A model generated the notes under the pieces. The model saw only the letters and a program-made list of their open reading frames with translations. It searched no databases and was not told the origin of the DNA. Positions 1-35,528 of a stretch of DNA of 35,528 nucleotides are shown here, in pieces. The stretch is from Actinomycetota bacterium (GTDB lineage: Bacteria; Actinomycetota; Acidimicrobiia; IMCC26256; VFJJ01): NCBI GenBank assembly GCA_009886115.1, contig VFJJ01000062.1:1-35528 (forward strand), in the 5' to 3' direction. Position numbers and translations under genes: made by a program. How positions within the stretch are numbered: position 1 is the stretch's first letter; each line of letters starts with the position of its first letter.

Positions 1-2519
1 CCGACCTCGGGATTCGACGCCGGTTCGGGCCCCTGCTGGGCGGCACCCGCGGCGCGGCGCCGGGGAAGGGAGTCGTCGGGGTTCGGGGCGCGACGCAGCG
101 CCGTGGGCTCGGCGGGGGGAGCCGTTCTCGGCGGCGACGATCCGGCCAGGGCCTCGATGACCTGGCGGAGCTTGTCGGGTGAAGGCACCGCGGTCGGCGC
201 GGGCGCGGTGGGGCGGGCGATGGGCGTCCGAGGTACCGCGGGCCGCGACGACGAGTCGGGGCCCGCGGCGCCGGGTACGGCCGAGCCCGGTGTGATGCCC
301 CGGCTCGGGGTTGCCCGGGTCGGGGCGGCTGGGGTCGGGCCGGGCTCCCGGGTGCGGGCGCTCGGGGACGCGCTCGGGCGAGGTGCCGGCGTGGCCGGCG
401 TACCGGGGGCGACGGGCACCGAGCCGGTCCGCCGATGCGTCCCCGCCGTGGGCCCGTCCGGGGACCCCGGAGCCGACGGATCCCCCGACGACGGACCGGA
501 GCGCTCAACCGGAGATCCCGCCGGGCGACCGCTGGTGTTGGGCCGGGTTCGACCCTGGAGGCGGCTCGGCATGACGTCGCCGAAGCTGCCCGAGACCCCG
601 TTGCGGAGCCCGCCCGAGCCCGCGCTCACCTGCATGAGACCAGCCGTCGCCGTCGCATCCGAGAGCAGCGCCAGCGGGAGCGTGACGTGGACCGTGATCC
701 CGCCACCGGGTGTCGGCACGAGTCGGACCGTGATCCCGAACCGGGTCGCGAGCCGAGCGACCACGATCATCCCGAGCGTGCGGCTCAGCGCCAGCCCCAT
801 GACCGGCGGCTTGGTCAGGAGCGAGTTGTTCTCGAGGAGGTGGGCATCGCTCATGCCGATCCCGTGGTCGACCACGGTGATCAGATAGGCGTGACCGCCC
901 AGGAGACCCGAGACCTCGACGCGCGTTTCGGGGGGCGAGAAGTGCGCCGCGTTCTCGATGAGCTCGGCGAGCAGGTGCGCCGTGTCGACGGCAGCGCGGC
1001 CGACGATGGTGGCGTCGTCGAAGGTGACCAGGTCGATCCGTGGGAAGTCCTCGATCTCACCGATGGCGCCCCGGATCACGTCCGACAGCGCGACGGCTCG
1101 CTCCCAACGCCGGTTCGGCTCGACACCCGCGAGCACGAGCAGGCTCTCGGCGTTGCGGCGCATGCGGGTCGCCAGATGGTCGAGGGTGAAGAGGTTCTCG
1201 AGCGTGTCGGGATCGCGCTCGTTGGCCTCGAGCTCGTCGAGGAAGCTGATCTGCCGGTCGAGCAGGCTCTGGTTGCGGCGGGCCAGGTTCACGTAGAGGT
1301 CGCTGATCCCCTTGCGCAGCACCACGGCTTGCTCGCGAGCAACCTCGACGGCCACGGCCTGGATGGCGTTGAACGCCTCGGCGAGTTGGCCGATCTCATC
1401 GTCGGACTCGACCTGGACGTTCTCGATGTGGACGGTACCGGTGTCGCCGCCCGGGCTCTTGAGCCGTTCCACCAGACCGGGGAGCTGCACCCGCGCGATC
1501 GAATGCGCCGCGTCGGTCAGGCGCCGGAGCGGGCTCAGGATCGCTCGCACCACGGCGGTGGCGATAAGCAGCGCGAGCAGCACCGCGATGGCGGCACCCG
1601 CAGCGAAGAGCAGCGATTCCCGGTCGGCCTGGGCCCGCAAGGCCGCCGACCGATCGAGAATCTCCCTGTCGAGACGTTGCTCGACGCCCTTGAGCGCTTC
1701 GTGCCTGCTGCCGGCGTAATAGGTCCAGATCGAGGGATCGACGGCGAGCTGACCCTCCGAGGAGGTCGCGAGCAACTGGGAGCGGAGCTCGACGACCTGC
1801 CGCCCGTCGTCGCTGTCGAGAACCTCGGTCAGCCAGGCGCGTTCCTCCTCGGTCGCCGCGGCGGCGTAGCGGGAGAAGGCCTCCTCCTGCAACGCCACGA
1901 TGGCGACGAGGCGTTGGAGCTCATCGCCGGTCAGCGCGCTGACGTTCCAGAAGCTGTCGACGAGGCTGTGCTCCTGGGCGGCGTACTCCTTCGCCTCGGC
2001 GAGCGCGACGTAGGCGGTCACATGGGCCGCCAGCTCCGGCTCGGTCGTCTCGGCCGGGATCCGACCATCGACCGCGAGCAGCTCGTCGATGATCTCGGTG
2101 TATCCGGAGGCGGCCGCCCTGATGTCGGTGCCCGCCAGCGCTCGGAGCTCGGGGAGCCGGGTGAGACCGGCCAGCGCCCGGTCGACGGTCCCACGGAACT
2201 CGGCGCTCACGGCGAGAGACTTGGAGGCCGAGGCTTCGGCCTCGAACTCGGCGACGGCGGCGTCGACGGTGCTCGCCGCCATGTGCGAGCTGCCACCGGC
2301 GTTCGACAGTGGCGCCACAGCGAGATCGCGTTCGATCTGCAGCTCGTGGATGACGGGACCGATGCGACCAGCCAGCCCCGCCAGTCGGGTGATGGTGTCG
2401 GCCGCCTGGACCTCGGCCCGTCGGTCGGAATAGCCCAGGCCCGCGAGGGTGACGAGCGCCAGTGTCGGCGCCACCAACACCGCTGCGAGCTTGAAGCGGA
2501 TCCCCTTGTAGCGAAGCAT
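1..2519 (-). CDS. cvnA: CvnA-like sensor histidine kinase (conservon type), 3' end off window
   Basis: Membrane sensor kinase of the actinobacterial conservon family; 839 codons are visible and the frame is still open at the left edge. In order: a first membrane helix at about residues 9-28, a long extracytoplasmic helical region resembling a nitrate/nitrite-sensing (NIT) domain (30-300), a second helix (about 300-327), HAMP (328-390), the helical segment containing LFTLDHLATRMRR (about 443), then a GHKL ATPase with N-box ELIENAAHFSPP (about 518) and G1 box DHGIGM (about 552). A Pro/Ala/Ser-rich tail of about 200 residues follows, containing LPRRR, typical of CvnA tails. ATG 2519 is preceded by GGGGA; an in-frame ATG at 2534 is an alternative. 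In known conservons, Roadblock, DUF742 and small-GTPase genes follow; here they would lie beyond position 1. The signal sensed is unknown. Confidence 0.85.
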   Translation of the reverse strand, partial: MLRYKGIRFKLAAVLVAPTLALVTLAGLGYSDRRAEVQAADTITRLAGLAGRIGPVIHELQIERDLAVAPLSNAGGSSHMAASTVDAAVAEFEAEASASKSLAVSAEFRGTVDRALAGLTRLPELRALAGTDIRAAASGYTEIIDELLAVDGRIPAETTEPELAAHVTAYVALAEAKEYAAQEHSLVDSFWNVSALTGDELQRLVAIVALQEEAFSRYAAAATEEERAWLTEVLDSDDGRQVVELRSQLLATSSEGQLAVDPSIWTYYAGSRHEALKGVEQRLDREILDRSAALRAQADRESLLFAAGAAIAVLLALLIATAVVRAILSPLRRLTDAAHSIARVQLPGLVERLKSPGGDTGTVHIENVQVESDDEIGQLAEAFNAIQAVAVEVAREQAVVLRKGISDLYVNLARRNQSLLDRQISFLDELEANERDPDTLENLFTLDHLATRMRRNAESLLVLAGVEPNRRWERAVALSDVIRGAIGEIEDFPRIDLVTFDDATIVGRAAVDTAHLLAELIENAAHFSPPETRVEVSGLLGGHAYLITVVDHGIGMSDAHLLENNSLLTKPPVMGLALSRTLGMIVVARLATRFGITVRLVPTPGGGITVHVTLPLALLSDATATAGLMQVSAGSGGLRNGVSGSFGDVMPSRLQGRTRPNTSGRPAGSPVERSGPSSGDPSAPGSPDGPTAGTHRRTGSVPVAPGTPATPAPRPSASPSARTREPGPTPAAPTRATPSRGITPGSAVPGAAGPDSSSRPAVPRTPIARPTAPAPTAVPSPDKLRQVIEALAGSSPPRTAPPAEPTALRRAPNPDDSLPRRRAAGAAQQGPEPASNPEV

Positions 2520-2828
2520 CCCGTCCCCAGCCATCCGAGCCACGGCTCGGCCCGTGGTCGGCAGGGCCCGACCTCGGCAGCCGAGCCCGGGCGTCTGGTC
2601 GATCCCAGCGGATCAGGCACCCGCATGGTCGTTCGGCATCGGGCCGCTCCGAGTTGAGCCGTGCCGGGGCCGACGTGGGTGAGATGAGCGGTTCGCACGA
2701 CATCGGCCTCCGTGTCCGGAGCTGCCAGGAACCGGCCTGGACCGACCTGCGACCGGTCGTGACGGGTTTCGCGGATGTTCAGGTCGAGCGGCGCGGCGCT
2801 CGTCCCGAGCTGTGGCACCCTGGAGCCG
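2520..2828. other. Gene-free region between two divergent genes
   Basis: This 309-base stretch separates the divergent kinase and NHL-lipoprotein genes, so it should hold both promoters. I see no convincing -35/-10 pair. A short GC palindrome (ccgagcc at 2535-2541, ggctcgg at 2544-2550) sits directly upstream of the possible kinase starts and could fold over its ribosome binding region. Open frames across it look like high-GC shadows. Confidence 0.5.
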
Positions 2829-4964
2829 ATGCCGAGACACCACAGACCGCGGCCGCGGCTCGGCCGTCGGCGCTCCGTTCCCACCGCCGCCGTGTGCGCG
2901 CTGGCGCTGCTCTCCGGGGCCTGCTCCGGCGACGACGCTCCGCGATCGTCTCCGGCCTCGCAGACCTCGTCGATCCCGGCCGCGTCCACCGACGACACAG
3001 GCGACACCGACGACACAGGCGACTTCACCGCCGCGACGACCCCGTCCGAGCTCACCGTCGAGGGGACCAGCCCCGCGCCCGAGTTCCCGGCAGGCCTCGA
3101 ATGGTTCAACACCGACGACAAGGCGCTCACCTTCGCCGACGATCTGCAGGGAAAGATCGTCCTGCTCGACTTCTGGACCTCGGGCTGCATCAACTGCATC
3201 CACATCATCCCCGACCTCGAACGCCTCGAAGCCGAACATCCCACGCAGCTCGTGGTGATCGGCGTGCACTCGGCCAAGTTCGCCAACGAGGCCACGTCGA
3301 GCTCGATCCGCGACTCGATCCTGCGTTACGGCCTCGAGCATCCCGTGGTGAACGACGACGGCATGGGGATCTGGAACCTCTACGGCGCCCGGGCCTGGCC
3401 GACGCTCGTCCTCGTCGACCCCAACGGCATGGTCGTCGGCGGCCACGAGGGTGAAGGGGTCTACGACGCGGTGAGCCCGCTCGTGGCCACCATGGCCGAG
3501 GAGTTCGGCGCCGCCGGTCTCATCGACGACCGTCCGTTCGAGCTGGTGCTGGAGGCCGCGAGCGCGGCCCCGACGGTGCTGTCGTTCCCCGGTGACGTGC
3601 TCGCCGATCCCGACGGCGGGCGCCTGTTCGTCTCCGACTCCGGCCACGACCGGGTGCTGGTGGCGTCATCCGACGGCACCCTCGAGCTCCAGATCGGCGC
3701 CGGCGTGCCGGGGCTGGTCGACGGCGACGTGGCCACCGCGCAATTCTCCAATCCCCAGGGCTTGGCGCTCTCGGCCGACGGCGACACGCTCTACGTGGCC
3801 GACACCGACAACCACGCCCTCCGGGCCGTCGATCTCACCGCGGGGACCGTGGAGACCATCGCTGGAACGGGCAGCCAGGCCCGCAGCTACCCCGACGGCA
3901 GCCCCGGGCGTGACACGCCACTGTCGTCGCCGTGGGACGTGCTCCGCTTCGGCGACACCCTGTTCCTGGCCATGGCCGGCCTGCACCAGATCTGGGGCTA
4001 CGACCTCGCAGCCGATGCCGTTGGTGTGTTCGTGGGCTCGGGCCGGGAAGGCATCGACGACGGTCCTCCCCAGGATGCAACGCTGGCGCAGCCGTCGGGC
4101 CTGGCCACCGATGGCACGAACCTCTACTTCACCGATCCCGAGACCTCGGCCGTCCGCTCCGTCGCGCTCGACGGCACGGGCGAGGTTCGAACCCTCATCG
4201 GCACCGGGCTCTTCGACTTCGGTGACGTCGACGGCACCCAACCCGACGCCCGCCTGCAACATGCGATCGGCATCGCCGTCACCGGGCCGGGCCGGCTCGT
4301 CATCGCCGACACCTACAACGACAAGCTCAAGACCATCGACGTGCGGGCGCGCACCTCGACGACGCTGGCCGGACGGGGCACACCCGGCATCGCCGACGGC
4401 GTGGGCACGAGCGCTGCGCTGGCCGAGCCCACCGGGCTGTCGTTCGACGGCGAGACGCTCTACGTCGCCGACACCAACAACCACCTCGTGCGGACGGTCG
4501 ACGTTGCGACGGGCACGGTGTCGACGCTCGTGCTGTCGAACCTGGCCGTGGCCAGCCGGGCCGGAGCCGACGTGGTGGTCCCCGTCGAAGGCGTCGACGC
4601 GCTCACGGTGGCATCGGGCACGGCCACCTTCGAGATCACGTTCGATCCGCCCGACGGCTACAAGATCAACGATCTGGGCCCGTTCTCGGTCACGGTCTCG
4701 GTCGACGACCCCGACGTCGTCGCCTACGCCGGCTCGGGCGAGCCGACCGTGCAGGTGGCCGGCCCGAGCTTCCCCGTGATCCTGCCCGTGCGGACGGCCG
4801 CCGGAACGACGACCGTCCACGCCGTGGGCACCGTCTTCTATTGCCGGGAAGGCAACGAGGGCCTCTGCCTCATTCGCGACTACGCCCTCGACATCCCCGT
4901 CACCGTCACCCCGTCCTCGTCGAGCACCCGGATCACCGTGGCCTACAGCCTCCCCGCGGTCTGA
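2829..4964 (+). CDS. Thioredoxin-fold/NHL-repeat lipoprotein (NHLRC2-like)
   Basis: A 711-residue predicted lipoprotein acting outside the cytoplasmic membrane. A basic N-terminus precedes a hydrophobic stretch and lipobox LSGAC (Cys32), then an acidic Thr/Ser linker. A thioredoxin-like domain (about 90-225) has the redox pair CINC (Cys120, Cys123) in a context resembling AhpC/TSA-type proteins. About six NHL repeats follow (240-590), with recurring LYVADT.NH and GTG.G elements forming a beta-propeller, and a C-terminal beta-sandwich (600-711) with FYCREGNEGLC. The order thioredoxin, NHL propeller, beta-sandwich is that of NHLRC2. The role is unknown; thiol-disulfide exchange on an extracytoplasmic partner is inference. 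ATG 2829 follows a GGAG; an in-frame ATG at 2775 would add 18 residues ahead of the signal peptide and is less likely. Confidence 0.85.
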   Translation: MPRHHRPRPRLGRRRSVPTAAVCALALLSGACSGDDAPRSSPASQTSSIPAASTDDTGDTDDTGDFTAATTPSELTVEGTSPAPEFPAGLEWFNTDDKALTFADDLQGKIVLLDFWTSGCINCIHIIPDLERLEAEHPTQLVVIGVHSAKFANEATSSSIRDSILRYGLEHPVVNDDGMGIWNLYGARAWPTLVLVDPNGMVVGGHEGEGVYDAVSPLVATMAEEFGAAGLIDDRPFELVLEAASAAPTVLSFPGDVLADPDGGRLFVSDSGHDRVLVASSDGTLELQIGAGVPGLVDGDVATAQFSNPQGLALSADGDTLYVADTDNHALRAVDLTAGTVETIAGTGSQARSYPDGSPGRDTPLSSPWDVLRFGDTLFLAMAGLHQIWGYDLAADAVGVFVGSGREGIDDGPPQDATLAQPSGLATDGTNLYFTDPETSAVRSVALDGTGEVRTLIGTGLFDFGDVDGTQPDARLQHAIGIAVTGPGRLVIADTYNDKLKTIDVRARTSTTLAGRGTPGIADGVGTSAALAEPTGLSFDGETLYVADTNNHLVRTVDVATGTVSTLVLSNLAVASRAGADVVVPVEGVDALTVASGTATFEITFDPPDGYKINDLGPFSVTVSVDDPDVVAYAGSGEPTVQVAGPSFPVILPVRTAAGTTTVHAVGTVFYCREGNEGLCLIRDYALDIPVTVTPSSSSTRITVAYSLPAV

Positions 4965-4997
4965 GAGCGACGCCCGAACCGGCCCAACACCACGCCA

Positions 4998-5042
4998 GCA
5001 TCTGTCGTTGAGAGGGCACAGACCCCCCTGAGCGACAGGTGC
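4998..5042 (+). terminator. Hairpin terminator downstream of the NHL lipoprotein gene
   Basis: A 12-bp stem (4998-5009 with 5031-5042; ten Watson-Crick and two G-U pairs) begins 33 bases after the stop codon. The 21-base loop contains CCCCCC. There is no U-tract, as is common in actinobacteria. Confidence 0.5.
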
Positions 5043-5406
5043 TCGACCGGGTGTGCCGTTGACCTTCGTCGAGCAGTCACCTCGAGTCGACACGGGAGAG
5101 GTTGTGGGCCGGATTGATCGGGGCCCCTCCGGCTGAAGCCGTCGAGCACGCTGCACGGTGCTGACGGCACAACGGACCACTGGGCAGGAGGTGCGCTACG
5201 GTCTTCCGCTGGTCGATTCGAGTCCTCGACCAATCGTGGACGCCCGTGCTCGATCCGGCCGTCCCGTTCCTGGCGCCACTGGTCGGCGGCCTGACGGGCT
5301 GGTCTCGGGCCTCTACCCGTCGTTACGAGCCAGCCGGATGGCCCCCGTCGACGCCCTCAGCGCCGGGATCTGATCTGTACTTGTGCCGACTCGGCAACCC
5401 CGACCT

Positions 5407-5459
5407 CCCAAATTGGTGCGGAAATGCCCACGGGATGAGCATTTCCGCACCAATTTGGG
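5407..5459. repeat. Perfect 21-bp inverted repeat, 11-base spacer
   Basis: Arms 5407-5427 and 5439-5459 are perfect reverse complements over 21 bases, spacer 5428-5438. The arms contain AAATTGGTGCGGAAATG, far lower in GC than the surroundings. Each neighbouring gene already has its own closer hairpin, so a dispersed palindromic (REP-like) element is as plausible as a bidirectional terminator. Confidence 0.85.
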
Positions 5460-5516
5460 TGAGGACCTTGACCTTGACCTTGCCGAGCGCAGCGAGGTCC
5501 CGAATTCGCCGCCGAC

Positions 5517-5542
5517 GTGCCGCAGGCACTTGGAGGCGGCAC
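5517..5542 (-). terminator. Hairpin terminator of the alpha/beta hydrolase gene
   Basis: A perfect 7-bp stem (gtgccgc 5517-5523, gcggcac 5536-5542) with a 12-base loop starts four bases after the hydrolase stop codon on the minus strand. No U-tract. Confidence 0.45.
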
Positions 5543-5546
5543 AAGA

Positions 5547-6461
5547 TCAGCCGTTCAGGAAGGCCTTCAGGGATGCGGCGAGCTCGAGGGGCATGTCGCC
5601 CTGGATGGAGTGGCCGGCCCCGTCGAACTTCTCGTAGCGGGTCTCGGGGCGACGGCGGAGGAACTCGGCGACGTCGGCGTCGTCGACCACCGGCGACAGC
5701 ATGCCCCGGGCCAGCACGATGGGCATCGGCAACGCCGAGACGAGCTCCCACAGGTTGCCCCAGGAGGGGAACTCGCGCACGGCGGGCTCGTCCTCGGAGC
5801 CGGTGAACGACCGGTCGTAGTTCCACGCCCACGAACCGTCGTCGAGCTGGTGGGCGTTGTGGAGGATGCCGCGCTTGAGCGACTCGACGGTGCGCGTCGG
5901 GTTGTGCTCGACGGTCCGGGCCAGGAGGTCGTCGTACGAGGCGAACGTCTGCGGGCCGCGGATGAAGTCGGCGACCGCCTTGCCCTTGGTGGCGTCGACG
6001 CCCGGCGTCACGTCGACCACGTACAGCTTGCGCACCAGATCGGGACGACCCGCCCCGAGCGCGATCGACGTGAGACCACCGAGCGACATCCCCACCAGCA
6101 TCTCGGCCTCGGGAGCGAGCACCTCGATGGCCCGCGTCACCTTGGTGGCGTTGCCGTGCGGCCAATACCGATGGTCGGGCCACCACGAGGAATGGCCGTG
6201 TCCCGGCAGGTCGATGCACACGACCGGCTCGCCCAGCGCCATCACCACGGTGTCCCACGTGTGGGCGTTCTGGGCGCCGCCGTGCAGGAACACGACGCGC
6301 GGCGGTCCCGTCCCCCAGACCAGCGCCGACAACGACAACTCCGGCTCGATCTCGACGGCCATCCGTCTGACCGTCGGCGGCGCGTCGTAGGGAAGGCCGT
6401 ACTCGTGGGCGTTCTCGTGAAAGAGCCCGAACTCGTCGTAGTCGATCCGCTCACTCGCCAT
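5547..6461 (-). CDS. Alpha/beta-fold hydrolase
   Basis: A 304-residue cytosolic serine hydrolase of the alpha/beta superfamily; the substrate cannot be read from sequence. The oxyanion-hole region is FLHGGAQN (about 58-65), the nucleophile elbow is GMSLG (Ser126) and the catalytic histidine is in GAGHS (His284). At the usual position of the acid after strand 6 the sequence reads RGMLSPVVDD, with Ser where Asp is common; the acid may be Asp260 or Asp261, or lie after strand 6 as in some subfamilies. ATG 6461 starts MASERIDYDEFG; longer frames upstream are Arg-rich and unlike protein. It is divergent from the metallo-hydrolase gene 112 bases away, so the two may share a control region. Confidence 0.85.
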   Translation of the reverse strand: MASERIDYDEFGLFHENAHEYGLPYDAPPTVRRMAVEIEPELSLSALVWGTGPPRVVFLHGGAQNAHTWDTVVMALGEPVVCIDLPGHGHSSWWPDHRYWPHGNATKVTRAIEVLAPEAEMLVGMSLGGLTSIALGAGRPDLVRKLYVVDVTPGVDATKGKAVADFIRGPQTFASYDDLLARTVEHNPTRTVESLKRGILHNAHQLDDGSWAWNYDRSFTGSEDEPAVREFPSWGNLWELVSALPMPIVLARGMLSPVVDDADVAEFLRRRPETRYEKFDGAGHSIQGDMPLELAASLKAFLNG

Positions 6462-6559
6462 GGCCCGCAAGGTATCGCGCGTCGCACGAGAACGCCTGGA
6501 GGGCGACTGGACGCGCTCACCACCACGCCAACGCGGCCGAAGGTCGTCTCCTCGGCGCC

Positions 6560-6574
6560 TACCATCGACACTCG
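6560..6574 (+). promoter_or_regulatory. Possible -10 box for a leaderless transcript
   Basis: TACCAT at 6560-6565 fits the actinobacterial -10 pattern TANNNT and ends 8 bases before GTG 6574, which has no Shine-Dalgarno sequence. That spacing would put transcription start at or next to the start codon. No good -35 box is seen. Confidence 0.3.
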
Positions 6575-7302
6575 TGAGCCTCGTGAACGACGACCGTGTG
6601 TACTTCCGCCAACTCCTCGCCGGGCGCGACATCGCCGCCGACAACCGGATGGCCCGCCAGATGGTCAACTTCGTGTACCTGATCGGCGATCGCGACACGG
6701 GCGAGTGCGTCGTGGTCGATCCGGCGTGGGGCCCGGCCGACATCGTCAACGTGGCCGCAGCCGACGGCATGCGCATCACCGGTGCCCTGGCCAGCCACTA
6801 CCACATGGACCACATCGGCGGATCCTTGATGGGCCAGGCGGTCGACGGGGTCAGGGAGCTCCTCGAGATCGTGGGCCTCAAGGTTCACTGCCATCGTGAC
6901 GAGTTGGAGTTCGTGCGCAAGACCACGGGCATCTCCGAATCCGACGTCGTGGCCCACGACAGCGGCGACACCGTGATGGTCGGGGCCATTCCCATCGAGC
7001 TGATCCACACGCCCGGGCACACCCCCGGGAGCCAGTGCTTCTTCGTCGCCGACTGCCTCGTCTCGGGCGACACCCTCTTCCTCGATGGCTGCGGACGCAC
7101 CGACTTCCCCGGGTCCGATCCCGAGGCCATGTACGACAGCCTCCACAACCGGTTGGCTCGCATCCCCGACGAGAGCATGCTCTTCCCCGGGCACTGGTAC
7201 GCCCCCGAGCCGGCCGCGCTCATGGGCGACACCCGCCGCTCCAACTACGTCCTCGCCCCCAGGAGCAAGGAGACCTGGCTCGCCATGTTCGGCTCCGGCT
7301 GA
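6574..7302 (+). CDS. Metallo-beta-lactamase-fold hydrolase (glyoxalase II-like)
   Basis: A 242-residue cytosolic metal-dependent hydrolase. The zinc-binding signature is HYHMDH (His75, His77, Asp79, His80), followed by HTPGHTPGS (third metal-site histidine), SGDTLF with the bridging Asp, and FPGHW near the C-terminus carrying the last histidine. This is the glyoxalase II/YcbL/ETHE1-like pattern, so a thioester such as an acyl-glutathione or other acyl-thiol is a reasonable substrate class, not a demonstrated one. GTG 6574 is chosen because upstream codons are Arg-rich and overlap the divergent hydrolase gene; GTG 6583 and 6598 are alternatives. It lies 122 bases upstream of the NRPS gene on the same strand and could be co-transcribed with it. 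Confidence 0.85.
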   Translation: MSLVNDDRVYFRQLLAGRDIAADNRMARQMVNFVYLIGDRDTGECVVVDPAWGPADIVNVAAADGMRITGALASHYHMDHIGGSLMGQAVDGVRELLEIVGLKVHCHRDELEFVRKTTGISESDVVAHDSGDTVMVGAIPIELIHTPGHTPGSQCFFVADCLVSGDTLFLDGCGRTDFPGSDPEAMYDSLHNRLARIPDESMLFPGHWYAPEPAALMGDTRRSNYVLAPRSKETWLAMFGSG

Positions 7303-7362
7303 CGCGGCGACCGGTTCGCTCGAGTCGTGTCTCCGGATTCGGCGGAATCGCCCGCCGAGACC

Positions 7363-7391
7363 TTGACCGCACCCCAACTGATCATGACCAT
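7363..7391 (+). promoter_or_regulatory. Possible promoter of the NRPS-PKS operon
   Basis: TTGACC (7363-7368), a 17-base spacer, then GACCAT (7386-7391), which matches TANNNT at the key A and final T only. It lies 34 bases upstream of the NRPS start codon. This is pattern matching only. Confidence 0.3.
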
Positions 7392-7424
7392 GACCCGATC
7401 ACTTCCCCCGTCCTACGAGAGCCG

Positions 7425-10400
7425 ATGCGCGCGACCCTGATCGGAACCGAGTCCATCCTCGCGACGTGTGGTGAGCAGTTGCTCGAGCGCGGCCACGAGA
7501 TCGTTCGTGTCATCACCGACGACCCGGCCATCGCCGGCTGGGCCGCTGATCTCGGCTGCCCGGTTTCCGAGCTGGGTCCGGGGACCGCCGAGCAGATCAG
7601 GGCCGACGCCACCGACTGGTTGTTCAGCATCGGCAACCTCGAGATCCTGTCCGACGAGATCCTGGCCGCGCCGCGGATCGTCGCCGTCAACTTCCACGAC
7701 GCGCCACTGCCCCGATACGTGGGTGTCAACACGCCGGTCTGGGGGCTCCTCAACGACGAGACCGAGTGGGGCGTCAGCTTCCACGTCATGACCTCGGGCA
7801 TCGACGAGGGCCACGTGCTGGCCGAGACCCGCTTCGTCATCGCCGACGACGAGACGGCCTTCACGCTCAACGCCAGGTGCTATGAATCCGCGATCGGCGC
7901 CTTCGGACCGCTGATCGAGCGTCTGGCCCGCGGCGACATCGCCGGTTCGCCACAACCGCACACCGACGATCGCCTGGTGTACCGCCGGGCCGATCGTCCC
8001 GCGGCCGGCGCGGTGCTCGACTGGCGGCGCGACGCGTCGTCGATCGTCCGGCTCGTGCGGGCACTGCACTACGGCCATCGGGGCAACCCCGTCGGCCTCG
8101 CCAAGCTCCTCCTCCCGAACTCCGCCGGGCCCGGCAGCCCCGGTCGCCCCGGCAGCCCCGGCCGGGAGACGCCCGTCGTGGTGGTCAGGGCCCGGGTGCT
8201 CGACGAGCGTTCGAGCCTCGACCCCGGCACCGTGGTCGATGTCGGCGACGGTCGACTCGTCGTGGCGACGGGCACGACCGACGTCGAGATCGGCGAGCTC
8301 ACCTGCCTGCGTGGCGCACCCCTCGATCTGACCCGGACCGCCGAGGAGCACGGTCTCCGGCCCGGCACGAGGCTCCCGGTGCTCGACGACGAGCGAGCCG
8401 GCCAGTTGAGCACCCACCACGCCAGCATGGCCAAGGCCGAGCGCCACCACGTGCGCCGGCTCGCGGCGTTCGAGGCCGTCGATCTGCCCTACGCCCAACG
8501 CGGCGGCGGCGACGGCAGCCAGCCACTCGTCGACGGTGGATCAGTCGAGCTGCTCCCCGGCTTCGACGCCGACAGCGCGACCGCGCTCATCGCCCTGGTT
8601 CTGGCACGACTGTCGGGTCGGTCGTCCATCGACCTGGCCTACACCGGACCCGAGATCGACCGGGTCGTGGCGGCGGTGGCGCCGCTCGCCGAGCCCGTCG
8701 TCGCGGTTCGCGTCGACCTCGACCTCGATCGGCCGTGGTCCGAGAACACCGCGACGGTCACCCAAGCCCTCGCCGAGGCCCGACGCCGGGGCCCCTACGG
8801 CCGCGAGCTGGTCGCTCGTCACCCCGAGCTCGCCGCTGCCCCATCGCCCACCTCGATCGTGGTGCGCCACGGAGCGCCGACCGAGACTCCTGCGGCTGAC
8901 GGCGGCTCCCCGGTCGACGAGCTCTCCGGCGTCGAGCTCCTGTTCGACGTCGCAGCCGACGCTCACACGGTCACCGTGCACCACGACCCCTCGGCCTATC
9001 CCCGCGAGGCCGTGGCGCGGATCCGGGCCCATCTCGCCGAGCTGGCCCATCGGGCGGCCAGCGCCCCGGCCACAGCAGCCGGTGACCTCCCGCTGCTGAA
9101 CGACGCCGAGCTGCACCGCATCCTCGTCGAGTGGAACGACACCGCGGTGCACCACGAGCCGGTGTGCATCCACGAGCGGATCGCAACACAGGCCGCCCGC
9201 ACGCCCGACGCCACAGCCGTCGTCTGCGGGGCCATGCGCTACACCTACCGCGAGCTCGAGATGCGCGCCAACCACCTCGCCCATCGACTCCGCGACCTCG
9301 GGGTCACAGCCGGCTCGCTCGTCGGCCTCCATCTCGATCGGACGGCCGACCTGGTCGTGAGCGTGCTGGCCGTTCACAAGGCGGGCGGAGCGTATGTCCC
9401 GCTCGACCCCACCTATCCCGATGACCGGATCGCCTACATGGTGGCCCACTCCGGCTTGCGCGTGTTGTGCGTGCACGAGCGTCTGCTCGCTCACCTGCCG
9501 CCCCACGAGGCCACCGTGGTGGTCGTCGACCGAACCGAGCCGCTCGACGCCAACGACCCCGCAGCGGCGACCAGCACGAGCTCGCAGGCGCCCGACGTGA
9601 CCGTCGGCCCCGACGATCTCGCCTACGTGATCTACACCTCGGGCTCGACCGGAAAGCCCAAGGGGGTCATGGTCGAGCACCACAATCTGAGCAACTTCGT
9701 GCTCGCCATGGACCCCGTGGTGCCCCACGGTCCGACGGGTGACGGTCAGCCCGGCGTATGGCTTGCCGTCACCAGCTTGTCGTTCGACATCTCGATCCTG
9801 GAGTTGCTGTACACGTTGGCCCGCGGTTTCACGGTGGTCGTGCACCCGGACACGCCGGCCAAGGCCGCGCTCTCGCCGGCCGCCACCGTCGCCGCGACCG
9901 TGCCCGTCCACACCCGCAACGCCGATGCCCTCCACACCTCGCCGCGCCCGCTGCGCAGGCAACGTCTCGACTTCAGCCTCTTCTACTTCGCGGCCGACGA
10001 GTCGGAGCCCTCGGCACGCTCGAACCGCTACCGCCTGCTCATCGAGGGCGCCCGTTACGCCGACGCCAACGGGTTCACCGCGGTGTGGACCCCCGAGCGC
10101 CACTTCCATGCGTTCGGCGGCCTCTACCCGAACCCGGCAGTCACCGGTGCCGCGCTGGCGATGGTCACCGAGAACGTCGAGATCAGGGCTGGGAGCTGTG
10201 TGCTGCCCCTGCACTCGCCGATCCGGGTGGCCGAGGAGTGGTCGCTCGTCGACAACCTCTCGAACGGCCGCACGGGGCTCGCCATCGCCTCGGGCTGGCA
10301 CCCCAACGACTTCGTCTTCCAGCCGCAGAACTTCAGCGACGCCAAGGGCGTCATGGTCCGCAGCATCGAGACGTTGCGCAGGCTCTGGGCCGGCGAGAGC

Positions 10401-12440
10401 GTCACGTTCGATGGCCCCGACGGCCGTCCCGTCGAGGTGCACACGCTCCCCCGTCCGGTCAGGCCCGAGGTACCGCTGTGGATCACGACCGCGGGGAGCC
10501 CCGAGAGCTTCCGCCTCGCTGGCCGGATCGGATGCCACCTCCTCACCCACCTGCTGGGCCAGGACCTCGCCGAGCTCACGGCCAAGATCGCCATGTACCG
10601 CCAGGCGCGCCGAGAGGCCGGCCATCCGGGCGAGGGCCACGTGACCCTCATGCTGCACACGCTCGTGGGTGACGACGACGCGACCGTCAAGGAGGCCATC
10701 CACCGTCCGCTGGTCGAGTACCTCCGCTCCTCGACCAGCCTCGTGGCCGGGTTCGCCTGGGCCTTCCCCACGTTCAAGAACCGCCCCGGCGACGCCCGCG
10801 ACGACGATCTCTCGCACCTCGAGCCCGACGAGATCGAAGCGCTCCTCGAGTTCGCCTTCCAGCGATACTCCGAGGGCAGCGGGCTCTTCGGTACCCCCGA
10901 GTCGTGCCAGCCGCTGCTCGAGTCGCTCGTCGAGATGGGCGTCGACGAGATCGGCTGCCTCGTCGACTTCGGTGTCGACGAGGACGTCGTCCTCGCGAGC
11001 CTTCCCCGGCTCACCGAGCTCAAGGAGTGGGCGGCGCAGCGGTTCGGACCGGCACCCGAGGTCGCTGCCGCCGAGCCCGTCGTGCTCGGCGCGACGTCCG
11101 CGACGTCCACGACGTCCACGGCCGGCGCGACGTCCACGGCCGCCGGGGACGCCGCGACCCCGATCCCGATCCCCGACGACGAGACGATCGGCGAGGCCAT
11201 CGTCAACCACCGGGTCACCCACTTCCAGTGCACCCCGTCGCAGGCCCGCATGATCCTCTCCGACCCGGCCAACCACGACGCGCTGGCCCACCTGCACGTC
11301 TGGCTGATCGGCGGCGAGGCCTTCCCACCGGCGCTGGCCGCCGAGCTGGCCCAGGTGTGCCCGAGGACGCGCATCGTCAACGTGTACGGCCCCACCGAGA
11401 CCACGATCTGGTCGTCGTCGCACACCATCGCCGGTGCTCCGAGCACCGTGTTGATCGGCCGGCCCATCGCCAACACGAGTCTCTACGTCCTCGACGGGCG
11501 ACGACGACCGGTGCCGGTGGGCGTTCCCGGCGAGCTCTGGATCGGCGGCGAGGGCGTCACCGGCGGCTATCTGGGTCGCTCCGATCTCACCACCGAGCGT
11601 TTCGTACCCGACCCGTTCGTCGGCCCCGACGCCAACCCGCACCACGCCCGCATGTACTGCACGGGTGACGTCGCCCGCTGGTGGCCCGACGGCACCGTCG
11701 AATGCCTGGGCCGTACCGATCATCAGGTGAAGGTGCGCGGGTACCGCATCGAGCTCGGCGAGATCGAAGCGGTCCTGGCTGCCGACGACACCGTCCGCGA
11801 AGCCGTCGTCATCGCCCGCGAAGACATGCCGGGCGACGTGCGCCTCGTGGCGTACGTCGTCGTCGATCCCGATGCCGCCAAGAACGAGGTGACCACCTCG
11901 GCCGGTTCCACCACCGTCGTCACGCACCTGCGCGAGCGGTGCCGGGCCCAGCTGCCCGACTACATGGTCCCGGCGCACGTGGTCGTGCTGGCCCGCTTCC
12001 CGCAGACGCCCAACGGCAAGATCGACCGTCTGGCTCTACCCGCGCCGACGAGCGCTGCTGCCCGACCGGCCGGGGCGCCGCCCGACCGGGCCCGAACGGC
12101 GCTCGACGCGGGCTCCAGCCTCGAATCGCAGATCTCCACGCTCTGGTCCGAGACACTGGGGCTCGACCACGTCGACGTCACCGACAACTTCTTCGACCTG
12201 GGCGGGCATTCGATGCTGGCGGTCAGGGTCCACCGCCGATTGCGCGACGAGCTCGGCTTCCCCCTGTCGCTCACCGACTTGTTCCGGTTCCCCACTGTCA
12301 GGCAGTTGGCGGGGTTCCTGGGCGCTGCCGATGACGGCGGGGACGCCGACGCCAAGCCCGCCGCGGTGAACGCCGCCCAGGCCCGGGGGGAGGCTCGCCG
12401 CCTGGCCCGGCAACGGATCAAGGTCGGCGGCGACCGCTGA
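7425..12440 (+). CDS. NRPS initiation module: formyltransferase, half condensation, adenylation interrupted by luciferase-like monooxygenase, carrier
   Basis: A 1,671-residue first enzyme of the assembly line. (1) Methionyl-tRNA formyltransferase-like domain, about 1-300, with catalytic Asn89, His91 and Asp127 at family spacing. (2) About 335-550, resembling only the C-terminal lobe of a condensation domain; no HHxxxDG. (3) Adenylation domain from about 566: YTSGSTGKPKG near 734, core 4 SFDIS (Asp788). (4) Luciferase-like FMN monooxygenase of the MupA/Atu3671 type, about 845-1210, with WTPERHFHAFGGLYPNP and ASGWHPNDF. (5) Adenylation resumes: NVYGPTETT, YCTGDVAR, NGKIDR (Lys1532). (6) Carrier DLGGHS (Ser1596). 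Code residues 788, 789, 792, 1268, 1294, 1296, 1320, 1328, 1329, 1532 read DILQLGVIWK, a glycine code. A basic tail may dock to the PKS. Formyl-THF-dependent formylation of carrier-bound glycine is inferred by analogy with LgrA. The gene overlaps the PKS start by one base. Confidence 0.92.
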   Translation: MRATLIGTESILATCGEQLLERGHEIVRVITDDPAIAGWAADLGCPVSELGPGTAEQIRADATDWLFSIGNLEILSDEILAAPRIVAVNFHDAPLPRYVGVNTPVWGLLNDETEWGVSFHVMTSGIDEGHVLAETRFVIADDETAFTLNARCYESAIGAFGPLIERLARGDIAGSPQPHTDDRLVYRRADRPAAGAVLDWRRDASSIVRLVRALHYGHRGNPVGLAKLLLPNSAGPGSPGRPGSPGRETPVVVVRARVLDERSSLDPGTVVDVGDGRLVVATGTTDVEIGELTCLRGAPLDLTRTAEEHGLRPGTRLPVLDDERAGQLSTHHASMAKAERHHVRRLAAFEAVDLPYAQRGGGDGSQPLVDGGSVELLPGFDADSATALIALVLARLSGRSSIDLAYTGPEIDRVVAAVAPLAEPVVAVRVDLDLDRPWSENTATVTQALAEARRRGPYGRELVARHPELAAAPSPTSIVVRHGAPTETPAADGGSPVDELSGVELLFDVAADAHTVTVHHDPSAYPREAVARIRAHLAELAHRAASAPATAAGDLPLLNDAELHRILVEWNDTAVHHEPVCIHERIATQAARTPDATAVVCGAMRYTYRELEMRANHLAHRLRDLGVTAGSLVGLHLDRTADLVVSVLAVHKAGGAYVPLDPTYPDDRIAYMVAHSGLRVLCVHERLLAHLPPHEATVVVVDRTEPLDANDPAAATSTSSQAPDVTVGPDDLAYVIYTSGSTGKPKGVMVEHHNLSNFVLAMDPVVPHGPTGDGQPGVWLAVTSLSFDISILELLYTLARGFTVVVHPDTPAKAALSPAATVAATVPVHTRNADALHTSPRPLRRQRLDFSLFYFAADESEPSARSNRYRLLIEGARYADANGFTAVWTPERHFHAFGGLYPNPAVTGAALAMVTENVEIRAGSCVLPLHSPIRVAEEWSLVDNLSNGRTGLAIASGWHPNDFVFQPQNFSDAKGVMVRSIETLRRLWAGESVTFDGPDGRPVEVHTLPRPVRPEVPLWITTAGSPESFRLAGRIGCHLLTHLLGQDLAELTAKIAMYRQARREAGHPGEGHVTLMLHTLVGDDDATVKEAIHRPLVEYLRSSTSLVAGFAWAFPTFKNRPGDARDDDLSHLEPDEIEALLEFAFQRYSEGSGLFGTPESCQPLLESLVEMGVDEIGCLVDFGVDEDVVLASLPRLTELKEWAAQRFGPAPEVAAAEPVVLGATSATSTTSTAGATSTAAGDAATPIPIPDDETIGEAIVNHRVTHFQCTPSQARMILSDPANHDALAHLHVWLIGGEAFPPALAAELAQVCPRTRIVNVYGPTETTIWSSSHTIAGAPSTVLIGRPIANTSLYVLDGRRRPVPVGVPGELWIGGEGVTGGYLGRSDLTTERFVPDPFVGPDANPHHARMYCTGDVARWWPDGTVECLGRTDHQVKVRGYRIELGEIEAVLAADDTVREAVVIAREDMPGDVRLVAYVVVDPDAAKNEVTTSAGSTTVVTHLRERCRAQLPDYMVPAHVVVLARFPQTPNGKIDRLALPAPTSAAARPAGAPPDRARTALDAGSSLESQISTLWSETLGLDHVDVTDNFFDLGGHSMLAVRVHRRLRDELGFPLSLTDLFRFPTVRQLAGFLGAADDGGDADAKPAAVNAAQARGEARRLARQRIKVGGDR
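11091..11144 (+). repeat. 9-bp repeats in the linker after the monooxygenase insert
   Basis: Units of gcgacgtcc and variants (11091, 11100, 11109, 11127) encode an Ala-Thr-Ser linker joining the flavin monooxygenase to the second part of the adenylation domain. The low-complexity DNA marks the junction of the inserted domain. Confidence 0.6.
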
Positions 12441-15400
12441 TGGGCTCGAACGGCGCGGCCGACGACTACAGCGGGTCCGAGATCGCCATCGTCGGCATGG
12501 CGGGACGGTTTCCCGGCGCGCCCGATGTCGACACGCTCTGGGATCTCGCGGCGTCGGGTCGGGTCGGCATGCGTCGATTCAGCGATCGGGAGTTGCTCGA
12601 CGCCGGCGTACCCCTGGCGACACTGCGCGATCCCGACTATGTCAAGGTCAACGGGACCATCGACACGCTCGAGTGGTTCGACGCCGGCTTCTTCGGGATC
12701 GGGCCCCGCGACGCGGCGATCATGGATCCCCAACACCGCCACTTCCTCGAAGCGGCGTGGGAGGTGCTCGAGCACGCCGGCCATCCGCCGTCGAGATTCG
12801 ACGGGCCCATCGGGGTGTTCGCGGGCTGCGGCATGAACGGGTACTTCACCTGGAACCTGCTCACCAACCCCGCGCTCGTCGAGTCGGTCGGCCTGTTCCT
12901 GTTGCGCCACACCAGCAACGACCGCGACTTCCTCGCCACCCAGGTCGCGTATCAGCTCAACCTGACCGGACCGGCGATCTCGGTGCAGACGGCGTGCAGC
13001 ACGTCGCTCGTGGCGGTCCACCTGGCGACGCAGAGCCTGCTCAGCCGGGAGTGCGACATGGCCCTGGCCGGTGGGGTCACCTACGAGATCCCGCATCGCC
13101 AGGGATACCTCTACCACGACGGCGAGATTCTCTCACCCGACGGTGTCTGCCGGGCCTTCGACCATCGCTCGGCCGGCACCGTGCTCACGAGCGGTCTCGG
13201 CGTCGTGGCGTTGCGCCGCTACGACGACGCTGTTGCCGATGGCGACGTGATCCACGCCGTCATCCGAGGAACCGCCGTGAACAACGACGGGTCCCGCAAG
13301 GTCGGGTTCCTCGCGCCGAGTGTCGACGGTCATGCCGCCGTCGTCGTCGAGGCCCTCGCGGTGGCCGGCGTCGACCCCGACACCATCACCTACCTCGAGG
13401 CCCACGGCACGGGCACCAGCGTCGGAGATCCGATCGAGGTGGCCGCGCTCACGCAGGCCTTCCGTACCGCGACGAGCCGTAGCGCCTTCTGCCACTTGGG
13501 ATCGACGAAGCCGAGCATCGGGCACCTCGACACCGCAGCGGGCGTCGCCAGTCTCATCAAGACCACGAAAGCCTTGCAGCACAAAGTGCTCCCGCCGCTC
13601 GCCAACTTCGAGGCACCCAACCCCATCATCGACTTCGATGCGACGCCCTTCGTCGTGAGCAACGAAGCCCGGCCTTGGAACGTCACGCCGGGTACGCCGA
13701 GACGGGCCGGTGTCAGCTCACTCGGTGTGGGTGGAACCAACGTCCACGCCGTGCTCGAGGAAGCCCCGCTCCGGCCGGCCACGACGCCGGCGGGGCGCGA
13801 CTGGCAACTCCTCGTCGTCTCGGGTCGGACCGAGACCGCGGCCCGGGCCTACGGGGTTGCGCTCGCGCGGCATCTCGCTCGCAGCATCGCCGGCAGGGTC
13901 GACGCGTCCGAGACCTCGGCTGAGCCGACCCCGGCTGACGATGCCGCCCTCGGTGAGCTGGCCGACGTCGCCTACACGATGCAGGTCGGGCGTGAGGCCT
14001 TCGCGTGGCGCCGTGCCGTCGCCGTCAGGTCCGCGGCCGATGCCCTCGCGGTGCTCAGCGACGATCCCGGCGCGTCCGCGGCACACGTCGGCATGCGGCG
14101 TACGGTCGTCGGCACCGCAGCCGCCGGTTCGAGCTCCCCACCCGTGGTGTTCATGTTCCCCGGGGGAGGAGCCCAGTACCCGGGGATGGGTCGTGACCTC
14201 TACGATGCGGAGCCGGTCTTCCGGCGCCACGTCGACGAGTGCCTGACCCTGCTCGAACCCTTGCTGGCCATGGCTCCCGTCGGTCGCGAGCTGCCGTTCG
14301 CCGACCTGCGGGCCTTGATGTACCCGGCCCCCGGGACCGAGGACGAGGCGGCAGTCCACCTCGAGCGGGCCACGGCTTCGTTGCCTGCGGTCTGGGTCAC
14401 GTCGTACGCCATGGCCCAGCTGTGGATGTCGTGGGGCGTCGAGCCCGCGGCCATGACCGGTCACTCCCTCGGCGAGTACGTCGCAGCGTGCATCGCCGGA
14501 GTGCTCAGCCTGCCCGACGCGCTGTCGATCGTGATGTTGCGGGCCCGACTCTTCGAGCAGGTCTCCCACGGCGGAGGGATGCTCTCGGTCCCCCTGGCCG
14601 TCGACGAGGTCCGGCCCCTCCTGCCCGATGTCTTGTCGATCGCCGCGGTGAACTCGCCGACGCAGACCGTCGTCTCGGGTCGCGCCCACGACCTCGCCGC
14701 CTTCGAGCAGGTCCTGCTCGAGAAAGAGGTCGAGGCCCGTCGGGTCAACCTGGCCATCGCCCCGCACTCGGCCATGCTCGACGAGGTGCTCCCGGCCTTT
14801 CGCGACGGGCTGCGCCGGATCACCTTCCACCGCCCCGTCCGCCGGTTCATCTCCAACCTCACCGGCACGTGGATCACCGACGAGGATGCCGTCGATCCCG
14901 AATACTGGGTGAGGCACCTGCGGCGAACCGTGCGGTTCTCCGATGGTCTCGCCGAGTTGTGCACCGATGCCTCGCTCGTGTTCCTCGAGGTCGGTCCGGG
15001 GCAGGCGTTGGGCTCGTTCGTGCGCCAGCAGCCCAGCCGACCGTCGGCCGTGCTCGCCTCCCTGCGCCACGTCGACGACGACACGGCCGATCTCCAGTAC
15101 ACCCTCACGACCTTGGGGCGCTTGTGGACGGCCGGGGTGGAGATCGACTGGAACGCTCATCACCACGGCCCTCGCCGGCGGGTCGCGCTGCCGACCTACC
15201 CCTGGGAGCGGCAGCGGTACTGGATCGATCCCGGCGTCGGGCGATCCGGCGTCGCCAACCCCGGTGACCCGCTGACCCGGATCCCGACGATCGACGGATG
15301 GTGGAGCCAGCTCGAGTGGCGTGCGGCACCCGCGCCTCGAATCGGTGCCACCGAGCCCACCTCGTGGCTGGTCCTCGCCGATGGCGATCCGCTGATCGAG

Positions 15401-18400
15401 CGCACCATGGTCGCGCTCCGGGCGGCGGGGCACCGAGTGATCGAGGTGCGCCCGGGTGAGCGCTTCGAGCGCAGCGAGAACGGCCACTCCCTCGCCGGTC
15501 TCGCGACCTCCTTCGTGTTGCCGCCAGCCGATCGGGCCGGATGGTCGCAGCTGCTTGCGGCGCTCACCGACGAGGGCGGGTTGCCCCGCCACGTGCTCCA
15601 CTCGTGGCTGATGCACGATCGGCGCGACGCCGACTCGGCGCAGGCCCGCGGCTTGCACACGCTGATCGCCATGGCCCAGGCCTTCGTCGACGACGACGTG
15701 ACCGCACCGGTCGAGCTGATCGTCCTGACCGCAGGCATGCAGCAGGTGGCTGCTGAACCGCTTCGCCATCCCGAGCACGCCACGGTGCTGGGCGCCTGCC
15801 GGGTCATCCCCCGCGAGCAACCCAACGTCGCGTGCCGCAGCATCGACGTCGAGGCGACGACCACCGTCGAGGCGCTCATCACCGAGCTGACCCAAGGCGG
15901 CACTGGTCCTGCAGGCGTCACCTCGTCCGGCGCGACCTCACAAGCGGTGGCGTACCGGGGTGCGAGCCGCTTCGCGCAGGAGATCGCCGTCGTCGCCGGT
16001 CCTCGGCTGGTCACCGACCCGGCGGCCGTGGCGGGGGCCGCGGGCTCGCTCCACACAGCCACGGGGGCGGTCCGACCCGGCGGTACCTATCTCATCACCG
16101 GCGGATACGGCGGTCTCGGTCTCGTGGTGGCCGAGCACCTCGCCCGCACCGCCAACGCCAACGTCGTGCTCGTCGGCCGTCATCCGCGTCCGACACCGGG
16201 GCTCGAAGCGGCCCGGGCCGAGGTGCTGAAGGTCGCAGCCGACGTCACCGACGTCGACGCGCTGCGGCGTGTTGTGGCCGAAACCCATCGACGCTTCGGA
16301 CCCATCCACGGTGTCTTCCACGCCGCCGGCGTGCTTGACGACGGCCTCCTGCCCTCCAAGACCATCGCCGGCGTCGACGCCGTGCTCGCCCCCAAGGTCG
16401 CTGGGACGCTGGCGCTCGACGATGCGCTGCGCGACGAGCCGCTCGAGTTCATGGTCCTCTTCTCGTCGACCTCGGCGCTGCTCGGTCTCCCCGGCCAGGT
16501 CGACTACGCCGCAGCGAACGCGTTCGTCGACGCCTACGCCGCACATCGGCGGGGCTCCGACCGCCCAGGCTCGACGGTCGCGATCGCCTGGGGGGCTTGG
16601 CGTGACAGGGGAATGACCGCCCGCGGCGATGCCGACCCGGCTGACGCGCTCGGCCTCGGCGATCGTCTCGAGCCTCCCGAGCCGCTCAGCCACGCCGTGC
16701 TCGACCGATGGGCCGCTGTCTCAGCCGAGCGCGTGATCTCCGAGGGCCACCTCGACGCGGCCAGTGACTGGATCGTCGCCGAGCATCGCCTCAAGGCCGG
16801 TCGGTGCGTCCTTCCCGGCATGGCGGCCATCGACCTCATCGCAACCGCAGCCCGCGAGACCCTTCCGCTGCACGGTTCGATCGAGATCCGCGACCTCTCG
16901 TTCGTACGCCCCCTCGAGGTCCCCGACGACGAGCCCACCGGGATCAGGGTCGATCTCCGGGCCGATGAGCCGGGGGCGTGGTCGGCCGCGATCGAGAGCC
17001 GGCCCGAACAGCCCGGACGGCCCACCGTGTGGCGCCGTCACGCCGGGGCGACCGTGATGGTGGCGTCCGGCCCCGGGTCCGGCGACCCGTCCGGCGACCC
17101 GACCGAAGGGGAGTCGCAGGCCAACGGAGATCGGCCCCGCCTCGATCTCGACGCGATCGGCAACCGGCTCCATCAAGCAGCTCGCAGCTACGACGCCCAG
17201 TACCCGCACGACCGCCAGAGTCGCCACCTCGACTTCGGACCCCGCTGGGACAACCTGGTCTCGGCCCGGGCCAGCGAGTCGGAGGTGCTGGCCGAGCTCC
17301 AGCTCCCGTCAGCGTTCGAGGGCGACATCGGCCCCTGGTCCCTCCACCCGGCGCTGCTCGACCGGGCGGTCGGCATCGGGTTGGGCCTCATCGACGGTTT
17401 CCGCGATCGCGACGACCTCTACGTTCCCTTCGAGGTGAGGCGGGCCGTTGTCCACGGCCCGGTGCCCAGCCGCGTGTGGTGCCTCGTGAGGCTCACTCGG
17501 CCCACGACGGCCACCGACGCCGTGGCGACCTTCGACGTGACCCTCGCCGAGCCCGACGGTCGTGTCTGTGTGGTCATGGAGCGGCTCTCCATGCGGCGGC
17601 TCGAGAACGTGCAGGCGATGGCTGTCACCGGTCGCAGGGCGGCCGTCGCCGACATGGGCCCGGCCGGGTTCCCCGACCACGCTGGTCATGGACAGGAGCG
17701 AGCGGCGCTGGGAGGCGGTTCCGACGGCGCCGGTCCCCGGGCCATGGGCCACGTGATGGCCGACGGGATCACGGCCGAGGAAGGCCTGGCGTGCCTCGAC
17801 CGGCTGCTCGGCGCCATGGCCGGTCCGGGTGGTCCGGGTGGTCCGGGTGGTGCGGGTGGTCCGGGTGATCCGAATGGCAGCAGCATCGCCTCGCACCTGA
17901 TCTGCTCACCGTTCGATCTCGTGGCGCTCGAGCGCGCCGCGCTGCCCACCGCCCCGGCGGGCGGCGGCGACGGAGCGGGAAGGGTCGAGCGGCCCGAGCT
18001 GGGAGCCACCTTCACCGGACCGAGAGACGACGTCGAGCGCGAGCTCGTCGACGTCTGGCAGGAGATCCTCGGCATTGCCGGGGTCGGCATCCACGACGAC
18101 TTCTTCGACCTGGGCGGGCATTCCCTCATCGCTGTTCGGCTGTTCTCCAAGATTCGCAAGGCCTGGGCGGTCGACCTCGGCCTCTCGACCCTCTTCAACG
18201 CGCCCACGGTCGCCGAGCTGGCAACGCTCGTTCGCGAGGAGCGCGATCTCCCCGAGCCCCCGCCGTCACCCACGATCCCGACTGCGGCCGTGACCGCTCC
18301 CGCTCCCGTCGAGGGCACGGCGATCGTCCCGGCTGCAGGCGACGCCGGGACCGGAGGAGGGGGCTCGTCGCCCTCGGGCGCACCGGCTTCTTCTTCTGCT

Positions 18401-19360
18401 GCTGCTGCTGCACCCACGACCGCACCCGATTCCGATGCGGCGAGCGGGCAGGCGGCTCGGGGCCGGCCCCGGCGATCGTCGTTCAGCTGCCTCGTACCCA
18501 TCCAGCGACGCGGCGGGTTGCGGCCGGTGTACATCGTGCACGGCCGCACCGGTCACGTGATGAACTTCCAGCCGCTGGCACTGCGCATGGCGCCCGACCG
18601 CCCGGTCTTCGGCATCCAGGCCCATGGTCTCGACGGCCGGAGCGAACCCGACCGCACCATCGAGGCCATGGCCCGCCGCTACGTGAGCGCCGTTCGCGAG
18701 GCCCAGCCCGTCGGGCCGTACATCCTCGGCGGCTTCTCGGGTGGGGGCGTGGTCGCGTTCGAGATGGCTCATCAGCTCACCGCTGACGGCGAGACGGTCG
18801 CTCCGCTCGTCCTGCTCGACACGATCCGCCCCGGGCTCCAGCAGGAGGTGCGATGGGACTACGTCCGCTACCGCGCCAAGGAGATCAGCCGCGACCCCGT
18901 CCAAGCCCGGCAGTGGGTCAAGGCGACTGCCCGACTCGTGCGCGACCGTCTCAGCCCCGGGGAGACCCCCGTACGACGCCGCTCGTCGTTCGGCCCACCC
19001 GACGAGCGGATCGGCGACGGCGCTGCGAGCACGAGCGTCGACGCCGACAACGTGCTCGAGCTGACCGACATCTACCTCCGGGCCCAGGACGACTACACGA
19101 TGCGCCGCTGGGACGGGCGCGCCGTGCTGTTCCGGGCCAGTCGATCGCTCGCCGAGGAGATGGGCTCGTTCCAGGTACCTGCCGACCTCCTGTGGTCGCC
19201 GTTCGTCGAGCACCTCGACATCTTCCAGATCCCGGGCGGTCACACCGACATGATGTTGCCGCCCAACGTCGACGTGCTCGCCGAGCGCCTCCGTCTGGTG
19301 CTGAGTGCCGAGTCCGAGACCGAGACCGAGACCGAGGCTGGGTCCCCGGAAACCCGGTGA
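12440..19360 (+). CDS. Type I PKS module: KS-AT-KR-DH-carrier-thioesterase
   Basis: A 2,306-residue single-module polyketide synthase that would extend the starter by one unit and release it. KS (10-430): Cys186 in QTACSTS, His322 in EAHGTG, His362 in IGHLDTAAG, all present. AT (about 570-890): Ser676 in GHSLGEY; the APHSAM segment does not clearly call malonyl versus methylmalonyl. A structural KR half (about 950-1190) precedes the catalytic KR (1215-1400): TGGYGGLG, LDD motif (Asp1300-Asp1301) of B-type reductases, Tyr1356 and Asn1360. DH (1435-1730): His1449, with one extra residue before the Gly of HxxxGxxxxP, and Asp1641 in HPALLD. A Gly/Pro-rich linker leads to the carrier domain (Ser1895 in GGHS), then an Ala/Ser-rich linker and a type I thioesterase (Ser2100 in GFSGG, His2268 in GGHTD). 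No enoylreductase. Start ATG overlaps the NRPS stop as TGATG; no clear ribosome binding site, so coupled reinitiation is likely. Confidence 0.93.
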   Translation: MGSNGAADDYSGSEIAIVGMAGRFPGAPDVDTLWDLAASGRVGMRRFSDRELLDAGVPLATLRDPDYVKVNGTIDTLEWFDAGFFGIGPRDAAIMDPQHRHFLEAAWEVLEHAGHPPSRFDGPIGVFAGCGMNGYFTWNLLTNPALVESVGLFLLRHTSNDRDFLATQVAYQLNLTGPAISVQTACSTSLVAVHLATQSLLSRECDMALAGGVTYEIPHRQGYLYHDGEILSPDGVCRAFDHRSAGTVLTSGLGVVALRRYDDAVADGDVIHAVIRGTAVNNDGSRKVGFLAPSVDGHAAVVVEALAVAGVDPDTITYLEAHGTGTSVGDPIEVAALTQAFRTATSRSAFCHLGSTKPSIGHLDTAAGVASLIKTTKALQHKVLPPLANFEAPNPIIDFDATPFVVSNEARPWNVTPGTPRRAGVSSLGVGGTNVHAVLEEAPLRPATTPAGRDWQLLVVSGRTETAARAYGVALARHLARSIAGRVDASETSAEPTPADDAALGELADVAYTMQVGREAFAWRRAVAVRSAADALAVLSDDPGASAAHVGMRRTVVGTAAAGSSSPPVVFMFPGGGAQYPGMGRDLYDAEPVFRRHVDECLTLLEPLLAMAPVGRELPFADLRALMYPAPGTEDEAAVHLERATASLPAVWVTSYAMAQLWMSWGVEPAAMTGHSLGEYVAACIAGVLSLPDALSIVMLRARLFEQVSHGGGMLSVPLAVDEVRPLLPDVLSIAAVNSPTQTVVSGRAHDLAAFEQVLLEKEVEARRVNLAIAPHSAMLDEVLPAFRDGLRRITFHRPVRRFISNLTGTWITDEDAVDPEYWVRHLRRTVRFSDGLAELCTDASLVFLEVGPGQALGSFVRQQPSRPSAVLASLRHVDDDTADLQYTLTTLGRLWTAGVEIDWNAHHHGPRRRVALPTYPWERQRYWIDPGVGRSGVANPGDPLTRIPTIDGWWSQLEWRAAPAPRIGATEPTSWLVLADGDPLIERTMVALRAAGHRVIEVRPGERFERSENGHSLAGLATSFVLPPADRAGWSQLLAALTDEGGLPRHVLHSWLMHDRRDADSAQARGLHTLIAMAQAFVDDDVTAPVELIVLTAGMQQVAAEPLRHPEHATVLGACRVIPREQPNVACRSIDVEATTTVEALITELTQGGTGPAGVTSSGATSQAVAYRGASRFAQEIAVVAGPRLVTDPAAVAGAAGSLHTATGAVRPGGTYLITGGYGGLGLVVAEHLARTANANVVLVGRHPRPTPGLEAARAEVLKVAADVTDVDALRRVVAETHRRFGPIHGVFHAAGVLDDGLLPSKTIAGVDAVLAPKVAGTLALDDALRDEPLEFMVLFSSTSALLGLPGQVDYAAANAFVDAYAAHRRGSDRPGSTVAIAWGAWRDRGMTARGDADPADALGLGDRLEPPEPLSHAVLDRWAAVSAERVISEGHLDAASDWIVAEHRLKAGRCVLPGMAAIDLIATAARETLPLHGSIEIRDLSFVRPLEVPDDEPTGIRVDLRADEPGAWSAAIESRPEQPGRPTVWRRHAGATVMVASGPGSGDPSGDPTEGESQANGDRPRLDLDAIGNRLHQAARSYDAQYPHDRQSRHLDFGPRWDNLVSARASESEVLAELQLPSAFEGDIGPWSLHPALLDRAVGIGLGLIDGFRDRDDLYVPFEVRRAVVHGPVPSRVWCLVRLTRPTTATDAVATFDVTLAEPDGRVCVVMERLSMRRLENVQAMAVTGRRAAVADMGPAGFPDHAGHGQERAALGGGSDGAGPRAMGHVMADGITAEEGLACLDRLLGAMAGPGGPGGPGGAGGPGDPNGSSIASHLICSPFDLVALERAALPTAPAGGGDGAGRVERPELGATFTGPRDDVERELVDVWQEILGIAGVGIHDDFFDLGGHSLIAVRLFSKIRKAWAVDLGLSTLFNAPTVAELATLVREERDLPEPPPSPTIPTAAVTAPAPVEGTAIVPAAGDAGTGGGGSSPSGAPASSSAAAAAPTTAPDSDAASGQAARGRPRRSSFSCLVPIQRRGGLRPVYIVHGRTGHVMNFQPLALRMAPDRPVFGIQAHGLDGRSEPDRTIEAMARRYVSAVREAQPVGPYILGGFSGGGVVAFEMAHQLTADGETVAPLVLLDTIRPGLQQEVRWDYVRYRAKEISRDPVQARQWVKATARLVRDRLSPGETPVRRRSSFGPPDERIGDGAASTSVDADNVLELTDIYLRAQDDYTMRRWDGRAVLFRASRSLAEEMGSFQVPADLLWSPFVEHLDIFQIPGGHTDMMLPPNVDVLAERLRLVLSAESETETETEAGSPETR
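17822..17866 (+). repeat. Five 9-bp tandem repeats in the PKS gene
   Basis: Five units of ggtccgggt (the fourth is ggtgcgggt) encode Gly-Pro-Gly or Gly-Ala-Gly triplets in the linker before the carrier domain. Such a tract can change length by slippage without a frameshift. Confidence 0.85.
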
Positions 19361-20019
19361 GAGCGGCGTTCGAGAACCTGCTGGGTACCAGGGTGATCGT
19401 TGAGAGCGACCACCCTGGAGACGAGAGCGCCCCGCTCTCGGACGCCGAGACCGCGCTCGTGGCCCGGGCCGTGGATTCGCGCCGCCGCGAGTTCCGCGTC
19501 GGGAGGGCCTGTGCCCACAGGGCATTGGCCCGGCTCGGGATCGCCGGTCACACGATCGGCGCGCACCCCGAGCGTGATCCCGTGTGGCCCGACGGCATCG
19601 TGGGCTCGATCACCCACACGGTCGACTGCGGCGGGCGCCTGCGCTGTGTGGCTGCGGTCGCCCCGACCAGGGTCGCGGCCGGGATCGGGATCGACGCCGA
19701 GCCCTCCACCCCGCTCGACGACGACCTCATGGCGCTGGTCTGCCGTCCCGGCGAGGTGGCCTCGGGCGACCGCGATGCGGCCAAGGTGGTGTTCTGTGTC
19801 AAGGAGGCGCTGTACAAGGCGATCTTCCCGCTGACCCGCCGGTTCCTCGAGTTCTCCGATGTGTCGACCACGGTGTCGTTGGCCGACGGCACGTTCACGG
19901 CCCGGGCCGTCACCGGCGCGGGTGGCCCGAGGTTCCCCGAGGGCCGTAGCGTCCACGGCGGTGTCGTGGTGCTCGACGGGCTCGTGCTGGCGTCGCTGCG
20001 TCTGCCGCCCGGCTTCTGA
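19357..20019 (+). CDS. 4'-phosphopantetheinyl transferase (Sfp/EntD type)
   Basis: A 220-residue enzyme that would transfer phosphopantetheine from coenzyme A to the serines of the NRPS and PKS carrier domains upstream. Motifs seen: VWPDGIVGSITH (about 70-80), the magnesium-binding GIGIDAE (Asp113, Glu115) and FCVKEALYKAIF (Lys149, Glu150), in the order and spacing of the EntD/PptT group. The GTG start overlaps the PKS stop as GTGA, so it is translationally coupled and almost certainly serves this cluster, although it could activate other carriers too. The neighbouring T-rich repeat at the PKS end (Ser-Glu-Thr-Glu tail) belongs to the upstream gene. Confidence 0.93.
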   Translation: MRAAFENLLGTRVIVESDHPGDESAPLSDAETALVARAVDSRRREFRVGRACAHRALARLGIAGHTIGAHPERDPVWPDGIVGSITHTVDCGGRLRCVAAVAPTRVAAGIGIDAEPSTPLDDDLMALVCRPGEVASGDRDAAKVVFCVKEALYKAIFPLTRRFLEFSDVSTTVSLADGTFTARAVTGAGGPRFPEGRSVHGGVVVLDGLVLASLRLPPGF

Positions 20020-20056
20020 GCCTCCCCACCCCACCCCTCCTCCGCGACTGGGATCG

Positions 20057-20887
20057 ATGACCCGCGCCCCGTATCCGCCGCCCGTCCACATGCTGCACCA
20101 GCTCGGGATCGCCTTCGACCCGCCAGCCGACGGTCGGGTGAGCCTCCGGCTCCCGATCACGCCCGATCTCTGCTCGGCGACGGGCGCCCTGCGCCCCGGC
20201 GTCGCCGCCACGCTCATCGACGTGGCCGGCGGTCGCCTGTCGGTTCCCGCGGTCGCTCCCGACTGGGTCGCCACCGCCGACCTCTCGGTGAGCATGACCG
20301 GACGGGTCGATCGGGGATCGTTGGTGGCCCATGGTCACATCGTGCGCGCGGGACGGACCGCCGTGGTGGTCGAGGTCGACCTCGAGGACGATCTCGGTGC
20401 TCGGGTGGGCTCGGGGTCGATGTCGTTCACGGTGCTGCCCCGGCGTGACACCAACCTGCGCCTCGAGGAGGTCGAGCCGGGGCTCGTGGCGTGGGGCGCA
20501 TCGCGCCAGCCCGACATCGCGTATCTCGACTTCGCCGGCGTCGAGGTCGTCGATTCGGCGGCGGGAATCGTTCAGATCGCCTGCGATCCCAAGGTGCGCA
20601 ACAGCTTCCAGGCTCTCCAGGGCGGAATGGTTTGCACCCTCGCCGACATCGCAGCCGAGACTGCGGGTTCCATGGCGCTGCAACGGCCGGCGGCCACCGT
20701 CTCGCTCGAGACCTGGTTCCTCGCGCCGGGCAAGGTGGGGCCGGTGCGAGCGACCGGCCGGCTGCTCGTGGCCGACAGCGAACGCGCTCGGGCCGTCGTG
20801 AGGGTCGAGCTGCGCGACCTCGGCACCGACGACCGCTTGGTCTCGGTGACCCTGGCGACGGTCTCGGCGGGGACGGTCTCACGATGA
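20057..20887 (+). CDS. Double-hotdog thioesterase-like protein 1
   Basis: A 276-residue protein made of two hotdog folds in tandem, of the PaaI/4HBT thioesterase superfamily. The first half (about 10-130) has LRPGVAATLIDVAGG and the second (150-276) LQGGMVCTLADIAAETAG, the central-helix signature of PaaI-type hotdogs; only the second keeps the double Gly. Acyl-thioester hydrolysis is a family-level assignment; it might remove mis-primed chains or act on the product thioester. ATG 20057 follows GGGA at four bases' spacing, 37 bases after the transferase gene. The stop overlaps the next gene as ATGA. Confidence 0.8.
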   Translation: MTRAPYPPPVHMLHQLGIAFDPPADGRVSLRLPITPDLCSATGALRPGVAATLIDVAGGRLSVPAVAPDWVATADLSVSMTGRVDRGSLVAHGHIVRAGRTAVVVEVDLEDDLGARVGSGSMSFTVLPRRDTNLRLEEVEPGLVAWGASRQPDIAYLDFAGVEVVDSAAGIVQIACDPKVRNSFQALQGGMVCTLADIAAETAGSMALQRPAATVSLETWFLAPGKVGPVRATGRLLVADSERARAVVRVELRDLGTDDRLVSVTLATVSAGTVSR

Positions 20888-21849
20888 CCGCAGGCGAGAC
20901 GCAGGAACCGGCAACGGCAACCCCGGCAACGGCAACCCCGGCCGCGGCCGCCACCGCCACCGCCACCGCAGAGACCAACGCGACCAGGCCGCCCAGCGAC
21001 GGCCGGGGCCTGTCGCTCCACCTCGGGACCGAGCTGCGCATCGCGGCTCCGGGCGAGCCGGGAACGGGGCTGGTCGTGGTGCGGCCCGATCTGTGCGACA
21101 CGTCCGGCGCGCTCCGCGCCGGCGTCCTGTTCACGCTGGCCGACAACGTCGGTGGTCACTTCGGGGCGGTGAGCGCGTACCCCGACTGGGTGGTCACCGC
21201 CGATCTCAGCCTGCGTGTCCTGCGGCCGGCCACCACGGGAACGGTCCATGCCACGGGAGCCTTGCTGCGCAAGGGCCGCACGACCGTCGTCGTCGAGGTC
21301 GAGCTGTCCGACGAGCTCGGTCGCGAGGTCGCTCGGGCCATCGTGACCTCGACGGTCCTCACCCCGTCGTTCGACGTGACCGGCATGCTCGCCGGCCGTC
21401 CCCGGCAGCCGTCCGACCCGCCTCCGATCTCCGACGGCCCGCCGCTGTTCGACTGGCTCGGCATCCTCTCCGCGGCCGACTGGAGTTGGGCCGAGATGGT
21501 GATCACCGAGCCGCTGCGCAACCCCTGGGGCATCCTCCACGGCGGGGCCGCGAGCCTGCTCGTCGAGGCGGCTGCGCTCGGTCGAGCCCAGCGGGCACTG
21601 GGTTCCGAGCACCCGAGCCGTGTGGGCTCGATGGTGCTGCGCTACCTCAATCCCAACCGGGTCGGACCGTTGCGCGCCGGCGCCGAGATCGTCGGCCTGC
21701 GCCACGGTATCGACGGGCGTCCCGATGCGGCCCAGGTGCGCATCGACGTACGCGACACCGGTGCCGGCAACCGTCAGACCATCGCCGCCACGGTCACCGT
21801 CGAGTCGTCACGACCGATCGAGGAGCGGGAGCAAGGCACGCATGAGTGA
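20884..21849 (+). CDS. Double-hotdog thioesterase-like protein 2
   Basis: A 321-residue paralogue of the preceding protein, also with two hotdog halves: TSGALRAGVLFTLADNVGG in the first, GILHGGAASLLVEAAALG in the second. Here the HGG version of the motif is in the second half. An N-terminal extension of about 35 residues is Ala/Thr/Pro-rich and encoded by a 15-bp tandem repeat (20908-20937) followed by GCC/ACC triplets; it is probably disordered. The ATGA overlap implies coupled translation and perhaps a hetero-oligomer with its neighbour. It is the last gene of the operon; its final 42 bases overlap the convergent phosphatase gene. Substrate unknown. Confidence 0.8.
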   Translation: MTAGETQEPATATPATATPAAAATATATAETNATRPPSDGRGLSLHLGTELRIAAPGEPGTGLVVVRPDLCDTSGALRAGVLFTLADNVGGHFGAVSAYPDWVVTADLSLRVLRPATTGTVHATGALLRKGRTTVVVEVELSDELGREVARAIVTSTVLTPSFDVTGMLAGRPRQPSDPPPISDGPPLFDWLGILSAADWSWAEMVITEPLRNPWGILHGGAASLLVEAAALGRAQRALGSEHPSRVGSMVLRYLNPNRVGPLRAGAEIVGLRHGIDGRPDAAQVRIDVRDTGAGNRQTIAATVTVESSRPIEEREQGTHE

Positions 21850-22380
21850 CGCCAGCTCGACGGCACAGTTGGTGAAGTCGTCGAGCTCACCGCCGGCCGG
21901 GTCGACGACGTCTTCCCAGGTTTCGAGCTCGATGGCCTGGAGCTCGAGAAGGCCCAACCGCTCCGACCACGACCAGGCCGACCCCGTGGACCGCTCCGGC
22001 CGCCCAGACGGCGCAGTCAGCGACGGGAGCTCGGGGAGCAGCTTCACCAGTCGCTTGAGCGTCGCCGTGCGGGGCGCCGCTTCGGGATGGCGCCGCCGCA
22101 CGTAGGCCACATGCTCGGTCGCCATGCCCACGACGAGATCGGTGTCGTCGAGGGTGAAGTCGTACATCTGGGCGCTGAGGTGGTCGTTGGCCTCCAAGCC
22201 CAAAGATTTCAAGGCTTCGCGGGTGCGCCACGAGATCGGCCGCCCGTCGAGCGAGTGCGTGCCCGAGCCCGATACGACCAAGCCCGGCGCCCAGGCCTTG
22301 GCCATGGCCGAGGCCATCACCGAACGAGCGGCGTTGCCGGTGCAGACGAAATGAACGTGCAGCGGAGCAGCCGTGCTCAC
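21808..22380 (-). CDS. Low-molecular-weight protein-tyrosine-phosphatase family protein
   Basis: A 190-residue cytosolic protein with the phosphatase P-loop CTGNAARS at the N-terminus (Cys13, Arg19; C-x5-R) and a late DP motif (VVDPAGG) matching the general-acid aspartate of the family. In actinobacteria such proteins dephosphorylate phosphotyrosine, or in related branches reduce arsenate; no extra arsenate-type cysteine pair is obvious, so phosphatase is preferred. The GTG start overlaps the dehydrogenase stop as GTGA, so the two form an operon. The 3' end overlaps the convergent hotdog gene by 42 bases. Confidence 0.85.
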   Translation of the reverse strand: MSTAAPLHVHFVCTGNAARSVMASAMAKAWAPGLVVSGSGTHSLDGRPISWRTREALKSLGLEANDHLSAQMYDFTLDDTDLVVGMATEHVAYVRRRHPEAAPRTATLKRLVKLLPELPSLTAPSGRPERSTGSAWSWSERLGLLELQAIELETWEDVVDPAGGELDDFTNCAVELASLMRALLPLLDRS

Positions 22381-23288
22381 ATGTTCTCGGTCGTGCCGGT
22401 GGCCTTCATCCGCTGCGCCGCCTCACGCATGCGCTCGGCAGCCACGATGAGCCCGAGAGGCTCCTGGCCGATCTGCTCGAAGCGGGCCTCGATCTCCTCG
22501 AGCGTCCAGCGCCCGTCCTTGAACATCGAGCGCACCTCGGCCGGCTGGTTCCACACGGCGATCTTGCCGCCGTTGGCCGTGTAGATCTGGCCGCTGATGT
22601 GCTTGGCCTTGTCGGAGAGCAAGAAGCACGTCATGGGGGCGACGTCTTCGGGATCGCCCATGTCGATCGCACCGGGCACGTTCGAGGACATGCGGGTACG
22701 GGCGACGGGGGCGATGATGTTGCTGGTGACGCCGTAACGGTGCATGCCCCCGGCCGCCGAGCGCATGAGCGACACGATGCCGCCCTTGGCCGCCGCGTAG
22801 TTCGCCTGGGCGATGGAGCCCGAGAACGCCCCTGACGTGAACCCGACCAGCGAACCGAAGCCCTGGGTCTTCATCTGTGCGGCCGCGGCCCGCACGACGG
22901 TGAACGTGCCCTTGAGGTGGGTGGCGACGACGGCGTCCCACTCGTCTTCCGACATGTTGAAGAGCATCCGCTCGCGCAGCACGCCGGCCACGCACACGAC
23001 ACCGTCGATCTTGCCGTAGGTGTCGACGGTCTGCTGGACGATCGAGGCTCCGCCGGCCATCTCGGTGACGCTGCCGGTGTTGGCGCTGGCCGATCCACCG
23101 GCGGCGACGATCTCGTCGACCACCGACTGCGCCACGCTCGTCGAGCCCCCCGAGCCGTCCATCTCGACGCCGAGGTCGTTCACGACGACGCTGGCGCCTT
23201 CCTCAGCCGCGAGCAGGGCCACACAGCGCCCGATCCCCCGGCCTGCACCGGTGATCGCGATCGCCTTGCCTTCGAGATATCCCGCCAC
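22377..23288 (-). CDS. Short-chain dehydrogenase/reductase (MFE-2-like 3-hydroxyacyl dehydrogenase type)
   Basis: A 303-residue NAD(P)-dependent oxidoreductase. It has TGAGRGIG (13-20), the acidic NDLG after strand 2 that favours NAD, and the catalytic set Ser152, Tyr164 and Lys168 in SGSIAQANYAAAK. The stretch VVVNDLGVEMDGSGGS resembles the dehydrogenase part of peroxisomal multifunctional enzyme type 2 and its actinobacterial relatives, suggesting a 3-hydroxyacyl-CoA or steroid substrate. The usual NAG is VAG (100-102). A 50-residue C-terminal helical extension follows the core. GTG 23288 is chosen because GGAGG lies five bases upstream; a longer frame upstream is spurious. Confidence 0.88.
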   Translation of the reverse strand: MAGYLEGKAIAITGAGRGIGRCVALLAAEEGASVVVNDLGVEMDGSGGSTSVAQSVVDEIVAAGGSASANTGSVTEMAGGASIVQQTVDTYGKIDGVVCVAGVLRERMLFNMSEDEWDAVVATHLKGTFTVVRAAAAQMKTQGFGSLVGFTSGAFSGSIAQANYAAAKGGIVSLMRSAAGGMHRYGVTSNIIAPVARTRMSSNVPGAIDMGDPEDVAPMTCFLLSDKAKHISGQIYTANGGKIAVWNQPAEVRSMFKDGRWTLEEIEARFEQIGQEPLGLIVAAERMREAAQRMKATGTTENM

Positions 23289-23372
23289 ATCTGCCTCCGT
23301 TGTCCACGATGACCACTCGACGGGAACCCGATGATCGCCCCCGGAACCGGCTCTTCCTAGCGGCCCGAAGCC

Positions 23373-23441
23373 GAGCCGCGCCAGCCGTGCCGGCGCCGTG
23401 GCGGAGCCGCGCCGGCGCCGTGGCGGAGCCGCGCCAGCCGT
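23373..23441. repeat. 22-bp tandem repeat between divergent genes
   Basis: gccgtggcggagccgcgcc occurs at 23395 and again at 23417 (period 22), flanked by gagccgcgccagccgtg at 23373-23389 and 23425-23441. It is very GC-rich, can form several alternative hairpins, and lies just upstream of the first binding-protein promoter. Confidence 0.8.
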
Positions 23442-23450
23442 GACGCCGTG

Positions 23451-23499
23451 TTGCGCCGCTGTAACGCGTTCCAGCAGACTTGTTTGCTGACAGGCGTCA
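23451..23499 (+). promoter_or_regulatory. Promoter-operator module of binding protein 1
   Basis: TTGCGC (23451-23456), 18 bases, CAGACT (23475-23480), then the palindrome TGAC-AGGC-GTCA (23488-23499). The same arrangement occurs ahead of the two other binding-protein genes. The start codon is 79 bases downstream of the palindrome. Confidence 0.55.
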
Positions 23500-23577
23500 T
23501 CTGACTGCCTGCGCTGATTGGGGTCGATGGATGCTCGGCACCGACCGCACGAACACGACGAATGACGAGGGAGTTCG

Positions 23578-25053
23578 ATGAGAAGGCTGAAATGGCTGGC
23601 TGCTGTGCTCGCGCTGGGAATGATCGCCGCAGCCTGCGGGAGCGATCGCGACGAGGACGCGGCTGACAGCACCACAACGGCTGCGCCAGCACCCGACACC
23701 ACCGTGGCGGGCACCGACACCACCACGGCAGACTCGGGAACTGACACCACGGCCGCGCCGGCCGAGACGACCACGACGGGTGTTCCCGTCGAGACCTTCG
23801 GTGACCTGCCCTGGCCCTGTGGCCCTGCGGTCGAGGAGAACACCGACGACGGCAGCGTGCCCGGTGTCACCACCGACAGCATCACCATCGCCACCGGCGA
23901 CGACGCCGGCTTCGTCTCCGCTCCGGGCCTCAACCACGAGCAGACCGACGCCATCAACGCGCTGGTCGACAAGTGCAACGAGCTCGGCGGCATCAACGGT
24001 CGCCAGATCGAGACCAACTACTACGACGCCAAGATCTTCGAGGTCGCGACCTCGATGCAGTCGGCGTGTGACGACGGGAACTTCTTCCTCGTCGGCGAGG
24101 GATGGGCGTTCGACTCGGGCCAGGAGGAGATCCGCCTCGGTTGCGAGCTCCCGGCGGCGCCCACGTACACCGTGAGCGCGGCATTCGCCATGGGCCCTCT
24201 CGTCTACCAAGGCGTCCCGAACCCGGCTGACGAGTACCCGGTCTCCGGCCTCGTCGAGTTCGTCAAGCTCTATCCTGAAGAGACCAAGAAGATGGGCGTG
24301 CTCGTCGGGAACTTCTCGGCGACCCGCGAGACCCGCGACAAGGTGCTGGCCGTCGGACCCGACCTCGGCATCGAGTTCGTCTCGACCGACCTGGAGTACA
24401 ACACCGCCGGTGAAGCCGACTGGACGCCGTTCGTCAAGCAGCTCCAGGACGCCGGGGCCGAGTCGGTTCTGTGGTCGGGCTCATGTCTTCCCAACCTGCA
24501 GCTGTTCATGCAGACGGCCGTGGCCAACGGCTTCGACGTCCCTGTGATGACCGACGCCAACCACTATGAGGCCAAGTGCGCCGCGGCGAACACCGACGGT
24601 GCGCTCGACAAGGTGCACTTCAAGTTCGCCTATGTGCCCTTCGAGGAGTCGGCCGACAACAAGGCCACCCAGGACTACCTCGATCTGCTCGACGCCTCGG
24701 GTGGCGACACGTCGCTGCTCGGGATGCAGGCCACGTCGTCGTTCTTCCTGTGGGCCCAGGCCTCGGCCGACTGCGGTGCGTCGCTCACCCGGGAGTGCGT
24801 GCTCGAGAACATGGCCGCGGTCAACGAGTGGACCTCGGGCGGGCTGCACTCCACCACCGACCCCGGTGGTAACCACCCCGTCCAGTGCGAGGCCCTGTTG
24901 AGCCTCGACGGCACGTCCTACGAGCGCCTGGCACCCGCGGCTGTCGCCGAGTGGAGCTGTGCCGAGCCGGGCATCGTCCCCATCGTCGGGGTGCCGGCTC
25001 TCGAGCCGCTGCTACTCGACGAGAACCGCATCGCGCACCAGTTCGACAAGTAG
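23578..25053 (+). CDS. ABC transporter substrate-binding lipoprotein 1 (branched-chain amino acid type)
   Basis: A 491-residue type I periplasmic-binding-fold protein anchored outside the membrane. The signal peptide MRRLKWLAAVLALGM precedes lipobox IAAAC (Cys20), then a Thr/Ala/Asp-rich linker to about residue 75. The two-lobed domain follows, with SITIATGDDAG, a central GVLVGNFSATRETRD and Cys pairs that may be disulfides. It resembles LivJ/LivK-like proteins of the Peripla_BP_6 class; such proteins bind amino acids, amides or urea, and the ligand here cannot be told. Start ATG follows GAGGGA. The fused permease gene lies 115 bases downstream past a strong hairpin. It is more distant in sequence from binding proteins 2 and 3 than those are from each other. 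Confidence 0.9.
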   Translation: MRRLKWLAAVLALGMIAAACGSDRDEDAADSTTTAAPAPDTTVAGTDTTTADSGTDTTAAPAETTTTGVPVETFGDLPWPCGPAVEENTDDGSVPGVTTDSITIATGDDAGFVSAPGLNHEQTDAINALVDKCNELGGINGRQIETNYYDAKIFEVATSMQSACDDGNFFLVGEGWAFDSGQEEIRLGCELPAAPTYTVSAAFAMGPLVYQGVPNPADEYPVSGLVEFVKLYPEETKKMGVLVGNFSATRETRDKVLAVGPDLGIEFVSTDLEYNTAGEADWTPFVKQLQDAGAESVLWSGSCLPNLQLFMQTAVANGFDVPVMTDANHYEAKCAAANTDGALDKVHFKFAYVPFEESADNKATQDYLDLLDASGGDTSLLGMQATSSFFLWAQASADCGASLTRECVLENMAAVNEWTSGGLHSTTDPGGNHPVQCEALLSLDGTSYERLAPAAVAEWSCAEPGIVPIVGVPALEPLLLDENRIAHQFDK

Positions 25054-25084
25054 ACAACGAGCGGCATAGCGCAATCGAGTCCAT

Positions 25085-25121
25085 CCGGGGTGGGTCGGTC
25101 GAGAGACCGACCCACCTCCGG
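25085..25121 (+). terminator. Hairpin between binding protein 1 and its permease gene
   Basis: A 16-bp stem (25085-25100 with 25105-25121, one bulged T at 25117) closed by a GAGA tetraloop, 31 bases after the stop. Probably a partial terminator or 3'-end stabiliser giving more binding protein than permease. Confidence 0.6.
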
Positions 25122-25168
25122 GCTCGATAGTGGCGACCTTGTCCGGACCGGACTCCCGAGAGACATCA

Positions 25169-27447
25169 ATGGACGACCTCCTCGCCTACGGCGTGCTCGG
25201 CATCTGCCTCGGCTCGATCTACGCGATCGCCGCCACGGGGTTGGTCGTCACGTACAGCACGTCGGGCATCTTCAACTTCGCGCACGGCGCCGTGGGCATG
25301 CTGAGCGCCATCTTCTACTGGCAGCTCCGGTTCGGCTGGGATCTCCCGGCACCCATCGCCCTCATCGGCACGATCCTCATCTTCGCTCCCCTCGTCGGAG
25401 CCCTGCTCGAGCTCCTGATCATGCGGGGTCTGCACGGGACGTCCGAGATCACCCAGCTCGTGATCCCGATCGCCGTGCTCTTGGCCATCAACGGCCTGGC
25501 CACGTGGGTGTGGTTCCGCGACAGCAACGTCGCCCGTCTCCCCACGCGGTTCTTCGGTGACGACAAGTACGTCGAGATCTTCGGGCAGGCCGTCTTCTGG
25601 CATCAGATCATCGCCGTGATCCTGGCCGTCATCATCGCCGGGGCGCTGTATGTCCTGCTGTACCGGACCCGTCTCGGCGTCACCATGCGGGCGACGGTCG
25701 ACGACCGCAACCTGCTCATGATGAACGGCGGTCGTCCCGACCGCATGAGCCTGGCCAGTTGGGCCATCGGTTCGTCCATGGCGGGCCTCGCCGGCGTGCT
25801 GCTCGCCCCGAACCTCGGTGCCCTGCAGGTGCTGGCGCTCACCCTGCTCGTGTTCGACACCTACCCCGCAGCAATCGTGGGCCGGTTGCGCAGCGTGCCG
25901 TTGGCGTACCTGGGAGGCATCGCCTTCGGGTTGGCCAAGTCGTACTGGGACAAGATCTCGCTCACCAGCAACGGTCCCCGGTGGGACGCCTTCGCCAACC
26001 TGCGCATCGCCCTTCCCGCGGTGTTGCTGTTCGTCGCCCTCCTCGTGCTGCCCACCGAACGGCTGCGCGGCGCGGTGGTCACACGCACCCGAGAGCGCTT
26101 CCATGTGCCGACGATGAAGCAGGCCCTCGTGTGGGGGGCCGTGCTGATCGGTGTGGTCGCGATGATGCAGGCGCTCATGGTGAACTCGGCCGTCATCACC
26201 TTGTCCAACGGCATCGCGCTGGCGCTCATGGCCCTGCCCCTGGTGCTGTTGACGGGCTACGCGGGCCAGCCCAGCCTGGCGGCCTACTCGTTCGCCGGTA
26301 TCGCGGTCATCGCCGCCTGGCAGTGGGACGTCGGCCCGGGAGGCCAGGCCACCAAAGAGAGCCTGACGGTCGTGGCCATCATCGTGGCCATGGCCGTGTG
26401 CGCGGTCGTCGGCGGTCTCATCGCCCTTCCCGCACTCCGACTCAAGGGGCTGTATCTCGGTCTGGCCACGTTCGCCTTCGCCATCATCGTCGACCAGCTG
26501 GTGCTCCGTCAGCAGGACCCGATCGGCGTGAACTTCTTCGGGCTCGATTTCGACATCAACTTCTTCACCGACTCCACGTTCACCGTGCCCCGACCCAACT
26601 GGTTCGGTGTCGACTTCCTGGCCAGCCAGCGCAACTACCTCATGCTGATGACGGTGTTCTTCGCGCTGATCGGGGTCGGGCTCATCGCCATCCGTCGGTC
26701 GGCGTTCGGTCGCTCGATCGTGGCCATGAAGGACAGCCCCGCAGCCTGCGCCACCCTCGGGCTCGACGTCACCCGGCTCAAGCTCACGGTGTTCATGCTG
26801 GCGTCGGCGCTCGCCGGTCTGGGTGGGTTGTTGTGGACCGCCCAGCAGCGGACCGTCAACAACAACGGAACGTTCGACGTGTTCCTCAGCCTGGCCCTGT
26901 TCATGATCGCCGTCGTCGGCGGTATCGGGTACGTGAGCGGCGCGCTCCTCGCCGGGATCTTCCTGTCGGTGCTCAGCGTGGTCTTCCCGAACATCCTCGA
27001 CATGCTCGGCGAAGAGCTGCCCGGGCTGCACTGGTTCTTCGTCGACGGCCTCGGCAACTTCACCAAGTACCTCGGCCCGGCCCTCATCGGTATCGGCCTG
27101 GGCAAGAATCCCAGCGGTATCGCCCAGCAGATGATGGACGGGTTCCGTCCCCTCGCCAAGGCCCCCAAGGCCGTGGCCACCTGGGCCGGGGCCATCGTGG
27201 TGATCTGGTTCCTCGCCTGGCAGGACGTGATCGGCAACTGGACCTTCACGTTGATCGTGATGGCGTCAGCGTTCACCGTGCCCGGCATCATCATGCGAGC
27301 GAACCGGGAGCGCTTCGCTACCGAACTGGCCGTCCTCGACGGGCCCGACCTCGACCGGCTCGGTCTCGACTCCCCGCTCACCATCAGCGACCGCGACACC
27401 TTCGACGCCGCGCTCAGGATGCCGGCTCTCCCCTGGGTGGTGCAGCA

Positions 27448-27451
<4 letters not shown>
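25169..27451 (+). CDS. Fused LivH-LivM branched-chain amino acid ABC permease
   Basis: A 760-residue polytopic inner-membrane protein joining both permease subunits. The N-terminal LivH half (1-300) has GSIYAIAATGLVVTYSTSGI and NFAHGAVGM. The LivM half (about 315-650) has LLTGYAGQPSLAAYSFAGIA and the coupling-helix segment KDSPAACATLGLDVTRLK (about 520). Two further membrane helices and a cytosolic tail follow (650-760), beyond the normal LivM end. LivH and LivM are usually separate, so one chain here supplies the whole pore. ATG 25169 starts MDDLLAYGVLG; a GTG at 25130 is an unlikely alternative. The stop overlaps the ATPase start as GTGA. Confidence 0.92.
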
Positions 27452-29033
<1,582 letters not shown>

Positions 29034-29037
<4 letters not shown>

Positions 29038-29381
29038 CGAGTCAAGACCGGATCGAGCAGTTCAAGGCCGAGGTCGCCGACCTCAAGCTCAAGACCTCGA
29101 CGGGAGGCAGCGAGAAGGCCGCGGGCAAGGCGGGGACCATCTTCATGTTCCTCGCCGTGATCGTGGGCTTCGGGGCCTACGTCCAGTCGACGAGCGCCGA
29201 GAACGCACTCGATCAGAACGAGCTCATCATCTTGACGCTGGCGTGTGTGGCCTTGGCCGTGGTCGGAGCGGCGCTGTACCTCGCGACCAAGATGATCAGC
29301 TTCTGGCGCTTCTGGATGCTCCGCCAGATGTACGAGCACCAGGCCCACCTCGATCAGCTCTCTGAGCGCGTCGGCCCCTGA
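29034..29381 (+). CDS. Small two-helix membrane protein of the LIV operon
   Basis: A 115-residue protein I do not recognise. A charged N-terminus (1-32), predicted coiled or helical, is followed by a membrane helix at 33-50, a short acidic loop, a second helix at 63-84, and an amphipathic, aromatic-rich C-terminus with FWRFWMLRQMYEHQ. Both ends are predicted cytosolic. It overlaps the ATPase stop as ATGA, so it is translated with the transporter and could be an accessory or stabilising subunit; this is inferred from position only. Confidence 0.75.
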
Positions 29382-29468
29382 ACGAGCACCCCTGATCGTC
29401 GAGTCCAAGCGGTACTCGTAGCGGCCCGGTCCCGGAGCTCCCGAGCTGAGGCTCACGGCCCGAGCTTC

Positions 29469-29518
29469 TTGCGCCCCAAAGAATCCTCCACCAGACTCCC
29501 CAACGTGACATTCGTCGC
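29469..29518 (+). promoter_or_regulatory. Promoter-operator module of binding protein 2
   Basis: TTGCGC (29469-29474), 17 bases, CAGACT (29492-29497), then GTGAC-ATTC-GTCGC (29505-29518), a palindrome with one mismatch. The start codon is 78 bases downstream. Confidence 0.55.
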
Positions 29519-29595
29519 AGTCGATCGGGAACGATCAGCAGCGACGAAGGCACCGGTTCGACTGCACGATCGCAGTCACGTTGAGGGGGAGTCGG

Positions 29596-31059
29596 ATGAC
29601 ACGGTTCAAGTGGCTCGCGGCAGTGCTCGCACTGGGGATGCTCGCCGCGGCGTGCGGCCGCGACGACGATGACGACGCGGCGGCGCCCGAGACGACCGCG
29701 GCGGCGCCCGAGACGACCGCGGCGGCGCCCGAGACCACGACGGCACCGGCGCCGGGCGGCGACACGACGACGACGGGGGCCGAGGCGACCACCACCGCCG
29801 CACCCGCCGACCCGTGCGACGGCGTGGCGCTCGAGGCCACCGAGATCGGTGTGAGCGAAGACACCATCACCATCCTCGTGATGGCTGACGTGGGCTCGCC
29901 GCTCGCGCCCGGGCTCTTCCAGGGCTCGATCGACGGCGTGAAGGCCTGGGCCGAGTACACCAACGCCAACGGCGGCTTGGCCTGCAGGCAGGTGGAGGTG
30001 GTCGAGGCCGACAGCCAACTCAACCCCACCGAGACCACCAACGGGTACCTCAAGGCCTGTGACGAGGCGCTGGCAATGGTCGGCTCGACCGCGCTGTTCG
30101 TCACCGAGGTGGTGGACGCGACCACCTGTCCCGATCAGGCCGGCGAGCCGACGGGGATCCCCGACATCGCCGAGCGGGCCGTCTCGGCCGCGCACCAGTG
30201 CGCGCCGACCACCTTCTCGATGTCGGGCATCGGCGGCTCGTGCCCCTTCGCCGGCAACGCGCCCCGCGACTACACGCTCAACATGGGCTTCCACCAGTAC
30301 ATGCAGGAGCTGGCAGGTGAACCGCTGCACGGTGTGGTGCTGATCCCGGCTGACCTCCCCTCGACGATCGAGTCGACGATGCCGACGGCCCAGTTGCTGA
30401 CCGAGATGGGCGTCACGCTCGACGGCCGATTCGGCGTCAGCGGGAGAGCCGACCAGGCGACGTACGCGCCGTACGTGTTGACGATGGCGCAGGCAGAATC
30501 GAACTACGCGGTGACGATCTCGAACGACCAGTCGATGATCAAGTGGCGCAACGAGGCGCTGGTCCAGGGCGTCGACGTGCCGTACTGGACCTGCTCGCTG
30601 GCCTGCTACACCGAAGCCTTCCTGGAGGCCGGTGAGATCGTCGAGGGCACCTACCTCTGGATGTCGTTCCTTCCGTTCGAGGAGGCCGACACCAACGAGG
30701 AGTTGGGCCACTACGTCGACACCGTCGACGAGCCCGTGTCCTGGGGGGCAGGGGCCTGGTCGGCTGGCGCGCTGCTGAAGCAGGTCGTCGACGACATCGT
30801 CGCCGCCGACGGTCCCAACGCCATCACGAGGTCGGCTGTGCTCGAGGGCCTGCGCGCTACCGAGACCTTCGACGCCAACGGGTGGTTCGGGACGCTCGAC
30901 TTCGTGAACCGCGTGCCGTCCGGATGCTTCGTGGTGCTCCAGGCCCAGGGCGGCGAGTTCGTCCGGGTGCACCCCGAGGAGCGCGGCACCCTCGACTGCG
31001 AGGCCGACAACCTGGCATCCCTCGAGGGCTACGACTCAGCGGCGGAGTTCGTCAACTGA
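29596..31059 (+). CDS. ABC transporter substrate-binding lipoprotein 2
   Basis: A 487-residue extracytoplasmic lipoprotein with lipobox LAAAC (Cys20), an acidic stretch, then a linker built from three 21-bp DNA repeats (Ala-Ala-Ala-Pro-Glu-Thr-Thr). The type I binding fold starts near LEATEIGVSEDTITILVM and has several paired cysteines (for example CSLACYTEAF). It belongs to the Peripla_BP_6 class; ligand unknown. ATG 29596 follows GGGGGAG; a TTG at 29581 in frame is unlikely. The closest relative in the window is the next gene, with long matching blocks such as GSPLAPGLFQGSID and EADSQ.NPTET, so the two are tandem duplicates. It ends in a strong hairpin. Confidence 0.9.
   Translation: MTRFKWLAAVLALGMLAAACGRDDDDDAAAPETTAAAPETTAAAPETTTAPAPGGDTTTTGAEATTTAAPADPCDGVALEATEIGVSEDTITILVMADVGSPLAPGLFQGSIDGVKAWAEYTNANGGLACRQVEVVEADSQLNPTETTNGYLKACDEALAMVGSTALFVTEVVDATTCPDQAGEPTGIPDIAERAVSAAHQCAPTTFSMSGIGGSCPFAGNAPRDYTLNMGFHQYMQELAGEPLHGVVLIPADLPSTIESTMPTAQLLTEMGVTLDGRFGVSGRADQATYAPYVLTMAQAESNYAVTISNDQSMIKWRNEALVQGVDVPYWTCSLACYTEAFLEAGEIVEGTYLWMSFLPFEEADTNEELGHYVDTVDEPVSWGAGAWSAGALLKQVVDDIVAADGPNAITRSAVLEGLRATETFDANGWFGTLDFVNRVPSGCFVVLQAQGGEFVRVHPEERGTLDCEADNLASLEGYDSAAEFVN
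29677..29739 (+). repeat. Three 21-bp tandem repeats in the lipoprotein linker
   Basis: Units at 29677, 29698 and 29719 encode Ala-Ala-Ala-Pro-Glu-Thr-Thr; the third differs in its last codon. They lengthen the flexible tether between lipid anchor and binding domain. Confidence 0.85.
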
Positions 31060-31078
31060 CGCCCTTCCCGTGCAGCAC

Positions 31079-31118
31079 CACGCTCGTCTGGTGCGCAACC
31101 GCGCACCAGACGGGCGTG
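31079..31118 (+). terminator. Strong hairpin terminator after binding protein 2
   Basis: An 18-bp stem (31079-31096 with 31101-31118, one G-U pair) with a four-base AACC loop begins 19 bases after the stop codon. No U-tract. It ends immediately before the -35 box of the next gene. Confidence 0.75.
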
Positions 31119-31169
31119 TTGCGCCCCGGGCAACGCTCCAGCAAACTCTGGCCTCGTGACTTTCGTCAC
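31119..31169 (+). promoter_or_regulatory. Promoter-operator module of binding protein 3
   Basis: TTGCGC (31119-31124), 17 bases, CAAACT (31142-31147), then the perfect palindrome GTGAC-TTTC-GTCAC (31156-31169). Read as GTGA-N6-TCACA, it is close to the CRP/GlxR-type consensus TGTGA-N6-TCACA. The start codon is 70 bases downstream. Confidence 0.6.
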
Positions 31170-31239
31170 AGCCGATCGGATCAGCCGATCGGCGGCGATC
31201 GCCACGGGGACCGACATTCGTTTCGACCGAGGGGGCTCG

Positions 31240-32727
31240 ATGAGAAGGCTGCGATGGCTGGCTGCGTTGCTGGCACTGGGAATGATCGCTGCGGCGTGCG
31301 GCCGCGACGACGATGACACCACGGCAGCGCCCGAGACCACGACGGCGCCCGCCGAGGTGACCACGGCGCCGCCCGCCGAGGCCACGACCACCGTGGGTGG
31401 GGCCGAGCCGGCAACGACCGCGGCGACCGAGCCGGTACCGGCCGATCCGTGCGAAGGCGTCACGCTCGAGGCCACCGAGATCGGCGTGAGCGAAGACACC
31501 ATCACGATCACGGTCATGGCCGACACGGGCTCGCCGCTCGCGCCGGGGCTGTTCCAGGGCTCGATCGACGCCGTCATCGGCTGGGCCGAGCAGATCAACG
31601 AGAACGGTGGCCTGGCCTGCCGTGAGGTGAAGGTGGAGGAAGCCGACTCCCAGATCAACCCCACCGAGACCGTCAACGGCTTCCTCAAGGGCTGTGAGAC
31701 CTCGCTGGCCATGGTGGGCACGAACGCCCTGTTCGCCATCGACGTGAACGACCTCCAGACCTGCCCCGACGCCAACGGTGACGCGACCGGCATCCCCGAC
31801 ATCGCCGGTCTCTCGGTCGCTCCGGCCCAGGCGTGCTCCACGGTCACCTACGCCGCCCAGCTCGGCACGGGCAGCTGCCCCTACTCCGGAAATGGCCCAC
31901 GCGACTACTCGGGCTCGGGCACGGGAATCATCGCTTTCCCGTATGTGGTCGAGAACTTCGGCGAGGGTGCGGGGGCGAAGGTGATCGGCCTCACGGCGGC
32001 CGACATCCCGAGCACCAAGGAATCATCGATGGCCTCGCTGAAGCAGGGGGTCGACGCGGCCGGCGCCACGCTCGAGGCGTACTTCCCCATCTCGGGGCGC
32101 GACGACCAGTCGACGTACGCCCCGTACATCCAGCGCCAGATCGACTCGGGTGCAACGGTCTTCTATCCGAACAGCAACGACCAGGCGATGATCAAGTGGC
32201 ACAACGAGGCGGCGGCCCAGGGCCTTGATGCGCAGTCGATCCTCCGGTACTGCAGCCTCTCGTGCTACACGGAGGCCTTCCGTGACGCTGGCGACGTCGT
32301 GGCCGGGGTCTACATCGGCATGAACTTCCTGCCCTTCGAGGAGTCCGAAGCCAACGAGAACCTCGCGAGCTACATCGCGGCGGTCGACGAGCCGGTCGGC
32401 TTCGGAGCCAACTCGTGGGCGGCCGCGCTGCTGTTCCAGCAGGTCGTCGAGGACATCGTGGCCGCCGACGGTCCCAACGCCCTCACCAGGGCTCGGGTGC
32501 TCGAGCAGCTCGCCACGGTGGAGAGCTTCGATGCCGGGGGGATGTTCGGCCCGGTCAACATCGGAGAGCGCATCGGCTCGCCGTGCTTCATCATCCTCCA
32601 GTTCGACGGCTCGGACTTCGTGAGGGTCCACCCCGAGGAGCCCGGCACGTTCGATTGCGACGCGACGATCCCCGAGACGCTCGTGGGCTTCGACGCCATC
32701 GCCTACCACGACGCCAACGCCGGCTAA
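31240..32727 (+). CDS. ABC transporter substrate-binding lipoprotein 3
   Basis: A 495-residue lipoprotein, tandem paralogue of the preceding gene. The signal peptide MRRLRWLAALLALGM ends in lipobox IAAAC (Cys20), then Asp/Thr/Ala-rich linker to about residue 70. The binding fold opens with LEATEIGVSEDTITITVM and shares CSLSCYTEAF and FLPFEESEANENLAS with its neighbour's equivalents. ATG 31240 follows GAGGGGG; the in-frame ATG at 31156 lies inside the conserved operator and is rejected. Its own promoter module suggests independent expression from binding protein 2. The fused permease gene follows after an intervening hairpin, so this is the more likely cognate binding protein of locus 2; ligand unknown. 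Confidence 0.9.
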   Translation: MRRLRWLAALLALGMIAAACGRDDDDTTAAPETTTAPAEVTTAPPAEATTTVGGAEPATTAATEPVPADPCEGVTLEATEIGVSEDTITITVMADTGSPLAPGLFQGSIDAVIGWAEQINENGGLACREVKVEEADSQINPTETVNGFLKGCETSLAMVGTNALFAIDVNDLQTCPDANGDATGIPDIAGLSVAPAQACSTVTYAAQLGTGSCPYSGNGPRDYSGSGTGIIAFPYVVENFGEGAGAKVIGLTAADIPSTKESSMASLKQGVDAAGATLEAYFPISGRDDQSTYAPYIQRQIDSGATVFYPNSNDQAMIKWHNEAAAQGLDAQSILRYCSLSCYTEAFRDAGDVVAGVYIGMNFLPFEESEANENLASYIAAVDEPVGFGANSWAAALLFQQVVEDIVAADGPNALTRARVLEQLATVESFDAGGMFGPVNIGERIGSPCFIILQFDGSDFVRVHPEEPGTFDCDATIPETLVGFDAIAYHDANAG

Positions 32728-32745
32728 GGGTTCACCGCATCCTGC

Positions 32746-32780
32746 CGATCGAGGGGGAAGGTTCCCGTCCCCCTCGATCG
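32746..32780 (+). terminator. Hairpin between binding protein 3 and the second permease gene
   Basis: A perfect 13-bp stem (32746-32758 with 32768-32780) with a nine-base loop begins 18 bases after the stop codon. It mirrors the hairpin after binding protein 1 and may attenuate permease transcription. Confidence 0.6.
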
Positions 32781-32832
32781 CACGATGTCGACGGATCCGA
32801 TCAGTTCCTTCGAGAGAGGTGAAGGGGAACCT

Positions 32833-35076
32833 GTGAAACGCTCGGTGGGACTGGCGCTCGGGCTCGGCACGCTCTTCCTCGTGTTCGTCTCGTGGAAGTA
32901 CTGGGCCGGCTACGACGTGACCGGCGACCGGATGCTCACGACCCTGGTCATCGGCATCGCCCTCGCTGCCATCTACGCGATGTATGCGACCGGCCTCGTC
33001 GTCGTCTACACCACGACCGGGATCTTCAACTTCGCCCAGGGTGCCGTGGGTGCGTTCGGGGCTTTCTTCTACTGGGAGCTCCACGTCAACCGGGGCTGGC
33101 CCACCCTCGTGTCGATCCTCGTGGTCGTGGGCGTCGTCGCCCCGCTCATCGGCGTGGTCCTCGACGTCGTGATCATGCGCAAGCTCCAGGGCGCCCCGCT
33201 GGTCATCCAGCTCATGGTTACCGTGGGTCTTATGCTCTTTTTCTTGGGCGTCACGGCCAACATCTGGAAGCCCACCGAGGCCCGCAGCATTACCGCCTTC
33301 TACCATCCCGATGGCTTCGACCTGGGCCCGATCGTCGTCACCTGGCACCGGCTGATCACGGTGATCATCGCCATCGCCGTCGCGTTTGGGCTGCGGATTC
33401 TCCTGTATAAGACCCGCCTCGGCGTCGGGATGCGGGCCGTGGTCGACAACCGGGGCCTGGCTGCGCTGAACGGGGCCAGGCCGGGGCTGATCTCGGCCAC
33501 GGCCTGGGCCATCGGCTGCGGGTTGGCCGCGCTGGCTGGCATCCTCATCGCTCCGGGCCAGGAGTTCAACCCCGAGAACCTCAACATCATCATCATCATC
33601 GCGTTCGCTGCCGCGGCCTTCGGTCAGCTCAAGAGCCTGCCGCTCACGCTCGTGGGCTGCCTCGTGCTCGGCGTGACCCGGGCCTACAACCAGCAGTTCC
33701 TCCAGTTCGGGTCCGACTTCCCCAAATCCAACGACGCCATCGCGCCGATCCTCTTGTTCATCGTCGTGCTCGCCTTGCCCCAGGCCCGGTTGGAGGTGGG
33801 TCGGGTCGTCCGCAACGTCCGCCGCGTCGAGCGCCACACCCATTGGTGGGAAGCGATCATCGGCATGATCGTGCTCTTCGCGATCGTGTACCTGTGGAGC
33901 GACGGTTGGGGTCAAGTCACCCAGAACCGCTGGACGCTGGCGATGTACACGGCGATCATCGTGCTGTCGCTGGTGCCGCTCACAGGCTGGGCCGGTCAGG
34001 TCAACTTCGCCCCTCTCGCCTTCGCCGGATTCGGCGCCTTCTTGTTCCAGAAGCTCGCCGGTGACGGCAGCAACGCCCTCTGGCTCTTCGTCGTGGCCGT
34101 GCTGTGCGCTCCCCTGGGGGCGCTGGTCGCGCTCCCTGCGTCACGACTCAAAGGCTTGTATCTCGGCTTGGCCTCAATGGCCTTCGCCCATGGGATGGCC
34201 GTTCTGTTCTTCCCCCATCCAGACGTGTTCGAGGAGTCGTCGGGGAAGGAGGCCTTCGCCGACCTACGGCTCTTCGGCCATGTCTTTGACCAGCGCCGCG
34301 AATATCTGCTGTTCCTCGTGATCGTGTTCGGGCTCATCCTCATCGGCCTCGTGAAGCTACGCACGTCACGGTTCGGTCGACGATGGGTGGCCCTCAACGA
34401 CAGTCCTGCCGCGTCGGCGACCATCGGCATCAACGTGCGGGAGACAACTATTCTCGTATACGCCATCTCCGCGGCCATCGCCGGCTTCGGCGGCGCGCTC
34501 ATGGCCATCTCGCGAGGCACCGTCAACGAGCTCGACTACGACGTGATCCTGGGCCTGCCGTACGTGTTGCTCGCGGCAGTCGGCGGTATCGCCTACCCCA
34601 TCGCTGCGCTTTTCGCCGGTGTGAGCACGGTGTTGTTCTTCTTCATCCAGGACAAATGGGAGTACGCCATCTTCGCTGCCCTCCCGGTGGTCGGCCCGGG
34701 ACTCATGGCCATTGGGATGGTCGCCAACCAGCGCGGCGCGGTGTACGAGATGGGCCGGGGCTTCGCCGGCATCCTCCCGTGGCGCTCAGACGCCCGCGAG
34801 GAGGTCTCCCGCGAGAACGCCATGAAGCGCGAGCCCGAGATCGGCGATCTGGGGCTCACCCGCGAGTTCACGAACGACGCCGTGATCCTGCTCGACCGTC
34901 AGCTCGGGATCATCGAGGACGTCGCCGTTCCCGGCGGCTACGGCCGATGGCGCCCGTCTTCGAGCCGTTCGACCGTCGTCGACCTCGAGACGCGACCCGG
35001 TCTGCGCAACGGGTCCAGCAATGGGCAAGGCGGCAACGACACGAGCCTCGAGGAGGTCGGCCATGGCGCTCCTTGA
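32833..35076 (+). CDS. Fused LivH-LivM ABC permease 2
   Basis: A 747-residue polytopic membrane protein with the same fusion as the first permease. The LivH half has YAMYATGLVVVYTTTGIFNF and AQGAVGAFGAFFYW; the LivM half has LTGWAGQVNFAPLAFAGFGA (about 382) and coupling segment NDSPAASATIGINVRETT (about 522). A hydrophilic cytosolic tail of about 110 residues follows the last helix (from about 640), which is unusual for these permeases. GTG 32833 is chosen because AAGGGG lies six bases upstream; an in-frame ATG at 32785 abuts the hairpin and has no ribosome binding site. Its 3' end overlaps the ATPase gene by 14 bases. Confidence 0.92.
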   Translation: MKRSVGLALGLGTLFLVFVSWKYWAGYDVTGDRMLTTLVIGIALAAIYAMYATGLVVVYTTTGIFNFAQGAVGAFGAFFYWELHVNRGWPTLVSILVVVGVVAPLIGVVLDVVIMRKLQGAPLVIQLMVTVGLMLFFLGVTANIWKPTEARSITAFYHPDGFDLGPIVVTWHRLITVIIAIAVAFGLRILLYKTRLGVGMRAVVDNRGLAALNGARPGLISATAWAIGCGLAALAGILIAPGQEFNPENLNIIIIIAFAAAAFGQLKSLPLTLVGCLVLGVTRAYNQQFLQFGSDFPKSNDAIAPILLFIVVLALPQARLEVGRVVRNVRRVERHTHWWEAIIGMIVLFAIVYLWSDGWGQVTQNRWTLAMYTAIIVLSLVPLTGWAGQVNFAPLAFAGFGAFLFQKLAGDGSNALWLFVVAVLCAPLGALVALPASRLKGLYLGLASMAFAHGMAVLFFPHPDVFEESSGKEAFADLRLFGHVFDQRREYLLFLVIVFGLILIGLVKLRTSRFGRRWVALNDSPAASATIGINVRETTILVYAISAAIAGFGGALMAISRGTVNELDYDVILGLPYVLLAAVGGIAYPIAALFAGVSTVLFFFIQDKWEYAIFAALPVVGPGLMAIGMVANQRGAVYEMGRGFAGILPWRSDAREEVSRENAMKREPEIGDLGLTREFTNDAVILLDRQLGIIEDVAVPGGYGRWRPSSSRSTVVDLETRPGLRNGSSNGQGGNDTSLEEVGHGAP

Positions 35077-35528
35077 GGCTCGCGACATCACGATGCGCTT
35101 CGGCGGGGTCCAGGCGCTCACCGACGCGGCCGTCAGCGTCGAGCCGGCCACGATCACCGGGCTCATCGGTCCCAATGGGGCCGGCAAGACCACGCTGTTC
35201 AACGTGGTCACCGGGCTCCTGCCGCCCACCGCAGGTCGGGTCATGCTCGACGGCAACGACATCACCGGGCTCGGCGTGCACACACGGGCTCGGCGCGGGA
35301 TCGCCCGCACCTTCCAGCGCCTGGAGGCGTTCAACCGGCTCTCCGCGCTCGACAACGTGCTCGTGGCAGCCGAGGCCCGCCGCCGCTGGGACCGCAGCGG
35401 CCCCCATCCCCGCACGGCTGCCGCCGAGATCCTCGAGCGGGTCGGGATCGCCGACATCGCCGACGTGACCGTGGGGACGCTTCCGACTGGTACGGCCCGC
35501 CTCGTCGAGGTGGCCCGGGCGCTGGCCA
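35063..35528 (+). CDS. LivG-type ABC transporter ATPase, truncated by window end
   Basis: The first 155 codons of a nucleotide-binding domain. Visible: RFGGVQALTDAAVSVEPATI, Walker A GPNGAGKTT (36-44), Q-loop region RTFQRLEAF and the start of the diverged LivG signature LPTGTARLVEVARAL. Walker B lies beyond the edge. ATG 35063 is preceded by GGAGG. It overlaps the permease gene and completes locus 2. Whether a LivF domain is fused behind it, as in locus 1, cannot be seen. Confidence 0.92.
   Translation, partial: MALLEARDITMRFGGVQALTDAAVSVEPATITGLIGPNGAGKTTLFNVVTGLLPPTAGRVMLDGNDITGLGVHTRARRGIARTFQRLEAFNRLSALDNVLVAAEARRRWDRSGPHPRTAAAEILERVGIADIADVTVGTLPTGTARLVEVARALA

Follow-up and report, generated by a model that had tools for sequence, protein, structure and literature searches.

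A formyltransferase starter protein with a monooxygenase embedded in its predicted glycine adenylation domain, and the recurrent polyketide synthase cassette to which it belongs

The window, that is, the whole stretch of 35,528 nucleotides that was analyzed, encodes a nonribosomal peptide synthetase (NRPS) starter protein in which the adenylation (A) domain is interrupted by a complete luciferase-like FMN-dependent monooxygenase domain (LLM). This formyltransferase (FT)-type starter and its partner polyketide synthase (PKS) form a recurrent cassette that is widespread and conserved among bacteria. The tethered glycine is probably hydroxylated at the alpha carbon in some form. The genes and domains given below with coordinates between 6460 and 21849 of the window lie on the forward (+) strand.

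Starter protein and its split adenylation domain

The starter protein (7425–12440, 1671 amino acids) was delimited using its open reading frame, its start, and domain searches. Its architecture, namely, a formyltransferase, a truncated condensation (C) domain, an A domain split by the monooxygenase, and a peptidyl carrier protein (PCP), or FT-(C-lobe)-A1-LLM-A2-PCP, is beyond reasonable doubt. The gene starts with the ATG at 7425, not with the mechanically called GTG at 7035, and ends at 12440. In Pfam and NCBIfam searches, the formyltransferase was matched at residues 52–304, the first AMP-binding part from residue 587, TIGR04020 at residues 850–1200, the second AMP-binding part up to approximately residue 1532, and the carrier protein at residues 1569–1632.

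The monooxygenase domain (9972–11024) matched TIGR04020, a family of the MupA/Atu3671 type, with 497 bits against a cut-off of 244.45 (NCBIfam search; E = 1.9e-149; profile positions 1–341 of 341), which is far beyond chance. The same barrel scored 172 bits with Pfam Bac_luciferase and 349 bits with the sequence of PDB entry 6KET. Genome G000 (5.4 Mb) contained 102 luciferase-like PF00296 matches and only one TIGR04020 match at E ≤ 1e-60. AMP-binding sequence flanks the barrel on both sides within a single open frame, without stops, and both A halves are complete. The first half (9183–9845; AMP-binding/AA-adenyl-dom, motifs, and model) carries motifs A3 (YTSGSTGKPKG) and A4 (SFDIS at 9780), and the second (11175–12059; domain searches, motifs, and model) carries A5–A10. 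The first-pass annotation had described a full luciferase-like domain of about 365 residues at 9786–11230, between A4 and A5. The domain and its insertion point stand, but its extent does not; the barrel comprises approximately 351 residues (850–1200), and the longer span also takes in two linkers, the roughly 20 residues of A domain that follow SFDIS, and the stretch of A domain that leads up to CTPSQ. These flexible linkers (9855–9956 and 11058–11174) attach the barrel to the A domain approximately 20 residues past motif A4, and the insertion point was identical in the homologues aligned in detail.

An AlphaFold2 model of 971 residues, built on 61 aligned homologues, had a mean pLDDT of 84.8 and a pTM of 0.61. 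The A halves and the barrel were modeled confidently, while the linkers (model residues 237–270 and 638–676) were below 50, with values of approximately 31–36 over most of their length. As the pTM is modest, the placement of the barrel relative to the A domain is not fixed by the model. In Foldseek searches, the whole model aligned with uninterrupted A domains such as SyAstC (501 residues; TMt 0.74 over 972 columns). The barrel by itself aligned with the PuwE oxygenase domain 6KET (TMt 0.91 over 356 columns, 45% identity). In the predicted structure, a whole A fold is thus built from two sequence halves, with a separate barrel, which is what the first-pass annotation had expected of such a model. 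A single-sequence prediction of the barrel only gave a pLDDT of 36.7 and was discarded.

The genome is a 224-contig draft, from which an artefact of assembly or gene fusion might be suspected. However, the same architecture was present in isolate genomes (Rhizobium LC145, Novosphingobium, Hyphomicrobium, and Microvirga) and on complete plasmids, and the probability of an artefact is negligible. Moreover, the long low-complexity linkers of the window copy might point to a degenerate or purely structural insert that is non-catalytic in this organism. Against this, the frame is open, the insertion point is shared across the aligned homologues, and 102 of the 104 LLM columns conserved at ≥90% are kept in the window copy, so that only two deviate compared with a median of three in the other members; a non-catalytic barrel is highly improbable. 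Both readings were rejected on the basis of the independent copies and the conservation. For FMN binding, this column count serves as an indirect check.

The specificity code was re-read from motif positions across the insert. The residues D788, I789, and L792 lie before the barrel, and the other seven (Q1268, L1294, G1296, V1320, I1328, W1329, and K1532) lie after it. The resulting code, DILQLGVIWK, agrees with the split glycine code proposed earlier and differs at one position from the standard glycine code, DILQLGLIWK. All 66 other listed FT-type loci had D-I-L-Q in the first four code positions and G at position 301, so that D-I-L-Q-x-G is invariant among them. By both sequence and fold, a cross-module fragment of DhbF was among the best matches to the A domain, and the crystallized fragment contains a glycine-activating A domain (PMC11253843). 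Judging from its code, the window A domain almost certainly activates glycine.

Starter position and gene neighborhood

The N-terminal formyltransferase (7425–8336; Pfam Formyl_trans_N/C) keeps the triad N89, H91, and D127, and these residues were conserved in 67, 65, and 66 of the 67 family members, respectively. Its nearest solved structure was the ArnA formyltransferase 8gjh (E = 1e-20). Of a condensation domain, only the C-terminal lobe is left between the formyltransferase and the A domain (8427–9134; hhalign and motif check), and it aligned with columns 197–474 of true C domains at an hhalign probability of 99.8. The HHxxxDG motif was found neither in the window protein nor in any of the 66 other listed FT-type ORFs, and it was present in most complete non-FT ORFs. 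Since the formyltransferase is N-terminal and the condensation N-lobe with HHxxxDG is lost, the module was assigned a starter rather than a terminal position, in line with the earlier reading. The features of LgrA/CongA/OzmO-type starters were found, namely, an N-terminal formyltransferase with Asn-His-Asp, no upstream condensation, and a PCP (12129–12320; LGGHS; PP-binding, 63 bits) followed by the ketosynthase (KS) of a PKS. Those of MtaG-type terminal release were lacking, as HHxxxDG is absent and the starter protein has no thioesterase (TE).

The ATG of the partner gene overlaps the NRPS stop (TGATG). This gene (12440–19360) encodes a type I PKS of 2306 amino acids, in which Pfam and motif searches identified KS (12479–13612, with the active Cys and both His motifs), AT (14147–15136, GHSLG), KR (16082–16606), DH (16721–17614), ACP (18041–18232), and TE (18524–19309, GFSGG) in this order. 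The next gene, encoding a 4'-phosphopantetheinyl transferase (PPTase; 19357–20019; Pfam 4PPT_N/ACPS), has a GTG start that overlaps the PKS stop, and a PPTase gene adjoins the cassette again in some other lineages. Considering these two overlaps, the genes probably form one operon. Two hotdog-fold thioesterases (20057–20887 and 20884–21849; both TIGR00369/4HBT) follow, the second overlapping the preceding gene by ATGA. Upstream lies an MBL-fold hydrolase (6460–7302; Lactamase_B) of uncertain cluster membership, whose match to the solanimycin protein SolJ, at 81 bits, falls far short of the SolJ cut-off of 350. According to the translations, the window also encodes an SDR and, downstream of the cluster at 23578–35076, three binding proteins of the branched-chain amino-acid type with LivH/M/F/G-type transporter genes.

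In the case of flavin reductases, none was recognized in the gene cluster of the window, and none was found in the annotated cassette neighborhoods, except beside the non-FT Streptomyces locus L010. Accordingly, the supply of FMNH2 was assumed.

Recurrence of the cassette and its polysaccharide neighbors

Relatives were collected by a barrel-alignment scan of genome contigs, and the locus set comprised the best 80 of at least 585 relatives, plasmid records, and four genomes of the class of the window. Among the loci listed, 66 others had the FT-A(MOx)A-PCP architecture, with the formyltransferase as a separate ORF in three. They were distributed over at least 11 phyla: Pseudomonadota, Planctomycetota, Myxococcota, Acidobacteriota, Chloroflexota, Gemmatimonadota, Actinomycetota, Rhodothermota, Cyanobacteriota, Omnitrophota, and Nitrospinota. 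A KS-AT PKS neighbored the cassette in 47 of the 53 listed FT loci with ≥4.5 kb on both flanks; it was mostly KS-AT-KR-DH-ACP-TE, and the catalytic motifs of each domain were kept across most of the 48 copies. As no PKS was nearby in the remaining 6 of these 53 loci, the members of the family may not all make one and the same product. Membership of the window genes in this cassette had escaped the first-pass annotation.

TIGR04020 matches were obtained in 5 of 395 genomes of the class of the window, 7 of 200 genomes of a Sphingomonas family, and 13 of 294 genomes of the phylum of a planctomycete, which places the oxygenase family in 1–4% of the sampled genomes of these three groups; by frame length, most of these matches fit the cassette architecture. 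No second copy was found in a search of 40 relatives. The barrel tree intermixes phyla (36 changes, where the minimum is 13), but horizontal transfer cannot be firmly claimed owing to genome bins, paralogues, and open forks in the tree.

Several variants were observed. An actinomycete bin encodes a single FT-A-LLM-A-PCP-TE protein on a short contig without a PKS (L067:967–6636), and the PKS of Aliiroseovarius has an additional NRPS module ahead of the TE (L006:14272–23520). In two planctomycetes, a gene for a B12-binding domain overlaps the PKS end (L033:18980–19465 and L059:18901–19377). Loci L026, L039, L051, L062, and L079 have either a TE-less PKS or an NRPS with no PKS beside it, together with tandem hydrolases that resemble the exosortase-A-associated hydrolases 1 and 2; in several gammaproteobacterial and other TE-less loci, hydrolases with this resemblance, below cut-off, adjoin the PKS or NRPS. 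Myxococcus sp. CA023 (L060) has the cassette and flanking gene families in common with L064, whose record bears the title Comamonas sp. KCTC 72670, possibly through transfer or mislabelling of the record. Their flanks include a UvrA-like ABC protein, with a possible role in self-resistance.

Polysaccharide genes accompanied 27 of the 66 listed FT-type loci versus 1 of the 29 non-FT loci, a difference that is an association and not a test because the loci are related, many come from one lineage, the gene calls are crude, and the non-FT loci are often truncated. The polysaccharide gene families were identified on representatives. On annotated plasmids of Aminobacter, Shinella, Ruegeria, and Paracoccus, the cassette lies amid glycosyltransferases, flippases, and export genes. 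Exopolysaccharide clusters enclose the cassette at L007, L008, L012, L013, L014, L035, L049, L050, L053, L058, L091, L092, and L095, and in the sphingomonads L035, L049, and L050, a GT2 gene overlaps the PKS gene end. Tentatively, the small acyl product of the cassette may decorate cell-surface exopolysaccharide in many bacteria; if true, this would be an acyl decoration of exopolysaccharide made by an NRPS-PKS line. No glycosyltransferase was recognized in the window, and as the window is without polysaccharide genes, the use of the cassette here may differ.

Proposed chemistry and comparison with known systems

The two-part A domain would activate glycine and load it onto the PCP, and the N-terminal formyltransferase would cap the amine, as in the LgrA and CongA starters. 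The formyltransferase of such starters modifies an amino acid that is already tethered, and without formylation, linear gramicidin is not elongated (PMC4504003). The embedded FMN-dependent monooxygenase would then hydroxylate the alpha carbon to give N-formyl-alpha-hydroxyglycyl-S-PCP, and the two flexible linkers may hold the barrel so that the PCP arm can reach it. The PKS would add one malonyl-type unit, followed by reduction and dehydration (KR and DH, no ER), and the TE would free a four-carbon 4-formamido-4-hydroxy-but-2-enoyl product or its cyclised form. As an overall explanation, loading, formylation, and alpha-hydroxylation of tethered glycine with a single PKS extension was given an even chance. 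We infer the order of formylation and oxidation, the alpha carbon as the site, the retained N–C bond, the extender unit, and the product; the gene order is silent on whether oxidation comes before formylation.

While alpha-hydroxylation itself is probable, the retention of the carbinolamide is evenly balanced. In the biosynthesis of myxothiazol and melithiazol, a flavin monooxygenase inside the glycine A domain of MtaG and MelG brings about hydroxylation followed by cleavage (PMC10204066, PMC11342130); the first-pass annotation had likewise placed a monooxygenase within a glycine-activating A domain of MtaG. With the same domain arrangement, and with a carbinolamide that is intrinsically labile, the hydroxylated formyl-glycine could collapse here with loss of formamide, and the resulting glyoxylyl-S-PCP would provide a two-carbon aldehyde starter and a 4-oxobutenoyl-type product. 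However, alpha-hydroxyglycine survives in solanimycin B, for which module 4 of SolF has a glycine A domain with an FMO (PMC10204066), and if the nitrogen were lost every time, there would be little point in conserving a formyltransferase whose triad is intact. Such a collapse is rather improbable, and an oxidation outcome different from that of MtaG is plausible. Besides cleavage, the main alternative is oxidation at the nitrogen, by which the glycyl nitrogen would be hydroxylated to yield an oxime, or else, if formylation follows, a hydroxamate starter of the N-formyl-N-hydroxyglycyl type. An OXY domain does make oximes from glycine primers in necroxime starter modules (PMC7318616), but the related domains in the literature cited act at the alpha carbon, and we regard nitrogen oxidation as unlikely. 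The alpha-hydroxylated formyl-glycine starter remains the preferred reading.

In the open-licence literature, no description was found of a formyl starter, an embedded monooxygenase, and a single-module PKS combined across phyla, no report of the cassette product, and no description of the cassette within exopolysaccharide clusters containing PKS/NRPS; a search for Atu3671 gave nothing. Since the cassette recurs in at least 11 phyla and no product was found, it is a good target for a common unseen bacterial metabolite. The two-protein line is small enough for reconstitution with two enzymes, a PPTase, and a flavin reductase, and the cassette also suits testing whether assembly lines modify exopolysaccharides.

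Both parts of the arrangement have precedents. A monooxygenase embedded in a glycine A domain is already known from MtaG, MelG, SolF, and crz-like clusters, where the likeness to MtaG and SolF rests on published descriptions, as their sequences were absent from the recovered loci. MtaG and MelG are terminal modules in which cleavage leads to release as an amide (PMC10204066, PMC11342130), whereas the window protein is a formyltransferase starter that feeds a PKS and has no functional C domain. SolF module 4 of solanimycin is an internal elongation module. In the crz-like clusters of Serratia and Pseudomonas (38 pathways), the MOx also lies within a glycine A domain (PMC11342130), but the module is internal, belongs to a lipodipeptide pathway, and has no formyltransferase starter described. 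The OX domain of PuwE, from a hybrid PKS/NRPS, is the closest solved structure to the window barrel (PDB 6KET), and a 2-hydroxy acyl product was proposed for PuwE (PMC4219810). In the necroxime starter, likened here by description, a glycine primer is also oxidized at the start of the line, but to an oxime (PMC7318616). The formyl-glycine starter is likewise known, as CongA and OzmO, for conglobatin and oxazolomycin, are formyltransferase-A(Gly)-PCP starters that feed a KS (PMC4504003). They follow the same formyl-glycine-to-KS logic, but no embedded monooxygenase is described for them, and their partner CongE/OzmP was proposed to form the oxazole; no gene of this type was found among the annotated neighbors of the cassette. 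Thus, embedded glycine oxidation, known from internal and terminal modules, is here joined to formyl-capping in a starter.
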